Source of the DNA: Thermophilibacter immobilis
GTDB lineage: Bacteria > Actinomycetota > Coriobacteriia > Coriobacteriales > Atopobiaceae
Reading direction: 5' to 3'
Assembly (NCBI RefSeq): GCF_015277515.1
Contig: NZ_CP063767.1
Coordinates: forward strand, 496,001-560,000
Length of the DNA: 64,000 nucleotides
Numbering within the stretch: position 1 is the first letter of the stretch; every line of letters starts with the position of its first letter. Below the pieces are notes generated by a model. The model was given only the letters and a program-made list of their open reading frames with translations, was not told where the DNA came from and did no database searches. Positions 1 through 64,000 of this stretch are shown here, piece by piece. A program made the translations under genes and the position numbers.

Positions 1-2
1 GC

Positions 3-701
3 TGGAAGCTTGACCTTACTGCCGATGACGTCTTCTCCATCGTGATCGGCATCGTGTTCGGCGTCATCATAGGTGCCCGTCTGTTCTACGTGATCTTCTA
101 CGGCGCCGGCTACTACCTGAGCCACCCGCTTGAGATCGTGGCCACCTGGGACGGGGGCATGAGCTTCCACGGGGGGCTCATCGGTGCCATCGTGGGGGGC
201 TCGATCGTGTGCCACCAGTATCACATCTCCGTTCCCACGGTCTGCGACCTGGGCGTCATCGGCGCCCCGCTCGGCATCTTCTTTGGTCGCTGCGCCAACT
301 TCGTGAACGGCGAGCTCTGGGGCAAGCCGACCGACCTTGCCTGGGGCGTCATGTTCGAGACCGGAGGCAACGTCTATCGCCACCCCTCCCAGCTCTACGA
401 GGCCGTCCTGGAGGGGCTCGCCATCTTCGTGGCGCTGTGGGCGCTCTCCCGACGTCGGCCCCCTCGGCCGCAGGGCACCTTCATGGGAGCGTTTCTCGCG
501 CTCTACGGAGTGTTTCGCTTCCTTGTGGAGTTCGTGCGCGTGCCGGACGCGCAGCTTGGCTACCTTCTGGGGCCCGTCACGATGGGGCAGCTCTTGAGCC
601 TTCCGCTCGTGATCGCGGGCGTCGTGATCCTCGTGCTGGCCCACCGGGCGCAGCGGCCCCAGGTGGGCTACCTTGAGGGAGGACCATCCTCGCAGGCATA
701 G
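3..701 (+). CDS. lgt: Prolipoprotein diacylglyceryl transferase, 5'-truncated by window edge
   Basis: Lgt is a membrane enzyme that moves diacylglycerol from phosphatidylglycerol to the lipobox cysteine of prelipoproteins. The frame is open to the window edge, so the true start lies upstream and the GTG at 42 is internal. Visible family signatures are SFHGGLIGA (the conserved HGG motif), GRCANFVNGELWG (the Lgt arginine/asparagine signature) and RHPSQLYEA, with several hydrophobic membrane segments between them. The C-terminus ends in a short hydrophilic tail. A client is visible in this window: the lipoprotein at 47165. The assignment is firm and only the N-terminus is missing. Confidence 0.95.
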   Translation, partial: WKLDLTADDVFSIVIGIVFGVIIGARLFYVIFYGAGYYLSHPLEIVATWDGGMSFHGGLIGAIVGGSIVCHQYHISVPTVCDLGVIGAPLGIFFGRCANFVNGELWGKPTDLAWGVMFETGGNVYRHPSQLYEAVLEGLAIFVALWALSRRRPPRPQGTFMGAFLALYGVFRFLVEFVRVPDAQLGYLLGPVTMGQLLSLPLVIAGVVILVLAHRAQRPQVGYLEGGPSSQA

Positions 702-734
702 ATCTCCGAAATATGAAGGAGTTGTGACGCTCTC

Positions 735-779
735 GTATCCCCCTCTTATTGAGAATAAATATCAATAAGAGGGGGATAC
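735..779. promoter_or_regulatory. Perfect 18-bp palindrome upstream of dps, Fur/PerR-box-like core
   Basis: The arms at 735-752 and 762-779 are perfect reverse complements around a 9-nt AT-rich centre (753-761). The core TGAGAATAAATATCA matches the 7-1-7 Fur-type consensus TGATAATNATTATCA at 12 of 14 defined positions. It lies 65 bp before dps, a gene usually controlled by iron or peroxide sensors. A possible -35 TTGTGA (722-727) is followed after 18 bp by TTATTG inside the left arm, so a bound repressor could occlude the promoter. No T-run follows, which argues against a simple terminator for lgt. The regulator is inferred; none is encoded nearby. Confidence 0.6.
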
Positions 780-843
780 TGGTGTCAAGCGGGAAGGAGT
801 TGGCACCCGCGGGCAGATACGTCACGTTCCCAAGGAGGATCTC

Positions 844-1269
844 ATGGAAAGCAAGCTCAATCATCTTCTGGCCGATCTCGTCGTCGAGTATCACAAGCTT
901 CAGAGCTTCCATTGGTACGTGAAGGGCCCCGACTTCTTCCAGGCGCATCCCAAGATCGAGGACTTCTACGGTGACGTCAACGACTTCGTCGACCAGATCG
1001 CTGAGGTCATCCTGCAGATCGGCGCTCAGCCCATCTCCTCGATGCACCAGTTCCTCGAGACCTCCTCGATCGAGGAGCGCTCCGACGGCTACGTGAGCTC
1101 CAGGGACGCCTACGCGTCCATCATCGAGGACTTCCAGAGTATTCTCGACGAGGCCTCCTCCATCAAGGGCGCCGCTGACGACGAGAACGCCTATCTGGTC
1201 TCTACGACCATGGACGATCTGATCGTGAGCTTTAGCAAGGCTCTCTGGATGCTTCGCCAGGGCCGCTAG
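844..1269 (+). CDS. dps: Dps/ferritin-like iron-storage and DNA-protection protein
   Basis: The 141-residue protein is somewhat shorter than typical Dps. It keeps the ferroxidase pattern of the family: a histidine in LQSFHWYVKGPDFF, then acidic residues in the HPKIEDFYGDVNDFVDQIAE helix. Dps dodecamers oxidise Fe(II), usually with hydrogen peroxide, and store the ferric core, protecting DNA. The start is set by an AAGGAGG ribosome site about 7 nt upstream. It appears monocistronic, with the palindromic operator before it and a strong hairpin after it, which fits stress-regulated expression. Ferritin-like subfamilies overlap, so 'Dps-like' is safest; DNA binding cannot be judged because no basic N-terminal tail is present. 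Confidence 0.9.
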   Translation: MESKLNHLLADLVVEYHKLQSFHWYVKGPDFFQAHPKIEDFYGDVNDFVDQIAEVILQIGAQPISSMHQFLETSSIEERSDGYVSSRDAYASIIEDFQSILDEASSIKGAADDENAYLVSTTMDDLIVSFSKALWMLRQGR

Positions 1270-1302
1270 TCTTTCGAGTTCGTTCTTGTCCGCTCCTTTC
1301 TT

Positions 1303-1332
1303 GACGCCATCCGACTTCCCTCGGATGGCGTC
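1303..1332 (+). terminator. Hairpin after dps
   Basis: Perfect 12-bp arms (1303-1314 and 1321-1332, GACGCCATCCGA and complement) enclose a 6-nt loop 34 bp past the dps stop. There is no U-tract after it, so it may be a Rho-independent terminator of weak type or an mRNA-stabilising 3' hairpin. Confidence 0.5.
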
Positions 1333-1353
1333 CCCGCGAGGGTACGGGCGAGC

Positions 1354-1420
1354 CTCAGGGGGCGCTTCTGGCCGTTGTTGAGATGGGGGGATCTCGCAAC
1401 GGTCGGAAGCGCCCCCTGAG
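1354..1420. repeat. Long inverted repeat, 24-bp arms (2 mismatches)
   Basis: Arms 1354-1377 and 1397-1420 pair over 22 of 24 positions, and the 19-nt centre contains a further small hairpin (GAGAT/ATCTC around G6). It fills much of the 330-bp gap between dps and the LytTR gene. I see no coding sequence in 1270-1599. Comparable long-arm palindromes with unrelated sequence sit at 4145-4226, 37494-37629 and 55374-55494. Function unknown. Confidence 0.6.
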
Positions 1421-1599
1421 TCATGGAGGGCTTAACGATGTGCTCCCTTGCCGTGCGCCGGGGCAGGCTCGATCTGTGCTTGTCAATTGCAAGAGGGGCT
1501 TCCGGTAACTCGGAGGCCTCTTTTGGCAACTCGGCGTCACCTCACCGCATGAGCTGCGTCGACGCCGCATACTAGCTCCCGAGAAGAGAAGGGGGTCCC

Positions 1600-2067
1600 A
1601 TGGAGGTGCGGGTCATAGAGGAGAAGGGAAGGCGCTCGATTGCCGTGCGGGTCCTGTCAGCACCGGGCGACGGTCGCGCCGCCGCGCTCGCACGCAGGAT
1701 CTCTCTGTTGGACGGGCGTGTGAGCGGATACCCAGCAGGCGGCCCCGAACGCCGGCTGGTCGCCCTGGCTGACATCGTGCTCTTCGAGGTCGCTGAGACA
1801 CGCGCGCGCATGCTCCTTCGATCAGGCGAGGAGCTGGAGAGCACGTTGCGCCTCTGCGAGATCGAGACGGCACTGGAGGGAAGCGAGTTCGTGCGCGTTT
1901 CTCGTCAGATCATCGTCAACTTCGCCCTGGTGCGCACGATTCGCCCTGAGCTTGCGGGGCGTCTCACGCTCAGGCTGGAGAATGGTTGCGAAGTCCTGGT
2001 GACGCGCACCTACGTGTCCGCCATCAGGCGGAGGCTGGAGATGGGTGACTCGTATGAAAAACGATAG
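1600..2067 (+). CDS. LytTR-domain DNA-binding transcriptional regulator
   Basis: The C-terminal half (about residues 55-150) is a LytTR DNA-binding domain: a block with LADIVLFEVAETRARMLL, then EFVRVSRQIIVNF, then an ENG-type turn and VLVTRTYVSAIRRRLEM. The N-terminal 50 residues are short and not a recognisable receiver domain, so this is a stand-alone LytTR regulator rather than a two-component response regulator. It overlaps the next gene, a DUF3021-type membrane protein, by up to 14 nt. LytTR-DUF3021 pairs are common in Gram-positive bacteria, where the membrane partner is thought to modulate the regulator. Targets are unknown; autoregulation is likely but not shown. Confidence 0.85.
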   Translation: MEVRVIEEKGRRSIAVRVLSAPGDGRAAALARRISLLDGRVSGYPAGGPERRLVALADIVLFEVAETRARMLLRSGEELESTLRLCEIETALEGSEFVRVSRQIIVNFALVRTIRPELAGRLTLRLENGCEVLVTRTYVSAIRRRLEMGDSYEKR

Positions 2068-2587
2068 TCTGAGAGAAGAGGGGCCGGTCATGCGGAGGCG
2101 TGGTCTTCTGAGCCCGGTCGAGGAGCCACCGCGCACGTCGCTCGCGGCCGGGCTATCCATGGGGTGCGTGATTGCGGTTGTCATGCTGCTCGCGACCACG
2201 TTCGCGGGCATCGCCGCCTTCGGCATGAGTGAGGGGCTCGCGATCTGCCTGTCGTGCATCGTTGCGGGCGTGGCGGGGGGCCTTCTCCAACAGGTCTGCT
2301 TCAATCCCCGCGTGCTCGGACTGCCCTGGGGCTATCCAGCGCGCGTCGCGCTCTTTGGGATCGCATACCTTACGGCTCTCGTGCCCTGCGCCTGGCTCGG
2401 TGGGTGGCTGCCCGTCGACGTGCCGGGAGCGTGGATTAGCTTCGTGGTAATCTACCTGGTCATCCTAGGCGCATGTACCTTCGGCCTTTCTCGACGGTAT
2501 CGGCGTCAGCGCGCCGCGTACGCGGAGTGCCTCGACGCGTATCGCGCACGTCGCGCACACGAGGGGGGAGCGGGGCCTCGGGACTAG
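2054..2587 (+). CDS. DUF3021-family membrane protein, partner of the LytTR regulator
   Basis: This is a four-helix membrane protein with hydrophobic stretches near residues 32-52, 57-77, 95-115 and 125-145, flanked by charged ends. Size, topology and its position immediately downstream of a LytTR gene match DUF3021 proteins. Two starts are plausible. ATG 2054 overlaps the upstream gene and could be translationally coupled. ATG 2090 has a better ribosome site (GAAGAGGGG, 7 nt away) and removes 12 residues. It overlaps the convergent downstream gene by 4 bp. The role, probably membrane sensing or antagonism of the regulator, is inferred from gene pairing only. Confidence 0.75.
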   Translation: MKNDSLREEGPVMRRRGLLSPVEEPPRTSLAAGLSMGCVIAVVMLLATTFAGIAAFGMSEGLAICLSCIVAGVAGGLLQQVCFNPRVLGLPWGYPARVALFGIAYLTALVPCAWLGGWLPVDVPGAWISFVVIYLVILGACTFGLSRRYRRQRAAYAECLDAYRARRAHEGGAGPRD

Positions 2588-3021
2588 AACCGCAGGAAGG
2601 GCTCCTCGGGATAGCCCTCCGGGTCCTCGTCGTCGTGTTCAAGCGCATCACCGCGGCCCTCGTCGTCCTCGTACTCGTCGTCATCCACGCCCCAGCCGTA
2701 GGCGCTGGCGAAGTCGTCGGCGAGGTCCGTCTCGGGAAGCGCGCTCGTGATGCTGCACAGGCCGTCCATGGCGGGCACGATCTTCTGCCACTGGCAGATG
2801 ACCGGCTCGGCGGGCACCCCCTCGAGCTCGACGAGGGAGTCAAGAAAGATCTCGTGGGCGCCATCCAACAGGTCAGAGGAGCGACGAACCTCCTGGAAGT
2901 GGGCGGCGAACCGGTCGAGGGCCTCGTCGCTCGTGGAGGCCTCGACCACGCAGGGCATGAGGCAGTAGTTGTCCTTGTCGTCGGTCTCGTCGTTGTAGCT
3001 GAAGCTGCCTACGTAGAGCAT
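2584..3021 (-). CDS. Hypothetical acidic protein
   Basis: The 145-residue product has a structured N-terminal part (MLYVGSFSYNDE onward, mixed alpha/beta by eye) and an extremely acidic C-terminal tail rich in Asp and Glu before the final PFLRF. I do not recognise a named domain. The start at 3021 is chosen because GAGGAGG lies a few bases upstream; the longer frame to 3066 has no ribosome site. Coding direction is supported by GC-rich third positions on this strand. It ends convergently with the DUF3021 gene. The acidic tail suggests a cytoplasmic, possibly metal- or protein-binding accessory protein, but that is speculation. Confidence 0.7.
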   Translation of the reverse strand: MLYVGSFSYNDETDDKDNYCLMPCVVEASTSDEALDRFAAHFQEVRRSSDLLDGAHEIFLDSLVELEGVPAEPVICQWQKIVPAMDGLCSITSALPETDLADDFASAYGWGVDDDEYEDDEGRGDALEHDDEDPEGYPEEPFLRF

Positions 3022-3272
3022 GGTGCCTCCTCGTCCGCGGCCATAGTATGAGATGACGATACCCATGACGCAGCGCGTGCAAACGCTGAGCGCAGCGCGA
3101 GCGATGCCGTCCAGTTTGGCGCGATGCCTTTACAAGGCCGACTTCGTGCCCTATCGTAGGCGTGTTTCATGCCGAGCGTGGTCTGCGTGCCGCGCGCACG
3201 CGCCGTATTGGTTTTAGTAGGTGCCCGCGGCGGACGCTTCGCGGGTCCGTTCCAGGCAAGAAGGAGATGTGC

Positions 3273-4073
3273 ATGTCCGGACACTCTAAGTGGGCAACCA
3301 CCAAGCACAAGAAGGCCGCGATCGACGCCAAGCGCTCCTCGCTGTTCTCCAAGCTCTCACGCAACATCACCGTTGCCGCCAAGGTCGGCGGCGACCCCAA
3401 CCCGGAGAACAACGCCTCCCTGTCTGCGGCCGTTGCCCGTGCTCGCATGGTCTCCATGCCCAATGCCAAGATCAAGGCGGCCATCGACAAGGCCTTTGGC
3501 GCCGGCGCCGACGCCGCCGTCTACTCCGAGGTCGTCTACGAGGGCTACGGTCCCGCGGGCGTGGCCGTCTACGTCGACTGCCTGACGGACAACAAAAACC
3601 GCACCGCGGCCGACGTCCGCTCCGCCTTCACCCATGCGGGTGGCTCCCTGGGCACGGCCGGCTCCGTCGCGTTCCAGTTCGAGCGCAGGGGCTCCATCGC
3701 CGTCGACAAGGTCGTCAAGAGCGACGACAAGAAGGTCGCCGACCGTGAGAATGCCGTCGACGAGGACGAGTTCATGATGGTCGTGGCCGAGGCCGGCGGC
3801 GAGGACTACGAGGACGCGGGCGAGCAGTGGATCGTCTGGACCGCCTATGACAAGATGCAGGACGTCCAGCAGGGCATCGAGGACCAGGGCGTCGAGGTCA
3901 AGGGCTCCGAGCTCACGATGGTTCCCACCACGCCGACCGAGGTGACGGTGAACGACGCCAAGAAGGTCCAGCGCCTCATCGACCGCCTCGACGAGCTCGA
4001 GGACGTCCAGAACGTCTATCACACGATGGACGTGACCGACGAGATTGCCGCCGCGCTGGAGGAAGACGAGTAG
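3273..4073 (+). CDS. yebC: YebC/PmpR/TACO1-family translational or transcriptional regulator
   Basis: The 266-residue protein opens with the family signature MSGHSKWATTKHKKAAIDAK. It continues with GGDPNPENNASL, the YEGYGPAGVAVYVDCLTDN block and the C-terminal VYHTMDVTDEI, so it is full length. Members bind DNA in some species; others (YebC2, TACO1) bind ribosomes and relieve stalling at proline-rich stretches. Which role applies cannot be told from sequence. The start is ATG 3273 with AAGGAG 6 nt upstream; the longer open frame has no support. It is monocistronic and followed by a clear terminator. Confidence 0.95.
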   Translation: MSGHSKWATTKHKKAAIDAKRSSLFSKLSRNITVAAKVGGDPNPENNASLSAAVARARMVSMPNAKIKAAIDKAFGAGADAAVYSEVVYEGYGPAGVAVYVDCLTDNKNRTAADVRSAFTHAGGSLGTAGSVAFQFERRGSIAVDKVVKSDDKKVADRENAVDEDEFMMVVAEAGGEDYEDAGEQWIVWTAYDKMQDVQQGIEDQGVEVKGSELTMVPTTPTEVTVNDAKKVQRLIDRLDELEDVQNVYHTMDVTDEIAAALEEDE

Positions 4074-4099
4074 GCGAGTTCGTTATCGCATCGCATGTA

Positions 4100-4137
4100 A
4101 GGTGCCGGCGGGAAGATCTCGTCGGCACCTCTTTTGT
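4100..4137 (+). terminator. Rho-independent terminator of yebC
   Basis: A stem AGGTGCCGGCG / CGTCGGCACCT (4100-4110 and 4120-4130) is followed directly by CTTTTGTCTTTT. The position is 27 bp after the yebC stop. Confidence 0.85.
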
Positions 4138-4144
4138 CTTTTGA

Positions 4145-4226
4145 GGACTGCGACGTCCCCTCCCCGCGCGATTTCTGAGAGCGTTTTTTGCTCGAAGCTG
4201 AGCGCGGGGAGGGGACGTCGCAGTCC
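4145..4226. repeat. Perfect long inverted repeat, 25-bp arms
   Basis: Arms 4145-4169 and 4202-4226 are perfectly complementary, GC-rich, and separated by a 32-nt loop containing a T6 run. The repeat lies between the ends of two convergent genes and could act as a bidirectional terminator, but arms this long exceed what termination needs. It resembles in form the elements at 1354, 37494 and 55374. Confidence 0.7.
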
Positions 4227-4228
4227 GG

Positions 4229-4489
4229 CTACTCCACCGTGCCGTAGACGGCGCCCCACCCGTGGGCGGTGACGATGGAGTTGAGCTGGTCGCACAGGCG
4301 CGTCCGCCCGTAGGTGCGCGAGGGGAGCATGTCCACGACCTCGCGCATGTCGGCGCACAGGTCGAAGACGTCCGCCTTGGCCACCACGTCGAGCTTGGTC
4401 ACGGCACGCGACGCTCGCGTGGGGAACAGGGCGTCCACGAGCCGCTGCAGCTCACCGTACTCCTCGGCGCGCACTCCCCACGTGTCCAT
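4229..4489 (-). CDS. Small hypothetical protein
   Basis: The 86-residue product starts MDTWGVRAEEYGELQRLVDALF and is predicted largely helical, with no membrane segment or metal motif. The start at 4489 is the only ATG that gives a compact protein; the alternative TTG at 4597 would run into the aminotransferase start on the other strand. The ribosome site is weak (GGGGGCGAC). The frame looks coding by third-position GC. I do not recognise the family. Confidence 0.55.
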   Translation of the reverse strand: MDTWGVRAEEYGELQRLVDALFPTRASRAVTKLDVVAKADVFDLCADMREVVDMLPSRTYGRTRLCDQLNSIVTAHGWGAVYGTVE

Positions 4490-4589
4490 GGTCGCCCCCG
4501 TCCGTTGGCTTTCTTTTTGGTGAGGCCCATGGTAGCAGCTCGCGCGGCATTTGCATCTATACTCAGGCAACGCAACAAAGGAGGAAACC

Positions 4590-5876
4590 ATGCCCAACGC
4601 GTTTCAGAAGATGACCGACTCCGAGCTCTCTGCCCAGCTCGCCGACCTCGATCGGCAGGCCGATTCCCTACGTGTCCTGGGTCTCAAGCTCGACATGGCG
4701 CGCGGCAGGCCGAGCCCCGAGCAGACCGCGCTCTCCCGCCCCATGCTCGACCTTCTCGGCTCGGACTCAGACCTTGACGACCAGGGCGTGGCGGCCGACA
4801 ACTACGGCGCGCCCGACGGCCTTCCCTCGGCTCGCGCGCTGGCCGCCGAGCTCGTGGGCGTCGAGCCCTCTCACGTGATCGTCAACGGCTCCTCGAGCCT
4901 CAACCTCATGCACGACGTGGTCTGCAACGCCTACACCCACGGCATCGGCGGCAACAAGCCCTGGTGCGCGCAGGGTCCCATCAAGTTCCTCTGCCCCGCG
5001 CCGGGCTATGACCGCCACTTCACCGTGACCGCCCGCTACGGCATCCAGAACGTGCCCGTACCCATGCGCACTGACGGTCCCGACATGGACGTCGTTCGCC
5101 GCTACGTGGAGGAAGACGCCTCCGTCAAGGGCATCTGGTGCGTCCCCAAGTACGCCAACCCCACGGGTGTCACCTACTCTGACGAGGTCGTGCGTGCCTT
5201 CGCGCACCTCAAACCCGCCGCGCCCGACTTCCGCATCTTCTGGGACAACGCCTACGTCGTCCATACCTTCAAAGGGGAGGGCGACGAGCTCATGAACGTC
5301 TTCGACGCGCTCGCCGAGGCGGGCTCCGTTGACCTCGTCTACGAGTTCGCCTCCACGGCCAAGGTGACCTTCCCCGGCTCAGGCATGGCCTGGGTCTCGG
5401 CCAGCGCCGCCGACCTCGCCGAGCTCCGCCAGGCCTTCTCGTCCATGCGCGTCTGTCCCGAGAAGATCTCGCAGCTCGCGCACGTCAGGTTCCTGCGCGA
5501 CGCCGCGGGCGTGCACGCCCACATGGCCAGGCACGCCGAGCTCATCGCCCCACGCTTCGCGCTCGTGCAGGAGAAGCTCTCGCGCGGGCTGGGCAAGCTG
5601 GACTGCGCCACGTGGACGGACCCCAACGGCGGCTACTTCGTCTCGTTCGAGGGTCCCGAGGGCTCGGCCAAGGAGGTCGTCTCCCTGGCCGCGGAGCTCG
5701 GCGTGAAGCTCACGCCTGCCGGAGCACCCTGGCCCTACGGCGAGGACCCCCGAGACACCAACATTCGCATTGCCCCCACCTATCCCTCGCTCGACGAGCT
5801 CTCCCAGGCGCTCGACGTCTTCGTGGTGGCCGTCAAGCTCGTCTCGGCACGCCTCGCCGCCGCCGAGCGCGCCTAG
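4590..5876 (+). CDS. Class I aminotransferase, MocR-type aspartate aminotransferase-like
   Basis: This PLP enzyme of 428 residues matches the 'Aminotran_MocR' / type Ic aspartate aminotransferase group. Landmarks are GLKLDMARGRPSPEQ near the N-terminus, NYGAPDGLPSARALAA, the IVNGSSSLNLMHDVV cofactor-binding turn, CVPKYANPTGVTYS, the IFWDNAYVVH aspartate that contacts the pyridine nitrogen, the EFASTAKVTFPGSG Schiff-base lysine, and NIRIAPTYPS near the C-terminus. Expected activity is transamination between aspartate and 2-oxoglutarate, though substrate breadth in this group is uncertain. It starts at ATG 4590 behind AAAGGAGG. Monocistronic. Confidence 0.85.
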   Translation: MPNAFQKMTDSELSAQLADLDRQADSLRVLGLKLDMARGRPSPEQTALSRPMLDLLGSDSDLDDQGVAADNYGAPDGLPSARALAAELVGVEPSHVIVNGSSSLNLMHDVVCNAYTHGIGGNKPWCAQGPIKFLCPAPGYDRHFTVTARYGIQNVPVPMRTDGPDMDVVRRYVEEDASVKGIWCVPKYANPTGVTYSDEVVRAFAHLKPAAPDFRIFWDNAYVVHTFKGEGDELMNVFDALAEAGSVDLVYEFASTAKVTFPGSGMAWVSASAADLAELRQAFSSMRVCPEKISQLAHVRFLRDAAGVHAHMARHAELIAPRFALVQEKLSRGLGKLDCATWTDPNGGYFVSFEGPEGSAKEVVSLAAELGVKLTPAGAPWPYGEDPRDTNIRIAPTYPSLDELSQALDVFVVAVKLVSARLAAAERA

Positions 5877-5946
5877 GTCGGTGCCGTCCGCTCCGAGCGG
5901 CTTTGGCAAAGTTCTGTTATTATCGCCGCGCTCGTGTCTCGCTGTC

Positions 5947-5974
5947 TTGCACAGACAATGCCGTGGCATATGCT
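5947..5974 (+). promoter_or_regulatory. Candidate sigma-70 promoter for the TPR gene
   Basis: TTGCAC (5947-5952), a 16-bp spacer and TATGCT (5969-5974) lie about 55 bp before the start at 6029. The match is good for this GC-rich context. It is a sequence match only. Confidence 0.4.
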
Positions 5975-6028
5975 AAGAGGTCGCGGGCAGGCGCCCGTCT
6001 TCGTCGCAACGTGAAAGGTGTCTGGGGC

Positions 6029-6892
6029 ATGGCGAACACGCCAAGAGCAAAGAGCAAGGTCGCTGCTGCCAAGAAGCCGCCCAAGGCCGGGGCTGGGGCC
6101 AAGGCCAAGGATCCGGGCACGCTCTCGCGCACCCAGAAGGTCATCGTCATCGTCTTCGTGGTCATCTTCGCCTTCTCCACACTCGCCGGGGCGCTCGCTT
6201 CCGTGTCCCAGAGCCAGGAGAGCTCCGCGAGCTCGTCGTCGACGTCGACGCAGGACGCAGACGCCTCCCAGGTGGACGCGGTTGACGAGAAGTACCAGTC
6301 AATCGTCTCGGACCTCGAGGCGAAGCTCGCCGACGACCCCGCAGACGAGGCCTCGCTTCTTGCCCTCGGTCGCTACTACTTTGCCTGGGGCGCGAACGTC
6401 AGCTCCGTTGCCACCACCGACGACGAGACCCAGCACGCCAACGACCTGCTCGGGAAGTCCATCGGCTACGACGACCAGTACCTCGCGCAGGTCGACTCGG
6501 ACTCGGGCGCGGTGCGCGTCAACCGCGCGCTCGCCCAGTACTACGAGGGCGACCCCACGTCGGCTGTGACAGCGCTCGAGGAGCTCACCCGGTCCTCGCC
6601 GGACTACGCACTCGCCTGGGCCAACCTCGGGATGCTCTATGAGTCCCAGGGCACGTCCACGCAGGCCGCCGCGGCCTACCAGAAGGCCGTCGAGTACGAC
6701 CCCGACGACGAGTACGGCGCCAAGAGCTACGGCGAGGATCGCCTCTCCGCCCTCGAGGCGAGCGCGTCCAGCGCCTCGAGCTCATCGGACTCCTCGAGCA
6801 GCACGAGCACCACCAGCAGCACCTCCGCTACGGGCTCGGGAGCCGCGGGGCTCTCGAGCGATCTGTCAAATCTCTCGGGAACGGGCCTCTAG
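6029..6892 (+). CDS. Membrane-anchored TPR protein
   Basis: The 287-residue protein has a basic Ala/Lys-rich N-terminus, one membrane segment (about residues 38-58, VIVIVFVVIFAFSTLAGAL), a Ser/Thr linker, then TPR units (for example YALAWANLGMLYESQGTSTQ and its neighbour) up to about residue 235. A Ser-rich low-complexity tail follows. The N-in topology puts the TPRs outside the cytoplasm. TPRs mediate protein-protein contacts; the partner is unknown. ATG 6029 is chosen because GAAAGGTG lies 9 nt upstream and the preceding open frame is within other coding DNA. It may head an operon with the STAS gene 24 bp downstream and the Tat genes beyond. Confidence 0.7.
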   Translation: MANTPRAKSKVAAAKKPPKAGAGAKAKDPGTLSRTQKVIVIVFVVIFAFSTLAGALASVSQSQESSASSSSTSTQDADASQVDAVDEKYQSIVSDLEAKLADDPADEASLLALGRYYFAWGANVSSVATTDDETQHANDLLGKSIGYDDQYLAQVDSDSGAVRVNRALAQYYEGDPTSAVTALEELTRSSPDYALAWANLGMLYESQGTSTQAAAAYQKAVEYDPDDEYGAKSYGEDRLSALEASASSASSSSDSSSSTSTTSSTSATGSGAAGLSSDLSNLSGTGL

Positions 6893-6915
6893 CCCGCGTC
6901 GAGGAAGGGGAAGAC

Positions 6916-7236
6916 ATGAGTCTCACCATCAGCAGCACAGCATCCGAGGGCGGCGGCACCTGCCTTGCCGTCGAGGGCGAGGTCGACGTCTCCAACGCCT
7001 CCGAGCTTCGCTCGGCGCTTGACGCCCAGCTCTCCTCCTGCGCCGGGAAGGAGCTCGTCGTCGACCTGGCACGGGTCTCCTACATCGACTCCACGGGCAT
7101 CGGCGTCCTCGTGGGGGCGGCGCATCGCGCCTCCGAGGCAAGCGCCCGCCTCGTCGTGGCCCGACCGCAGAAGAACGTGGCCCGCGTGCTGGGCCTTCTG
7201 GGCGTGGGCAGCGACCTCAACATCCGCGAGGGCTAG
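6916..7236 (+). CDS. STAS-domain anti-sigma factor antagonist-like protein
   Basis: The 106-residue single STAS domain has the typical pattern CLAVEGEVDVSNASELRSAL, then ELVVDLARVSYIDSTGIGVLVG. The serine in DSTG is the position phosphorylated by anti-sigma kinases in SpoIIAA/RsbV proteins. The role is partner-switching control of an anti-sigma factor, or a simple regulatory switch. No cognate kinase is nearby, so the pathway is unknown. A GAGGAAGGGG ribosome site precedes ATG 6916. Confidence 0.88.
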   Translation: MSLTISSTASEGGGTCLAVEGEVDVSNASELRSALDAQLSSCAGKELVVDLARVSYIDSTGIGVLVGAAHRASEASARLVVARPQKNVARVLGLLGVGSDLNIREG

Positions 7237-7300
7237 GCCGCGGCGGCCAGGGGGCCGCTCGCGCAGACAGACAGCGTACCTATTGGCATGAGAGTGAGGG

Positions 7301-7954
7301 ATGCGATCCGTGTTTGGCATCGGAGAGACAGAGCTAGTCCTCATCCTGTTGTTCGCGTTCATGATTTTCGGGCCCGACAAGCTGCCGGGTATGGGCAGGA
7401 CCCTGGGTCGCGCCCTCAGGCAGTTCCGCAACGCCCAGGAGGGCTTCACGCAGGTCGTCCAGACCGAGATCGTCGACCCGGCCGCCGAGGCCATGAGCGA
7501 CAACCCCAAGAAGCCCAACCGCGCGCGCGCGGCCGGCTTCGAGGAGGACGCGGACCTCGAGGCGCAGGCGGGCTCCGAGGACGCCGCGCCCAAGAAGGCC
7601 GAGACCTTCGCCGAGCGCAAGAAGCGCCTCGCGGCCGAGCGCAGGGCCGTCGAGGAGGCTGCAGCCGCCGCCAGCGCCGAGAAGGACGCTGACGACGCGG
7701 GAACCGAGGTCTCCGCGGGCGGCGATCCTGCAGGCTCCGAGGCCTCACCGGCCCCCGTGACATCGTCCGAGCCCGAGGTCTCGCCTGTGCCCCGCACGGC
7801 GGCCGACCTCTATGCGATGACGCCCGCCCGCCCGACCGCGCCTGTCCAGACGGGCGAGCCCTCCGCGCCGGAGCCCGCCCCAGAGCACGGCGCCCCCACC
7901 GACTCCGTCAGCACCGAGAACACCGGGAAGGAGGGCGGGAGCGTCGAGGCCTAG
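7301..7954 (+). CDS. tatA: TatA/TatB-type Sec-independent translocase subunit
   Basis: The N-terminus FGIGETELVLILLFAFMIFGPDKLPGMGRTLG is the TatA/B pattern: one membrane helix, the FGP hinge, then an amphipathic helix. The following 150 residues are charged and Pro/Ala-rich, with a Lys/Arg-Glu coiled stretch. The 217-residue length is greater than usual TatA and closer to TatB. With TatC immediately downstream this forms a minimal Tat system that exports folded proteins with twin-arginine signals. Whether it acts as TatA, TatB or both cannot be decided. Start is ATG 7301 with GAGTGAGGG upstream; GTG 7310 is an alternative. Confidence 0.88.
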   Translation: MRSVFGIGETELVLILLFAFMIFGPDKLPGMGRTLGRALRQFRNAQEGFTQVVQTEIVDPAAEAMSDNPKKPNRARAAGFEEDADLEAQAGSEDAAPKKAETFAERKKRLAAERRAVEEAAAAASAEKDADDAGTEVSAGGDPAGSEASPAPVTSSEPEVSPVPRTAADLYAMTPARPTAPVQTGEPSAPEPAPEHGAPTDSVSTENTGKEGGSVEA

Positions 7955-7973
7955 CCTCGCTTCCGCACGCCAT

Positions 7974-8756
7974 ATGCCCATCGGACCAGCACGCATGCCC
8001 CTCTTCGACCACCTCGGCGAGCTTCGCCGTCGCCTTACGATCGTGGTCGTCGCCCTCGCCGTGGTTGCCGTCGTGGTGTACTTTGCCACGCCCGCCCTCA
8101 TCGACCTCATGATGGAGCCCATCAAGGAGGCCCTGCACGGCAAGCCCCTGACGGTGACCTCGGCTCTTGGCGGCTTCACGATCCGCTTCAAGGTGTCCCT
8201 GTTCTTCGCGGCCATCATCTGCTCGCCGATCGTCATCTGGGAGGTCATGGGCTTCTTCCTGCCCGCCCTCACGCCCAAGGAGCGGCGCTGGGTCGTGCCC
8301 ACCGTGGCCGCCATGGTCGCGCTGTTCGCCCTCGGCATGATCTTCTGCTACTTCATCATCCAGCAGGCGGCCTTCGGCTGGCTCATAGACCAGACCTACG
8401 CCTTTGGCGACCAGCTCAACGATGCTGAGGACTTCCTGAACATCTTCATGCTGCTAGAAATCGGCTTCGGCGTGGCCTTCCAGCTTCCGCTCGTGATCTT
8501 CTACCTCTCGATCCTGCACCTCGTGCCCTACAAGACGTTCCGTGCGCAGTGGCGCATGATCTACGTGGGCCTCATGGTCCTGTCGGCCGTCGTCACCCCC
8601 GACGCCTCTCCGGTCACGATGCTGCTCATGTTCGCCGCTCTCATCGCCTTGTACGAGGCGGCCCTCGCCGTGGCGCGCTACATCATCATCGCCCGCGACG
8701 GCAAGGCGGCCCTCAAGTGGACCCGCGAGGACTACGAGCAGCACGCGCTCGACTAA
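7974..8756 (+). CDS. tatC: Sec-independent protein translocase TatC
   Basis: TatC is the polytopic receptor for twin-arginine signal peptides. The sequence shows MPLFDHLGELRRRL at the N-terminus (the conserved HLxELRxR motif), six hydrophobic segments, the FxFPxL-like LPALTPKERR loop and the EIGFGVAFQLPLV segment with the conserved glutamate. The length is normal (260). It follows the TatA/B gene by 19 bp and precedes topA by 21 bp. ATG 7974 lacks a clear ribosome site; ATG 7995 (MPLFDHLGEL) is the alternative start and begins exactly at the conserved motif. Confidence 0.95.
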   Translation: MPIGPARMPLFDHLGELRRRLTIVVVALAVVAVVVYFATPALIDLMMEPIKEALHGKPLTVTSALGGFTIRFKVSLFFAAIICSPIVIWEVMGFFLPALTPKERRWVVPTVAAMVALFALGMIFCYFIIQQAAFGWLIDQTYAFGDQLNDAEDFLNIFMLLEIGFGVAFQLPLVIFYLSILHLVPYKTFRAQWRMIYVGLMVLSAVVTPDASPVTMLLMFAALIALYEAALAVARYIIIARDGKAALKWTREDYEQHALD

Positions 8757-8777
8757 ACGATAAGGACTGATTCTCTC

Positions 8778-11312
8778 GTGAAGCTCATCGTCACCGAGAA
8801 AAACGACGCTGCGCAGCAGATTGCGCGCCTGCTCTCCGACTCGGGCAAGCCCAAGGCCGACAAGGTCTACAACACGCCCGTCTACCGCTTCCGCGTGAGC
8901 GGGGAGGACTGCGCGACCATCGGCCTGCGCGGTCACATCCTGAAGGTGGACTTTCCCGTCCAGCTCACGTTCGACCCCGATGAGGGGTGGCGCGGCCTTA
9001 CGGAGGACGGCGAGCTGCTTGCCGCCGACGTCCCCGACGGCCTGGCCCGGCCCCCCTACGCACGCAAGCGCAAGCCCTTCCTCGCCGACGGCGTGGACCT
9101 CAAGGGCTGGAAGATCGCGAGCCTGCCGTACCTGGTCTGGGCCCCCATCCAGAAGCTGCCCGCCGAGAAGGAGATCATCCGCGCCCTCAAGAACCTCGCC
9201 AAGAAGGCCGACTCCGTGGTCATCGGCACGGACTTCGACCGCGAGGGCGAGCTTATCGGCTCGGACGCCCTGCGCCAGATCCGCGACGTCGCGCCCGACG
9301 TTCCCGTCTCGCGCGCTCGCTACTCGGCCTTCACCAAGACCGAGATAGACCATGCCTTCGCGAACCTCGTGGAGCTCGACCAGGACCTCGCCGACGCCGG
9401 CGAGTCGCGCCAGTACATCGACCTCATCTGGGGCGCGGTCCTCACGCGCTACCTCACCGCCGTGCGCTTCTCCGGGCTGGGCAACGTCCGCTCGGCCGGG
9501 CGCGTCCAGACTCCCACGCTGGCCCTCGTGGTCGAGCGCGAGCGCGAGCGCATGGCCTTTGACCCGGTGCCCTACTGGGTCATCCAGGGCCAGGCCACCA
9601 AGGACGAGAGCTCCTTCAGGGTCGCTCACGCCACGTCGCGCTTCTGGGACAAGGACGCGGCCGACGCCGCCTTCTCGCACGTGGAGCATGCCTCGCAGGG
9701 CCGCGTGACGGCCGTGGAGCGCAAGAGCCGCACGCAGCGCCCTCCCGTGCCGTTCAACACCACCTCGCTGCAGGCCGCGGCCGCCGCCGAAGGGATCTCG
9801 CCTGCGCGCACGATGCGCCTGGCCGAGTCCCTCTACATGGACGGCCTCATCTCGTACCCGCGCGTGGACAACACGGTCTACCCGAGCTCGCTGGACCTCG
9901 CCGCCTGCGTGCGCAGCCTGGCCAAGGTCCCGCAGTATGCCGGGACCTGCAGGGGGCTTCTCGCCCAGGGAAAGCTCACGGCCACGCGCGGCAAGCAGGA
10001 GACGACCGACCACCCGCCGATCTACCCCACGGCGGCGGCCGACCCGGACAACCTGCAGCCCGCCGCCTGGAAGCTCTACAACCTGATCGCGCGGCGCTTT
10101 CTGGCCACGCTCATGGGCCCGGCCACGATCGAGGGCACCAAGGTCACGCTCGACGTGGCGGGCGAGCCCTTCACGGTCTCGGGCAGCGTGCTCGCGAAGC
10201 CGGGATTTCGCGCCGTGTACCCCTATGGCCTCAAGAAGGACGACCAGCTCCCGGCCCTGTCCGAGGGCGACGTCTGCGCCGTCGAGGCCATGGAGCTCCT
10301 GGGCAAACAGACCGAGCCGCCCGCTCGCTACAGCCAGGGCAAGCTCATCCAGGAGATGGAGAAGCGGGGCCTGGGGACCAAGTCCACGCGCGCGAACATC
10401 ATCGACACGCTCTACCAGCGCAAGTACTTCAAGAACGACCCGGTCGAGCCGAGCCAGCTGGGCATGGCCATCATCGACGCTCTGAACGCCTACGCGCCGC
10501 GCATCACCACGCCCGACATGACCTCGGAGCTCGAGGGGGACATGACCAAGGTCTCCGACGGCACGGACACCCAGGAGCAGGTGGTCTCGCACTCGCGCGC
10601 GCTTCTCGCCGGCCTCATGGACGGCCTCGTGGAGCACAAAGACGACCTCTCCGAGGCCATTGCCGACGCCGTCACCGCCGACGCCAAGATCGGCGTCTGC
10701 CCCAAGTGCGGCAAGGACCTCGTGGTCAAGACCTCGGCCAAGACGCGCGGCAGCTTCGCCGGGTGCATGGGCTGGCCCGACTGCGACGTCACCTACCCCC
10801 TGCCGCAGGGAAAGATCTCGGCCCTGGAGGGCGAGGCGGGGGTCTGCCCCGAGTGCGGAGCCCCGCGCGTGAAGGTGCAGCCGTTCCGCAGCCGCGCCTA
10901 CGAGATCTGCATCAACCCGGCCTGCCCCACCAACTACGAGCCCGACGTCGTGGTGGGCACCTGTCCCGCCTGCGCCGAGGCCGGGCGTGAGGGCCAGCTC
11001 GTGGCTCACAAGTCCGAGAAGAGCGGCAAGCGCTTCATCCGCTGCACCAACTACGAGGAGTGCGGCACGTCCTACCCGCTGCCGGCGCGCGGCAGGCTCG
11101 AGGCGACGGGCGAGACCTGCCCGGACTGCGGGGCCCCCCTGGTCGTGGTCACCACGGCGCGCGGGCCCTGGAAGCTCTGCCCCAACATGGACTGCCCGGG
11201 ACGCGAGAAGAAGGCCGCCTCCGGCGCGCGCGGCGCCAAGCACGCGGGCAAGGCGGCCGGCAAGGGAACCAAGCGCGCGTCGTCGGGCGGTGGACGTCGC
11301 AAGAAGGCGTAG
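8778..11312 (+). CDS. topA: Type IA DNA topoisomerase I, archaeal-like
   Basis: The 844-residue enzyme relaxes negative supercoils. Its TOPRIM domain carries DFDREGELIG (from about residue 150). The active-site tyrosine is Tyr360 in LISYPRVDNTVYP. After residue ~620 there are four zinc-finger units with CxxC pairs (CPKCG, CPECG, CPACA, CPDCG). The N-terminus (MKLIVTEKNDAAQQIARLLS) and motifs such as RQYIDLIWGAVLTRYLT and PFNTT resemble euryarchaeal TopA, and the LITYMRTDS motif of E. coli-type TopA is replaced by LISYPRVDN. The start is GTG 8778. The C-terminus is Lys/Arg/Gly-rich, probably nonspecific DNA binding. Confidence 0.93.
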   Translation: MKLIVTEKNDAAQQIARLLSDSGKPKADKVYNTPVYRFRVSGEDCATIGLRGHILKVDFPVQLTFDPDEGWRGLTEDGELLAADVPDGLARPPYARKRKPFLADGVDLKGWKIASLPYLVWAPIQKLPAEKEIIRALKNLAKKADSVVIGTDFDREGELIGSDALRQIRDVAPDVPVSRARYSAFTKTEIDHAFANLVELDQDLADAGESRQYIDLIWGAVLTRYLTAVRFSGLGNVRSAGRVQTPTLALVVERERERMAFDPVPYWVIQGQATKDESSFRVAHATSRFWDKDAADAAFSHVEHASQGRVTAVERKSRTQRPPVPFNTTSLQAAAAAEGISPARTMRLAESLYMDGLISYPRVDNTVYPSSLDLAACVRSLAKVPQYAGTCRGLLAQGKLTATRGKQETTDHPPIYPTAAADPDNLQPAAWKLYNLIARRFLATLMGPATIEGTKVTLDVAGEPFTVSGSVLAKPGFRAVYPYGLKKDDQLPALSEGDVCAVEAMELLGKQTEPPARYSQGKLIQEMEKRGLGTKSTRANIIDTLYQRKYFKNDPVEPSQLGMAIIDALNAYAPRITTPDMTSELEGDMTKVSDGTDTQEQVVSHSRALLAGLMDGLVEHKDDLSEAIADAVTADAKIGVCPKCGKDLVVKTSAKTRGSFAGCMGWPDCDVTYPLPQGKISALEGEAGVCPECGAPRVKVQPFRSRAYEICINPACPTNYEPDVVVGTCPACAEAGREGQLVAHKSEKSGKRFIRCTNYEECGTSYPLPARGRLEATGETCPDCGAPLVVVTTARGPWKLCPNMDCPGREKKAASGARGAKHAGKAAGKGTKRASSGGGRRKKA

Positions 11313-11388
11313 GAGGGTGCGTCGCGCGGGGCTTCTCGCTTCGTCCCGCGCTGCTGCCGTCCGCGCTGCCGACCGCGCCACCGTCTGC

Positions 11389-11497
11389 GCTCACGAATTT
11401 GGGGCCGTGGCACGATGCGGCCCCAAAGGGGCTGCCCCCAGGTCCGTATTCGTGAGCATCGCGGCCCGAGACGTGCCACGGGTCGCGATTCGTGAGC
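11389..11497. repeat. Intergenic repeat element, copy A
   Basis: This ~109-bp element is an imperfect inverted repeat. GCTCACGAAT and CCGTGGCACG on the left (11389-11414) mirror CGTGCCACGG and ATTCGTGAGC on the right (11472-11497), with a third ATTCGTGAGC at 11448. An inner hairpin GGGGCCG/CGGCCCC lies at 11401-11424. A second copy with matching motif spacing (58 bp, then 40 or 41 bp) is at 46673-46780. It fills the topA-tmk gap and has no coding potential that I can see. Confidence 0.65.
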
Positions 11498-11547
11498 AGG
11501 GCGCGGCAGGCTATCATGAGGGAGTCGACTCGGGGAGGAGGGCAGGC

Positions 11548-12210
11548 ATGGGCAGACGGGGAGTCTTCGTGACGCTCGAGGGTGTGGACGGCTGCGGCAA
11601 GACCACACAGGTGGCTCGTCTCGCCCAGGCGCTCGCGGCCACGGGTCGCGAGGTCGTGCGCCTGCGCGAGCCGGGAGGAACCCCGATCTCCGAGAAGGTC
11701 CGCGCCCTTCTGCTCGACCCCTCAAACGAGGAGATGGCCGACGAGTGCGAGCTGCTCCTCTATGAGGCCTCGCGCGCCCAGCTCGTACGCCAGCTCATCG
11801 AGCCTGCCCTCACGCGGGGCGCGGTGGTCCTGTGCGACCGCTATGCCGACTCCACCTACGCCTATCAGGCCGCCGGACGCGGCCTCGACGACGCGCTCGT
11901 GCGCGGCGCGAACGCCCTGGGCAGCTGCGGCTGCGTCCCGGACCGCACGCTCGTGCTCGACCTGGACGTCTCGCGCGCCTACGAGCGTGCCACGGCCGGC
12001 TCCGTCGACCGGCTCGAGGCGGAGGGCCTCGCGTTTCAGGAGCGCGTCCAGGCGGGCTATCGGCACCTCGCCGCGACCGAGCCTGGCCGCGTCCATCTTG
12101 TCGACGCTACGGGGACGGTCGACGAGGTCTTTGACCGTCTGTGGAACGACCTCTCTGACCTGTGGGCGGATGCGCCCGCTGCTCCCTTCTGCTCCGTTGG
12201 GGGGCGATGA
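11548..12210 (+). CDS. tmk: Thymidylate kinase
   Basis: Tmk phosphorylates dTMP to dTDP. The sequence has the P-loop VTLEGVDGCGKTTQVA, the DR(Y) motif in LCDRYADSTYAYQ, and REPGGTPISEKVR, all hallmarks of bacterial Tmk; length 220 is normal. ATG 11548 follows GGGGAGGAGGG by about 6 nt. It is followed after 3 bp by holB, the common tmk-holB arrangement linking dTTP supply with replication genes. Confidence 0.95.
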   Translation: MGRRGVFVTLEGVDGCGKTTQVARLAQALAATGREVVRLREPGGTPISEKVRALLLDPSNEEMADECELLLYEASRAQLVRQLIEPALTRGAVVLCDRYADSTYAYQAAGRGLDDALVRGANALGSCGCVPDRTLVLDLDVSRAYERATAGSVDRLEAEGLAFQERVQAGYRHLAATEPGRVHLVDATGTVDEVFDRLWNDLSDLWADAPAAPFCSVGGR

Positions 12211-12213
12211 TCC

Positions 12214-13350
12214 ATGGCAGCGGTCCCCGCCGCGCTCGGGGTCCTCTCCGACCAGCCGCGCGTGCGCGACTTCCTTGCCACCGCGCTCGCCGACGAGCGG
12301 CTCTCGCACGCCTACCTGTTCGTGGGACCGCCCGGCTCCGGCAAGCACGAGGCCGCCCGTGCCCTCGCCCAGTGCGTCGTGTGCCCCCAGGGGGGAGACG
12401 CCACCTGCGACGACTGTCGCCGCGTCGCGCATCACACGCATTCCGACGTCCACTGGCTCAGGCCCGGGAGCGCGACCGGCTACCTCGTGGCCCAGGTCCG
12501 CGATCTCATCGCCGACGCGCATCTGGCGCCCGTGCGCGCCCGCACCAAGGTCTACGTCCTCGAGCGCGCGGGGCTTCTCCGCGGCACCGCTGCGAACGCG
12601 CTGCTCAAGACCCTCGAGGAGCCTCCTCGAGACGTGATGTTCATTCTGTGCGGCCGCACGACCGCCGCCCTTCTCCCCACGGTCGCCTCTCGGTGCCAGC
12701 AGGTGCCGTTCTCCGTGGTGTCCCCGCAGGTCGGGGTCGCCTCCGTCATGCGCTCCTGCACCGCAACCACGCAGGAGGCGCGCGTGGCCCTCGCCGTGGC
12801 CGGCGCGCCCGCACGCGCCGTGGACTTTCTGGGCTCGCCCGCGCGTCGCCAGGTGCGTCGGCTCGTCGTGGGCACGCTCGACTCCCTCGCGCGCGCCGAC
12901 TCCTGGGACGTGCTCGTGGCGGCGCGCGAGATCGTGGCCGGCGTCGCGGTCCCCCTCGCCGACGTGAAGCAGGCCCAGGAGGAGGCCGTCAAGGACTCCA
13001 CGGACTTTCTCAGCGCCTCCGCGCTCAAGCAGGTGGCCGACGCCAACAAGCGCGAGCTCACCGCGAGGGAGCGTTCGGGTATGATGGAGGCCCTGGCGGC
13101 CGTCGACTCGCTCCTGCGTGACGTGCTGATTCGCTGCGAGGACGTCCGAGGGCCCATCGTGAACGAGGACAGCGCAGCCGTCGTGGACCGTCTCGCGTCT
13201 GAGTGCGACACGCGTGCGGTCCTGAGGGCGCTCGAGGCCTCCGCGCGCGCGGCGGACGACCTCGCCCATAACGTATCTCCCCAGCTGACCGTCGAGGTCA
13301 TGCTGCTTCGTATCAAGGAGGCACTCACATGCCCACCGTCATTCCGGTGA
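12214..13350 (+). CDS. holB: DNA polymerase III delta' subunit (clamp loader)
   Basis: This AAA+ fold protein has a Walker A-type GPPGSGKHEAARALA. A four-cysteine zinc module follows (CVVCPQGGDATCDDC). Sensor 1-type residues then appear in LKTLEEPPRDVMFIL and the ASRC box near ASRCQQVPF. These match clamp-loader delta'/tau ATPases; context (tmk upstream, ricT downstream) supports HolB. 378 residues. It overlaps ricT by 22 bp, so the two are probably translationally coupled. Confidence 0.9.
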   Translation: MAAVPAALGVLSDQPRVRDFLATALADERLSHAYLFVGPPGSGKHEAARALAQCVVCPQGGDATCDDCRRVAHHTHSDVHWLRPGSATGYLVAQVRDLIADAHLAPVRARTKVYVLERAGLLRGTAANALLKTLEEPPRDVMFILCGRTTAALLPTVASRCQQVPFSVVSPQVGVASVMRSCTATTQEARVALAVAGAPARAVDFLGSPARRQVRRLVVGTLDSLARADSWDVLVAAREIVAGVAVPLADVKQAQEEAVKDSTDFLSASALKQVADANKRELTARERSGMMEALAAVDSLLRDVLIRCEDVRGPIVNEDSAAVVDRLASECDTRAVLRALEASARAADDLAHNVSPQLTVEVMLLRIKEALTCPPSFR

Positions 13351-14774
13351 AGTTCGCCTTTGTGGCTCGTGACCTGTGGTTCGATCCCGTCCAGACCGGG
13401 GCGCAGGAAGCCGACCACGTAATCTGCCAGACCGAGCGCGGCCTCGAGGTGGGCCTTGCCACCGCGGACGCCCGCGAGGTGACGCCCGAGGAGCTCTCCT
13501 CCAAGGTCGGCCGCTCCCAGCTTCGCGACGTGGTGCGCGTGGCCACGGAGGACGATCTCGTGCGCGCCGACGAGCTCGCGCAGAGGGGGGAGGCCGCGCT
13601 GCCGACGTTTCGTCGTCACGTGACGTCCTCGGGCCTTGAGATGAAGCCCGTGGGCGTGGAGTACCTCTTCGAGGGTGACAAGGCCGTCTGCTACTTCGCC
13701 GCCGAGGACCGCGTGGACTTCCGCCAGCTCGTGCGCGAGCTCTCGCGCGAGTTTCACGTGCGCATCGACATGCGCCAGATCGGAGTGCGCGAGGAGGCGG
13801 CGATCGTGGGCGGCTACGGCCACTGCGGCCAGGAGCTGTGCTGCCGCCGGTTCAACATGAGCTTTGACCCGGTCTCCATTCGCATGGCCAAGGAGCAGGA
13901 CCTCCCACTCAACTCCACCAAGATCTCCGGCGCGTGCGGTCGCCTCATGTGCTGCCTGCGCTACGAGTTCGAGGCGTATCGCGACTTCAAGGGTCGTGCG
14001 CCCAAGAGAAACGCCGTGATCGACACGCCACTCGGCAAGGGCAAGATCATCGAGTACAACACCCCCAAGGAGCAGATCTGCCTGCGTCTCGAGAACGGCA
14101 AGCAGGTTCGCGTGCCGCTCGCCGACATGACGGCCTCCGAGGCCGCGCACAAGAAGTCCGAGGAGCTCGGGTGCGCTTGTCGTCCCGACACCGTGACACG
14201 CGGGGTTCTTGAACGCCTGGAGTCACCGGACGTGCAGATGGCCCTGGCCGAGCTCGATCGCAAGAACGGCGTGGTGCCGGCCGAGGCGCCGGATGCCGCC
14301 GACATCTTCGTCGAACCCAAGCGCAAGCGTCGGCGCCCCTCCAACGGGGGCCCCTCATCTACCGAGAAGAGCGCGCGCGGCGCGGGCTCTTCCGCGTCCG
14401 AGGATGCAGCGACCCATCATCGTCGGCGCAAGCGCCGTCCGGGGGAGGGAGGAGACCCGGCGCGTCCCTCGACGTCTGTCCCCTCTGACCAGGTCCCCTC
14501 TGCCGCGCCTACGCGACGTCGCAGGCACCATCAGACCGCTGACGGCGCCGCCGGCGAGGGCCGCGAGCCCCGCGAGCCCCGCCGCGACGGGACCAGGCGC
14601 ACGCGCCGTCCGGGCGACAAGGGCGGTCAGGGTCAGCCGCACGTGCAGCCGCCCCGAGACGCGCAGCAGCCCGACGGCGACGCGGACAAGCCCCGTCGGC
14701 GCCGTCGGCGCGGGGGCCACGGCAAGGGCGGCAACGGGGGCGCGGCTCCCGAGGGCGGCTCCGGCTCGAGCTAG
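13329..14774 (+). CDS. ricT: PSP1-domain protein, RicT-like
   Basis: The PSP1 domain occupies about residues 1-290. It contains the cysteine cluster seen in RicT: GHCGQELCCRRFN and KISGACGRLMCCLRYEFE. In Bacillus, RicT works with RicA and RicF in an Fe-S-containing complex that affects RNase Y processing; that partnership is not shown here. The last ~150 residues are a low-complexity basic tail (Arg, Pro, Gly, Lys), suggesting RNA binding, longer than in Bacillus. It closes the tmk-holB-ricT operon and is followed by a terminator. Confidence 0.85.
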   Translation: MPTVIPVKFAFVARDLWFDPVQTGAQEADHVICQTERGLEVGLATADAREVTPEELSSKVGRSQLRDVVRVATEDDLVRADELAQRGEAALPTFRRHVTSSGLEMKPVGVEYLFEGDKAVCYFAAEDRVDFRQLVRELSREFHVRIDMRQIGVREEAAIVGGYGHCGQELCCRRFNMSFDPVSIRMAKEQDLPLNSTKISGACGRLMCCLRYEFEAYRDFKGRAPKRNAVIDTPLGKGKIIEYNTPKEQICLRLENGKQVRVPLADMTASEAAHKKSEELGCACRPDTVTRGVLERLESPDVQMALAELDRKNGVVPAEAPDAADIFVEPKRKRRRPSNGGPSSTEKSARGAGSSASEDAATHHRRRKRRPGEGGDPARPSTSVPSDQVPSAAPTRRRRHHQTADGAAGEGREPREPRRDGTRRTRRPGDKGGQGQPHVQPPRDAQQPDGDADKPRRRRRRGGHGKGGNGGAAPEGGSGSS

Positions 14775-14798
14775 TAGCGCGGAGGCGACACGTCACGT

Positions 14799-14835
14799 GG
14801 CCCCTCTCCCCTCTTATGGGGGAGGGGCCTCTTTT
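14799..14835 (+). terminator. Terminator of the tmk-holB-ricT operon
   Basis: GGCCCCTC-rich left arm (from 14799) pairs with GGGGGAGGGGCC (ending 14829) with a one-base bulge, followed by TCTTTT. It lies 25 bp after the ricT stop. Confidence 0.85.
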
Positions 14836-15129
14836 GCGGGGGTCTCGTCGCCAAGGTGTGCGCCCCGCATCTTCGAAGCCCAGAATTCCGATTTTGAGAT
14901 ATAGTGAGGCCATGCGCCGGCTCTACCCTGCAAGTGAATAGAACGCTCACTGACGCGCGCAACGCGTCGGTGGCTCAGCTCGACGCGAGGGCGCCTGGCC
15001 CCTCGGCGTTCGAGCGACATCCTCACACATCAGCATCGCACTGAAGGTGACGACGGAGGCTCGAGTTTCAAAAGCTCTTCGTCATCCGTCTCCAGGCCAC
15101 TCAGGTGAGCGTCACAGGAGGGAGTCCGC
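14836..15129. other. Intergenic region, leader of the BMC locus
   Basis: No convincing gene is present. TATAGT at about 14901 is a candidate -10 box without a good -35. The 200 bp before the first eutS gene probably form a 5' leader; I see no known riboswitch. Confidence 0.3.
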
Positions 15130-15492
15130 ATGGACAACGCGCAGGACCAAATTAGAATCGTAGAGGAGACGGTTGCCGGCAAGGAGATCACGCTCGCGCA
15201 CGTCATCGGCGGCCCGGCTCCCATCATCTACACGAAGCTCGGTCTGAATCCCACGATTGACTACCAGGCGAGCGCGCTCGGCATCATGAACATGACGCCC
15301 CCCGAGTCGACGGTCATCGCGTCGGACATTGCCATCAAGGCCGCAGATGTCTACCTGGGGTTTGCCGATCGCTTCACGGGAACCCTCATCGTCACGGGTG
15401 AGATCTCCGACGTCACGACGGCGCTCGGCGCGGTTGTGGCCTACTTCCGTGACGTGCTCGGCTACGTTGCCTGCGACGTCACGAAGCGCTAG
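15130..15492 (+). CDS. eutS: EutS/PduU-type BMC shell protein 1
   Basis: The 120-residue protein has a circularly permuted BMC domain of the EutS/PduU group: EETVAGKEITLAHVIGG at the N-terminus, then ALGIMNMTPPESTVIASDIAIKAADVYLGFADRFTG and a C-terminal strand. These shell hexamers carry a small beta-barrel over the pore. An AGGAGGG ribosome site precedes ATG 15130. It begins a three-gene unit with a second eutS and eutP that ends at a terminator, upstream of the cut operon proper. Compared with the next gene it has a normal length. Confidence 0.9.
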   Translation: MDNAQDQIRIVEETVAGKEITLAHVIGGPAPIIYTKLGLNPTIDYQASALGIMNMTPPESTVIASDIAIKAADVYLGFADRFTGTLIVTGEISDVTTALGAVVAYFRDVLGYVACDVTKR

Positions 15493-15503
15493 GGGCCGAT
15501 CGC

Positions 15504-15935
15504 ATGGCGAACAAGCTCACGGGGGAAGGCTATCTCAAGAAGGTCTTCCGCGACCGCTATCGGGGGGGCTCTGGCCAGCGACTGCGCCTGACCAGGGTGA
15601 GCGTCCCCGGCCGTGAGGTCGACCTGGCGCACCTCATCGGCGTCTCACAGCGTAGCGCCTACGAGAACCTGGGGCTGCACATCGGCGTTCACAGCGGGGA
15701 GGACCACACGGGCGAGGCCATCGGCCTGATGCACTTCACGCCGTGGGAGTCCACCGTCATCGCGGCAGACATCGCCGTGAAGAGCGGCCAGGTCGAGATA
15801 GGCTTCCTGGACCGTTTCAACGGCTCCCTGATCCTCACGGGACCGCTCGCGGAGGTCGAGAGCGCCGTGACGCAGGTCCTCGGCTTCTTCAGAGACGAGC
15901 TGCACTTTGATTCCTGCGAGTTCACGAGGCAATAG
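15504..15935 (+). CDS. eutS: EutS/PduU-type BMC shell protein 2, N-terminally extended
   Basis: This is a paralogue of the preceding gene (11 bp upstream). It has a permuted BMC domain: PGREVDLAHLIGVSQRSAYENLGL, AIGLMHFTPWESTVIAADIAVKSG and GFLDRFNGSLILTG. The first ~25 residues (MANKLTGEGYLKKVFRDRYRG onward) are basic and extend beyond a normal EutS start; they could sit at the pore or bind cargo. It retains the signature residues but is clearly diverged from copy 1, so the pair may form hetero-oligomers or serve different faces of the shell. Confidence 0.88.
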   Translation: MANKLTGEGYLKKVFRDRYRGGSGQRLRLTRVSVPGREVDLAHLIGVSQRSAYENLGLHIGVHSGEDHTGEAIGLMHFTPWESTVIAADIAVKSGQVEIGFLDRFNGSLILTGPLAEVESAVTQVLGFFRDELHFDSCEFTRQ

Positions 15936-15958
15936 CAAGGAGAGTAGGCGCATCACAC

Positions 15959-16468
15959 ATGAAGCGGCTGTTTTTGATGGGTCGCAGCGAGGCGGGCAAG
16001 ACGTCGCTCGCCCAGGCGCTCAGGGGCGAGGAGCTCCACTATCACAAGACGCAGTTCACCTATGCGAACGACGACACCATTGACACCCCTGGCGAGTACT
16101 CCGAGTCAAAGGCGGTGGGGGTCGGGCTTGCCTGCTTCTCCTTCGAGTCCGACGTGGTCGCAATCGTGATCGCCGCGGACGAGCCCTTCACGGTCTTTGC
16201 CCCCAACTGCGGAGCCTTTCTGAACCGTCCTCTTATCGGCGTCATCACCAAGATCGACTCCCCCTATGCCAACGTCGCCATGGTCAGCCAGTGGCTCTTG
16301 AGCTCGGGCTGCGAGCGCATCTTCCAGGTCAACAACATCACGGGCGAGGGCGTGGGGGAGCTCAGGAACTACCTGCAGGAGGAGCTTCCGCAGATTTCTC
16401 TGGAAGAGGCCAAGAGGCTCCAGGGGATGGGGCTTCATGACTGGGACGCGCTTCCGAGCGAGGCGTGA
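15959..16468 (+). CDS. eutP: EutP/PduV-type small GTPase
   Basis: The 169-residue P-loop protein has MGRSEAGKTSLAQAL (Walker A), DTPGEYSESKAVGVGL (the G3 region) and ITKIDSPYANVAM (a TKxD-like G4). EutP and PduV accompany BMC loci; PduV has been linked to compartment positioning and EutP of some species to acetate kinase activity, so the exact role is open. It ends the short shell operon, about 100 bp before an intrinsic terminator. Confidence 0.88.
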   Translation: MKRLFLMGRSEAGKTSLAQALRGEELHYHKTQFTYANDDTIDTPGEYSESKAVGVGLACFSFESDVVAIVIAADEPFTVFAPNCGAFLNRPLIGVITKIDSPYANVAMVSQWLLSSGCERIFQVNNITGEGVGELRNYLQEELPQISLEEAKRLQGMGLHDWDALPSEA

Positions 16469-16568
16469 GGCGGGTGCTCTCGGCGCATCTCGAAACCATC
16501 TCGCAACGGTAATCATTTTGAAATTTCCCTGGTCAGAGTACGCAATGCTTGTCATTCTTAAGGAGCCT

Positions 16569-16590
16569 GGGTCGTCAGACCCCTCTTTTT
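16569..16590 (+). terminator. Terminator of the eutS-eutS-eutP unit
   Basis: The hairpin GGGTC-GTCA-GACCC (16569-16582) is followed by CTCTTTTTG. A second small hairpin GCTCC-T5-GGAGC at about 16627-16641 may reinforce it. The main cut operon therefore probably has its own promoter. Confidence 0.75.
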
Positions 16591-16868
16591 GCGCCCGATA
16601 AAAGCGCATTCATCCGAGGCATTGCGCTCCTTTTTGGAGCATTTTGCCCTTCTTGGGGAGAACAAGGACCTCCAAGGTCCGCTCAGCGCACCGCCCGCGC
16701 GCCCCACACTTCACCAGAAGGCGAAGCAACACCGTATGCGGTGGTTTATCCGCCATTTACCGATAGTTACGTGAAAAATCATAGGGTTCACATAAGGAGA
16801 GACCGTTACAGTAGCGGCTGCTGAGAGCAGGTTCTGTCGGCGCATGCGACCAAACAGGAGGTACAAAA
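16591..16868 (+). promoter_or_regulatory. Promoter/leader of the main cut operon, with GTGAA-N11-TTCAC dyad
   Basis: No gene is seen here. The stretch 16740-16800 is more AT-rich than its surroundings. A dyad GTGAA (16771-16775) and TTCAC (16787-16791) lies where a regulator such as the MerR protein at 32887 could bind. TTTACC and CATAGG flank it as weak -35/-10 boxes with 18-19 bp spacing, the spacing MerR proteins prefer. AGGAGGT before GTG 16869 is the ribosome site. All regulatory claims are inference. Confidence 0.35.
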
Positions 16869-17963
16869 GTGGCGAGTACGGACGTTTCACTCGATCTAGA
16901 GAGTCTGGCCAAGCGTAAAAAACGTGAGCTTGACCAGGGATTCTTTAAGAAGGGCATCCTTCTTGGTCTGTTCTCTGGCGTTACCTATGGCCTGTATACC
17001 GCCTTCATCACGGCGGCGGAGAACCTCGGCGTCTGGGGCGACTGGTGGTCTGGCTTCGAGGCCACGTCCTTCGTGGTCATCTTCATCCTGCCCACGATTG
17101 CGTCCGCGCTCAACGACCTCTGCAGCGCCCTGTGGGCTCTTGTCGTGACCGCGAAGCAAGGCAAGCTGGGTGACTTCGCGCTGACCCTGAAGTCCAAGCC
17201 GGGCCTGATCATGGTGGGGGCGGCCCTCGTGGGCGGTCCCATTGCCACCACCTGCTACATCATCGCCCTCTCGCAGGCAGGTCCCATCGCGTCGCCCGTC
17301 GCGGCCCTGAACGTCACGGCCGGGGCCATCTTCGGTCGCGTGCTATACAAGCAGAAACTGGGGGGAAGGACGATCCTCGGCATCGCCGTGTGCCTGACGG
17401 CGAGCGTGATGATCGGCAGCACCGCGCTGTCGGGCGAGGTGGGCTCGGGAATGGTGACCGGACTGATCTTCGCGCTTATCGCCGCGCTCGGCTGGGGCCT
17501 CGAGGGAACCATCGCCGGATTTGGCACCTCGATGATCGACTCCCAGATTGGCATTACGATTCGTCAGTGCACCTCGGGCATCGCGGACCTGTGCATCCTC
17601 CTGCCGGTCCTGGCGCTCATCGGGGGAACCGGGGTGGGCACCGCGTTCGGCTACCTCGGCCGGGCGATCTCGAACACGCCTTGGATCTTGGTATTCCTGC
17701 TGAGCGGATTCTTCGCCTACATCTCCTTTGCGAGCTGGTATAGGGGCAACTCCATGTGCGGCTCGGCCCTCGGCCAGGCCCTCAATGGCACCTACACCTT
17801 CTTTTCGCCCCTCTTCACGTGGATCGTCATGGGAATCGCCATGGGGCTCGAGGGCTATGCGCTGGCTCCCATCGCCTGGGTTGCCGCCATCGTCATGTTG
17901 GTTGGTATTTTTATTATGGCGGTTGATCCGCGCGACTTCCTGAGGAAGGAGGATGGCAAATGA
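16869..17963 (+). CDS. DMT/EamA-type membrane transporter in the choline BMC operon
   Basis: The 364-residue protein has about ten hydrophobic helices in two similar halves, typical of drug/metabolite transporters (EamA fold). It begins with a soluble N-terminus of ~28 residues. Gly/Ala-rich helix ends such as GPIASPVAALNVTAGAIFG and ALGWGLEGTIAGFG are characteristic. Because it is the first gene of the cut operon, it is a candidate for choline uptake or trimethylamine export. No BCCT or ABC choline transporter is present in the window. It overlaps the next gene by 4 bp (ATGA). The start is GTG 16869 behind AGGAGGT. Substrate is inferred from context only. Confidence 0.75.
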   Translation: MASTDVSLDLESLAKRKKRELDQGFFKKGILLGLFSGVTYGLYTAFITAAENLGVWGDWWSGFEATSFVVIFILPTIASALNDLCSALWALVVTAKQGKLGDFALTLKSKPGLIMVGAALVGGPIATTCYIIALSQAGPIASPVAALNVTAGAIFGRVLYKQKLGGRTILGIAVCLTASVMIGSTALSGEVGSGMVTGLIFALIAALGWGLEGTIAGFGTSMIDSQIGITIRQCTSGIADLCILLPVLALIGGTGVGTAFGYLGRAISNTPWILVFLLSGFFAYISFASWYRGNSMCGSALGQALNGTYTFFSPLFTWIVMGIAMGLEGYALAPIAWVAAIVMLVGIFIMAVDPRDFLRKEDGK

Positions 17964-18232
17964 GCAGCAAGCGACCGTTGAACTACATGATTCTCAAGTA
18001 CTACACCACGGTGGACGAGGCGAGCGTGGATGACGTCACCGGTGCCCTCGCGAGCGACTACGCGGACTATGCGGCCTTTAACAAGCCGCGGCTCATCGAG
18101 GCGCTCATGACGGCCGAGAAGAACGGGCTCATCGAGGAGTCACGCTTCGACCTGGACGACGCGGGCGAGGTCAGGGTCTTCTACCGGGCCACGCAAGAGC
18201 AGCGCGACACGATCAATTCCTACATCAAGTAG
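17960..18232 (+). CDS. Small BMC-associated protein of unknown function
   Basis: The 90-residue protein starts at ATG 17960 inside the transporter stop (ATGA overlap), so it is translationally coupled. It begins MSSKRPLNYMILKYYTTVDEA; the pattern of helices followed by a short beta pair (DDAGEVRVFYRAT) resembles a small winged-helix fold, but I cannot name the family. It has no membrane segment and no cysteines. Position between the transporter and the first BMC-H gene suggests a role in the choline compartment or its regulation. Confidence 0.65.
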   Translation: MSSKRPLNYMILKYYTTVDEASVDDVTGALASDYADYAAFNKPRLIEALMTAEKNGLIEESRFDLDDAGEVRVFYRATQEQRDTINSYIK

Positions 18233-18253
18233 GCAAAAAGTGGAGGTGGTCGG

Positions 18254-18550
18254 ATGCGTTACAGAGGTGAGGAGGCCATCGGCCTCATCGAGACGATCGG
18301 AATGGTTCCCGCGATCTTTGCCACGGACGCGATGCTCAAGGCGGGCGACACCGAGCTCGTCAGCTACGAGAACGTGGGATCCACGCTGGTGACCGTCATC
18401 GTCAAGGGCGACGTCGCCGCCTGCGAAGCGGCCGTGAAGGCGGGCTGCGCCGCAGCCTCGAGCATAGGCAAGCTGACGGCCCACAACGTGATGAAGCGCC
18501 CCGTGCCGTCCATCGGTGACGTGGTCTCTGTCCACGACGTGGATTACTAG
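18254..18550 (+). CDS. BMC-H shell protein
   Basis: The 98-residue single BMC domain has AIGLIETIGMVPAIFATDAMLKAGDTELVSYENVGSTLVTVIVKGDVAACEAAV. The pore loop reads ENVGST rather than the more usual KxGGG, so the pore is lined differently from the copies at 27-30 kb. These proteins form hexameric tiles of the compartment shell. AGGTGG precedes ATG 18254. Followed after 6 bp by a related BMC-H gene. Confidence 0.93.
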   Translation: MRYRGEEAIGLIETIGMVPAIFATDAMLKAGDTELVSYENVGSTLVTVIVKGDVAACEAAVKAGCAAASSIGKLTAHNVMKRPVPSIGDVVSVHDVDY

Positions 18551-18556
18551 GGGGTT

Positions 18557-18871
18557 ATGGTGGCTGACGAGAGCATGAACGCTTTGGGAATGATCGAGAC
18601 CTTTGGCCTCGTGTGGGTTCTCGAGGCTGGTGACGCCATGTGCAAGGCGGGCGACGTCGAGCTGATCGGCTATGAGAACACGGCATCGGGATACATCTCC
18701 ATCCTGGTCAGGGGTGACGTTGCGGCCTGCGAGGCCGCTGTCGAGACGGGCGTGAAGGCCGTCGAGGCGCTTGGCGCGGAGGTCTACAGCTCCGTCGTCA
18801 TTCCGAGGCCGCATCCGAGCCTCAAGAAGATCACCGACAAGTACACCGTCGAGAACCTTCTGCCGTACTAA
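18557..18871 (+). CDS. BMC-H shell protein
   Basis: The 104-residue BMC domain has ALGMIETFGLVWVLEAGDAMCKAGDVELIGYENTASGYISILVRGDVAACEAAV. It is closest in the window to the preceding gene but carries an ENTASGY pore loop, again not the GGG type. The C-terminal extension (PSLKKITDKYTVENLLPY) is longer than usual. Together with its neighbour it probably supplies pores suited to charged or larger substrates such as choline, though that is inference. Confidence 0.92.
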   Translation: MVADESMNALGMIETFGLVWVLEAGDAMCKAGDVELIGYENTASGYISILVRGDVAACEAAVETGVKAVEALGAEVYSSVVIPRPHPSLKKITDKYTVENLLPY

Positions 18872-18883
18872 GGGGGGTGTCTG

Positions 18884-20431
18884 ATGGCTCTTATAGACAA
18901 TGACCTGCTCTCCATTCAGGAGGCGAGAATTCTCCTTGAGCACGCTGATGAGTCTGTCAAAGTGCTAGAGAGCCTCCCCGCCCCGATTATCGACGACTTT
19001 CTGGCGCACCTGCGAGAGGCCCTTCTCCCCAAGGCCGCGCAGTACGCCAGGCTCGCCTACGAGGAGTCCGACTACTGCGACCCCTCCGACGAGGCGCAGC
19101 TGAGCACCTGGGTCCTCACGGACCTGCTCGACGACGTGCTCCACGAGGTACCCGTGCAGAAGATCGTGTACGGACCGCACGGCTCCTCGGAGGTGCGCCT
19201 GCCCAAGGGGGTCGTGGTCTCGCTTCTGCCTGACTGGTTGAGCGTTCCCACCATGCTGAGCCAGCTCGTGTCCGCGGTGCGCTCCAAGAGCCCCATCGTC
19301 TTCTCCGCCGACGCGCGGGTCCACGAGACGTGCGGGATCGTCCTAGACGACGTCGTTCAGGTTGCGGAGTTCTGCCACTACCCCCTCGACGCGATTGGGT
19401 ACTTGGGCACGTGCTGCACGGAGGGCGAGCAGTGGGTCTGCGACCAATCCTGCGTGAAGGTCGTGATCGACTCGCGCGAGAACTTCTCGGAGCATCGACA
19501 CAGGGCCGAGGGCAAGGACGTCTACTACGCGTCTTTGGGCAACAACCCCGTGTTCGTGGAGTCCACGGCCGACCTCGCCGCGTGTGCGGACGAGATCGTG
19601 GCCGGCAAGTCGTTCTGCTACGGGATGCTGCCCGGCTCCGAGCAGTCGGTCGTGGTCGAGGCGGCGATCGACGCACGGATGCAGGAGGAGCTCAGGCGCA
19701 GGAGCTGCTACTTCCTCTCCGATGAGGAGGCGGACCGTCTGGTCGAGGCGCTCTTCATGCGCGACGGGCGCCCGTATCGCGAGCTCATCGGAAAGTCGGC
19801 CTTCGACCTCGCGCGGCGCGTCGACATCTCGGTGCCCGAGACGACGAAGGTCCTCGTGGTCGAGAAGCCCTACGTGAGCGAGAGGAGCTTCTTCTCCAAG
19901 GCCAAGTACGGTCCCGTCCTGTCGTACTACGTCGAGGACAACTGGCGCGACGCCTGCGAGAAGTGCATCGAGCTGATCCTGAACAGCGGCCACGGCAACG
20001 CGCTGTCGATTTTCTCGAAGGACCCCGAGGTGGTGCGGCAGTTCATCCTCAAGAAGCCCGTGGGGCGCGTGCTGGTGAACGTGGGTACGGGGCTGGGCAG
20101 CATCGGCTGCCACTCGGACCTCCCCAAGACCCTGACCATCACGGGGTGGGACTGTGCCACCACCTCCGAGCTCGGCGTCACCTACGCGGACTTCGTGCGC
20201 AGGCGCCAGGTGGGCATCGGGCCGCACGACGAGGCTCGCTCCCTGCTCGGCAGGGCCGCCGGATGCGACCACACACCCGTCGCGACCAAGATACGCAGCC
20301 CGAACCCGGCGGATCTATCCGCCAAGGCCGGAGCGGCCACAGCGCCTGCCTCCGACGACGTTGCACAAGAGCCGGTTGACTGGTTCTCCAGGGTTCTGGA
20401 GGCCATGAGAGATAACCAGGAAAAGGAGTGA
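18884..20431 (+). CDS. Aldehyde dehydrogenase homologue lacking the catalytic cysteine (pseudoenzyme)
   Basis: The 515-residue protein aligns along its length with the CutF acetaldehyde dehydrogenase encoded downstream. Where CutF has TICASEQ, this protein has MLPGSEQ, so the nucleophilic cysteine is Pro250. The glycine-rich cofactor segment (TGGPGM in CutF) is also lost. Flanking blocks are clear, for example [14 protein letters not shown] against GNSPSYIERTANVR, so the alignment is not in doubt. The C-terminus has a Pro/Ala linker and an amphipathic helix ([16 protein letters not shown]), the form of an encapsulation peptide. It ends 2 bp before cutC. It cannot use the normal thioester mechanism; a structural, scaffolding or cofactor-binding role is likely. 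Confidence 0.85.
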
Positions 20432-20433
20432 GA

Positions 20434-22980
20434 ATGGACATCAAGGAGTTTGCCGAAGAGTTCTCCGAGGCCACCAAGGGGATGAGCCACGAGGAGCGCT
20501 CTGCCGTGAGGCAGATATTCGAGAAGGTCTCCGACCAGCTCGACAAGCCAATCACCAGCACGCCGGTCGCCGAGCCCGCGGGCGACGAGTCCCACGACAT
20601 TCCCGAGGGCCCCACGGCACGTCAGCTTCGCCTGAAGGACAACTTCATCAACCAGAAGCCGAGCATCACGACCTATCGCGCCCGTGCGGTCACCGAGATC
20701 ATGAAGGCCAATCCCGGCATGCCCAAGATTGAGATGCGCGCCAAGGCGTTTCGTCACTGCTGCGAGACGGCTCCCCTGGTGATCCAGGACGACGAGCTCA
20801 TCGTCGGCGCTCCGTGCGGCGCCCCTCGCGCCGGCGCCTTCTCGCCTGACCTGGCCTGGCGCTGGCTGGAGGAGGAGCTCGACACCATCGGCACCCGTCC
20901 GCAGGACCCCTTCTACATCTCGGAGGAGGACAAGAAGTACTGCAGGGAGGAGCTCTTCCCGTTCTGGGCGGGCAAGTCCCAGGACGAGATCTGCGAGGAC
21001 CAGTACCGCGAGTGCGGCGGCTGGGAGCTCTCCGGCGAGGCCTACGTCTCCGACTGCTCCTACCACGCCATGAGCGGCGGCGGCGACTCCAACCCCGGCT
21101 ATGACGTCATCCTCATGAAGAAGGGCATGCTCGACATCCAGAACGAGGCCAAGCAGCACCTCGGCGAGCTCGACTACGCCAATCCCGACGACCTGGACAA
21201 GATCTACTTCTACAAGTCCGTGATCGATACCACCGAGGGCGTCATGACCTACGCGAAGCGCCTGAGCGCCTATGCCCAGCAGAAGGCCGACGCCGAGACC
21301 AACCCCAAGCGCAAGCACGAGCTGGAGCAGATTTCCCAGATTCTGGGGCACGTGCCGGCCCACAAGCCGCGCACCTTCTGGGAGGCTGTGCAGTCGGTCT
21401 TCGTCATCGAGTCCCTCCTGCCCGTCGAGGAGAACCAGACCGGCATGTCCATCGGCCGCGTCGACCAGTACATGTATCCCTTCTACAAGGCCGACATCGA
21501 GTCTGGTCGCCTCACCCCCTACCAGGCGTTCGACATCGCGGGCTGCATGCTCATCAAGATGAGCGAGGTCATGTGGGTCACCTCTGCCGGCCAGTCCGAG
21601 TTCTTCGCCGGCTACCAGCCGTTCATCAACATGACGCTCGGCGGCGTCACCCGTCGCGGCGAGGACGCCTGCAACGACCTCACCTACCTCCTCATGGACG
21701 CGGCTCGTCACGTGAAGATCTACCAGCCCACGATCGCCTGCCGCATCCACAACAAGTCTCCCGAGAAGTACCTGCGCAAGATCGTCGACCTCGTCAAGGC
21801 CGGCATGGGCTTCCCCGCCTGCCACTTCGACGACACCCACGTCAAGATGATGCTCGCCAAGGGCGTCTCGGTCGAGGACGCGCGCGACTACTGCATGATG
21901 GGCTGCGTCGAGCCCCAGAAGTCCGGCCGCCTGTACCAGTGGACCTCCACCTCCTACACCCAGTGGCCCATCTGCATCGAGCTGGCGCTCAACCATGGCG
22001 TCGACCTGTGGTACGGCAAGCAGGTCGCGCCCGACCTGGGCGAGCTCTCCCAGTACAAGACCTACGAGGAGTTCGATGCCGCCGTCAAGAAGATCATCTA
22101 CTACGTCACCAAGTGGACCGACGTCATGACGGTCATCTCACAGCGCGTCGTGCGTGACGTCACTCCCAAGCCCCTCATGTCGATCATGTTCGAGGGCTGC
22201 ATGGAGAAGGGCAAGGACGTCTCCGCCGGCGGTGCCATGTACAACTACGGCCCCGGCGTCGTGTGGACGGGCCTGGGCACCTACACCGACTCCATGGCGG
22301 CCATCAAGAAGCTGGTCTTCGACGACCACAAGTACACGCTCGATCAGCTCAACGAGGCCCTGCGTGCCGACTTCGTGGGCTATGAGCAGATTCAACAGGA
22401 CTGCATCAACGCCCCCAAGTACGGCAACGATGACACCTACGCCGACGAGATCGCCGCGGACCTGCTCTACTACACCCAGCAGATTCACGTCCAGTTCAAG
22501 ACGCTTTACTCTCACTTGGACGTGGGCACTCTCTCCATTTCCAACAACACGCCGTTCGGCGAGATGACCGGTGCCTCCGCCAACGGGCGCAAGGCTCTCA
22601 CGCCGCTCTCCGACGGCATCAGCCCCAGCCAGGGTGCCGATCACAACGGTCCCACCGCCATCATCAAGTCCATCTCCAAGCTTCCCAACGACCTGATGAA
22701 CATCGGCATGGTCCACAACTTCAAGCTGATGGGCGGCCTTTTGGACACCCCGGAGGGCGCGAACGGCCTCATCACCTTGCTGCGCACCGCATCCATGTTC
22801 GGCAACGGCGAGATGCAGTTCAACTACCTGGACAACGAGACACTGATCGACGCCCAGGCGCACCCCGAGAAGCACCGCGACCTCGTCGTGCGCGTGGCAG
22901 GCTACAGCGCGTTCTTCAACGAGCTGTGCAAGGACGTCCAGGACGAGATTATCAGCCGCACGATGCTGACCAAGTTCTAG
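20434..22980 (+). CDS. cutC: Choline trimethylamine-lyase (glycyl radical enzyme)
   Basis: CutC cleaves choline to trimethylamine and acetaldehyde anaerobically. The 848-residue protein has Cys491 and Glu493 in MGCVEPQ, Gly823 in RVAGYSAFF, and Tyr210, Asp218 ([10 protein letters not shown]), Phe397 and Thr504. As I recall them, the D. alaskensis CutC active-site residues are Y208, D216, F395, C489, E491, T502 and G821, so every one is present at +2. The first ~55 residues form an amphipathic helix plus linker, a probable encapsulation signal; length fits the short type I CutC. The start is ATG 20434 with AAAGGAG 6 nt upstream. It is separated from cutD by a strong hairpin. Confidence 0.97.
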
Positions 22981-22995
22981 CCGAGCGCCCAGGTT

Positions 22996-23026
22996 GGGGG
23001 CGGGCGTCCTTTCGCGCCCGTCCCCC
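22996..23026 (+). promoter_or_regulatory. Strong hairpin between cutC and cutD
   Basis: GGGGGCGGGCG (22996-23006) pairs with CGCCCGTCCCCC (ending 23026) with one bulged T. No U-tract follows. It may stabilise the cutC message or lower read-through into cutD, consistent with needing much more lyase than activase. Confidence 0.45.
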
Positions 23027-23052
23027 TGTTCGAGCGAGGATTTTAAAGAACG

Positions 23053-24012
23053 ATGAAGGGAGGAATGATGGGCCAGGAGCAGGAAGTGCCAGAGCGCAAG
23101 GTACGCGTCTTCAACTTCCAGAAGTACAACATGTACGATGGCCCGGGCATTCGCTCCAACGCCTTCTTCAAGGGATGCCCCCTGCGGTGCAAGTGGTGCT
23201 CGAACCCCGAGAGCATCCATCGAGGCTACGAGGTCATGTTCAAGCAGGCAAACTGCGTGAACTGCGGTGCCTGCGTCGAGGTCTGCCCCGTCAACGTCCA
23301 TAAGCTTGACGGCCCCGTGCACATCGTCGACCGCTCCGTCCAGTGCATCGGCTGTCGCCAGTGCGAGAAGGCGTGCCTCTACAGCGCGCTGGAGATCATG
23401 GGTCACGACCGCACGGTGGAAGAGATCATCGAGTTCTTCGACCAGGACAAGGACTTCTACCGCATGTCCGACGGCGGCATAACGCTCACGGGCGGCGAGG
23501 TCCTGGCACAGCCCGAGGCCGCGCTTGCCGTCCTCATGGCGTCCAAGGCCCGCGGCTACCATACCGCGATCGAGACCTGCGGATACGCGGCGGAGGCAAC
23601 GGTCAAGAAGGTCGCGCCCTACGTAGACCTCTTCCTGTTTGATATCAAGCAGATGGACCCTGTCAGGCACAAGTACTGGACGGGCGTCAACAACGAGCAG
23701 ATATTGAGCAACGTGAAGTGGCTCCTGGAGAACGGCTACAACGTTCGCGTCAGGATGCCGCTGCTCAAGGGGGTCAACGACTCCAAGGAAGAGATCGATG
23801 CGGTAATCGAGTACTTCAAGCCCTATCGCTACCAGAAGAACTTCGACCGCGTCGACCTTCTGCCCTACCACAAGCTGGGCGTGGGCAAGTACCAGTCCCT
23901 AGGTCGCGACTACGAGATCGAGGGAGACCCCTCGCTGAGCGACGAGGACCTCAACAACATCGAGACGTGGATCAAGGACGCCGACTTCAGGGTCAATCTC
24001 GTGAGGCACTAG
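23053..24012 (+). CDS. cutD: Choline TMA-lyase activating enzyme (radical SAM)
   Basis: CutD uses S-adenosylmethionine and a [4Fe-4S] cluster to abstract hydrogen from the CutC glycine. It has the radical-SAM CxxxCxxC motif in GCPLRCKWCSNPES. Two ferredoxin-type clusters are inserted (CVNCGACVEVCPVN and CIGCRQCEKACLYS), the usual architecture of glycyl-radical activases. GGEVLAQPE and YHTAIETCGYA are further family motifs. ATG 23053 (GAGGA 12 nt upstream) is used; ATG 23068 with AAGGGAGGA close by is possible. The 319-residue length is normal. Confidence 0.95.
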   Translation: MKGGMMGQEQEVPERKVRVFNFQKYNMYDGPGIRSNAFFKGCPLRCKWCSNPESIHRGYEVMFKQANCVNCGACVEVCPVNVHKLDGPVHIVDRSVQCIGCRQCEKACLYSALEIMGHDRTVEEIIEFFDQDKDFYRMSDGGITLTGGEVLAQPEAALAVLMASKARGYHTAIETCGYAAEATVKKVAPYVDLFLFDIKQMDPVRHKYWTGVNNEQILSNVKWLLENGYNVRVRMPLLKGVNDSKEEIDAVIEYFKPYRYQKNFDRVDLLPYHKLGVGKYQSLGRDYEIEGDPSLSDEDLNNIETWIKDADFRVNLVRH

Positions 24013-24066
24013 GAAAACATGAAAAGTTGTAGCGAAACATCCAACGATCGTGGAAGGGAGGAAGGA

Positions 24067-24690
24067 TTGCATTACATAACCGAAAGCGAGCTCCGCGACG
24101 CCTATGCTCACCAGCCGTATGACTCCTACGAGCTTCCCGGCGACGCGAAACTGACACCAAGCGCCAGGCAGTTCCTGAACGACTTCAGGATCGCCTTTGA
24201 CGGCGAGGGAGCGTACGCGGGCCAGGACCTATCTGACACTCATGCAAAGGCCACGGAAGCGCAGACGCAGACTGTCGACACGAGCGCGCTGCTGATGGAC
24301 GCGCATCTTTTGGGGTCCCAGCTCAGGCTGCTCTCACGGCATGCGCTCGGCATAGACAACGTGCTGGCGCGTCGCTGCGACGAGATAGGTCACGCCTGGG
24401 TCGCGGCGCATGCGATGAGCGACTTTGCCACCGACGGATCCAACAGCGTGGTCGAGCCGCATCTTCCGGGCGATGCGCCTGAACCTCCGCTCGATGCCTG
24501 CGTGCATCCCATCTGCTTTGAGGCGAGCGTGCTCTTTGCCCAGATAGCAAGATGCGTTCGCGTCTGGAAAAACGCGCGGTCGCGCATGGCGGCCGCCGAC
24601 GCCGAGGCGCTTGACGCGTGGATGTGCGAGGCGTCGGGCGCATGCGACGAACTGGCGGACGCAGTCAACAGGGCAAGGGAGGCGATGTAG
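24067..24690 (+). CDS. EutT-like protein of the choline BMC
   Basis: The N-terminus (HYITESELRDAYAHQPYDSYELPGDAKLTPSARQFL) closely resembles the start of EutT cob(I)alamin adenosyltransferases (ITExxLR...LTPSAR). The rest is helical with scattered cysteines and aligns only loosely by eye. TTG 24067 is preferred because GGGAGG lies 6 nt upstream; ATG 24019 would add 16 residues of unlikely sequence. CutC needs no cobalamin, so a true adenosyltransferase would be out of place. The protein may be a repurposed BMC assembly or cargo factor. It ends 3 bp before eutJ. Confidence 0.6.
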   Translation: MHYITESELRDAYAHQPYDSYELPGDAKLTPSARQFLNDFRIAFDGEGAYAGQDLSDTHAKATEAQTQTVDTSALLMDAHLLGSQLRLLSRHALGIDNVLARRCDEIGHAWVAAHAMSDFATDGSNSVVEPHLPGDAPEPPLDACVHPICFEASVLFAQIARCVRVWKNARSRMAAADAEALDAWMCEASGACDELADAVNRAREAM

Positions 24691-24693
24691 GGC

Positions 24694-25542
24694 ATGGCAG
24701 ATCTTGACGGTGCTAACAACAGGCTACAGGCGATGCTCGACACCGTTGAGCACCCTGCGAAGGTCAGCAAGGACGAGGAGCTCTACTGCGGGCTGGACGT
24801 GGGAACGGCCTTCATCGTTGTCGCGGTGGTCGACGCCCAGGGCAGGCCCGTGGCGTGTGCGTATCAGTTCGCCGACGTGGTTCGCGACGGTATGGTTGTG
24901 GACTACCTCGGCGCGTGCGACATCGCCCAAAGCCTCAAGGACACGATCGAGTCCCAGCTGGGCGTCGAGCTCACGCAGGGTGCGGTGGCCATCCCGCCGG
25001 GAACGGAGAACCTCGACGGCGGCGTGGTCCGCAACGTCTGCGAGTCCACGGGCCTCGGGTGCGTGGCCATCTTCGACGAGCCCACGGCGGCCAACCTCGT
25101 GATCGGCACCAAGAACGGTGCCGTGGTCGACATCGGCGGCGGCACCACGGGCATCTCGATCTTCGAGGATGGGCGCGTGGTCAAGAGCGTCGACGAGTCT
25201 ACGGGCGGGACCCACTTCAGCCTCGTGCTCGCCGGCAGCAAGAACATCACCTTTGACGAGGCGGAGACCTACAAGCGCGACTCTGCCCACCACCGCGAGG
25301 TCCTTCCCGTGGTCGCACCCACGATCGACAAGGTCGCGACGATCATCCGTGACGCCTGCGCCGGCTATGACGTGCCCGAGGTCATCCTGGTCGGGGGCAC
25401 CTCCGAGCTCACGGGGATCGAGGGACGCGTCCAGAAGCGCCTGGGGGTCCCGGTGTCCAAGCCCAATCACCCCATGTTCGTGACCCCCATGGGCATCGCG
25501 CTCGGCTGCATGCTCGAGGCCCGAGGTGGTCTCAGTGGCTGA
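24694..25542 (+). CDS. eutJ: EutJ-like Hsp70-family BMC chaperone
   Basis: The 282-residue actin/Hsp70-fold ATPase shows GLDVGTAFIVVAVVD (phosphate 1), DEPTAANLVIG and VVDIGGGTTGISI (phosphate 2), and LVGGTSELTGIEG (adenosine motif). It has no peptide-binding domain, as in EutJ. The first ~30 residues are a helical extension. EutJ proteins occur in BMC loci and are thought to help assemble or reactivate encapsulated enzymes; the function is inferred. It overlaps the next gene by 8 bp. Confidence 0.92.
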   Translation: MADLDGANNRLQAMLDTVEHPAKVSKDEELYCGLDVGTAFIVVAVVDAQGRPVACAYQFADVVRDGMVVDYLGACDIAQSLKDTIESQLGVELTQGAVAIPPGTENLDGGVVRNVCESTGLGCVAIFDEPTAANLVIGTKNGAVVDIGGGTTGISIFEDGRVVKSVDESTGGTHFSLVLAGSKNITFDEAETYKRDSAHHREVLPVVAPTIDKVATIIRDACAGYDVPEVILVGGTSELTGIEGRVQKRLGVPVSKPNHPMFVTPMGIALGCMLEARGGLSG

Positions 25543-25840
25543 CATCAAGATCATTCGCAATCCCGCCCCCGGAACCATGGCGATCATCAACCAGAGGAGC
25601 GGGGCACGCTGGGACAAGGACTTTCTTCCCAGCGCCGTCGGACTCGTCCAGGGCAAGATGATCGAGATGGTCGTCGCGAGCGACGTCGCCGAGAAGACGG
25701 CCGGCGTCATCGTGAGCGACGTGCGGGGCTCCTGCCCGCAGAACATGGTCATGCTCGCGATCGCGGGCGAGACCGCGGAAGTGGTGGAGTGCCTCCGCAA
25801 GATCAGGGACGACAAGGGTGGTGCCCATGATTGTTTGTAA
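25535..25840 (+). CDS. BMC-domain protein with cysteine in the pore loop (GrpU-like?)
   Basis: The 101-residue protein has a BMC-like core, AVGLVQGKMIEMVVASDVAEKTAGVIVSDVRGSCPQNMVMLAIAGETAEVVECL, preceded by about 30 residues (IKIIRNPAPGTMAIINQRSG). At the pore position it has GSCPQN instead of the usual Gly-rich loop, so a hexamer would present six cysteines near its axis. Iron-sulfur-binding BMC proteins such as PduT and GrpU place cysteines there, so electron transfer or metal binding is possible. GTG 25535 is preferred (GAGGTGG upstream) over GTG 25526. It overlaps eutN by 14 bp. Confidence 0.75.
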   Translation: MADIKIIRNPAPGTMAIINQRSGARWDKDFLPSAVGLVQGKMIEMVVASDVAEKTAGVIVSDVRGSCPQNMVMLAIAGETAEVVECLRKIRDDKGGAHDCL

Positions 25841-26096
25841 GCTCATCGGATCCATTTGGGCGACGCGAAAGTTCGAGGAGCTGGACGGCTCCAAGCTCAT
25901 GCGCGTCGAGGTGCTCACGGGTGACGACCGGGGCAAGCAGCTCATCTGCGTTGACACCATAAGCGCCGGCGTCGGAGACCGGGTGCTGGTCACCACGGGA
26001 GCGGCCGCCTATCTGTTCATGCGAGACGAGTTTGGCAAGAACGCACCGATCGATGCGGTAATCGTAGGAATCATCGACGAAGACGTCGAGTTGTAA
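25827..26096 (+). CDS. eutN: EutN/CcmL-type BMC vertex protein (pentamer)
   Basis: The 89-residue BMC-P protein begins MIVCKLIGSIWATRKFEEL and continues LMRVEVLTGDDRGKQLICVDTISAGVGDRVLVTTG, then DAVIVGIIDEDVEL; these are the EutN/CcmL signatures. Pentamers cap the twelve vertices of the shell. ATG 25827 has AAGGG about 9 nt upstream and overlaps the previous gene. It is the only vertex protein in this locus. Confidence 0.95.
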   Translation: MIVCKLIGSIWATRKFEELDGSKLMRVEVLTGDDRGKQLICVDTISAGVGDRVLVTTGAAAYLFMRDEFGKNAPIDAVIVGIIDEDVEL

Positions 26097-26111
26097 GGAA
26101 AGGAGGACCAG

Positions 26112-27038
26112 ATGAAGAGGCTTATCAGCGCCAAGGACGTGCTGGACGCGGCCAAGGAGCACAAGGACCTGACGGTCGACAAGAACACCATCGTCACGGC
26201 CCAGGCTGCAGATCTCGCATGGGAGAACGGCGTTCTTCTCGTGTCCGACTCTGACGCGCAGGAGTCCTCATCGAAGGGGTGCGCCGCCACGAAGGCCCCC
26301 GAGGCGCATGAGGACGCGATTGCTTCGTGTGGCGCCACGAAGGAGCAGGAGCCGGTCCTCACGGCCAGCCAGATCGAGGAGATCATGACCGCGGCCGTGG
26401 ACAAGGGACTGTGGACCGCGGACGAGCTGCAGAGCCTGCTACACGGCAATGCCCCCGCAACGCAGGAGCTCCCGCCCGTCACGGTGGGCGTGTCCAACCG
26501 GCACATCCACCTCTCCCAGGAGCATCTCGAGCAGCTCTTTGGCAAGGGCCATGAGCTCACCCCGATCAAGGACCTCTCGCAGCCCGGCCAGTTCGCCTCC
26601 AAGGAGTGCGTGACGCTCGTCGGACCCAAGGGCGTCATCGAGAAGGTTCGCGTGCTCGGCCCCGTGCGTGCGCGCACGCAAGTCGAGATCCTGGCGGCGG
26701 ACACCTTCAAGCTGGGCGTCCCCCAGGCCATCAGGCTCAGCGGGCACCTGGAGGGCACGCCGGGCATCACCGTCGTCGGGCCCGAGGGCACCGTCGTCCT
26801 TCCCGAGGGCGTCATCGTCGCCTCGCGTCACATCCACATGACGCCCGAAGATGCGGCGAGGCGCGACCTGCATGACGGGCAGGTCGTCTCGATCAAGTTC
26901 GGCGGCGAGCGCGGCGGCCAGCTTGACGAGGTGGTCATCAGGGCGACCAGGACCGGTGCCCTCGATTGCCACATCGACACCGAGGAGGCAAACGCGCTCC
27001 ACATCAAGAACGGCTCCGTTGTTGAGGTTGTTAAGTAG
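26112..27038 (+). CDS. pduL: PduL-type phosphotransacylase with EutQ-like N-terminal extension
   Basis: PduL converts acetyl-CoA and phosphate to acetyl phosphate and CoA, recycling CoA inside the compartment. The catalytic region (residues ~120-308) has zinc-type motifs NRHIHL (His131, His133) and SRHIHM (His240, His242), and GPVRARTQVEIL. The first ~45 residues (MKRLISAKDVLDAAKE onward) resemble the EutQ N-terminus and may target the enzyme to the shell. A 60-residue acidic linker follows. This gives a 308-residue protein, about 100 longer than a plain PduL. AAGGAGGA precedes ATG 26112. Confidence 0.92.
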   Translation: MKRLISAKDVLDAAKEHKDLTVDKNTIVTAQAADLAWENGVLLVSDSDAQESSSKGCAATKAPEAHEDAIASCGATKEQEPVLTASQIEEIMTAAVDKGLWTADELQSLLHGNAPATQELPPVTVGVSNRHIHLSQEHLEQLFGKGHELTPIKDLSQPGQFASKECVTLVGPKGVIEKVRVLGPVRARTQVEILAADTFKLGVPQAIRLSGHLEGTPGITVVGPEGTVVLPEGVIVASRHIHMTPEDAARRDLHDGQVVSIKFGGERGGQLDEVVIRATRTGALDCHIDTEEANALHIKNGSVVEVVK

Positions 27039-27089
27039 AACGGCTTGCAGGCAGGGTTGGGCATTGCTCACTGATGAAAGGAAACCGGA

Positions 27090-27371
<282 letters not shown>

Positions 27372-27434
27372 GTCCGTAAAAACACGTAGGAAACCAAGGC
27401 GGGCACGTGCCCGTCGACGAAGGGGGAAACCGGA

Positions 27435-27716
<282 letters not shown>

Positions 27717-27719
27717 GAC

Positions 27720-28295
<576 letters not shown>

Positions 28296-28338
28296 CGCGC
28301 TCTGGGGCCTGATTCGGTAACGGATGAAAAGAGAAGCG

Positions 28339-30021
28339 ATGGAAGAGTACGACTACGACCTCAAGAGCATCCAGGCTGCTCGCGACCTCGCGCGCAAGGG
28401 CAAGGTCGCGGCGAACCAGCTCGCCACCTTCAACGCCGAGCAGATCGACCGCATCCTGCGCAGCATGGTCGAGGCGGCCGAGAAGAACGCGGTCACCCTG
28501 GCCAAGATGGCGGTCGAGGAGACCACCTTTGGCAACGTGCACGACAAGATCTACAAGAACCACATGGCGTCTGGTCTTCTCTACGAGAACATAAAGGACA
28601 AGAAGACCATCGGCGTCATCGACGTGGACGAGAAGAAGCAGGTCATCACCATCGCCGACCCTCTCGGCCTCCTGCTGGGCATCGTCCCGTCCACCAACCC
28701 GACCTCGACGGTGTTCTACAAGTCGATGATCGCCCTCAAGTCCCGTAACGCCATCGTGTTCTCGCCGCACCCCAAGGCGATCAAGTGCACGAGCCTCGCC
28801 ATCAAGATCATGGAGGAGGCCGCCGTCGCCGCCGGTGCGCCCGACAACGTCATTCAGGGAGTCTCGCTGGCCACCATGGCCGCCACCAACGAGCTCATGC
28901 ACGCGCCCGAGGTCAGCACCATCATCGCGACCGGTGGCCCCGGCATGGTCAAGGCCGCCTACAGCTCGGGCAAGCCAGCGCTTGGCGTCGGCGCGGGCAA
29001 CTCGCCCTCCTACATCGAGCGCACGGCCAACGTGCGCCAGGCCGTGAAGCAGATCATCGCCTCCAAGACGTTCGACTACGGCACCATCTGCGCCTCCGAG
29101 CAGAGCATCGTCTGCGAGACCTGCAACCGCGACGAGGTCATCTCCGAGCTCAAGCAGCAGGGCGGCTACTTCATGACCGAGGAAGAGTGCTCCAAGGTCT
29201 GCAAGCTCCTGTTCCGCAACGGCCATGCCATGAGCCCCAACTTCGTGGGGCACAGCCCCCAGTCCATCGCCCAGGCAGCGGGAATCTCCGTCCCCGAGGG
29301 CACCAAGGTCCTTATCGGCGAGCAGCACGGGGTGGGAGACAAGTGGCCGCTCTCCTACGAGAAGCTGACCACGGTCCTGGGCTTCTACACGGTCTCCAAC
29401 TGGGAGGAGGCGTGCGACCTGTGCATCCAGCTCCTGCAGAACGGCATCGGTCACACGTTCAACATCCACACCGAGGACAAGGAGATTGTCCGCAAGTTCT
29501 CCGTCAAGCCGGCCTCTCGCATCCTCATCAACACGGGCGGCACGCAGGGCGGCACGGGGCTCTCCACGGGGCTCGACGTGGCGCTCACGCTGGGCTGCGG
29601 CTCCTGGGGCGGCAGCTCCATCTCCGAGAACGTCGGACCCGAGCACCTCATCAACACCAAGCACGTCGCCAACGGCATCATCGAGCCCTACGAGGTGGCA
29701 GCGCAGGACAAGGTCTTCGCGAAGTACCATCCCGAGCTCGTGGCCGACTATGCCCTCTGCGACTCGTCCGCGGGCTGCTGCTGCGAGCCCTCCAAGCATA
29801 CCCTTGACATGCCGGTCGGCACGGGCGGCCACAGCACGGCGGGAATCGACATGCCGGTCGGTCACAACACGTCGGGCATCGGCTACTCGCTGGGCTGCAA
29901 CAGCTGCGGTGGCCCCGCGCCCACGGAGTCGACGAAGGATCTCTCCGACGTCATCGACGCCGACGAGCTCAAGAAGATGGTCACGGAGCTGGTAGCCGCC
30001 TTCCGGGGGTCCGACGACTAG
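28339..30021 (+). CDS. cutF: CoA-acylating acetaldehyde dehydrogenase
   Basis: CutF oxidises acetaldehyde released by CutC to acetyl-CoA with NAD and CoA. The catalytic cysteine is in TICASEQSI (Cys251 from this start), with TGGPGMVKAAYSSGKPALGVGAGN and the IVPSTNPTSTVFYK block, typical of PduP/EutE enzymes. After the catalytic domain there is a Cys-rich linker (GCCCEPSK, GCNSCGG) containing a small repeat of DMPVG. An amphipathic C-terminal helix (LSDVIDADELKKMVTEL) follows, a probable encapsulation peptide. Starts at 28339 and 28324 are both weak; 28339 is used because AGAGAAG precedes it. Confidence 0.93.
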   Translation: MEEYDYDLKSIQAARDLARKGKVAANQLATFNAEQIDRILRSMVEAAEKNAVTLAKMAVEETTFGNVHDKIYKNHMASGLLYENIKDKKTIGVIDVDEKKQVITIADPLGLLLGIVPSTNPTSTVFYKSMIALKSRNAIVFSPHPKAIKCTSLAIKIMEEAAVAAGAPDNVIQGVSLATMAATNELMHAPEVSTIIATGGPGMVKAAYSSGKPALGVGAGNSPSYIERTANVRQAVKQIIASKTFDYGTICASEQSIVCETCNRDEVISELKQQGGYFMTEEECSKVCKLLFRNGHAMSPNFVGHSPQSIAQAAGISVPEGTKVLIGEQHGVGDKWPLSYEKLTTVLGFYTVSNWEEACDLCIQLLQNGIGHTFNIHTEDKEIVRKFSVKPASRILINTGGTQGGTGLSTGLDVALTLGCGSWGGSSISENVGPEHLINTKHVANGIIEPYEVAAQDKVFAKYHPELVADYALCDSSAGCCCEPSKHTLDMPVGTGGHSTAGIDMPVGHNTSGIGYSLGCNSCGGPAPTESTKDLSDVIDADELKKMVTELVAAFRGSDD

Positions 30022-30067
30022 GTGCCCCTAGCGTTACGCGAACGGTCTTCGTACAAGGAGGATTGAA

Positions 30068-30346
30068 ATGAGAAATGCACTGGGCATGGTCGAGACCATG
30101 GGAAACGTTGGGGTCGTCGAGGCATCTGACGCCATGGTCAAGGCCGCAGAGGTGACGCTGGTGGGCAAGGTCAACGTGGGAGGCGGAATCGTCACCACCT
30201 TTATTCGCGGTGACGTGGCCGCCGTGAAGGCAGCCACCGACGCGGGTGCCGCAGCCGCCGAGCGCGTCGGCGAGCTGCGCTCCGTGCACGTGATCCCGCG
30301 GCCCGACGCCGAGATCGAGAAGATCGTCCCGCACCTGAACAGCTAG
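30068..30346 (+). CDS. BMC-H shell protein
   Basis: The 92-residue BMC domain has [60 protein letters not shown]. It is related to the triplicated proteins but diverged (NVGGG pore loop), so it is not part of the recent amplification. AAGGAGGA precedes ATG 30068. It is followed after 5 bp by the TPR gene. Confidence 0.94.
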
Positions 30347-30351
30347 ACGTC

Positions 30352-31161
30352 ATGGATGTCTCGAGCTTTTACGCCCAGCTCGACGGCCTGTATCATGAGG
30401 CGGGCTCAGACGTAGGCGGATACCTCAGGGGCCGCCTGCGTCTTGCCCGTTCGCAAGAGGACGAGCTGGGCGTCGCAGCCGTTGCGAACGAACTGGGAAG
30501 CGTCTTGAGGGTCCGTGGCGAGCTCGGGGAGTCCGAGGACCTATATGGCGAGGTGCTGGCCATTCTGCGCAGGCGCGGTGCTCAAGACGAACAGGTCGCC
30601 ACGGCCCTTCTCAACCTGGGCGACGTCTACGTTGCCCAGGGCAGGTACTTGGTGGCGGTCGACGCGTTCGACCAAGCCGAGTCCCTTCTGGGCGAGGGCG
30701 ACGTCTACGAGCTCAGCGCCGTGTGCAACAATCGGAGCAGCGCCTATCGGGGCCTTGGTGAGTTTGCGCGGGCCCGACAGGACCTGCGCCGGGCCGCGCG
30801 GCTGCTCGAGGGCGTTCCTGATTCCGAGGGTGCGCGCGCGGTCAACGCCATCAACCTCGCACAGATTCTTGTGGACGAGGGAAGGCTTCCAGAGGCCAGA
30901 GACGTCCTGGCTCCGGCTCTGGTGGCCTACGTGACACTGAGCGCGGGACGCGACATCCACCGTCCGAACGCGCTCGCCACGGCAGGCAAGATCAGCTATC
31001 TGATGGGCGCGTATCGAGCGTCCGCCGAGCTCTACGAAAGCGCATGGAAGTCCCTCTCCCAGAAGCTCGGCGAGTCAAAGACGGCCGCGGCCCTGCGCGG
31101 GGAGGCACAGAGGATTCGAAGGCTCGCGGATGAGGTCGAGGGAGAAGGCCGGCGCACCTAG
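30352..31161 (+). CDS. TPR-repeat protein in the BMC locus
   Basis: The 269-residue protein is almost entirely helical TPR-like repeats (for example VATALLNLGDVYVAQGRYLVAVDAFDQAE and AVCNNRSSAYRGLGEFARARQDL). There is no signal peptide or membrane segment, so it is cytoplasmic. It starts a cassette with the DUF4037 and DUF4125 genes and the MerR regulator, each joined by short gaps or overlaps. It may bridge protein partners or sense a peptide; the function is not known. The ribosome site is weak. Confidence 0.8.
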   Translation: MDVSSFYAQLDGLYHEAGSDVGGYLRGRLRLARSQEDELGVAAVANELGSVLRVRGELGESEDLYGEVLAILRRRGAQDEQVATALLNLGDVYVAQGRYLVAVDAFDQAESLLGEGDVYELSAVCNNRSSAYRGLGEFARARQDLRRAARLLEGVPDSEGARAVNAINLAQILVDEGRLPEARDVLAPALVAYVTLSAGRDIHRPNALATAGKISYLMGAYRASAELYESAWKSLSQKLGESKTAAALRGEAQRIRRLADEVEGEGRRT

Positions 31162-31232
31162 CACGTTTCTTTCGCGCACGGCGGATGGCGCACGACGGTC
31201 TTCACGCGAGGGGCCCATACGAGAATGAGAGC

Positions 31233-32174
31233 ATGGTTGGTATGCGGGGGCTCGAGCTTTCCAGGAACTACTACAACGTCTATGGGCAAGCCCTTCTGGC
31301 GAGCGTTCCCCCTTCGGTGGGGACCAATCTTGCCATGGGCCTCGTTGGGGCGGGTTCTGAATGTCTCGGGTTCGATGACGAACTGTCACGTGATCATGAC
31401 TTTGGGCCGGGGTTCTGCGTCTGGGCGCCGCGCGCCGTGTATGTGCAGTGGGGCCCGGAGCTCGTGGACGCCTACGAGCGGCTCCCCCGGAGCTTCGGGG
31501 GCCTGGAGCGCAACGAGACGAGCCTCGCGGGACAGCGCGTCGGCGTCTTCGAGACCGAGGCCTTCTATCGGACGTTCACCGGCCTGGAGCGGGCCCCCCA
31601 GTCCGTGGGGGAGTGGCTCAGCATTCCCGAGCAGCTGCTCGCACTGGTGGCCGACGGCGAGGTCTTCTCTGACCCCAGCAGGTACTTCACCAATCTGCGT
31701 GAGGCGTACCGGGGCTTTTATCCCGAGCAGGTCGTGCGCAAGAAGCTCGCGGCAGACTTGGCGTCCATGGCTCAGTCCGGGCAGTACAATCTGGGACGCT
31801 GCCTGAGAAGGGACGACCCGGTCGCGGCAAACGTCGCGCGCACCGAGTTTGTGCAGAGCGTCCTGGCGGCCCTTCACCTGCTCTCCAGGACGTATATGCC
31901 CTACTACAAGTGGTCCTTCAGGTCACTGTCCGAGCGCGCGCACGTCCCGGAGCCGATCTGCGCGCTCGTACGCAAGGTGGCCTCCGCCCCCGTCTGCGAG
32001 GTCACGGCCGACCAGGTTGACTCCCTCTGCGAGGTCATGCTGAGATGCGTCCTCACCCTGGGGTGGGCGTCGACGACCAGCGACTTTCTTCTGGACGCGG
32101 CCGTAGAGATCTGGCAGGGCCTGGACAGCGACTACCTGAGGGGTCGCCCTCTGGAGGAGGGAGTGTTCCATTGA
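31233..32174 (+). CDS. DUF4037-type nucleotidyltransferase-fold protein
   Basis: The N-terminal part has a polymerase-beta-type nucleotidyltransferase signature: GAGSECLGFDDELSRDHDF, i.e. GS followed by a D-x-D pair. C-terminal helices follow, as in DUF4037 proteins. It may transfer a nucleotide to a protein, RNA or small molecule; the substrate is unknown. Starts at 31233 and 31242 (MRGLELSRNYYNVYG) are the best choices; the longer frame to 31185 lacks support. The stop overlaps the next gene's TTG start. Confidence 0.75.
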   Translation: MVGMRGLELSRNYYNVYGQALLASVPPSVGTNLAMGLVGAGSECLGFDDELSRDHDFGPGFCVWAPRAVYVQWGPELVDAYERLPRSFGGLERNETSLAGQRVGVFETEAFYRTFTGLERAPQSVGEWLSIPEQLLALVADGEVFSDPSRYFTNLREAYRGFYPEQVVRKKLAADLASMAQSGQYNLGRCLRRDDPVAANVARTEFVQSVLAALHLLSRTYMPYYKWSFRSLSERAHVPEPICALVRKVASAPVCEVTADQVDSLCEVMLRCVLTLGWASTTSDFLLDAAVEIWQGLDSDYLRGRPLEEGVFH

Positions 32175-32890
32175 CGGATCAAGCGACCTCATCGGCGGTT
32201 GGGTCATGTCAGGCGCACCGGTCTCGCCTGGTGCGGCGCCACCAGATGGACGAGCTGTTCTCGTCTCCTACGGTGGCGGGGTTTCTCGCGGGTCAGGGCC
32301 TACGAGAGCGTGAGCAGTCCCTCCTTCGCACGATTGTCTCGATTGAGTGGTCCCAGTTTGACCGCGTGCAAAACATGAGCGGCCGAACGTCCTGCCAAGA
32401 CGACGTCCGCCGGTTCTTTGTCTTTCGCGTCGCGCAGTACGCCGCCTTTCCCTCGGCGATGCTGTCGCCCCTCTGCGACGAGCTGGAGCGCTCCGAGCGC
32501 GAGGGCCGCAACCTGGTTCAGGAGAAGTACGCGCGGATGATGGAGCGGACGGACCCGGAGAGCTTCGCGCGCGACTGGAAGCTCCGGCTGGGGCCCCTCT
32601 CGCCGGTGAAGCGCGGAGTCCTTGACGAGCTGGGCGAGCTGATGCGGGGCTACGTGAGAGCCGCCGCGCGAGGGCTTCCCGTCTCGCATGGCCACGCGCG
32701 TCCGGACGTCTCTGCGGATGGTCGCATCTCGTCGGTGGACTATCTCCTGGCGGAGCTCTCCTCGTACTCGCTGGGCGCGCTCTTCCTGCTCAAGGACGCC
32801 CTCTCGTGCGGCTCGCGTGACGCGTCCAATCCCGTGGAAAAGGCCTACGAGCTCGCGGTATGTCTGAGCGCCCTGATGGAGGAGACATGA
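32171..32890 (+). CDS. DUF4125-type protein
   Basis: The 239-residue protein contains REREQSLLRTIVSIEWSQFDRVQNMSGRTSCQDD and RFFVFRVAQYAAF, matching my memory of DUF4125 proteins, which often neighbour DUF4037 genes. TTG 32171 overlaps the preceding stop and has GGAGGAGGGAG 8 nt upstream, so translation is coupled. No catalytic motif is evident; mostly helical. It overlaps the MerR gene by 4 bp (ATGA). The pair with DUF4037 suggests a modifying enzyme and its partner. Confidence 0.7.
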   Translation: MTDQATSSAVGSCQAHRSRLVRRHQMDELFSSPTVAGFLAGQGLREREQSLLRTIVSIEWSQFDRVQNMSGRTSCQDDVRRFFVFRVAQYAAFPSAMLSPLCDELERSEREGRNLVQEKYARMMERTDPESFARDWKLRLGPLSPVKRGVLDELGELMRGYVRAAARGLPVSHGHARPDVSADGRISSVDYLLAELSSYSLGALFLLKDALSCGSRDASNPVEKAYELAVCLSALMEET

Positions 32891-33744
32891 CGAACCTTTT
32901 CGACGGCTCCAGAAAGAAGCTCTACAGGATCGGTGACGTGAGCCGGATGAGCGGCATCTCGCGGCGGACGCTCAGGCTCTACGACGAGCTTGGGCTCGTC
33001 AAGCCCGACCTGGTCGCGGGGAACAAGTACCGCCACTACTCGCTCAGGACCGTTCTCAAGATCCCCGTCATCAACTACCTCAAGATGATGGGCTTCCCCC
33101 TCGAGGAGATCTCGGAGATGCTGACGTGCTCCAACCTCGGAGAGACCCGGCGGCACTTCGTTGAGCACCTGGAGCTCTGCGACAAGGAGGAGCGCCGGAT
33201 TTCGGAGCAGCGCCAGGCCATCTACGACTGGAGCGAGCTCATCGCCGAGGCCAACGGCGTGCTGAGCGTCAGCCAGACGTCCGTGAACGTCAAGTTCGCG
33301 CCCGAGTCGACCCTCATCTGCATGCCTCATCGCTTCACGGGCGACTTCGCCGAGTCGATCATCTCGCCGGACTTCAGCATGTTCGTGAGCCAGCACAACA
33401 ACGCGATCACCGGGCCGGTGATCTTGAGGTTCAAGACGCTCGAAGACGCCTCGGCCGCCGTGTGCGGTGGCGAGGGATGCGACGTCGACCTGCTTCAGAA
33501 GGCGATGCGGCCCATTGACGAGGAGTGCCGCGTGCTGGTTGGAGGGCGCATGTTCCTCTCGACCTATCACTGTGGTCGGTTCGAGGACATGTGCGAGTCG
33601 TTCGAGCGGCTGTCCGACTACGCGAGGGACAACGGGTACCGGCTCTCGAGCGAGGTCTACGAGCGCTTCGTGACGGACTACTGGACCTCATACGACTCGA
33701 ACCTTTTTGTGGTGGAAATAATGGCAGCGATTGAAACGGAGTAA
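32887..33744 (+). CDS. MerR-family regulator with C-terminal effector-like domain
   Basis: The 285-residue protein has a MerR winged-helix N-terminus (YRIGDVSRMSGISRRTLRLYDELGLVKPDL, then YRHYS), a coiled dimer helix (~110-140), and a C-terminal domain of about 150 residues that may bind an effector, as in BmrR-type regulators. Being within the cut locus, it is a likely activator that senses choline or a product. Candidate target: the AT-rich dyad before the transporter (16771-16791). It overlaps the upstream gene by ATGA and ends 2 bp before cutO. Confidence 0.88.
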   Translation: MTNLFDGSRKKLYRIGDVSRMSGISRRTLRLYDELGLVKPDLVAGNKYRHYSLRTVLKIPVINYLKMMGFPLEEISEMLTCSNLGETRRHFVEHLELCDKEERRISEQRQAIYDWSELIAEANGVLSVSQTSVNVKFAPESTLICMPHRFTGDFAESIISPDFSMFVSQHNNAITGPVILRFKTLEDASAAVCGGEGCDVDLLQKAMRPIDEECRVLVGGRMFLSTYHCGRFEDMCESFERLSDYARDNGYRLSSEVYERFVTDYWTSYDSNLFVVEIMAAIETE

Positions 33745-33746
33745 GC

Positions 33747-34835
33747 ATGGACGAGTTCAAGCTCAACACGCAGCTGTACTTTGGGTCGCGTGCGGTCGAT
33801 TGCCTGGGCAAGATTGACGGCAGCAACGTTCTTGTGGTCACGGACGGCTTCCTCGAGAAGTCGGGCATGGTCGCCAAGATGGTGCAGCACCTCCCCATGG
33901 GGGCCACGTACCAGACCTATTCCAACGTGAAGCCCGACCCGAGTCAGGAGCTCGTGGACGAGGGCATCGAGATGATCCTCGGGCTGCATCCCGACGTCGT
34001 CATCGCGTTCGGCGGCGGCTCCTGCATCGATTCCACCAAGGCTATCCTGTACTTCGCGCGCGAGAGGGGCCTCGAGCGGCCGTACTTCCTGGCCGTCCCC
34101 ACGACGGCGGGAACGGGCTCGGAGGTCACCAACTTCGCGGTCATCACGCGCGGGTCCGACAAGGTGGTGCTCATCGATGACTTTCTCGCCCCGGACGGCG
34201 CGCTGCTCGAGGCGGAGTTCACGCGCTCCGTGCCGACCAAGATCACGGCCGACACCGGTCTGGACGTGCTCACGCATGGCCTCGAGTCCTACGTGAGCAA
34301 CAGCTCGACACCCTTTACCGAGGCGCTGTCCGTCAAGGCCCTGCGCCTCGTCTTCGAGAACCTCCCCGTCACCTTCCGAGACGGGATGTCCATGCGCGCG
34401 CGCACGCGGATGATCGAGGCGTCGTGCATCGCCGGCATCGCCTTTACCAACGCGGGTCTGGGCATCAACCATTCGCTGGCGCACGCGTTCGGCGGCCGCT
34501 TCCACGTGGCCCATGGCAGAATCAACGCCGTCCTGCTCCCGTACGTCATGCGCTTCCACATGGGCGAGGACGCCTATCGCGAGCCGTACGAGCGCCTTGC
34601 CCACGAGCTGGGCCTGAGAGACGCCGACGAGCTGCTCCAGAGGATCATCGGCATCCGTGGCGAGCTCGGCGTCGAGGAGCGCCTCGCGGACCTGGGCATA
34701 GACGCGTCCTCGTTCGAGGTCGAGCTGAGCGGCATGGCCGAGGCCGCGCTGCACGACCGCTGCACGCCCACCAACCCGCGTCCTGTGTCCAAGCAAGACC
34801 TGGTCAACCTCTATCGCGACGCCTACAACGGCTAG
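33747..34835 (+). CDS. cutO: Iron-type alcohol dehydrogenase
   Basis: The 362-residue group III alcohol dehydrogenase reduces acetaldehyde to ethanol with NADH, balancing the redox work of CutF. Landmarks are FGGGSCIDSTKA and VPTTAGTGSEVTNFAVI (nucleotide site), and metal-ligand segments DTGLDVLTHGLESYV and GINHSLAHAFGGRFHVAHGR. GGAG precedes ATG 33747. It is the last gene of the locus and is followed by a strong terminator. No obvious encapsulation peptide is visible at either end. Confidence 0.92.
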   Translation: MDEFKLNTQLYFGSRAVDCLGKIDGSNVLVVTDGFLEKSGMVAKMVQHLPMGATYQTYSNVKPDPSQELVDEGIEMILGLHPDVVIAFGGGSCIDSTKAILYFARERGLERPYFLAVPTTAGTGSEVTNFAVITRGSDKVVLIDDFLAPDGALLEAEFTRSVPTKITADTGLDVLTHGLESYVSNSSTPFTEALSVKALRLVFENLPVTFRDGMSMRARTRMIEASCIAGIAFTNAGLGINHSLAHAFGGRFHVAHGRINAVLLPYVMRFHMGEDAYREPYERLAHELGLRDADELLQRIIGIRGELGVEERLADLGIDASSFEVELSGMAEAALHDRCTPTNPRPVSKQDLVNLYRDAYNG

Positions 34836-34857
34836 CGGGTAAGACGTGCGTCAGAGC

Positions 34858-34897
34858 GAGGGCCCCTCTCATGGCGAAAGGGGCCCTCGCCCTTTTT
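34858..34897 (+). terminator. Terminator closing the choline BMC locus
   Basis: GAGGGCCCCT (34858-34867) pairs perfectly with AGGGGCCCTC (34879-34888), followed by GCCCTTTTT. It sits 23 bp after the cutO stop. Confidence 0.9.
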
Positions 34898-35064
34898 AGG
34901 CTCGTCCCTTCTCTTCCTAGCGGGCGCGAGCGGTCCTGGTCTGATGCCGCTAGGCTGACTATACCCAGACAGGCCGCGAGACCGCCGCGCCTTTCGTCCG
35001 CAAAAGGTGTCCGGTACCCTTGTTACACTGTGAGCAGACGATTCCGCCCCCAAAGGAGGCTCCC

Positions 35065-35493
35065 ATGTACGGACTCAAGACCGAGAGCAGCTTCGACGGC
35101 GCTCACTTCCTGACCGACTACCACGGCAAGTGCGAGAACCTCCACGGACATCGCTGGCGCGTCGTGGCCTACCTGCGCGCCCCCGAGCTGGGAGGCCAGG
35201 GCACCGAGCGCGACATGGTCGTGGACTTCGGCGTCTTCAAGCGCGCGCTGCGCGCGCTCACCGAGGAACTCGACCACACCTTCCTCGTGGAGAGGGGCTC
35301 GCTCATGGACAAGACCCTCGCGTGCCTGGACGAGGAGGGCTTCTCGCTCACCATCCTGCCCTTTCGCACCACAGCCGAGAGCCTCGCGCGCTACTTCTGC
35401 GAGCGCCTCTGCGACCAGGGGCTTCCCTGCTCGCAGGTCGACGTCTATGAAACCCCGCTTAACTGTGCGACATACCTCAGGGAGGAGGGGTAG
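35065..35493 (+). CDS. queD: 6-carboxytetrahydropterin synthase-like (QueD/PTPS family)
   Basis: The 142-residue protein has the zinc and catalytic motifs of this family: FDGAHFL, CENLHGHRWRV (catalytic Cys plus two zinc His), VVDFGVFK, ELDHTFL and TTAESLARYF. QueD converts dihydroneopterin triphosphate to carboxytetrahydropterin in preQ0/queuosine synthesis. No queE, queC or queF is adjacent, so the pathway partners must be elsewhere, or this may be a PTPS-like enzyme. AAAGGAGG lies before ATG 35065. Confidence 0.88.
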   Translation: MYGLKTESSFDGAHFLTDYHGKCENLHGHRWRVVAYLRAPELGGQGTERDMVVDFGVFKRALRALTEELDHTFLVERGSLMDKTLACLDEEGFSLTILPFRTTAESLARYFCERLCDQGLPCSQVDVYETPLNCATYLREEG

Positions 35494-35558
35494 GATTTAT
35501 ACCTATACTGAGGCTGAAAGAGCCGCTGAGAAGGCGCGCGAGAGGCGAAAGGCGTGGC

Positions 35559-36602
35559 ATGGACGACCATCCGCTGCACGGTGTCAACCTGACGGGCTGG
35601 CTCACGCTCGAGTCGTGGGTCACGCCCGAGCTCTTTGCCGAGGCGGGCGCGCTTGACGAGGAGTCGCTCGTCACGGCGCTCGGGGCCAAGCGCTACGCGG
35701 ACTACGTGCGCCGCCATCGGGCCGCCTTCGTCACGCGTGACGACTTCGTCAAGATCTCGGCGCGCGGCTTCAACGCCGTCCGCCTGTCGGTCCCCTGGTA
35801 CGTCTACGGCGAGGAGGGCCCCGAGCCGGGCCCGTACCTGGGCTGCATCGAGCTCGTCGACGAGGCGCTCGAGTGGGCCGAGGAGATTGGTCTCAAGGTC
35901 GTCTTCGCGCTGGCGATAAACCCCGGCGCGCCCCACACCGGCAGCGGCATGGCCCCCGACCTCGCCGACTGCCACCTCCCGCGCGAGCGCGTCCTCGACG
36001 TGCTCTATGCCCTGTCCAAGCGCTACGCCTCGCGCGTGGGCTTCTTTGGCATGGAGCTCGCCGACGACATAGTCCCGCAGGTGCGCCGTGGCCTCACGCT
36101 CACCGACGGCGTGGCGATCCATCGTTTGCGCAACTACTATCGCGAGGCCTACGAGCTCGTGCGCAACGCCGCGGGTGAGGACGTCGTCGTGATCTTGCCA
36201 GACGGCGGCGTACCCACCGGCTGGGGGCGCTTCATGGCGCAGCGCCACTACCACAACGTCTGGCTCGACTGCCACCTCGACCACCCCGGGGAGTCTGTGG
36301 ACGTCTCAGGCCCCACGGGCGTGCGCACCCTCGTTGGCAGGTGCGCCAGGCACGTCAAGCAGGCCTCGCGCTCGGGGATGCCCGTCATGGTGGGCAAGTG
36401 GTCGGCGTCTCTGCCCATGGCCGATCAGACCATGACGCCCGAGGGCCGCATCGCCCTCGAGCGCGTCTACACCTCCGAGCAGATCGCCGCCTATGAGGGG
36501 TGCGCCGCGTGGTTCTTCAACACCTGGAAGACCTCGGGGATGCTCGCGGGCTGGGACGCCCGCGTGGCGCTGGCCACCTTCGAGCGGGGGATGATCGTCT
36601 GA
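35559..36602 (+). CDS. GH5-family-like protein, both catalytic glutamates apparently lost
   Basis: The 347-residue TIM-barrel-type protein starts LHGVNLTGWLTLESWVTPELF, matching GVNLGGWLVLEKWITP of GH5 exo-1,3-beta-glucanases, and contains NAVRLSVPWYVYG. Where active enzymes have a G-x-E-L-L-N-E-P acid/base motif it reads GMELADDI, and where they have VGEWS (nucleophile) it reads VGKWSASL, so Glu is replaced by Asp and by Lys. It has no signal peptide. It is therefore probably a non-catalytic glycan-binding or regulatory protein, if the alignment is right. ATGs overlap: rsmI begins at its stop (TGATG). Confidence 0.75.
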   Translation: MDDHPLHGVNLTGWLTLESWVTPELFAEAGALDEESLVTALGAKRYADYVRRHRAAFVTRDDFVKISARGFNAVRLSVPWYVYGEEGPEPGPYLGCIELVDEALEWAEEIGLKVVFALAINPGAPHTGSGMAPDLADCHLPRERVLDVLYALSKRYASRVGFFGMELADDIVPQVRRGLTLTDGVAIHRLRNYYREAYELVRNAAGEDVVVILPDGGVPTGWGRFMAQRHYHNVWLDCHLDHPGESVDVSGPTGVRTLVGRCARHVKQASRSGMPVMVGKWSASLPMADQTMTPEGRIALERVYTSEQIAAYEGCAAWFFNTWKTSGMLAGWDARVALATFERGMIV

Positions 36603-37468
36603 TGGCAGGGCTGCTCAGCGTCGTGGGCACGCCCATAGGAAACCTCTCCGACATGGCGCCCCGCGCGATCGGGGCGCTTTCCTCCGCCGACGTGGTGCTC
36701 TGCGAGGACACGCGCGTGACGGGCAAGCTGCTCTCCGCGTTCGACCTGCACGTGCGCCTCGAGCGCTGCGACGAGAACGTCCTGGGCGAGAGGATTCCCT
36801 CCGTGCTCGCGCGCCTCGAGGAGGGCCAGAGGGTCGCCTTCGTCTCCGATGCCGGCATGCCCGGCGTCTCCGATCCGGGACAGCGGCTCGTGGACGCGGC
36901 GCTCGATGCGGGCCTTGCCGTCGAGGTGGTACCGGGGCCGAGTGCCGTGACCTGCGCCCTTGTGGCGTCAGGGCTGACAAGCGAGCACTTCTTCTTCGAG
37001 GGTTTCCTGCCGCGCCGGCGCTCGGCGCAGCGCGCGCGCCTCGAAGAGCTCGCCGTGATCCCGGGCACGCTCGTGGTCTACGAGTCCCCGCATCGCGTGG
37101 CGGACACGCTCGCCAACGTGGCCACCGTCATGGGCGACCGGCGCGTGGCTCTCGTGCGCGAGCTGACCAAGGTGCACGAGGAGGTCGTGCGCGGCGAGGC
37201 CTCCGAACTTGCTGCGATGGTGGCCGTGCGCGACGAGGTGCGCGGGGAGTGCGTGGTCGTGATCGCGGCACCCGACGCCTCCGAGCTCGAGGAGCGCCGC
37301 CGCGCCTCCGCTGGTCCCGAGCTCTCGCTCGAGGAGGCCATCGCCGCTGGCCTTGCTGACTCTGAGCCCAAGAGCGCGCTGGCCAAGCGGTTGGCCAAGT
37401 CCTTCTCGCTTCCGCGTGCCGAGGTGTACGACCGGGTGGTCGCGGCGGTCTCGACGGCTGTGAATTAG
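36602..37468 (+). CDS. rsmI: 16S rRNA (cytidine1402-2'-O)-methyltransferase
   Basis: RsmI methylates the 2'-OH of C1402 in the decoding centre. The 288-residue protein has LSVVGTPIGNLSDMAPRAIGALSSADVVLCEDTRVT at the N-terminus, SDAGMPGVSDPG, VVPGPSAVTCAL and GTLVVYESPHRV, all family hallmarks. The start overlaps the stop of the preceding gene. The C-terminal 60 residues carry the usual helical RsmI tail. Confidence 0.95.
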   Translation: MAGLLSVVGTPIGNLSDMAPRAIGALSSADVVLCEDTRVTGKLLSAFDLHVRLERCDENVLGERIPSVLARLEEGQRVAFVSDAGMPGVSDPGQRLVDAALDAGLAVEVVPGPSAVTCALVASGLTSEHFFFEGFLPRRRSAQRARLEELAVIPGTLVVYESPHRVADTLANVATVMGDRRVALVRELTKVHEEVVRGEASELAAMVAVRDEVRGECVVVIAAPDASELEERRRASAGPELSLEEAIAAGLADSEPKSALAKRLAKSFSLPRAEVYDRVVAAVSTAVN

Positions 37469-37493
37469 GCTGATTTCTTGGCCCCGAAGGGCG

Positions 37494-37629
37494 AAAGGGG
37501 ACTTGTCAGCAGTTTTTGGGCTACCCCCTTCTGTCCAAAAAAGTTGCGAGCCTCTGACCTACGGCTTTTGAGGGCCCGAAGGGTCTGATACACAACGTGT
37601 CCGGGAAAAACTGCTGACAAGTCCCCTTT
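37494..37629. repeat. Perfect long inverted repeat, 24-bp arms, 88-bp loop
   Basis: Arms 37494-37517 and 37606-37629 are perfectly complementary and end in T5/A5 runs at the loop. CCCGAAGGG occurs near each arm (37483 and 37575). No gene is visible in 37469-37779. It could be transcribed as a long hairpin RNA, or be a non-autonomous element. Related in form to the repeats at 1354, 4145 and 55374. Confidence 0.7.
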
Positions 37630-37684
37630 GGCGTTTTCGAGCGGGGTCGTATACCCCTCAAGATGGCTAAACCATAGGTAAAAG

Positions 37685-37704
37685 CTATCTCTAGCAAGAG
37701 ATAG
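37685..37704. promoter_or_regulatory. Operator-like dyad before the MetE-like gene
   Basis: CTATCTCT-AGCA-AGAGATAG is a perfect 8-bp-arm dyad in an AT-rich promoter region, 76 bp before the start codon. The core CTATCT/AGATAG recurs in the dyad at 39155. Confidence 0.4.
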
Positions 37705-37779
37705 TAGGTATTTCCTTTTATTGGGGCGCTCCGTCACACTGTTCTGCGGAGAAACACTCGCCATCAAGGAGGAGCACTC

Positions 37780-38907
37780 ATGAGCATCCCGTACGACCAC
37801 CAGACCCCACACCGTTTTGACGTGGTGGGGAGCTTCCTGCGCTCCGACGCCCTCAAGCGCGCCCGCGCGGACCTCGAGGCCGGCGCCATCGGCCATGACC
37901 AGCTCGTTGCCATCGAGGATGAGGCCATTCGTGACCTCGTGGCCAAGGAGCAGGCAGCCGGCCTTGCGGTGATCACCGACGGCGAGTTCCGTCGCAGCTA
38001 CTGGCACCTTGACTTTATGTGGGGGCTCCAGGGCATCGACCACGTTGAGCTCGACCATGGCTACTTCTTCCACGGTGAGGAGACCACGCACGGCTCCGCG
38101 CAGCTCACGGGCAAGATCAGCGGCGAGAACCACCCGTTCGTGAAGCACTTCAAGTTCGTGCAGGCCCTCGAGGATAAGAACACCGTTGCCAAGCAGACCA
38201 TCCCCGCGCCCGCGCAGACCCTCTGCGAGCTGTTCCGCGACGAGGAGCATGCCCGGACGACGGCGTCGATCTACCCCAATATCGATGACCTTGTCGAGGA
38301 CCTCGGCACCGCGTATCGCACCGTGATCGCGGAGCTCTACGCCGCCGGCTGCCGCCACGTCCAGCTCGATGACTGCACCTGGGGCATGATCGTGGACAAG
38401 GGCTACTGGAAGACCCGCTCGGCGAACGGTGCGACGCTCGAGGAGGAGGCTGAGCGTTATTTGCGCGTTAACAACCTCGCCCTGCGCGACCTGCCCCGTG
38501 ACCTCACGGTCAACACGCACGTGTGCCGCGGCAACTACCACTCCACGTACGCCGGAAGCGGACCGTACGATCGCGTGGCTCCGTTCCTGTTCGCCCGCGA
38601 GAACGTGCACGCCTTCTTCCTGGAGTTCGACGACGAGCGCTCCGGTGGCTTCGCCCCGCTTGCCGAGGTGCCGGAGGACAAGCTGGTCGTGCTGGGACTC
38701 GTGACCACCAAGTCGCCCGTGCTCGAGAACCCCGAGCAGGTTATCGCCCGCATCCACCAGGCGGCCGAGTACGTGCCCCTGGAGCGCCTGTGTCTCTCGC
38801 CGCAGTGCGGCTTCGCGTCGTGCGAGATTGGCAACAAGCTTAGCGAGGCCGAGCAGTGGACCAAGGTGCGCCTCGTGCGTCAGATCGCCGAGGAGGTCTG
38901 GGGATAG
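37780..38907 (+). CDS. MetE C-terminal-domain-like methyltransferase (YxjG/YxjH type)
   Basis: The 375-residue protein resembles the catalytic half of cobalamin-independent methionine synthase. Zinc ligands appear as NTHVCRGNY (His, Cys) and SPQCGFAS (Cys). FDVVGSFLR, ITDGEFRR and VQLDDCTWG are also typical. It lacks the N-terminal MetE domain, so it belongs to the short form that may use another methyl donor or methionine-salvage partner. AAGGAGGA precedes ATG 37780. Monocistronic, with the operator-like dyad upstream. Confidence 0.88.
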   Translation: MSIPYDHQTPHRFDVVGSFLRSDALKRARADLEAGAIGHDQLVAIEDEAIRDLVAKEQAAGLAVITDGEFRRSYWHLDFMWGLQGIDHVELDHGYFFHGEETTHGSAQLTGKISGENHPFVKHFKFVQALEDKNTVAKQTIPAPAQTLCELFRDEEHARTTASIYPNIDDLVEDLGTAYRTVIAELYAAGCRHVQLDDCTWGMIVDKGYWKTRSANGATLEEEAERYLRVNNLALRDLPRDLTVNTHVCRGNYHSTYAGSGPYDRVAPFLFARENVHAFFLEFDDERSGGFAPLAEVPEDKLVVLGLVTTKSPVLENPEQVIARIHQAAEYVPLERLCLSPQCGFASCEIGNKLSEAEQWTKVRLVRQIAEEVWG

Positions 38908-39154
38908 GCCGTCACTGGAAGACCCGTGTCCTCCGCAGCTCCTCCTGCGTCCCGGTTTGCGCTCACTCGCGGATTGGGGCGCTTTATTTATTTTGAATCC
39001 ATATATTCTCAGTTGACGATTGCTGGTAGGTCGTCTTTTTCGCCAACAGGAGGCGAAAGTATCAAAAACTTGCTCCAGTCCTGTTACGGTGTGCGGCATC
39101 GGGCGGATGGTAGCTCGACGAGAGGGGCTCGCCTCCTCAGACTTTCAAAAATAC
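38908..39154. other. Intergenic region without visible genes
   Basis: This 250-bp stretch between the MetE-like gene and the GntR operon is partly AT-rich (around 38980-39080). I see no convincing ORF, terminator with U-tract, or RNA gene in it. Confidence 0.3.
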
Positions 39155-39193
39155 CTATCTGTTCTAGTTAAGATAGAACAGAAGGCGTATACT
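39155..39193 (+). promoter_or_regulatory. Dyad overlapping promoter of the GntR operon
   Basis: CTGTTCTA (39159-39166) and TAGAACAG (39174-39181) are perfect complements with a 7-nt centre, and CTATCT/AGATAG overlap them. TATACT (39188-39193) is a good -10 box just downstream. The arrangement fits an operator used by the GntR protein encoded in the operon. Confidence 0.5.
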
Positions 39194-39222
39194 GCGGCCA
39201 CCATAGAGAGTGGAGGCTCGCA

Positions 39223-39603
39223 ATGGATGTGGAGAAGCGTCGTATCCTCGTGTTCGTCGTGGTGACGTATGCGTTGACCTGGTCGTTCGAAATAGGAGTC
39301 CTGTGGCCTGCCCTTCAGGGGGGAGGCGCTGCGGGGTCCCTTCTCGCTCTGGTTCCCATGCTCCTCCCGGCGCTCGGCGTCGTGATCGCGCGCCTGGTCA
39401 CGCACGAGGGGTTTGGCCATGCGCTGCTTCGCCCCGTTCGCTTTCGCCAGACGTGGCACCTGTGGGCACTCGGAGCCTTTGGGACGGCCGCGCGCCTCGT
39501 GCGCATGCAGCGTGCGGGCAAGGAGCCGCTGCTCACGGCATCAAATGATGACAAGAGCCAGCAGGCTTCGACGCCCGTGCCGCCCGGCGGGGCGAGGCGC
39601 TGA
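39223..39603 (+). pseudogene. Truncated CPBP-type membrane protein fragment
   Basis: The 126-residue frame begins like a CPBP-family membrane protein (EKRRILVFVVVTYALTWSFEIGVLWP, then two hydrophobic segments) but after about residue 85 becomes hydrophilic and lacks the glutamate motifs of the family. This suggests a gene broken by deletion or frameshift, with the rest lost. GGAGG precedes ATG 39223, so it may still be translated, and its stop overlaps the GntR start, keeping translational coupling. Alternatively it is an intact small membrane protein of unknown kind. Confidence 0.4.
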
Positions 39604-40025
39604 TGGTCATCACGGTGGACCGCCTCGTCGCCGAGCCGCTCTTCGAGCAGGTCCGCCGGCAGGTCATCGTCGCCATAGCCACCGGCGAGCTGCGACCCGG
39701 CGACGCGCTGCCCTCGGTGCGCTCGCTCGCGCGGGACCTGGGCATCAACCTTCATACGGTTCACAAGGCCTACGAGACCCTGGCATCCCAGGGCTACGTG
39801 CTCCTGCTCGGTCGGCGCGGCGCGTTCGTGGCCGATGCTGCCTCCGAGTCCACGGCCGGCCTCGACGCTGCCACGCTGCGCGCCGGCCTTACCCGTCTTG
39901 CCACGGAGCTCTCCGCGAGCGGAGGAACGCCCGAGGAGTTTCTCGCCCAGGCGCGCGACGTTACCAAGGCGGTGTGGCCCGCGCAGGCCTCGTCGTCCTC
40001 AGGAGAGGATCATCGTCATGTCTAG
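39603..40025 (+). CDS. GntR-family (YtrA-type) regulator
   Basis: The 140-residue protein has a GntR winged-helix domain (EPLFEQVRRQVIVAIATGELRPGDALPSVRSLARDLGINLHTVHKAYETLASQGYV) and only a short C-terminal helix, as in YtrA regulators. These usually repress a neighbouring transporter or membrane-protein operon. It overlaps the DUF1648-type gene by 8 bp. It probably binds the dyad at 39155-39181. Confidence 0.92.
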   Translation: MVITVDRLVAEPLFEQVRRQVIVAIATGELRPGDALPSVRSLARDLGINLHTVHKAYETLASQGYVLLLGRRGAFVADAASESTAGLDAATLRAGLTRLATELSASGGTPEEFLAQARDVTKAVWPAQASSSSGEDHRHV

Positions 40026-41109
40026 CTTCCTGTCCGTTCTTCTCGCCATCTGCCTGGCGCTTCCCGGCCTTTCGATGGCCGTCATGCCGTGGCTCACGCC
40101 CGCCGGCGAGGTCTTTGCCGTTACGGTGCCGCCCGCTGCAGTCCACGACCCACGTATCCGCCGCCTGCGCGCGGGCTATGCGGCGGCCATGGTCGCGCTC
40201 ACGGTGGCTGTGGCCCTCATCGGCGTTCTCGACCCCACGAACGTCGCGCTTTACGTCACGCTCTGCATGGTCCTGCCCGTCGTGGGGTTCGCAGGCATGC
40301 TCGTCTGCCGTGCCCGCGTCCAGGCGATCAAGGTCCGGGAGGGCTGGCGCGCCACCGGTGAGAAGACCACCTCCGCAGTGCTGCCCGCCGCCGCTCCCGG
40401 CCCCCTGCCCCTTGCGTGGAACCTTCTCTATCTGCCCATTATCAGCGCCACGGCGGCGCTGACCGTGGCGCTCTATCCCTCCATGCCGGCTCAGATCCCC
40501 ATGCACACGGGTCTGGACGGCGTCGTGAACGGCTGGGCCGAAAAGTCCTGGGGCGCGGCGGCACTTCCCGTTCTCATGCAGCTCTTCATGGCTGCCGTCA
40601 TGATCGCCTGCCACGCGGGCGTGCTCGTGAGCAAGCGCGGGGGAGCGGGCGCGTGCCCGGTGGCGGGTGCCCTCGCGTACGGGCGCTTCGCGCAAGTCCA
40701 GACCGCCTCGCTTCTGGGCATGGGCCTCGCGCTCACAGCGTCGATGACGCTCATGGTGCTCTCCGAAGCCCAGATCGTTGGCATGGGGGAGGCGGGCGCA
40801 CTCGTGGGCGTGCTGACGCTCGTGAGCACCGGTGTCGCCCTGGCCCTCTCCGCATGGACGGGCCAGTCCGGCGCACGCCTCTTGGGGACCTCCGCTGGGC
40901 GTGACGAGGTCCTTTCCACCGACGACGATGGCCTCTGGAAGGGCGGCGTCTTCTACGTGAGCCGCGACGACCCGAGCGTCATGGTACCCAAGCGCTTCGG
41001 CGTGGGCTGGACGCTCAACTGGGGCAACTGGCGCTCGTGGGCGGTGACGGGCGCCTTCGTGGCGTTGACGGCGTTGTTCGTCTGGCTGACCATGGTGCTC
41101 GTGGGGTAG
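40018..41109 (+). CDS. DUF1648/DUF5808-type membrane protein
   Basis: The 363-residue polytopic membrane protein (about eight hydrophobic segments) contains YPSMPAQIPMHTGLDGVVNGW, the DUF1648 pattern, and ends with LWKGGVFYVSRDDPSVMVPKRFGVGWTLNWG, a DUF5808-like segment. Such proteins follow YtrA-type regulators and are linked with stress or antimicrobial response, but the biochemical role is unknown. ATG 40018 follows AGGAGAGG. Confidence 0.8.
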   Translation: MSSFLSVLLAICLALPGLSMAVMPWLTPAGEVFAVTVPPAAVHDPRIRRLRAGYAAAMVALTVAVALIGVLDPTNVALYVTLCMVLPVVGFAGMLVCRARVQAIKVREGWRATGEKTTSAVLPAAAPGPLPLAWNLLYLPIISATAALTVALYPSMPAQIPMHTGLDGVVNGWAEKSWGAAALPVLMQLFMAAVMIACHAGVLVSKRGGAGACPVAGALAYGRFAQVQTASLLGMGLALTASMTLMVLSEAQIVGMGEAGALVGVLTLVSTGVALALSAWTGQSGARLLGTSAGRDEVLSTDDDGLWKGGVFYVSRDDPSVMVPKRFGVGWTLNWGNWRSWAVTGAFVALTALFVWLTMVLVG

Positions 41110-41154
41110 CCGGTCGAGTGCGCTGCCGAGAAGCCCGCCGCGTCGCACCACCCC

Positions 41155-42075
41155 TCACGCCTCGCTGTACCCCTGTCCCTGCACGTAGGCCCTCAGGTGC
41201 TCGACGTAGCGCGCGGCGACTGCGGAGAGCGGACGGCCGGAGAGCTTGACAAAGCCCAGCTCCATCTCCTCGTCGGACTCGAGCGGCACGGCCACGATGT
41301 TCTCGCCGTTCAGGTCGGCTGAGAGGATGCCGGAGCTGATGGTGTAGCCGTCAAGGCCGATGAGCAGGTTGAACAGGGTCGCGCGGTCCGTGACCACGAT
41401 GTTCTTGTCGGCCTGCTCGGTGGGGTGGAGCTCCTCGGAGAAGAAGAAGGAGTTCTGCGTGCCCTGGTCGTAGGTCAGGCGCACGAACGGCTCCAGGTCG
41501 CTTAGACTCACGCGCTCTCGCCCGGCCAAGGGGCTCGTCCGGCTCACGAAGATGTGCGGCCGCGCCACGAAGAGCGGCTCGAAGCGCAGCTCCGCCCGGC
41601 GCACGGCACCCGTGATGACCTCGCGGTTGAAGGGGCTGCGAAAGAGCACGCCCAGCTCGCTTCTCTGCGTACGCACGTCGTCGATGATGCCCGCCGTGGG
41701 CCCCTCGCGCAGGGAGAACTCGTAGCGGTCGCGGCCCATCTCGCGCACGAGCTCCACAAACGCGTTGACCACGAAGGCGTAGTGCTGCGACGAGACGGCA
41801 AAGACCCGGCGCGGCGGCGTGCCGTGCGCGTAGGCGCTCTCCAGGAGGTCGGCCTGCTCGATGACCTGTCGCGCGTAGGAGAGAAAGCGCGTCCCCTCCT
41901 CGCTCACGCGTACGCCACGGGCACCGCGCTCGAAGATCGTGACGCCCATCTCGGCCTCGAGCTCGGCCACGGCCGCCGAGAGGCTCGGCTGCGAGATGAA
42001 CAGGCGCGCCGCGGCCGCCGTTATGGAGCCTGCGTCGGCCACCTCTACCACGTACCTCAGCTGCTGAAGCGTCAT
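41155..42075 (-). CDS. LysR-family transcriptional regulator
   Basis: The 306-residue protein has an N-terminal winged helix (MTLQQLRYVVEVADAGSITAAAARLFISQPSLSAAVAELEAEMGVTIFERGARGV) and a periplasmic-binding-protein-like effector domain. The start at 42075 is the conserved MTLQQLRY with a GAAGGTGGGG ribosome site; the longer frame upstream is non-coding. It is divergent from metG, sharing a 167-bp promoter region, and may be autoregulated. The effector is not known. Confidence 0.92.
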   Translation of the reverse strand: MTLQQLRYVVEVADAGSITAAAARLFISQPSLSAAVAELEAEMGVTIFERGARGVRVSEEGTRFLSYARQVIEQADLLESAYAHGTPPRRVFAVSSQHYAFVVNAFVELVREMGRDRYEFSLREGPTAGIIDDVRTQRSELGVLFRSPFNREVITGAVRRAELRFEPLFVARPHIFVSRTSPLAGRERVSLSDLEPFVRLTYDQGTQNSFFFSEELHPTEQADKNIVVTDRATLFNLLIGLDGYTISSGILSADLNGENIVAVPLESDEEMELGFVKLSGRPLSAVAARYVEHLRAYVQGQGYSEA

Positions 42076-42242
42076 GGGCCCCACCTTCTCTCGTCTCGCT
42101 GCCGCCTGCACCCTCCGCGCCGTGACCCCGGAGTCCGCATCGCGCCCGGACCATGCATAAGAGTACAATTATCAAGCTGCGGCCGCACGCCTTGTCGCGC
42201 CCCCCCGCCTCGATGCCATCCGTCCGTCATGAGGAGAGTCCT

Positions 42243-43850
42243 GTGGCAGAAAAGCCTTCCTACTTCATCACCACCCCGATCTACTACGTCAACGCCGCGC
42301 CCCACCTGGGCACCGCGTACTGCACGATCCTCACGGACGTCCAGGCGCGCTTCCGTCGCGCGATGGGCTACGACGTCAAGTTCCTGACCGGCATGGATGA
42401 GCACGGCCAGAAGGTCGCCGAGGCCGCCGAGGAGCACGAGATGAGCCCTCAGCAATGGTGCGACACCCAGGTTCCGCTCTTCAAGGACCTCTGGGGGCGC
42501 CTCGAGATCTCCAATGACGACTTCATCCGCACGACCGAGCCCCGCCAGCGTCATGCCGTCCAGTACCTCTGGGAGCGCATGAGGGAGTCGGGCTACCTCT
42601 ACAAGGGCAGCTACGACGGCTGGTACTGCGTGCCCGAGGAGACCTACTTCACCGAGACCCAGGTCGAGAAGGCCGACAAGGGGCGCGAGCGCCCCGGAGC
42701 CCACCTCTGCCCCGACTGCGGCCGGCCCCTCGAGCGCGTCCGGGAAGAGTCCTGGTTCTTCAAGCTCTCCGCGTTCCAGGACCGCCTGCTCGCGCTCTAT
42801 GACGAGCACCCCGACTTCGTGCAGCCGGACTTTCGCATGAACGAGGTGCGCTCCTTCGTGGCCGGTGGCCTGCAGGACCTCTCGGTCAGCCGCACGACCT
42901 TCGACTGGGGCATCCCCGTCCCCTTCGACGAGGGCCACGTCACCTACGTGTGGTTCGACGCGCTGCTCAACTATATGACGGCGGTGGGCTACGGCGCGGA
43001 CGACGAGGCCGCGCGCGCCGAGTTCGCGCGACGCTGGCCCGCCCAGTGCCACGTGGTGGGCAAGGACATCATCCGCTTCCACTGCGTCATCTGGCCGGCC
43101 ATGCTCATGGCCATCGGTGCGGACCTGCCCGACCACGTCTTCGCCCACGGCTTCCTCACGGTCAAGAACTCCGAGACCGGCTACGCCGAGAAGATGTCCA
43201 AGTCACGTGGCAACGCGATCGCGCCGGCCGAGGTCATCGACCTTCTGGGCGTGGAGGGCTACCGCTACTACTTCATGTGCGACGTCTCCCACGGAGAGGA
43301 CTCTGCCATCAGCTTCGAGCGCATGGAGCAGGTCTACAACGCCGACTTGGCCAACAGCTGGGGCAACCTCGTCTCACGGGCGCTCAACATGAGCGCCAAG
43401 TACTTCGACGGCAAGACGCCCACCCTCGCGGACGGCTGGGAGTGGCGGCCCGGCGTCCTTCACGACCTCGCCCAGGGCATCTGCGAGCGCTACGCCGCGC
43501 GCATGGAGAAGATGGACTACGTGGGCGCCAAGGACGTGGTCATGGAGCTCGTCCACGCCGCCAACCACTTCATCGAGGACTCGGCCCCCTGGGCCGTGGC
43601 CAAGGACCCCGCGCGCGCGGGCGAGCTCACGGACATCATCTCGAGCCTGCTCGAGTCGATTCGCATCTGCGCCCACCTGCTCGCTCCCTTCATGCCCACG
43701 AGCTCCGCCGAGGTCCTCGCGCGCATGTCGCTTTCCAACGAGGCCGAGGTGGATGACCTCGCGGCAGCCTGCGCGTGGGGCGGCCTGGCGGGCGGCGTCG
43801 CCGTGACCAAGGGCGACGCGCTCTTCCCGCGCCTCGACTCCGGAAGGTAG
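42243..43850 (+). CDS. metG: Methionyl-tRNA synthetase
   Basis: The 535-residue class I synthetase has a HIGH-type motif in YYVNAAPHLGTAYC, KMSKSRGN at the second signature, and one Cys pair (CPDCGRPL) in the connective region. DEGHVTYVWFDALLNY is typical. It lacks the C-terminal EMAP-like domain. The start is GTG 42243 with GAGGAGAG upstream; the longer ATG frame runs into the promoter. It is followed after 6 bp by rsmA and then tatD, a common linkage. Confidence 0.95.
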   Translation: MAEKPSYFITTPIYYVNAAPHLGTAYCTILTDVQARFRRAMGYDVKFLTGMDEHGQKVAEAAEEHEMSPQQWCDTQVPLFKDLWGRLEISNDDFIRTTEPRQRHAVQYLWERMRESGYLYKGSYDGWYCVPEETYFTETQVEKADKGRERPGAHLCPDCGRPLERVREESWFFKLSAFQDRLLALYDEHPDFVQPDFRMNEVRSFVAGGLQDLSVSRTTFDWGIPVPFDEGHVTYVWFDALLNYMTAVGYGADDEAARAEFARRWPAQCHVVGKDIIRFHCVIWPAMLMAIGADLPDHVFAHGFLTVKNSETGYAEKMSKSRGNAIAPAEVIDLLGVEGYRYYFMCDVSHGEDSAISFERMEQVYNADLANSWGNLVSRALNMSAKYFDGKTPTLADGWEWRPGVLHDLAQGICERYAARMEKMDYVGAKDVVMELVHAANHFIEDSAPWAVAKDPARAGELTDIISSLLESIRICAHLLAPFMPTSSAEVLARMSLSNEAEVDDLAAACAWGGLAGGVAVTKGDALFPRLDSGR

Positions 43851-43856
43851 CTGGCC

Positions 43857-44843
43857 GTGAGCGAGGCCTCCCCCTACTCCCGCCTCGCCAGCCCGCGCGA
43901 GACCCGCGCCGTGCTGGAGCGCTTCGACCTGGCCGCCAAGCACCGGCTGGGCCAGAACTTCCTGGTCTCTGATGCGGTGATCGGGCGCATCCTGGAGCTG
44001 GCGGAGCTCGACCAGGAGGACGTGGTTCTCGAGGTGGGCCCCGGTATCGGCACGCTCACGGTGGCTCTCTTGCCGCGCGTGGCCGCCGTCTGCGCCATCG
44101 AGGCGGACCGAACGCTCGCGCCCGTGCTCTCTGAGACCTGCGCCACGGATGGCGAGAAGCTTGCGCTCGTGGTCGCAGACGCGCTCAAGGTGGGGCCCGC
44201 GGAGGTTGCGGCGGCGCTTGCCGCGTGTGGGGGACAAGCCGACAAGGTCGTGCCCACCAAGCTCGTCTCCAACCTCCCGTACCAGGTCGCGGCCACCGTG
44301 ATCATGCGCTTCCTGCAAGAGTGGCCGTCTCTTGGGCGCTGCGTGGTGATGGTGCAGGCCGAGGTCGCCGACCGCATCTGCGCCGAGCCGGGCAGCCGCA
44401 CCTATGGCGCCTACACGGCCAAGCTCGCGCTTCTGGGGCGGGTGACGGGGCGCTTCGAGGTGGGCCCGTCCAGCTTCACGCCGGCCCCGCACGTGGACTC
44501 GGCCGTGGTGCGCATCGAGCGCACCCGCCCGCGCGACCCCCAGACGGGAGAGCCCCTCGCTCCCGCGCAGGTCGCGGCCACGACGGCCGTGATCGACGCC
44601 GCCTTCGCGCAGCGTCGCAAGACCATCCGCAACTCCATGTCCGCCTCGGGGTTTGCCAAGGACGAGCTCGATCGTGGCCTTGCGGCCGCGGGAATCGATT
44701 CTCGCCGTCGGGCCGAGACCCTCGCCCCGGCGGAGTTCGTGCGCCTCGCCGCCGCCCTGCCCTCGGCGCTGCCCGCAGCTCCGTCCGCGATTCCGCCTGC
44801 GGTCCCGCCCGCAGCCCTTCCCCTGGGAGGAAACCATGCCTGA
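43857..44843 (+). CDS. rsmA: 16S rRNA dimethyladenosine transferase
   Basis: RsmA (KsgA) dimethylates A1518 and A1519. The 328-residue protein has KHRLGQNFLV at the N-terminus, LEVGPGIGTLTVALL (SAM binding), SNLPYQVAATVIM (catalytic NLPY), and RRKTIRNSMS near the C-terminus. A Pro/Ala-rich tail of about 30 residues, unusual for the family, ends the protein. Start GTG 43857. It overlaps the next gene by 8 bp. Confidence 0.95.
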   Translation: MSEASPYSRLASPRETRAVLERFDLAAKHRLGQNFLVSDAVIGRILELAELDQEDVVLEVGPGIGTLTVALLPRVAAVCAIEADRTLAPVLSETCATDGEKLALVVADALKVGPAEVAAALAACGGQADKVVPTKLVSNLPYQVAATVIMRFLQEWPSLGRCVVMVQAEVADRICAEPGSRTYGAYTAKLALLGRVTGRFEVGPSSFTPAPHVDSAVVRIERTRPRDPQTGEPLAPAQVAATTAVIDAAFAQRRKTIRNSMSASGFAKDELDRGLAAAGIDSRRRAETLAPAEFVRLAAALPSALPAAPSAIPPAVPPAALPLGGNHA

Positions 44844-45846
44844 GCTCGTCGTGCTCGACCACCTGACCCTTGCCGACGGGGAGCTCTTCCATGACCGAAA
44901 GGGCCGCGTGTGCGCTCTGCCGCGGCCCCTCGCCCCGCTCGCGGACACCCATGGGCACCTCACGAGCTTCAAGGGGCATGACCCGGCGCTCGCGCTCGCC
45001 CGCGCGGCGCTCGTGGGCGTGCGCCTGCTCGTGGTCCCGGTGGACCCCGTGAGCGAGATCCCAGGCACCTGGCCGGACGTGGCCGCGCTTCTCGCCTGGC
45101 TCGACGACCAGGTCGAGACCGCTCACGAATGCCTCGAGGAGTGCGCCGAGCAGGGCTTCGCGCCGCCCGCCTTTGACGGCTACGGCGCGCCCGACCTCCT
45201 GGACAACGTGCGTATCGTCGCGGGTGCGCACCCGTATGGGGCCGAGGGCCTCGACGAGGCGGCCCTTGCGCGCCTGGACGAGCTTCTGGAGAGCCCCCGC
45301 GCGGTGGGCGTGGGCGAGATTGGCCTGGACTTTGGCCCCTACGCGCCTGCGAGCCCCGAGGTGCAGGAGCGGGCGTTTCGCCGTCAGCTGGAGGTCGCCC
45401 GCGAGAGGCGCCTGCCCGTCGAGCTCCACATCCGCGACGCGGCGGGTGACGTGTGCGTGGGGGCCCACCGGGACCTCGCGCGCATCCTGGGCGAGCTCGG
45501 CGTGCCGGAGGCCGGCTGCGACCTGCACTGCTTCACCTCGGGCGTCAGGGTCATGGAGGACTTCGCGCGCCTGGGCTGCCACATGGCGTTCGGCGGTGCC
45601 CTCACCTTCTCGCGCTCCGACGACATCCGCAAGGCGGCGGCCTTCTGCCCGGAGCGCCTCCTGCTCTCCGAGACCGACTGCCCCTACATGGCCCCGGTGC
45701 CCCTGCGCGGCGAGGAGGGCGAGCCTGCGATGGTGGCCTTCACCGTGGCGCGCCTCGCCGACGTGCGCGCCGACGTCGGCCGCGCGAGCCGTCAGGCCAC
45801 CTATGACGCCCTCTGGAGAAACGCGCGTGCGTTCTTCTCGGTGTAG
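44836..45846 (+). CDS. tatD: TatD-family metal-dependent hydrolase
   Basis: The 336-residue protein shows ADTHGHLTSF (metal His pair), VGVGEIGLDFGPY, VELHIRDAAGD, HCFTSG and SETDCPYMAP, the TatD DNase motifs. Compared with E. coli TatD it has an N-terminal extension of about 35 residues and an insertion around residues 85-130. TatD proteins cut DNA from 3' ends and may act in repair. A GGAGG ribosome site precedes ATG 44836. Confidence 0.9.
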   Translation: MPELVVLDHLTLADGELFHDRKGRVCALPRPLAPLADTHGHLTSFKGHDPALALARAALVGVRLLVVPVDPVSEIPGTWPDVAALLAWLDDQVETAHECLEECAEQGFAPPAFDGYGAPDLLDNVRIVAGAHPYGAEGLDEAALARLDELLESPRAVGVGEIGLDFGPYAPASPEVQERAFRRQLEVARERRLPVELHIRDAAGDVCVGAHRDLARILGELGVPEAGCDLHCFTSGVRVMEDFARLGCHMAFGGALTFSRSDDIRKAAAFCPERLLLSETDCPYMAPVPLRGEEGEPAMVAFTVARLADVRADVGRASRQATYDALWRNARAFFSV

Positions 45847-45860
45847 CGGGGGCGGCGTGC

Positions 45861-45910
45861 TAGACTGAGCTCCCACGAGGACCCCCATCTGCCGTGAGAA
45901 GGGGGTCGTC
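45861..45910 (+). promoter_or_regulatory. Promoter -10 box and ribosome-site-sequestering hairpin of comF
   Basis: TAGACT (45861-45866) is a good -10 box. GAGGACCCCC (45877-45886) pairs with GGGGGTCGTC (45901-45910) over 9 of 10 bases. The right arm contains the AGGGGG ribosome site and abuts ATG 45911. If transcription starts about 45873, the short leader is essentially this hairpin, which would hide the start. Confidence 0.5.
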
Positions 45911-46633
45911 ATGCCCATTTTTGGCGTGGCCGCCGAGGCGCTCGCGGAGCTTTTCTGGCCCACGCGCTGCGTGGGCTGCGATCAGCCCGGCGAGCTCGTC
46001 TGCGACGAGTGCCGCCGAGAGCTGCCGTGGGTCGAGCAGCGTCTGGCCTGCCCCGTCTGCGGTGCCCCGTTTGGCTTTCTCACCTGTACGGAGTGTGACG
46101 GCAGCTGGGTCCCGCGCGCCACCGTGGCCGCGTTGGGCTTCGAGGGTGCCGCCGCGCGCATGGTCCGCTGCCTCAAGGACTTCCACGAGCTGCGCCTGGC
46201 CCCCGTCATGGCCGCCGCGATGCTCTGCGCGCTCGAGGAGGCCGCGGCCTGGCCCGCCGCCGACGGAGCCGCGCGCTTCGACGTGGGGCGCACGAGCGCC
46301 GTCTGCTTCGTCCCCGCTACGGCGGCCGCCTTCGCCCGGCGCGGCTTCGACCACATGGAGCTCGTCGTCCGCCCGCTCGCCCGTGCGCTCGACCTGCCGC
46401 TTGCCGACGTGCTCGCCCGCCTGCCGGCGCGTGACCAGCGCGTCCTGGGGCGAGCGGGCCGTGCGGACAACCTCGCGGGCACGGTCTGCGTGACGCAGGA
46501 CGTGTGCGGCCTCGACCTCCTGCTCGTTGACGACGTGGCCACCACGGGCGCCTCCGTGAACGAGGCCGCGCGCTCGCTTCTCGCCCGGGGCGCCTCGTCC
46601 GTCACCGCCTGCGTCCTCGCCCGCGTCTGGTGA
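45911..46633 (+). CDS. comF: ComF-family phosphoribosyltransferase-like protein
   Basis: The 240-residue protein has an N-terminal zinc module (CVGCDQPGELVCDECRREL and CPVCGAPFG..CTECDG) and a C-terminal phosphoribosyltransferase fold with LDLLLVDDVATTGASVNEAA. ComF acts in DNA uptake in transformable bacteria. No other competence gene is visible in the window. Its short, hairpin-containing leader suggests translational control. Confidence 0.9.
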   Translation: MPIFGVAAEALAELFWPTRCVGCDQPGELVCDECRRELPWVEQRLACPVCGAPFGFLTCTECDGSWVPRATVAALGFEGAAARMVRCLKDFHELRLAPVMAAAMLCALEEAAAWPAADGAARFDVGRTSAVCFVPATAAAFARRGFDHMELVVRPLARALDLPLADVLARLPARDQRVLGRAGRADNLAGTVCVTQDVCGLDLLLVDDVATTGASVNEAARSLLARGASSVTACVLARVW

Positions 46634-46672
46634 GATGCGGGCGAGACGGAGGGCGTGCGAGAAGGGGCGTAT

Positions 46673-46780
46673 TCACGAATCCCGCGCCGTGGAACGCCAG
46701 AGCCCCCCTGTCGTGTGCCCCACCGTCCGTTTCGTGAGCGCCCACGGCCCCGGCCGTGCCACAGCCCTCGTTTCGTGAGC
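46673..46780. repeat. Intergenic repeat element, copy B
   Basis: TCACGAAT at 46673, then TTCGTGAGC 58 bp later (46731) and again 41 bp later (46772), reproduce the spacing of copy A at 11391-11497. CCGTGGAACG and CCGTGCCAC lie at the matching internal positions. Sequence between the motifs is diverged. It occupies the comF-lipoprotein gap. Confidence 0.55.
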
Positions 46781-46839
46781 GCACGCAGTCTCGCCGGCGG
46801 GTCGTGTTCCGTGACCGCGCCTCAAGAAACCCCGCGCCC

Positions 46840-46869
46840 TTCACGCGACCTGCGAGCGGCGGGTATACT
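46840..46869 (+). promoter_or_regulatory. Candidate promoter before the solute-binding lipoprotein
   Basis: TTCACG (46840-46845), an 18-bp spacer and TATACT (46864-46869) form a reasonable promoter. The leader to ATG 47165 would be about 290 nt; an in-frame ATG at 46979 exists but lacks a ribosome site. No other gene is seen in 46634-47164. Confidence 0.4.
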
Positions 46870-47164
46870 GAATCAGTCTCATCCAGGTCTGTGGTTGCGG
46901 GCGGCCGCGCGCCGCCCTATTCCATGCCAGACGAGGGCAAAGGGATCCACGTAAGTCCGTGCGCGCGTGCGGGCGATCATGGCTCGTCCTAGAGGTAAGT
47001 CGTACCGCCCGTCATACACTGAGGCATCCCGCCTCGCGGGCGAGAGGGGCTACAGTGCGGGCGCCCGGGCGTCCGACGCGACGTCCCCGGTGCGCGAGTG
47101 TGGGGTCAAAGACCAGGTCAGCTGGGTGAGGCGCGATGGAAGACGGAGAAGGGCAGGACAGACA

Positions 47165-48106
47165 ATGAAGCGCAACCGCAGGGACACCGCCGCGAAGGCT
47201 GCCGCAGCCGCCCTTGCGCTCGTTGTCTTGGCAGGCTGTTCGATCGGCCCCGTCAACCTTGACTCCCTGGTGGGCCAGACGTCGGTGGCCGAGGCCCGCG
47301 CCCAGCGTCGCGAGCGCCTCGTCCCCGTTGTGGCCGACTCCGACCTCAGCGAGGCGGGCGCGCTCACGGTGGGCGTCAAGTCCTCGGAGGCGGCGCCCCT
47401 CGTTCTCAGGTCGACGACCGACGGCTCCCTTGCGGGCATCGACGTCGACACCGCCTACGCGCTCGCCGACGCGCTCGGCCTGTCCAGCGTGACGTTCGTC
47501 TCGGTGCCCAGCGCCTCGGCGGGCCTCGCGTCCGGCTGCGACGTGGTCATGGGCGTCGACGCAAACGAGGACGCGGCCGTCACGGTCGTGGGCGACTACG
47601 CACAGAGCGCCTTGGGCGTCTTTGGCGGCTCCTCCGCGAGCGCGTCGGTTGACGCATCCGACCTCGCGGGCGCCACGGTCGCGGTCCAGTCCGGCTCGGT
47701 CTCCCAGGCGGCCCTCTCCAAGCTTGACCTCTCCGTTGACGAGTCGACCTACACGAACCTCAACGAGGCCTTCGATGCCCTCTCCGCCGGCTCGGCCGAC
47801 TACGTTGTCTGCGATGCCTACGCAGGTGCCTACCTGGCCTGCACCCACGATGGGATCTCGTTTGTGGGCACGCTCGACGACCCCTCCTCGGTGGGCGTGG
47901 CGCTTTCCCCGGACGCCTCGTCTCTCACGGCGGCCGTGCGGATCGCCCTCGAGCAGGTCCAAGAAAACGGCGTGGCCGCCATCGCCAAGGCCCGCTGGGT
48001 CGGGGACCTTCCCACGCTGACGGACGCGACCAAGGTCACGGGGGTCTCCGCGACGCTCGCCACCGCCGTTGACGCCACCGCTGCCACCGCGACGGCCGGG
48101 CAGTGA
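47165..48106 (+). CDS. Solute-binding lipoprotein (SBP_bac_3-like)
   Basis: The 313-residue protein starts with a basic, hydrophobic signal and the lipobox LVVLAGCS, so it is lipid-anchored after Lgt processing. The remainder follows the family-3 solute-binding pattern: ALTVGVKSSEAAPLVL, GIDVDTAYALADALGL, ATVAVQSGSVSQAAL and GSADYVVCDAYAGAYL. These proteins bind amino acids for ABC importers. No permease or ATPase gene is adjacent. ATG 47165 is preferred over the upstream in-frame ATG 46979 because it begins the signal peptide. Confidence 0.8.
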   Translation: MKRNRRDTAAKAAAAALALVVLAGCSIGPVNLDSLVGQTSVAEARAQRRERLVPVVADSDLSEAGALTVGVKSSEAAPLVLRSTTDGSLAGIDVDTAYALADALGLSSVTFVSVPSASAGLASGCDVVMGVDANEDAAVTVVGDYAQSALGVFGGSSASASVDASDLAGATVAVQSGSVSQAALSKLDLSVDESTYTNLNEAFDALSAGSADYVVCDAYAGAYLACTHDGISFVGTLDDPSSVGVALSPDASSLTAAVRIALEQVQENGVAAIAKARWVGDLPTLTDATKVTGVSATLATAVDATAATATAGQ

Positions 48107-48225
48107 GGGCCGCTCGCACCCGTGGGCGCCTCGCGCGGCGGTGTGCCCCGTGCTCAATTGGGTATCAGGGACGTAGGGACGCGGTGCTCGTCATCCGCGT
48201 CCAAGGCAATCGTTAGGAGGCTCGT

Positions 48226-48816
48226 ATGGTGGACATCAAGATTTCTGGCCGCAAGGTGAACGTGTCCGACCCCCTGCGCGCGCACGTTGAGGATAAGATA
48301 GGAAACGCCCTCAGGGTGTTTGACATTCAGCCCATGACCTGCGACGTCGTTCTGCGCGTGGACAAGAACCCCTCCAACCCCGGCCGCAAGGTCTGCGAGG
48401 TCACGATCTTCGTGCGCAACAACGTGGTCCGCGTGGTGTCCAGCTCCGATGACATGTACGCCTCCATCGACGACGCCGCCGACAAGGCTACCCGCCAGCT
48501 GCGCAAGTACAAGACCCGCATCATCGACCGCCGCCAGCGCATGGCCGCCGCCAAGGCCGGCACCGCGACCCAGGAGGACCTGGCCCAGCTCATCGAGCCG
48601 TCCGCAGAGGAGCAAGACGAGTCCCTGGTCCGCGAGAAGTACGTCGACCTGCTGCCCATGACCGAGGAGGAGGCCCTGGTCCAGACGGATCTTATCGGCC
48701 ACGATTTCTACGTGTTTACCAACGCCACCACGGGGCTTGTCAACGTGATCTATCACCGCAAGAATGGCGGATACGGAATCATAAAGCCCAAGATTGAGGA
48801 GATGCATGAGCAGTAG
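48226..48816 (+). CDS. hpf: Long-form ribosome hibernation promoting factor
   Basis: The 196-residue protein has an N-terminal HPF/RaiA domain (MVDIKISGRKVNVSDPLRAHVEDKIGNALRVF) and a C-terminal dimerisation domain (VREKYVDLLPMTEEEALVQTDLIGHDFYVFTNATTGLVNVIYHRKNGGYGIIKP). Long HPF alone drives formation of 100S ribosome dimers in stationary phase. AGGAGG precedes ATG 48226. It overlaps degV by 11 bp. Confidence 0.96.
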   Translation: MVDIKISGRKVNVSDPLRAHVEDKIGNALRVFDIQPMTCDVVLRVDKNPSNPGRKVCEVTIFVRNNVVRVVSSSDDMYASIDDAADKATRQLRKYKTRIIDRRQRMAAAKAGTATQEDLAQLIEPSAEEQDESLVREKYVDLLPMTEEEALVQTDLIGHDFYVFTNATTGLVNVIYHRKNGGYGIIKPKIEEMHEQ

Positions 48817-49855
48817 GGGACAGTCCGCTTCACCCGAAGGCGCACCCACAGAACCGAGCACCAACGCCCAGGCGTCGCAGGAGGCTGCGCGCCTGGGCCG
48901 CGCGTATCATGCCACGTCCAACGTCAACATCATCGTGGACTCCTGCGCTGACTTCGCGCCCGAGGTCGCCCGTGCCCTGGGCGTCGAGGTCCTGGAGTTC
49001 CCGTTCGTCCTCTCGGGCGTCGAGCACCTTGATGATCTCTGGCAGTCGATGAGCCCCCACGAGTTCTACGAACGCATGCGCAAGGGGGAACCTGCGAGTA
49101 CCTCGGCCATCACCCTCGGTCGCTACCTCGAGGTCTTCGAGGGGGCGGCCAAGAAGGGGACCCCGACGGTCTACCTCGCCTTCACGCGGGGCCTCTCCTC
49201 GAGCATCGACGTGGCGCGTCAGGCCGCGCAGACCGTCCGGGAGGCGCATCCGGGCTTCGAACTCTACGTCGTGGACAACGCCAACCCCTCGTCCGCAGCG
49301 CAGCTGCTCGCCATCGAGGCGGTCCACCAGGCATCCAACGGCCTCACGGCTGCCGAGCTCGTGAAGTGGGCCGAGGAGGCGCGCTACTACCTCCAGGGTT
49401 ACTTCACGCTCGAGTCCTTCGACGCCCTGGCGCGCGGGGGCCGCATCCCGCCCGCCGCCGCGCAGGTGGGCGGCAAGCTGGACATCAAGCCCGAGCTCTC
49501 CTACGACCTCGCGGGCGCGCTCACGCTGCGCGGGATGTGCCGTGGCCGCAAGAAGGCCCTGCGCGCGATTCTCGCCGACTTCAAGGCCAACTACCTCCAG
49601 GAGAGCGGTGCGGACGGGCAGCTGCCCGTGGGCATCATCTCCGCGGACGCCGAGAAGGACGCCCACTGGCTTGCCGACCAGCTCCGCAAGGAGCCGGGCT
49701 GCCAGGACGCCCCCATCATCTTCAGCTCGGTGGGCCCGGTCATCGGCGCGCACGTGGGTCCGGGGATGGTGGCGCTCGTGTTCTGGGGCAAGGACCGCCG
49801 AGAGGGGCTCTCGTTCACCGACCGCCTCGCCCGGCGCGTGCGCGGCGAGCAGTAG
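48806..49855 (+). CDS. DegV-family fatty-acid-binding protein
   Basis: The 349-residue protein has NVNIIVDSCADFAPEVARALGVEVLEFPF, EPASTSAITLGRYLEVF and LAFTRGLSSSIDVAR, typical of DegV/FakB proteins, which bind a fatty acid for a FakA kinase. No fakA is nearby. ATG 48806 has GAGGAG upstream and lies inside the hpf end. The first ~35 residues are a disordered extension compared with typical DegV. Confidence 0.88.
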   Translation: MSSRGQSASPEGAPTEPSTNAQASQEAARLGRAYHATSNVNIIVDSCADFAPEVARALGVEVLEFPFVLSGVEHLDDLWQSMSPHEFYERMRKGEPASTSAITLGRYLEVFEGAAKKGTPTVYLAFTRGLSSSIDVARQAAQTVREAHPGFELYVVDNANPSSAAQLLAIEAVHQASNGLTAAELVKWAEEARYYLQGYFTLESFDALARGGRIPPAAAQVGGKLDIKPELSYDLAGALTLRGMCRGRKKALRAILADFKANYLQESGADGQLPVGIISADAEKDAHWLADQLRKEPGCQDAPIIFSSVGPVIGAHVGPGMVALVFWGKDRREGLSFTDRLARRVRGEQ

Positions 49856-49925
49856 GGCCAACGCAAGGCGTCCGCATCCGGCCGAGCGCCCCAGGGCCTC
49901 GGCGACAACGAAAGGGAAGAAGAGC

Positions 49926-50999
49926 ATGACGACGAACCACATCCGCAAGGTCGCCTTCATTGGCACGGGAATCATGGGCGCGCGGATCGCGGGCCACATC
50001 TTGGACGCCGGCTTCGACCTCACGGTGCACAACCGCACCAAGGAGAAGGCCGAGGGGCTTATCGCCGCTGGTGCCACGTGGGCGGACACGCCCGCCGAAG
50101 CCGCGGCCGACGCGGACGTGGTCTTCACGATGGTGGGCTATCCCTCAGATGTCGAGGACCTCTACCTCTCCACGGACGGGCTCGTTCGCCGCGCCAAGAA
50201 GGGCGCCTGGCTCGTGGACCTCACCACGAGCTCGCCCGAGCTCGCGCGCGACATCCACGACGCCGCCGAGATCGAGGACATCCACGCGTTCGACTGCCCG
50301 GTCACGGGCGGCGAGCAGGGGGCCATCGACGCCACACTGACCCTCATCGTGGGCGCCACGAAGTCCCAGGTCGCCCCGGTGCGGGGCGTGCTCGAGACCT
50401 TCTCGAGTAAGGTCTTCTACTTCGACAAGCCCGGCGGGGGCCAGACCGCCAAGCTCTGCAACCAGGTCTCGCTCGCCTCGTGCATGGTGGGCTACGCCGA
50501 CGCCATGGCCCTGGCCGAGCAGTCCGGCATCGACGTGAGCCGCATGCTCGAGGTGCTGGCCAGTGGGATGGGCGGTTCGGTGGCCTCCCGGGAGCTGGCG
50601 CCGCGCTCTGCGGCGGGCGATTACAAGCCGGGCTTTCTGGCCGAGCATCTGCGCAAGGACATCGGCCTGGCCCGCGCGAGCTCCGAGGAGCTCGACATCA
50701 CGCTGCCGGGTGCGGAGAACGCCTACGCGCTATACGACATGCTCTGCCAGATCGGCGGCTCGCGCATGGGCACCCAGGCGCTGACGCTGCTCTACCAGGA
50801 CGAGGAGACCTGCCGTGCGGCCGGGCTCGACTGGTCCCAGCTCGACCGCGGCGACGACGAGGACGGCTGCGACGAGGGGGAGAGCGGCTGCTCCTGCGGC
50901 CACGACCATGGCGATGGTGACGGCGCCTGCTGCGGCGGCCACGGGGACGGCTGCGGCCACCATCATGGCGAGGGCTGCCGCCATCACGAGGAGGAGTAG
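49926..50999 (+). CDS. 3-hydroxyisobutyrate dehydrogenase-family oxidoreductase with Cys/His-rich C-terminal tail
   Basis: The 357-residue protein has a Rossmann N-terminus (VAFIGTGIMGARIAGHILDAGFDLTVHNRTKEKA), DCPVTGGEQGA and the KLCNQVSLA lysine segment typical of beta-hydroxyacid dehydrogenases. The last ~47 residues (from about 310) are very rich in Cys, His, Asp and Gly, with CSCGHDHGD and CGHHHGEGC. This tail is not part of the family and looks like a metal-binding or metal-storage module. The substrate is unknown; tartronate semialdehyde or 3-hydroxyisobutyrate are possibilities. GAAAGGGAAG precedes ATG 49926. Confidence 0.85.
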   Translation: MTTNHIRKVAFIGTGIMGARIAGHILDAGFDLTVHNRTKEKAEGLIAAGATWADTPAEAAADADVVFTMVGYPSDVEDLYLSTDGLVRRAKKGAWLVDLTTSSPELARDIHDAAEIEDIHAFDCPVTGGEQGAIDATLTLIVGATKSQVAPVRGVLETFSSKVFYFDKPGGGQTAKLCNQVSLASCMVGYADAMALAEQSGIDVSRMLEVLASGMGGSVASRELAPRSAAGDYKPGFLAEHLRKDIGLARASSEELDITLPGAENAYALYDMLCQIGGSRMGTQALTLLYQDEETCRAAGLDWSQLDRGDDEDGCDEGESGCSCGHDHGDGDGACCGGHGDGCGHHHGEGCRHHEEE

Positions 51000-51002
51000 C
51001 CC

Positions 51003-51476
51003 GTGGGCGGCTCCTTCGCAGGTGCGATCGTCGCTTTGCTGCTGTTCTTCTTTGGCATCGTGACGGGTGCGGGCGTGGGCGACCGGCTTGCGGAGCGCTG
51101 CGTGACCCGACGCGAGTACTGGCTGTGCAACCTGGCCATCTTTCTCGTCGGGGCGCTCGTCTGCGCGCTCGTGCTGCTCACGCCCTTCACGGTGCTCGTC
51201 GGCCTGGCGATCGGGCTGGTCGCGGGTGCCATCGCGGGCCTCAAGATGGCCTTCGGCGAGTCCGTGGGGCCCTGGAAGGCCCACGACAAGTTCTTTAGAG
51301 TAAACAAAAACCAGGTCAGACGTGGTGAGGACGGTGAGCGCGCCGAGGCGGTGCGCCGCGCCCGCAGGGACGGTAGCCCCGAGCCCGAGCTCATTAGCGT
51401 ACAGGACCCCGCGGCCTCCTCCGCGCCCGGGCGTGCAGGTGCCGCTGGCCGCCAGGACAAGAACAAAAGGAAGTAG
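51003..51476 (+). CDS. Small membrane protein of unknown function
   Basis: The 157-residue protein has three hydrophobic helices (about residues 5-25, 40-60 and 62-82) and a charged cytoplasmic tail (VRRGEDGERAEAVRRARRDG). Start GTG 51003, 3 bp after the dehydrogenase stop; the two are likely cotranscribed. No family recognised. Followed 6 bp later by the NYN gene. Confidence 0.7.
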   Translation: MGGSFAGAIVALLLFFFGIVTGAGVGDRLAERCVTRREYWLCNLAIFLVGALVCALVLLTPFTVLVGLAIGLVAGAIAGLKMAFGESVGPWKAHDKFFRVNKNQVRRGEDGERAEAVRRARRDGSPEPELISVQDPAASSAPGRAGAAGRQDKNKRK

Positions 51477-51482
51477 AAACGC

Positions 51483-52265
51483 ATGAACGCAACTGACATG
51501 CCCCAGAGCTCCATCGCGGTGCTCATCGACTACGAGAACCTCGCGCTGGGCACGGGCAAGCGCAAGAAGAACGGCCATCAGGAGCCGGGCCCCCTGCCCG
51601 ACGTCAAGCTCATCATGGAGCGCCTCGTGGACAAGGGCCGCATCACGGCCAAGCGCGCCTACTGCGACTGGCAGCGCTTCTCCGACGCCATCACACCCCT
51701 GCACGAGCTGGGCATCGAGCTCATCGAGATCCCCGACCGCGCCTTCACGGGCAAGAACTCCGCCGACATCCGCCTGGCGGTGGACGCCATGGAGATCTGC
51801 CTCACCAAGGACCATATAGACACCTTCGCGATCCTGTCCGGCGACTCGGACTTCTCGCCGCTCGTGGCCAAGCTTAAGGAGTTCGGCAAGACGGTGATCG
51901 GCGTGGGCATGAAGGAGGCCACGAGCACGCTTCTGGCCGAGGTCTGCGACGAGTTCGTCTTCTACGAGGACCTCACGCGCGGCCCGGGCACCCCGGACTT
52001 CTCTGCCAAGGTGCCCAAGGAGAACTGGGAGTGCTACCAGCTGCTCTTCGAGACGATCGACGCCATGCAGCGCGAGAACGACGGCTTCATCCTGGCCTCG
52101 CGCCTCAAGGACACCATCAGGCGCAAGCGCCCGCAGTTCTCGGAGGGCTCCTTCGGGTACCGCTCGTTCACGGCGCTTCTGCGCGAGGCGGCCAAGCTGG
52201 GCTTCATCGAGATTCATCAGGATCCCAAGAGCGGCACCGCCGTGGTCGACGGATTCTGCGAGTAG
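51483..52265 (+). CDS. NYN-domain (LabA-like) RNase-fold protein with C-terminal winged helix
   Basis: The 260-residue protein has a NYN nuclease domain with the acidic residues VLIDYENLALG, KNSADIRLAVDAMEI and ILSGDSDFSPLVAKL. A C-terminal OST-HTH/LOTUS-like domain follows (RENDGFILASRLKDTIRRKRPQFSEGSFGYRSFTALL). NYN proteins are PIN-like RNases and the HTH may bind RNA. It starts at ATG 51483 and precedes the HEAT-like gene by 9 bp. Confidence 0.88.
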   Translation: MNATDMPQSSIAVLIDYENLALGTGKRKKNGHQEPGPLPDVKLIMERLVDKGRITAKRAYCDWQRFSDAITPLHELGIELIEIPDRAFTGKNSADIRLAVDAMEICLTKDHIDTFAILSGDSDFSPLVAKLKEFGKTVIGVGMKEATSTLLAEVCDEFVFYEDLTRGPGTPDFSAKVPKENWECYQLLFETIDAMQRENDGFILASRLKDTIRRKRPQFSEGSFGYRSFTALLREAAKLGFIEIHQDPKSGTAVVDGFCE

Positions 52266-52274
52266 GGGGAGAAC

Positions 52275-52838
52275 ATGGCTGATTCAGCAAGCAAGCAGGT
52301 CGCGGGCCTGGTCGAGGAGCTCTCGGGCTCGAGCAGGCGCCGTCGCCAGGAGGTCGCACACGAGGTGGCCCTCACGGCCAAGGCCAAGCCGAAGGCGGTC
52401 CTGCCGCACGTCGACGCGCTCGTCGACGCGCTCTTCAGGCCCGAGGCCCAAACGCGCTGGGAGATTCTCGACGCCCTGGCCGCGCTGGCGGACGTGGACG
52501 CGGAGAAGGTCGCGAGCGCCTTCGACGGGGCCGAGGCGTCGCTGTTCGACGACGGCTCGGCGACGGTGCGCCTGGCCGCCTTCGTGTTCCTGTGCCGCCT
52601 GGGCGCGAGCTCGCCGGCGCGCTCCGACGAGGCGTGGCCGCTCCTGGACGAGGCCATCCAGTGCTACCACGGCGACGCCGAGTACCGCGACATGCTCGCG
52701 GCGCTTCTCGGCCTCGCGCAGGGAGACGCGTCCGGTGCCACTAAGGAGGCGCTCGCCGAGCGCGTGAAGTTCGACGCCAAGAACGGGTCGGGCTACATCA
52801 AGTCCTTCTCGGCGGAGATCCTTCAAGCCCTCTCATAG
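52275..52838 (+). CDS. HEAT-like helical repeat protein
   Basis: The 187-residue protein is all helical, with repeated units such as PHVDALVDALFRPEAQTRWEILDALAALA and GSATVRLAAFVFLCRLGA that resemble HEAT or armadillo repeats. No catalytic motif, signal or membrane segment. GGGGGAG is about 8 nt before ATG 52275. It is likely a protein-binding partner for the NYN protein, judged only from proximity. Confidence 0.7.
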   Translation: MADSASKQVAGLVEELSGSSRRRRQEVAHEVALTAKAKPKAVLPHVDALVDALFRPEAQTRWEILDALAALADVDAEKVASAFDGAEASLFDDGSATVRLAAFVFLCRLGASSPARSDEAWPLLDEAIQCYHGDAEYRDMLAALLGLAQGDASGATKEALAERVKFDAKNGSGYIKSFSAEILQALS

Positions 52839-52959
52839 AGATGTGCCGCCCTCGGGGAGTGCCGCGCGCGGACGTCGCGTCGCGGGCCCCGGGGTTAGAA
52901 TGCAGAGGTTTTAGTCAGGGATGTGCCGCTTGGGTGCGTCCGGTTTGAAGGGAAGGCAC

Positions 52960-53901
52960 ATGGCGGCCAACGCTAAGAAGAACGCGGGCGAGAAGGACCT
53001 CGCCAAGGATGCGGCCAGCGACAAGGACGCGTCGTCGGCGACCGCGGTCACGAAGAAGACCACCGCAGCGGGACGCCAGGGGCTCGGCACGCCGGCGTGG
53101 GTCGCCATCAGCGTCGCGGCGCTCGTGGTGGGCGTGCTCTGCGGCCACTTTCTTCTGGGCAACGCGGGCACCGTCTCGCTCGGGGGCAAGACCACGCTGA
53201 GCGCGGACGAGCTCGACAGCACGATTGCTACCTACACCTACCAGGGCGCGACGAGCAACATCTCGGCGCGCGACGTCATCACGCAGAGCTCCACCGTGGA
53301 CGCCGCCGCGAACAGCGACGGCACCTACGCCGTGCCGTCCCCCTCCGACGTGGTCGTCTACGCACAGGACGCGATCATCCTCCAGGGAGCCAAGGACAAG
53401 GGCCTCTCGGTCACCGACGACGAGGTCTCGGCCTACGCCACCCAGATGTTCGGCACCGACGACTACGCCACGATCGCCTCGAGCTACAGCATCGACGAGG
53501 ACACCGCCAAGACGACCCTGACCAGCTCTGCCCTCATGAGCAAGCTGCGCGACGCTGTCGTGACCACGACTCTGCCCGACCAGCCCACGGCCCCGACCGC
53601 CCCGGCCGACGGCGCCGAGGACACTCCGACCGCCGACTACGCGAGCTACGTCATCAGCCTCGCCGGCGACGAGTGGGACGCGGGCAGCAACACCTGGGCC
53701 AGCACCGACGGTGACTACTACGCTGCGCTCTCCAGCTACGAGATCACCAACGACTCCGCCACCTACGCCGCCGCGCAGGCCGCCTACAGCGTCGCCTACA
53801 CGGCCTACTCCACGGCCTACACCCAGCGCGCGACCGAGTGGTCCACGTACGTGAACTCGCTGCTCTCCCAGGCGACCATGCAGATCGGCTCCTTGGTCTA
53901 G
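52960..53901 (+). CDS. Membrane-anchored SurA-N-like protein
   Basis: The 313-residue protein has a cytoplasmic N-terminus (Lys/Ala-rich), one membrane segment (TPAWVAISVAALVVGVLCGHFLLG), and an extracellular domain whose helices (DAIILQGAKDKGLSVTDDEVSAYATQMFG) resemble the N-terminal chaperone domain of SurA/PrsA. No PPIase domain follows. ATG 52960 is chosen because GAAGGGAAGG lies just upstream. It may be an extracytoplasmic folding factor. The stop overlaps the GTG start of the next gene. Confidence 0.72.
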   Translation: MAANAKKNAGEKDLAKDAASDKDASSATAVTKKTTAAGRQGLGTPAWVAISVAALVVGVLCGHFLLGNAGTVSLGGKTTLSADELDSTIATYTYQGATSNISARDVITQSSTVDAAANSDGTYAVPSPSDVVVYAQDAIILQGAKDKGLSVTDDEVSAYATQMFGTDDYATIASSYSIDEDTAKTTLTSSALMSKLRDAVVTTTLPDQPTAPTAPADGAEDTPTADYASYVISLAGDEWDAGSNTWASTDGDYYAALSSYEITNDSATYAAAQAAYSVAYTAYSTAYTQRATEWSTYVNSLLSQATMQIGSLV

Positions 53902-55091
53902 TGCGCGTCGCGTTCAGCGCCTGCCTTCTGGGCGACCCCGTTCGCTACGACGGGGGCGCCAAGCCCACGCCCGAGGTGCTCGAGCTCGCCCGCCGGGTCG
54001 AGGCCGTGCGCTTCTGCCCCGAGTGCGCCGCGGGCCTGCCCGTGCCGCGACCCCCTGCCGAGCGGGTGGGGGGCCGCGTTGTGTGCTCCGACGGCATAGA
54101 CGTGACCGAGGCGTTCGCGCGCGGGGCCCAGGCCTCGGCGGACCGGATTGTGCGCTCAGGGGTCTCGTTGGTGGTGCTCAAGGCAAAGAGCCCCTCGTGT
54201 GGGCTCAATGTCATCTACGATGGAACCTACTCAGGAAAGCTCGTGTCGGGCCGGGGCGTTCTCGCCGAGCGGCTCGAGAAGGAGGGGATCTGCATGGTAT
54301 GCGAGGACACCGTGAAGGCCTGTAAGCCGTCTGTGGAGCACCCCGTGGCCATCGTGCTCGGAACCGGCCTGGGGCACCTCAAAAACCTCGTGCACCCGGT
54401 GCGCCGGATGGACTACCAGGACATCGAAGGCTTCCCCTTGGACGCCCGACCCATCGCCGATCACAGCTTCGAGGCTACGGTCGGCACGATCGACGAGGTC
54501 CCCGTGGTGGTCTACCCCGGCCGCATCCACCTCTACCAGGGCTACAGCGCCGCCGAGATCACCTCTCTCGTGCGCCACGCGCAGCACCTGGGCTGCCGCG
54601 ACATCGTCTTCGCCTGCGCGACGGGCGCGGTCGCCGGCCAGGCCCACACGGGCCTGGGCATCCTGACCGACCAGATCAATCTCACCGGGATGAACCCCCT
54701 CACCGAGGGCGAGGGCAAGCGCGGCATAGAGACCCCCTTCGTGCACATGAACGACGCCTACTCGCCCTATCTGCGCACGATTGCGCGCGGCGTGGCCGAC
54801 GACCTGGGCATCGCGGTCGAGGAGGGCGTCTACGCCGGGACCTTGGGCCCCTGCTTCGAGACGCCCGCCGAGGTGGCGGCTCTGCGCATGCTGGGGGTGT
54901 CCTACGTGGGGATGTCCACGGTCTGCGAGGTCATCATGGCCAAGGCGCTGGGCATGCACGTGCTCGGGCTCACGCTCGCGGCCAACGAGGCAGGCGCGAC
55001 CGCGACCTCGCACGAGAGCGTGCTCGCGGCGGCCGGTCAGCATGCGGAGGACTTCGAGCGCCTCGTGCGCGGCGTGCTGCGGCTGCTGTAG
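53901..55091 (+). CDS. TudS (DUF523)-purine nucleoside phosphorylase fusion
   Basis: The 396-residue protein joins two enzymes. Residues 1-~140 are a DUF523/TudS domain with the three cluster cysteines Cys8 (SACLLG), Cys39 (CPE) and Cys100 (SPSCG); TudS proteins remove sulfur from 2-thiouracil using a [4Fe-4S] cluster. Residues ~147-396 are a trimeric PNP with IVLGTGLGHL, GRIHLYQGYSAAE, VGMSTVCEVIMAKALG and TLAANEAG. It may release a base by phosphorolysis and desulfurise it, though the base specificity is unknown. GTG 53901 overlaps the preceding stop codon. Confidence 0.87.
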   Translation: MRVAFSACLLGDPVRYDGGAKPTPEVLELARRVEAVRFCPECAAGLPVPRPPAERVGGRVVCSDGIDVTEAFARGAQASADRIVRSGVSLVVLKAKSPSCGLNVIYDGTYSGKLVSGRGVLAERLEKEGICMVCEDTVKACKPSVEHPVAIVLGTGLGHLKNLVHPVRRMDYQDIEGFPLDARPIADHSFEATVGTIDEVPVVVYPGRIHLYQGYSAAEITSLVRHAQHLGCRDIVFACATGAVAGQAHTGLGILTDQINLTGMNPLTEGEGKRGIETPFVHMNDAYSPYLRTIARGVADDLGIAVEEGVYAGTLGPCFETPAEVAALRMLGVSYVGMSTVCEVIMAKALGMHVLGLTLAANEAGATATSHESVLAAAGQHAEDFERLVRGVLRLL

Positions 55092-55207
55092 GGGAGGGCC
55101 AACGGGGTGAGCTCTTCTCGCTACGCCGCTGGTGCCTGGCTCCCTGCACGTGACGAGAAAAACGCGCTTGCGCCGACGGGTCCCATCCTCTAACATAGTC
55201 TCCCGTT

Positions 55208-55283
55208 GCCGGCTTAGCTCAGTTGGTAGAGCACCGCTCTCGTAAAGCGGGGGTCAACAGTTCGAGTCTGTTAGCCGGCTCCA
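55208..55283 (+). tRNA. tRNA-Thr (CGU anticodon)
   Basis: The cloverleaf has a 7-bp acceptor stem GCCGGCT/AGCCGGC and a D arm with GTTGGTAGAGC. The anticodon stem CCGCT/AGCGG has loop CTCGTAA (anticodon CGT), and the T arm has GTTCGAGTC. The encoded CCA (55281-55283) is present. A terminator follows. Confidence 0.97.
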
Positions 55284-55292
55284 GAGAAAATA

Positions 55293-55328
55293 ACAGGTCA
55301 GATGCCCTGTGCGTCTGGCCTGTTTTTG
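55293..55328 (+). terminator. Terminator of tRNA-Thr
   Basis: ACAGGTCAGA (55293-55302) pairs with TCTGGCCTGT (55314-55323), allowing one G-U, followed by TTTTTG. Confidence 0.85.
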
Positions 55329-55373
55329 TGCGGTTCAGGCATGCGTCGCAGCGGCGCGCGCGGATGGGCTTTT

Positions 55374-55494
55374 AGCGTCGAGTGCGTGAAAGTCTGCGAG
55401 ACGGGTTCCTTGGACGTATGCGCCAACTGGGCAAACGCTGCCGAGAAGTCCGTCCCTTCTCATCCGCAGGTCCGACTTTCGCGCACTCGACGCT
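55374..55494. repeat. Long inverted repeat, 21-bp arms, one mismatch
   Basis: Arms 55374-55394 and 55474-55494 differ at one position; the loop is 79 nt. The outer edges (CTTTT and AAAAG) extend the pairing. Like those at 1354, 4145 and 37494 it lies in a non-coding gap. No gene is seen in 55284-55500 apart from the terminator. Confidence 0.6.
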
Positions 55495-55500
55495 GAAAAG

Positions 55501-56283
55501 GGGACGAGAAGTAAGATGGTGATCTAGTGGCCCGCCTCTTCAGCTCGTAAAAGTGTGTCCCCTTCTTCAATGATCGGTTGAGGGAGGAGACATTTTTATC
55601 GTAAAACGCAAGATTTTAGCAAGGCCTCTAACGTCAATGCAGTGAGATGTTTTTGCAGGAAGCCCTAGGCTTAATTGATGCGAACGCCACAAATAGAAGT
55701 TTGATGGATATACAGGCCTATGCAGTGGAGCTCGATTTTGTAAGCAAAAGTTTATCCTGCAAGTTTGCTGAAGAAGAGAAAAAGGTAAGTTCCTTAAGTT
55801 AACCTTGAACTATATGTTGGCCAGGAGGGTTCATTTAAGGTATTTTACCTGTGAATTAAATATCAAAAATATATTTTTTATGCCAGATCTCCCCAGGCTG
55901 TTGAGGGACAGTTCATGACTGCTGCCCCAGTTCTAAACTAATTTTATAGATTAATAAAATGATTTTATAAGAATAAGAAAAAAATAATGAGAAGTGAGTG
56001 AAAAGAACGGATGACAGGGAGGAAGGTGTTGTCTCCACCCTGTAGGCAGCCCTAAAAAGAAGCGCGAGGAGGCGTGGATAGTCAAAAAAAGGAAGTGGGC
56101 ACTATCTGTGAAACGCGTTAATAAGAGGGACTACCGTTATTTTTTGAAGGGTGAGCTGTTGAACAAGAATCATAAAATCAGTATCATCGATAAACGTATC
56201 AATATGTAACAAGCAGAGTGTTACTTGCAAGCAGTAGGGAAGGTGCTTGCAGGCAGATCCTTCACAGTAAGGAGAGGACGATT
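55501..56283. other. AT-rich non-coding stretch before the surface-protein island
   Basis: About 780 bp, strikingly richer in A and T than the rest of the window, especially 55850-56000. One short frame (55647-55802, 51 residues starting MFLQEALGLIDANATNRSLM) looks faintly protein-like but has no good ribosome site; it may be a gene remnant. Otherwise I see no gene. Position next to tRNA-Thr fits acquired DNA, but no repeated tRNA end is found in the window. Confidence 0.4.
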
Positions 56284-58767
56284 ATGAACAGGCAGAAGCG
56301 GGGGCGTCTGAGAGCCGTCTTTGCGGTGGCAATGATGCTGACCCTGGGGCTTGCTATGCCGTGGCGCATGGCATTCGGTGACGAGACGTCCCAGATGGTC
56401 ACGCAAGAGCAGAGCAGAGCGGGGGGGGGGGGGGTACTCCTTGATGAGGTAGCGTCATCGTCTGATGATGCTACCGTTACTACTTCGGAGAAGAGCACAG
56501 ACGTTATTGATGCAACGAGCTCCGATTCCGAAGAAGCTACGACCACGGCCACGGATGATGTCAACACCGTGGCGCCTCGGCAAGACGCAGACGAATCTGC
56601 GATAACCGCGACTTCCCTGTCCGTAAGTGCGCGGGCTGCGGGAGTCACCTCCGAGACCGAGCTGTCCGCTGCGATTGCGGCTGCGCCCACGAATGGCACC
56701 GAGACCGTTATCACCATCGCGGGAGACCTCACCCTTACCAAGAAGATCACCCTTGCGACAGATCAGAACATACGCCTTGTAGATGACGGCACGGCTCGCA
56801 CCGTGACCTTCAAGGGGCTCGTGCCGGCTTTCACGGTGGCATCGGGCGCCACGCTCACCATCTCCACAAGCTCCGCGGACAATGGACTGCTCGTGTTCGA
56901 TGGTGGCAGCAAAATCGCTACGAGCAACACTGGTTTTATCTCCTGCCAGGGAACTCTCAACTGGGAGGGCGGCACGCTCCAGAACGTGTACTTCACGTCC
57001 AGCGCCGGCAAGGGGCCCATCGTGGTGTCGGGGGCCGAAGCGTCCATGCAACTCACCGAGGGGCTCTTTACCGGAAACCAGACGGGATACTTCAGCGGAG
57101 TTATCACCGTCAACGGCGGAGCCTCTCTCGTCATGGACGGCGGAACGATCACGCAGAACAAGGCGGACTCGAACCGCGGCGCCCCGGTCTACATCTCTGC
57201 GGTAGACAGTGCGGAGAAGGCGACTTCCTTCGTCATGAACGGGGGCACCATCTCCCATAACGAGGGCTCCCTGAGCGGTGGCGTCTTCGTGGGGAACAAC
57301 GATCAGGAATTTAGCCCGGGCAGCGCTATTGCTACTGCTGTAATTAACGAAGGGGCTGTGATTGCCGACAACTCCTCCTCCGACATGGGCGGCGGCGTCA
57401 CGGTCTTTATGGCCGGAAGACTCACCATGAGCGGAGGAACCGTCTCGAACAACACTGCTGTGACCATGGGCGGCGGCGTGTGCCTATGGGACGGCTGGGT
57501 TGGCTATTTTAAGTCTCTCTATATGAGTTCCTATAACTGGACCGAGGAGCAGGCGCAGTCCTTTTGGAAGACAAAGTGGAGCGTATGGGCTCCTGCCGCC
57601 TTCACCATGAACGGCGGCACCATCACCGGCAACCAGGCGCCTGATGATCCCAGCAATAACGCGAGCGGTACGGGCGGTGGCGTGTACGCCGGATCCTCTG
57701 CGATAACGCTTAACGCGGGAACCATCTCCAATAACTTTGCCGGCAAGCAGGGCGGTGGCGTCTACGTGCCCGCCGTTCCCTACGAGATTCAGATGAACAA
57801 GCCGCTGGTGACGGGCAATACCGCAAGCATCATCGGCGGAGGCCTCTGGTCCTGCCCCACGGGCGACGTGCACGTCTACGTCAACAACGGTGGTGCCATC
57901 TACGGCAATACCGCCATGGGCGCGGGCAACGACATGGCATCGATTGTGAAGAAGGCTGCAGCGACGGGCGACCCCTATGCGCTTCTCCTCTCGAACCGCA
58001 TTCTCGGCGGCGGGCGCGCCGCCTGGTATGATGACGGTGCCATCAAGACCGCAGGTGACTTAGGCGAGGCTGAGGAGGGTGCGGCGCGCTTCCCGGGCAC
58101 GAACCTGTATGACGGCTCGGTCACCGAGACTGCGAAGGATCTTGCCCTGAACGACAAGGTCGAGTCCGTGGCCGCCCAGGCTGCGTCTACCGTCGCAACG
58201 CTCTCTATCACGGGCAACTCCGCTCCGCGCGGTGGCGGCATCGGTACCAACGGTTCCGTCATCATCGGCATGGACGACCCAGTGCGCGACGTCACAGTCA
58301 CCAAGGCCTGGGACGATAGCAATGACACGCGCGGCCTCCAGCCTGAGTCCGTCACAGTGTACCTGCTCCGTGACGGCGTCCGGATTGACACGGCGGTGCT
58401 CAACGCCGCCAATAGCTGGACTGCAACGTTCAAGGACCTTCCGCAGCACAAAGACGGGGACAAAACCACAGACTCCGTCTACACTGTGAGCGAGAACCAG
58501 GCGGACGGCTATAAGCAGCCCGTGATTACGGGTGACGCGACGAGCGGCTTCATCATCACCAACACCGTCGTCCCGGCGACGCCGACCCCGCCGACGCCGC
58601 AAACGCCTCCGACGGCCACGACGACGACCACGGTTACCAGGAAGGTCGCGATTCCCAAGACCGGGGACACGACCCCCTTGACGGCTATTGGAGTTGCCGC
58701 CGGCGTGGGAGCGCTCCTGATTGCGGGTGCCCTTATCGCGCGCTACCGCGGGCGCAAGGAGAACTAG
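56284..58767 (+). CDS. Sortase-anchored beta-helix surface protein with phase-variable poly-G tract
   Basis: The 827-residue protein has a signal peptide (residues 1-~34), then four glycines (residues 47-50) encoded by a G14 tract, then a region of short Gly/Asn-rich repeats (TMNGGTITGN type) expected to form a right-handed beta-helix. Next comes a Cna-B-type domain (VTVTKAWDDSNDTRGLQPESV, about 670-765) and a Thr/Pro linker. The sorting signal is IPKTGD (790-795) with a hydrophobic helix and RYRGRKEN tail. It should be cell-wall anchored and act in adhesion. As read here the frame is open (ON). AAGGAGAGG precedes ATG 56284. Its length and repeats differ from the next gene, but both share the G-tract design. 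Confidence 0.88.
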   Translation: MNRQKRGRLRAVFAVAMMLTLGLAMPWRMAFGDETSQMVTQEQSRAGGGGVLLDEVASSSDDATVTTSEKSTDVIDATSSDSEEATTTATDDVNTVAPRQDADESAITATSLSVSARAAGVTSETELSAAIAAAPTNGTETVITIAGDLTLTKKITLATDQNIRLVDDGTARTVTFKGLVPAFTVASGATLTISTSSADNGLLVFDGGSKIATSNTGFISCQGTLNWEGGTLQNVYFTSSAGKGPIVVSGAEASMQLTEGLFTGNQTGYFSGVITVNGGASLVMDGGTITQNKADSNRGAPVYISAVDSAEKATSFVMNGGTISHNEGSLSGGVFVGNNDQEFSPGSAIATAVINEGAVIADNSSSDMGGGVTVFMAGRLTMSGGTVSNNTAVTMGGGVCLWDGWVGYFKSLYMSSYNWTEEQAQSFWKTKWSVWAPAAFTMNGGTITGNQAPDDPSNNASGTGGGVYAGSSAITLNAGTISNNFAGKQGGGVYVPAVPYEIQMNKPLVTGNTASIIGGGLWSCPTGDVHVYVNNGGAIYGNTAMGAGNDMASIVKKAAATGDPYALLLSNRILGGGRAAWYDDGAIKTAGDLGEAEEGAARFPGTNLYDGSVTETAKDLALNDKVESVAAQAASTVATLSITGNSAPRGGGIGTNGSVIIGMDDPVRDVTVTKAWDDSNDTRGLQPESVTVYLLRDGVRIDTAVLNAANSWTATFKDLPQHKDGDKTTDSVYTVSENQADGYKQPVITGDATSGFIITNTVVPATPTPPTPQTPPTATTTTTVTRKVAIPKTGDTTPLTAIGVAAGVGALLIAGALIARYRGRKEN
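56421..56434 (+). repeat. Poly-G tract (G14) in the first surface-protein gene
   Basis: Fourteen consecutive G residues occur early in the coding sequence, immediately followed by TACTCC. The present length keeps the frame open; gain or loss of a base not divisible by three would truncate the protein. Such tracts are classic slipped-strand phase-variation sites. Confidence 0.85.
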
Positions 58768-58800
58768 GACGTAGGTAGGCCATACACCTCTGCTCGATGA

Positions 58801-58832
58801 GCTCGGGGACTCTTAAGGTCTCCGGGCTTTTT
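58801..58832 (+). terminator. Terminator after the first surface-protein gene
   Basis: GCTCGGGGAC (58801-58810) pairs with GTCTCCGGGC (58818-58827) allowing two G-U pairs, followed by TTTTT. It separates the two surface-protein genes. Confidence 0.75.
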
Positions 58833-59025
58833 GCAGGCTTGCGGACCTTTTTTGGCTGCGGGCTCCACTCCGGGTGCTCCCTTCACGAGGTAAATCTTCA
58901 ACTTCAGATTGAATCTTGAAGAAAACCTTTGGTTTTTGATAGAGTGCTAGAGGTATGCAATAGATCTGTCAGCACACGGGACCGCATAAACCGGCACGAG
59001 CCGGCAAAAGAGGAGGGATTCGCAA

Positions 59026-62000
59026 ATGAGACGGACGAAAAAGCGGATGGGGGAGGGGGGGGGGTACTTAGTATCCTTGCGGCAGTTTTGCTTGCACTGC
59101 AGCTGCCGTTCCTGCTCGTCACGCAGGCCCATGCGGAAGGGAGCTCGGTTAGCTTCCCCTTCTTCACGAGCGTAGAGCTTACCAGCTCCGACGGGACGCC
59201 CCTCGGGGAGGACGTCGCAAAAGACGCTCCCGTCAAGATCACCTACGACTTCAAAATCCCAGATGACGCAACGGTCAACGAGGGAGATACCTACTCCTTC
59301 ACGGTGCCGGAGCAGATTGCGCTTTCCGGCCCGATTACCCAGGACCTGATGCTGGATGGCCAGAAGGTCGCCACGGTCAACGTCACAGCAGACGGAGTCG
59401 GCACGGTCACCTTCACGGAGTTCGTCTCGGCCCACAAGGGAGTGGGCGGCACCTTCTCGATTACCACGCGGTTCAACGTCGAGAAGATCGAGAACACCGA
59501 GATCGTGAAGATCCCCTTCGAGGTGGGCGGAAAGATCGAATACGTCGAGGTGCACTTCGCGCAGCCCGAGGCGACAAACTCCAAGACGGGCACCTACGAC
59601 GCGGCCACGGGAACCATCACCTGGACGCTCACTCTCAACTCTAACAAGACGACCATAACTGCGGGCAGTATGCTGTCTGACGTCATAGCTCCTGGTGGCG
59701 CTGCCGGGCAGACCTATGTCGACGGCACCTTCAAGGTCACGTCGGGCAGCGGGACCGTCTATGACAGCTTGACTTCCACGGGTTCGGGGACGTTTTCCTA
59801 CGCTCCCGTGGCCGATGACAGCAGTACCACGGGCAGCCTCGCCTACGAGTTCGCCAACGCGTTCGAGGACGTCGTCACGGTTACCTACCAGACGAAGCTC
59901 ACGGATCCCTCGCAGTACTTTGGCAAGCAGGTCACGAACAGCGCGACCTTCACCCATGATGGCACCGACCAGGACATTGACGGGAAGGTTGACGTGCCCA
60001 CGCCGACCTATCTCACCAAGACCGGCGCGTACAACGAGGAAACCGGGCAGATTGACTGGACCATCACCTTCAACCCCGACGCCCTCAAGCTGCACAACGT
60101 GAAGATTACTGACACCCTGCCAGAGGGGCTCAGCTTGGACGAGGACTCCGTCAAGCTGGACGGGGACGCCTCTACCTCCTTCACGTATGAGAACGGCACC
60201 CTCACCTACAGCGCGGGAGACATCGACGCCTCGCATACCCTGACCTTCTCGACGAACCTTCCTGAGGACTACTGGCAGCAGAACCACGACTCGGGGGAGT
60301 ACAAGAACACGGCTACCCTGACCGCCGATGACAACGCCTACCTTGAGGGCGGCACCTCGAACACCTCCGAGGGCGTGGGACCGGGCAACTCCGTCATTAG
60401 GAAGACGGCGCTGGGCTATGATGCCGAGACCCATCGGATCACCTGGCAGATCGTCGTCAACGCGAACAAGAATGAACTGTCTGACGCGACCATCACCGAC
60501 ACTCTCTCCAAGGGGCAGAAGTATCTTCCGGATACCTTTACCATCACGGACGGCGCTCCTACCAATACGCTGACGGGTGCACTGTCCTTCTCCTCAACTG
60601 ACCCGGCAGACCCCGCCATGACCGAGACGGTGCTCACGTATCACTTCGGCGCCACCTCCGACACCTATACCATCACGTATCAGACCGAGCTGACGGACCC
60701 CTCGGTGTGGGCCGGCAACACGAGCGGCTCCTACGAGAACTTGGTCACCCTGTCTCCCGGGGGCGGGGTCAAGGACTCGACCACGGGCTCGACCCAGAAG
60801 GTCAACCCGACCGTCATCAGCAAGGATGGGGTCTCCTACGACTACGCCACGCACGAGCTGACGTGGAGCGTCAAGGTCAACGAGAGCCAGGTCCCCCTCA
60901 CGGGCGTCGTCGTCACCGACCCTCTCACGGGCAATGGTCTCGATGACTTTGACCTGGACGAGAGCAGCATTCAGGTGGATGGCGCGCCCCTTGCAGCTTC
61001 CTCCTACACCTATGACACGGAGTCGAAGCTCCTTACCATCAGCCTCGGTGACCTCAACGGTGCGGACCTCGCATCGCGCACGAAGACCATCACGTTCACG
61101 ATGAAGCTCAACAAGGCCGGAGAGGACTACGACGAGTACTTCGGCCAGAACGGCACCAAGACCATCACCAATGAGGCCACGCTGAAGAGCGACCAGAATC
61201 CCTCCACCAAGGACAAGGGGACTCAGGACATCAAGAACGCCCTCGTCGACAAGGCGGGCTACTACACCTCGGGCAAGGCCTACATCGACTGGGCCGTCGA
61301 GGTGAACCAGAACGGGATCGCCCTCGACGGCGTCACCCTGACCGACCAGCTGCAGGAGGGCCTGGCGCTCGACACCTCCTCGGTGAAGCTCTATGCGCAG
61401 ACCCTGAACGCAGACGGCTCCCTGACGCCCGCCCCAACCTATGCTGACGGAGAGCTGACGGTAAGCGGCACGCCCATCGACCTGACGGCCGCCAACGTTG
61501 CGTATGACGCGGAGACGCGCACGTTCACCTTCACCATGCCCGACGGGGTGGCAGACGGACAGCCCTGCCTGCTGGTCTTCCGCACGACGGTCGATCCGGC
61601 CTACGCCAGCGGGACGACCTTCTCGAACTCCATCTCCCTGACGAGCTCCATGTATCACGAGGAGACCACCTCGAGCGAGCAGGAGGTGGCCTACTCGACC
61701 TCCGATGGCTCCGCATGGGGCTCGACGGGAGACGTAACGCTCACCAAGCAGCAGAGCGAGACCGAGACGCCCCTCTCGGGCGCGACGTTCGCGCTGTACG
61801 ACTCCTACGGCAACCTCATCCGCACCTCAGACGCCACGGATGGCGACGGCCAGACCGTCCTCTCCCTTCTTAACTACAACACGCTCTACACGGTCAGGGA
61901 GCAGGCGGCCCCCACCGACCATGAGTCCACGGATGCGTCCTACTCGTTCAAGCTGCTTAAGAGCGGCGGCATTCAGCTCTGCGATGAACAGGGCAATCCC

Positions 62001-64000
62001 GTGGGCGACCCCGTGGCGAGCCTTCCGATCTTCTCGGACGATCTGAAGACGGGCAGCGTCACCTTTACCAAGCTGGGTGACGGTGGCCAGCCGCTCGCCG
62101 GTGCCGAGTTCACCCTGTGCGACACCGACGGCAATCCCGTCGAAGGCTTCGAGCCTCAGACGAGCGATGCGGATGGCAGGGTCACGTTTGCTGACGTGCC
62201 CTATGGCGACTACCAGATCGTGGAGACCAAGGCGCCTGCTGGCTACGCGTCGCTCACGATCAGCGTCTCGCTCCACGACTCGAACGACGCGATCGTGTCC
62301 GAGGGCACCACGCACGCGCTTGACCTGGGCGACCAGACGGATAGCGCTCAGGGTAGCCTGACCCTGACCAAGTACTCCGCTGAGTACGAGGGCGGCTCCA
62401 CGGCCGTGATGTCTGACATAGAGTTCCAGGTACTTGATTTTGCGGGCAACGTCATGGACGCGCAGACGACCAACGCCGACGGAACAGCCACCTTTTCTGA
62501 CCTCCCCCTGGGTAGCTACACGCTTCACGAGGTGTCAACGCCCGCAGACTATCAGACCTTTGCTGACGTCCCCTTTACGATCTCCGCCGAGCAAAGCGCG
62601 GCGGAGCGCCAGGTTTTCCTTGCCGTCACGAACGTCAAGGAGTCGGGGACCATCCGGCTCACCAAGGTCAGCGCCAAGGATGACGCGCCGCTTGGGGGCG
62701 CCACGTTCATGCTCTACGACGCCACGGGCACCAACGTCATCTCCAACGCGTCGGGCCCCCTGACGGCGATCTCCGACGCCTCCGGCATGGTCGAGCTGAG
62801 TGACGTCCCCTACGGCGACTACGTCCTGCGTGAGACGACGCCCGCCTCCAACCACGAGGTCTGTGACGACATCGCCATCTCCCTTCGTGATGACAACGAT
62901 GCAATCATCGAGGGCACGCTTGACCTGGGGAGCGTCATCGACGAGCCCTCCACCGGAACCGTGAGCTTTGTCAAGACCGACGGGGCCACGCCGCTCCGGG
63001 GCGCCGAGTTCTCCCTGGCCCGTGCCGACGGCGGCTTCATCGCGACGGCCACGTCTGACGCGGACGGCGTCGTGACGTTCGAGGGCGTTCCCTACTCGGA
63101 CTCCGCGTACACCCTCCGCGAGACAAAGACCCCCAACGACGACGTCTACTTCAAGGTCGACGACGTGACCTTCACGCTCAACGACAAAAACGCCGACGTG
63201 GTCACAGACGGCCAGACGCACGTCTTGACGCTCGCTGACCAGGTCGACGCTCCGTTTGGCAGCATCACCCTCCTCAAGACCGACGAGACGGGTACGGCAC
63301 CGCTCTCGGGCGCCACGTTCCAGCTCCTTGACGCCTCAGGACAGGTGGTCGCAACGGCGACGACCGGTGAGAACGGCATCACCTCGTTCTCCGAGCTACC
63401 GCTGAGTGCCACGGGTGAGACCACCTACACGCTCCATGAGACGTTCGCACCGGGAGACTATGCCCTGGCAGATGACGTCATCGTGACTCTTTCCAACTCC
63501 GATGCCGCCGGCGCGCGCGACGCCTCCGTCACCATCGCGGACGTGCTTAAGGTGGGCTCCATAACCCTCACCAAGGTCGACGCGGTCACGGGAGCCCCGC
63601 TCGCGGGCGCGACGTTCACCCTCTACGACCTCGATGGCAGCCTCGTCCTCGGCGCTAATGGCCTGCCGATCTCGGCGACCACCGGCACTGACGGAACCCT
63701 CACGATCCCCGACGTCACCTATGGTGACTACGAGCTTAGGGAGACGACGGTTCCCGAGGGCTACCAGGCGGCCGATCCGCTGGCCATCTCGCTGCACGAC
63801 GACAACGACCGTGTGTCTGACGGCGTGCTCTCGCTCGGCAAGGTGGCGGATGCTCCCGTCTCTGCTACTACCACCACCACTACCGTTAAGCCCAAGCTTC
63901 CTGGCACCGGCGACGCGAGCTTCACCGGCATGGGCGGCCTTCTCCTGGCCGCCGTGGCCTCACTCGGCGCGGCTAGCGCCATGCGTCGCTCGCACGGTAG
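59026..64000 (+). CDS. Large LPGTG sortase-anchored multi-domain surface protein, frame interrupted at a poly-G tract (phase OFF), 3' end cut by window
   Basis: From ATG 59026 (GGAGGG upstream) the frame meets a G10 tract at 59055-59064 and then stops at 59173-59175 (49 residues). In the +1 frame after the tract the sequence runs open to the window edge. It encodes a signal peptide core (VLSILAAVLLALQLPFLLVTQAHA) and several isopeptide/collagen-binding-like domains (for example KTGAYNEETGQIDWTITFN). Seven SpaA-like repeats follow (starts near 61730, 62057, 62361, 62649, 62958, 63258 and 63555; PLSGATFALYD type). It ends with a Thr linker, LPGTGD and a hydrophobic anchor. One added G, or loss of two, would restore about 1,660 residues. 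A pilin/adhesin role is inferred. Confidence 0.8.
59055..59064 (+). repeat. Poly-G tract (G10) in the second surface-protein gene
   Basis: Ten G residues after the eighth to tenth codons, followed by TACTTA, the same junction (G-run then TACT) as in the first gene. With ten Gs the coding frame is broken; eleven would open it. Confidence 0.85.

Follow-up and report, generated by a model that had tools for sequence, protein, structure and literature searches.

The gene directly upstream of the choline TMA-lyase gene cutC in Thermophilibacter immobilis encodes an aldehyde dehydrogenase (AldDH) homolog, here designated CutB, that is predicted from its residues to be non-catalytic. It is nonetheless maintained, and its relatives beside cutC in other genomes have also replaced the catalytic cysteine. 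On balance, we lean toward the interpretation that CutB was once a catalytic subunit and has been retained to link CutC to the enzyme core. Gut-bacterial choline microcompartments make trimethylamine, and an inactive AldDH conserved in this position, next to the lyase gene, is an obvious candidate for what holds their enzyme core together. Features of the window, by which we mean the whole 64,000-nucleotide stretch of T. immobilis DNA analyzed, are collected in Table 1.

Table 1. Coordinates of cutB, its altered sites and neighboring genes in the window
Feature	Position	Strand	Basis or remark
Inactive aldehyde dehydrogenase homolog, CutB-type, 515 aa	18884..20431	+	Frame open throughout; AF2 model; closest fold 3k9d
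Leu119 codon, at place of oxyanion-hole Asn (PSTNPTST in CutF)	19238..19240	+	Alignment
SRENFS, residues 197-202, at place of NAD-binding motif TGGPGM	19472..19489	+	Alignment
Pro250, codon CCC, at place of catalytic Cys	19631..19633	+	Alignment to CutF
Ala340 codon, at place of conserved Glu (R. palustris Glu419, Cphy1178 Glu357)	19901..19903	+	Alignment
Asn372-Ala373, at place of catalytic His-Thr pair	19997..20002	+	Alignment
C-terminal amphipathic helix, encapsulation-peptide-like	20369..20425	+	AF2 helix 496-514; hydrophobic moment 0.68
Two BMC-type ORFs (shell proteins) directly upstream of cutB	18254..18871	+	PF00936 match for 18254-18547
cutC, choline TMA-lyase	20428..22980	+	TIGR04394 1580.6 bits, cut-off 1050; likely ATG at 20434
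cutD, CutC-activating radical SAM enzyme	23053..24012	+	TIGR04395 526.5 bits
PduL-type phosphotransacylase	26112..27038	+	PF06130 252.5 bits
CutF, catalytic acetaldehyde dehydrogenase	28324..30021	+	TIGR02518 709.4 bits, cut-off 620.1; Cys, His-Thr, Glu, Asn, TGG intact
Iron-dependent alcohol dehydrogenase (CutO-like)	33747..34835	+	

The choline locus (15130-34835) is complete. BMC shell genes, an EutP-like GTPase, an EamA-like transporter and two BMC-type ORFs precede cutB, cutC and cutD; these are followed by EutJ, EutN/CcmL, PduL, three BMC-H genes, CutF, a further BMC-like ORF, a MerR regulator and the iron alcohol dehydrogenase. The stop codon of cutB adjoins the start of cutC, whose likely ribosome-binding site lies inside the end of cutB. 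This choline microcompartment locus, with its cutC and cutD, is GRM1-type and carries two AldDHs; besides CutB there is CutF, which keeps its cysteine in the sequence TICASEQ. Among approximately 20 sampled congeners cutC is present only in T. immobilis, indicating a gain or loss of the locus during the history of the genus; in a published tree, the Cut proteins of some Actinobacteria, including Olsenella uli, fall inside Firmicutes (PMC6620236). Two of the three tandem BMC-H genes (27090-27371 and 27435-27716) are identical in DNA sequence (282/282), and the third (27720-28295) has three base differences in the same stretch and carries an Ala/Lys/Pro-rich N-terminal extension of ~97 aa. A 223-aa ORF between cutD and eutJ (24019-24690) has no match in Pfam or NCBIfam, and no RNA family reached its gathering score between positions 14500 and 36000.

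Alignment of CutB to CutF (BLASTP; 28% identity over 401 aa, E 9e-45) places GMLPGSEQ of CutB opposite GTICASEQ of CutF, with no gap nearby. The initial annotation had described a full-length protein, non-catalytic by sequence, with proline in place of the catalytic cysteine and the TGGPGM motif lost, and this description is borne out and extended: the Cys, Asn, Glu, His-Thr and TGG positions are all replaced. Residue equivalence was assigned by alignment and by matching spacing from the cysteine. In the homolog Cphy1178, C269A and H387A substitutions each abolish activity while leaving the structure unchanged, and a role for Asn138 has been described (PMC4762007); Glu419 and His449-Thr450 of the R. 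palustris enzyme also have assigned roles (PMC5311937). CutB lacks the catalytic Cys and His expected of a CoA-acylating dehydrogenase (Pro250 and Asn372 occupy these sites), and it scores 218.6 bits against the TIGR02518 equivalog model for acetylating acetaldehyde dehydrogenases, below the cut-off of 620.1.

Loss of these residues is not accompanied by loss of the fold. An AlphaFold2 (AF2) model of CutB built from 37 aligned sequences (mean pLDDT 85.8, pTM 0.82) displays the three-domain architecture of the AldDH superfamily; among solved structures it most closely matches 3k9d (Z 52.5, rmsd 2.1 over 449 residues), followed by 5j78 and 5j7i. The helix that follows the NAD motif is nearly missing from the model, being reduced to residues 202-205 at low confidence. 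We considered that CutB might sense or bind a ligand (CoA, an aldehyde or choline) without turning it over. The predicted fold is intact and the C269A mutant of Cphy1178 still binds CoA (PMC4762007); however, the NAD motif of CutB is decayed and the active-site residues differ between CutB subclades, and we regard this function as improbable.

The C-terminus of the model resembles an encapsulation peptide. Residues 467-495, which are of low confidence and which we take to be a disordered linker, lead into a short amphipathic helix at 496-514, the arrangement expected of encapsulated cargo. A cargo-type helix had been proposed initially, and we find it in 80/89 CutBs. It is missing in the other nine, mostly from Lachnospiraceae and Oscillospiraceae; these proteins (loci L039, L045, L046, L056, L064-L066, L068 and L072) end right after the AldDH fold.

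We surveyed AldDHs encoded beside cutC. A CutC-alignment scan of 84,980 species genomes supplied 80 loci (the best 80 of 363, all or nearly all from Firmicutes), to which Coriobacteriia and Enterococcus loci were added; Desulfobacterota and most Proteobacteria fall outside this set. The upstream AldDH of locus L026, sorted by our script with the other AldDHs, was counted as an upstream copy. At the catalytic site of the AldDH directly upstream of cutC in Coriobacteriia and Firmicutes, we found Ser in 48, Pro in 34, Ala in eight and Cys in none (n=90). By comparison, all 85 readable catalytic AldDHs, 82 from GRM1 loci and three from GRM2 loci, have Cys. Conservation of the Cys-to-Pro change among cutC neighbors, a question raised by the initial annotation, thus holds for the absence of cysteine but not for the identity of its replacement. 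The Coriobacteriia orthologs that we read (60-75% identity) share the proline, which together with the lack of cysteine in any cutC-adjacent homolog excludes chance or sequencing error. In 391 Clostridia genomes drawn separately, we found seven CutBs, all with Ser (7/7); the remaining matches in those genomes retain Cys and were not seen to be followed by cutC. A local mutation is ruled out by these two samples.

The prevalence of serine raises the prospect that CutB has kept an enzymatic activity of a different kind, such as Ser-dependent acyl transfer or an esterase activity in the Clostridium type, and many of the 48 Ser-type CutBs retain His, Thr and Glu. However, the other 42 proteins, the CutB of the window among them, have Pro or Ala, Ser or Leu usually occupies the Asn site, none of 89 CutBs keeps the second Gly of TGG, and the rate of the cofactor segment is relaxed (see below). 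We find retained chemistry harder to credit than ligand binding.

Within the sampled Coriobacteriia, co-occurrence of the two genes is strict: the same 14/396 genomes carry both cutC and cutB. Where a locus is long enough to reveal both proteins, CutB almost always occurs together with an active CutF. Two metagenome-assembled genome (MAG) loci, L081 and L102, have cutC without cutB, which is missing from the rest of the assembly as well, and CutB is therefore not indispensable. The CutC proteins of these two loci also lack the long N-terminal extension discussed below. CutB and the CutC extension do not strictly replace each other, as L081 and L102 have neither. In the L102 genome, an EUT-type AldDH takes the place of GRM1 CutF. 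A further genome of the collection encodes, besides its first CutC, another and more distantly related CutC-like glycyl radical enzyme (G366:C1:1277100-1279331), which scores above the TIGR04394 cut-off and is located ~12-14 kb from the first.

Substitution patterns indicate that cutB is under purifying selection, with dN/dS of 0.07-0.23 in 20 pairs, values often higher than those of cutF and cutC. The earlier claim that the protein is being maintained is supported by this constraint and by conservation across phyla. One could instead regard CutB as a functionless, decaying leftover, or as the product of a sequencing error or local mutation, given that its catalytic residues are lost and that the two MAG loci manage without it. 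This is barely credible in the face of the dN/dS values, an open frame and gene position kept across Coriobacteriia and Firmicutes, and the strict co-occurrence with cutC.

Where the constraint acts differs between CutB and CutF. After normalization of site rates within each family, the NAD segment (CutB residues 197-216) has a rate of 1.22 in CutB vs 0.14 in CutF. This strong decay relative to CutF, like the loss of the motif itself, disfavors the suggestion in the initial annotation that CutB might be a cofactor carrier. Conversely, constraint has been gained in CutB at the N-terminal helix (residues 1-16; 0.70 vs 1.84 in CutF) and at residues 317-336 (0.63 vs 1.27). Every CutB has Lys360, a residue that is hardly ever found at this position in the other proteins; Glu351 is likewise invariant in CutB and is common to GRM2 CutF and some EUT enzymes. 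Residues 1-20, 324-330, 351-361 and 378-394 make up the conserved stretches of CutB. We infer from these rates a protein that is probably kept for contacts rather than for chemistry. Distance matrices do not single out a partner, as partial correlations of 0.48 for CutB-CutC and 0.41 for CutB-CutF have overlapping bootstrap ranges.

Phylogenetic analysis indicates that CutB is no degenerate duplicate of the neighboring CutF. The inactive copies, including the CutB of the window, form one clade (SH-aLRT 100) in an 81-protein tree. Slower trees were restricted to the shorter-branched Clostridial CutBs with up to 16 EUT-type outgroups, and the CutB of the window is placed by way of the 81-protein tree. 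In three such trees, CutB is sister to the GRM2 CutF of E. coli and Proteus (support 100/98, 99/97 and 100/98); in the last of these, the Clostridial CutBs join GRM2 CutF at 100/98.2, and both GRM1 CutF and the EUT AldDHs lie outside this group. Constraining CutB to join GRM1 CutF was rejected in two trees (p-AU 0.00018 and 0.00012), which rules out an in-locus duplicate of the neighboring CutF. At columns where GRM1 and GRM2 CutF differ, CutB resembles GRM2 at 19 and GRM1 at seven; Gly in columns 216 and 426 is common only to the majority of CutBs and GRM2 CutF; and a one-residue deletion occurs only in GRM1 CutF, being absent from CutB and GRM2 CutF. On the simplest reading of these sequences, the cysteine would have been lost once, at the base of CutB, with the residue varying afterwards. 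In GRM1 loci, the chemistry is carried out by the separate CutF lineage.

This ancestry bears on the possibility that CutB forms mixed tetramers with CutF as a regulatory pseudo-subunit, tuning the activity or stability of CutF. Tetramer-forming AldDHs share the fold of CutB, the literature mentions a tetramer of a GRM-type AldDH (PMC6971018), and an active CutF almost always accompanies CutB in sufficiently long loci. Nevertheless, we consider such tetramers unlikely: CutB is not derived from its would-be partner, to which it is only ~28% identical in the window, and cutB adjoins cutC, whereas cutF is located 7.9 kb away.

We favor instead a role for CutB in tying CutC into the enzyme core. 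According to this proposal, a second AldDH, GRM1 CutF, would have taken over catalysis and CutB would have been kept for a structural job. That job may be the one reported for GRM2 CutF besides catalysis, namely CutC binding and cross-linking of the enzyme core: GRM2 CutF binds CutC, enlarges CutC assemblies and has been proposed as a core cross-linker (PMC6971018). The C-terminal helix of CutB would join the core or the shell, and the surface now under selection would be the site of contact with CutC, CutF or both. The effect of GRM2 CutF depends on the N-terminal extension of GRM2 CutC (PMC6971018). In the GRM2 loci that we read, there is no CutB and CutC is long (1128 aa in E. coli); in GRM1 loci, CutB is present and CutC is ~850 aa, without the GRM2 N-terminal extension. 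The CutB-CutC contact therefore cannot be identical to the GRM2 contact. In C. ljungdahlii, choline induces the AldDH gene beside the choline lyase (log2 7.2) along with the lyase (7.9) and the other AldDH (5.6) (PMC12016505), which fits a core adaptor. We count as evidence against this role the two loci without CutB, the nine homologs without the helix, the absence of the extension from GRM1 CutC, and the failure of the distance matrices to pick a partner.

More tentatively, we speculate that CutB is the ancestral choline-microcompartment AldDH, which is still active as GRM2 CutF. GRM1 organisms would have kept CutB purely for CutC binding and core building after the second AldDH took over catalysis, and in GRM2 the binding between CutC and CutF would have been solved by the long N-terminal extension of CutC.

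An inactive second AldDH in GRM1 choline loci is already published. Axen, Erbilgin and Kerfeld (2014) reported, for every GRM1 choline locus with two AldDHs, a Cys-to-Ser/Pro change in the second AldDH, suggested that this protein is a scaffold or regulator, and listed Olsenella uli as a GRM1 organism (PMC4207490). The AldDH tree of Sutter et al. (2021) marks the GRM1A/GRM1B "-" copies as putatively inactive, and the sister relation of CutB to GRM2 CutF may already be visible in that tree (PMC8217296). Relative to the literature searched, we add the occurrence of Ala at the catalytic site, the shift in site rates, with decay of the NAD site and constraint gained elsewhere, the loss of the C-terminal helix in a minority of CutBs, and a test of the sister relation to GRM2 CutF. 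The sister relation sharpens the earlier "scaffold or regulator" remark into a specific question: does CutB bind CutC as reported for GRM2 CutF?

CutB of the window resembles the published GRM1 inactive AldDH in locus type, in the replacement of Cys by Pro or Ser and in proposed role (PMC4207490). It departs from that description in also lacking His-Thr, Glu, Asn and TGG, and in having Ala variants among its homologs. GRM2 CutF (E. coli, Klebsiella, Proteus) forms its sister clade in every careful tree and shares a C-terminal amphipathic helix; however, GRM2 CutF has an intact Cys, is the only AldDH of its locus, and is paired with a CutC that has a long N-terminal extension. GRM1 CutF shares its fold, superfamily and organelle with CutB, but has intact catalytic residues, belongs to a separate clade and carries the one-residue deletion that CutB lacks. 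The EUT2-type acetaldehyde dehydrogenases and their solved relatives (Listeria 3k9d, Geobacillus 5j78) provide the closest solved folds (Z 50-52), with EUT-type enzymes forming the outgroup to CutB plus GRM2 CutF; unlike CutB, they retain their catalytic residues, and they are ~25% identical to the CutB of the window.

Follow-up and report, generated by a model that had tools for sequence, protein, structure and literature searches.

Poly-G tracts at the start of two adjacent sortase-anchored surface protein genes of Thermophilibacter immobilis: probable phase variation and recurrence of the arrangement in Coriobacteriales

The window analyzed in this study, that is, the whole stretch of 64 kb (C1:496001-560000), belongs to the single-contig genome of Thermophilibacter immobilis (2,163,714 bases) and has a GC content of 65.7%. 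The 16S gene of the genome contains an exact target of ATO291, the Atopobium-cluster probe, which suggests a position in the Atopobium/Olsenella part of the Coriobacteriia. The window contains two adjacent genes on the forward strand, hereafter gene 1 and gene 2, each of which carries a long G tract close to its start codon (Table 1). Apart from these two tracts, G14 and G10, no G or C run in the window reaches eight bases. The region immediately upstream of gene 1 (55500-56250), to which no gene could be assigned, has a GC content of only 38%, and the pair is followed on its 3' side by a phosphate permease-like gene and a DUF47-like gene (both named by reading).

Table 1. Positions of the features of the two genes in the window
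Feature	Position	Strand	Basis or remark
Gene 1, Shine-Dalgarno-like AGGAG	56270..56274	+	sequence
Gene 1, 827 codons and stop (ATG 56284, stop 58765-58767)	56284..58767	+	open with G14 (ON)
Gene 1, signal peptide MNRQKRGRLRAVFAVAMMLTLGLAMPWRMAFG	56284..56379	+	inspection and hydropathy
Gene 1, G14 tract, 137 nt past ATG, directly after signal peptide	56421..56434	+	
Gene 1, Cna_B domain	58291..58566	+	Pfam PF05738, E=7.7e-23; fold match 1d2o, E=3e-6
Gene 1, IPKTGD sortase motif, then hydrophobic helix and positive tail	58651..58668	+	
Gene 2, Shine-Dalgarno GAGGAGG	59010..59016	+	sequence
Gene 2, ATG 59026 with its reading frame at G10 (49 codons, TAG 59173-59175; OFF)	59026..59175	+	
Gene 2, G10 tract, 29 nt past ATG	59055..59064	+	
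Gene 2, long frame (4.9 kb), beginning inside G10	59064..64000	+	runs to 64007, 7 nt past window
Gene 2, LPGTGD sortase motif	63897..63914	+	

In the assembly, gene 1 is open from its start codon to its stop with the tract at G14, which agrees with what a previous sequence-only reading of this DNA had proposed. The encoded protein consists of a signal peptide, a beta-strand-rich repeat body, a Cna_B domain and the IPKTGD motif. In the two wrong frames, stops are encountered 15 and 7 nt past the tract. A beta-helix fold was considered for the repeat body and rejected: the structural model is weak (mean pLDDT 59), and significant matches to solved structures were obtained for the Cna_B part only. 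Homologues of gene 1 (31-40% identity) had no run of G7 or longer in the stretches read; thus, the fold of this protein does not need the tract. It should be noted that this lack of conservation of the gene 1 tract was counted against phase variation.

Gene 2 shows the opposite state. Its tract splits the signal peptide, with the charged n-region before and the hydrophobic core after it, and the frame opened at the ATG soon terminates. The long frame, which the tract separates from this ATG, encodes the signal-peptide core, a Big_8 domain, four Collagen_bind domains, seven SpaA domains and the anchor. The earlier description of a gene broken by G10, whose other frame stays open for about 4.9 kb with signal peptide, domains and LPGTGD, was correct, as was the placement of both tracts near the 5' end. 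Stops in the two wrong frames of gene 2 lie 108 and 4 nt past the tract. No homologue of gene 2 was found within the genus at E<=1e-20, which was likewise counted against phase variation, and a 25-base probe at its tract gave no match to viral contigs.

Each of the two gene products has a signal peptide, adhesin-, isopeptide- or pilin-type domains and an LPXTG-like sortase motif, which precedes a hydrophobic helix and a positively charged tail. In both genes, a homopolymer capable of slipping is located early in the coding sequence, downstream of a genuine Shine-Dalgarno sequence and ATG. The SpaH/EbpB model matched in the adhesin pair with 120.8 bits (cut-off 95); every protein of this genome scored under the cut-off of the Pfam anchor model. 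The sole sortase of the genome is located at C1:34381-34884, 517 kb from the pair, and is class B-like, with a score slightly below the model cut-off. We found no Bifidobacterium-type pilus cluster at the pair, in which more pilins and a dedicated sortase follow the pilin gene, and no site resembling a promoter was found above chance level for the two genes. Both proteins are probably located on the cell surface, and their domains suggest a role in adhesion.

We then considered whether such tracts could be expected by chance. A first-order Markov model predicted about 10 G or C runs of at least 10 bases in the 2.16-Mb genome, of which 5 were observed, and 0.06 runs of at least 14 bases, of which one was observed. 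By length alone, G10 is unexceptional, a further point counted against phase variation, and G14 is rare. The placement of the tracts is exceptional. Of the four anchored surface genes that could be recognised in this genome, two have one of the five genomic tracts of G10 or longer at their start, in sense orientation; the other two genes are located outside the window and have no nearby tract of G9 or longer. A simple estimate gave a chance of ~2e-7 for such placement. It assumes that the number of anchored genes is indeed four, and with ten of them the value would still be about 1e-6. Both tracts are followed by the same TACT sequence, and a common origin of the two was considered on this ground. 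The base after long G tracts is T in 62% of cases in the genus, compared with 21% after runs of G5-6; since T commonly follows long G tracts, the TACT present at both says little about a shared origin, and this argument was dismissed. Elsewhere in this genome, a G11 tract (109042-109052) lies directly upstream of a 1.65-kb frame, and a G9 tract (1452343-1452351) lies at the apparent end of murD, beside an ftsW-like gene (names by reading).

It is very likely that the pair represents tandem poly-G contingency loci subject to slipped-strand translational phase variation, and the ON/OFF reading proposed before is supported by both the anatomy of the genes and the comparative evidence from relatives described below. 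In this mechanism, slipped-strand mispairing during replication would alter the length of a tract situated within the first 151 nt of each coding region. Only one of the three phases would connect the ribosome start with the long frame, and the other two would meet a stop after the tract; the assembly would thus have captured gene 1 in the ON and gene 2 in the OFF state. The length of the tracts presumably does change in this organism. The two genes may plausibly switch independently, since each of them has its own tract, Shine-Dalgarno sequence and ATG.

To characterize the occurrence of this arrangement in relatives, we collected tracts of G10 or longer in the genus (30 genomes besides this one), and pattern matches across the family and the order, using one genome per species. 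In the genus and family, 21 further surface genes were identified in which a tract of G9-G12 occupies the same 5' zone. The recurrent layout comprises a Shine-Dalgarno sequence, an ATG, a few codons, G9-G12, a signal-peptide core and a surface protein of 1.2 to 6.5 kb; in a few of these genes the tract follows the signal peptide, as in gene 1. Their products contain SpaA, FctA, SHIRT, SLH, MucBP or VWA domains, frequently together with LPXTG-like anchors. A strand control yielded 14 calls of sense G tracts (one of them dubious) versus 2 calls of sense C tracts (one of which looks real). The SD-ATG-G9 pattern was detected in 30 of 140 genomes of the family (5 for the reversed control) and in 120 of 397 genomes of the order (48 for the reversed control); genome counts are used here as the fairer measure, the counts of matches being inflated by overlaps inside one tract. 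The sequence-only reading had not associated poly-G phase variation with this bacterial group. This remark could not be maintained, as the arrangement recurs in the genus, the family and the order, and poly-G phase variation has been published for other Actinobacteria (PMC9187656, PMC11287997, PMC4365076).

Several properties of the tracts bear on the mechanism. Among 23 genes, 9 were in the ON phase and 9 and 5 in the other two, with no departure from random (p=0.5). Out-of-frame stops occurred at a median of 17 nt past the tract, compared with an expectation of 61 nt derived from the same genes (permutation p=5e-5); lying so close behind the tract, they would provide clean OFF states. In addition, two genomes of the order contain dozens of paralogues with near-identical starts and flanks and tracts ranging from G9 to G14, indicating more rapid change in the tract than in the sequence around it, and orthologous tracts in leaders and promoters vary in length among species. 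Loss of MutS-type repair favours slippage. None of the 31 genomes of the genus contains a MutS_I domain; among the 14 control genomes, 11 were positive.

Long tracts were also observed at genes of other kinds. In the genomes G369 and G368, both of the same order, type IV prepilin-like genes (GFTLVELIVVIVILGIL) number at least 17 and 20, respectively; they have near-identical starts and G9-G14 right after the ATG, and 6 of 37 are in the joining phase. The open stretch from tract to prepilin motif is unusually long in these genes (39-150 codons), and the set looks like a phase-variable pilin repertoire. G147 carries two Flp/TadE-like pilin genes (GQSIIEYVLIIAIIG) with G10-G11 past the start, which have several paralogues in g39. 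Three further loci have start-proximal tracts: G11 in an apparent mannose-type PTS IID gene, G10 in an apparent membrane histidine kinase gene and G9 in an apparent glycosyltransferase gene (names by reading). In one draft genome of the genus (G001), the end of contig C29 and the start of contig C10 are both broken at the same start-proximal G9/G10 tract, and long G runs are also found at the ends of several more draft contigs of the genus.

Other tracts lie near phage-defence and transporter genes. At eight loci of the genus, a conserved short leader ORF contains G9 or G10; one phase of this ORF ends at the start codon of either BREX brxA or an HKD+Snf2 helicase gene, and the other stops early. 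The same leader precedes these two unrelated defence genes and is possibly a translation-coupling switch of phage defence. In G147 and six other g39 genomes, a brxA-like gene has a tract of G9-G10 at its own 5' end (GTGGATGTAACCACAAAAAGCGTTC-G10-TGCTCACCCGCGAGCAATTCCT). Finally, TTGCC-G8 to G12-TTCTCCTGGAGTAGAAT, found at ten listed loci and others in the genus, is an orthologous promoter-like site upstream of an ABC-transporter ATPase gene, with the tract in the -35/-10 spacer; in two species this tract is interrupted yet 10 long.

Considering that homopolymers are often miscounted, the G10 count may be off by one base even in a finished assembly, and in Bifidobacterium breve the assembled tract length differed from the majority length (PMC9187656). 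The OFF state of gene 2 might therefore reflect a sequencing or assembly error, such that the true length differs, gene 2 is permanently ON and there is little variation in the tracts. However, an error in one tract leaves unexplained the tracts of more than 20 other surface genes, in which all three phases are represented, and cannot account for the out-of-frame stops close behind the tract; even at a miscounted length, the tract would stay prone to slippage. We consider such an error unlikely as the explanation. It is also known that RNA polymerase can slip on long G runs, and some leakage of the OFF state is likely. A programmed event at the tract, either transcriptional slippage or ribosomal frameshifting, would generate a fixed share of full-length product from an unchanged genome; however, it would need a constant frame relation, and phases 0, +1 and +2 were found in 9, 9 and 5 genes, respectively, with the tracts of paralogues differing by up to five bases (G9 to G14). 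This makes a programmed event very improbable.

In the assembly, the ATG and the long ORF of gene 2 are in different frames, as would also be expected for a decaying pseudogene whose start frame was lost by a random indel. Such decay is hardly credible for a gene with a strong Shine-Dalgarno sequence and ATG, a frame still open over 4.9 kb to an intact anchor, and a break located exactly at a homopolymer, in the position used in relatives. The distribution of phases, the close stops and the tract lengths of paralogues together favor switching by slippage over error, pseudogene or programmed frameshifting. For the lineage as a whole, we lean towards the view that Coriobacteriales possess a large phasome, in which poly-G tracts between start codon and secretion signal switch repertoires of anchored adhesins and prepilins, more tracts precede phage-defence genes, the lack of MutS favours slippage, and the pair described here is one instance.

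If this is true, clonal cultures and type genomes of host-associated Coriobacteriia would be mixtures of surface states, and adhesion, immune recognition and phage sensitivity determined from a single colony would not be representative of the strain. Surface genes annotated as 'broken' would often be merely switched off. A tract between the start codon and the signal-peptide core also offers a simple signature for finding such genes in other genomes.

Our search of the open-access literature, with most subscription journals outside its scope, revealed no report of poly-G switching in Coriobacteriia, and its spread across Coriobacteriales appears undescribed in the searchable literature. The mechanism itself is not new, being known for sortase-anchored proteins in Bifidobacterium and Gardnerella. 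In B. breve UCC2003, replication slippage in the G tracts of bbr_0113 and bbr_1889 switches sortase-dependent pili (PMC9187656). This system in an actinobacterial gut commensal resembles the present one in that a G tract of ~9 to 12 lies early in the coding sequence for a sortase-anchored pilin, between a signal-peptide ORF and an anchor ORF whose frames it joins (PMC9187656). However, the B. breve gene stands first in a pilus cluster that includes a dedicated sortase (PMC9187656), whereas the pair here consists of two unrelated adjacent adhesin genes with one tract each, the only sortase being 517 kb off, and the tract of gene 2 lies inside the signal peptide. Gardnerella, also an actinobacterium, has many tracts at LPXTG and other surface genes, whose lengths differ among colonies (PMC11287997); ~70% of its G/C tracts are upstream of an ORF, whereas both tracts of the pair are in the coding 5' end. 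In Streptomyces coelicolor, a further actinobacterial case of poly-G phase variation, the G tract of pglX switches phage resistance (PMC4365076); in contrast to the pair, pglX is a phage growth limitation (defence) gene and not a surface protein gene. Campylobacter and Neisseria share slipped-strand switching of surface structures, at the translational or promoter level (PMC8355987, PMC3639595), but these are Gram-negative bacteria without sortase anchoring. The spread across the lineage is the more interesting result.
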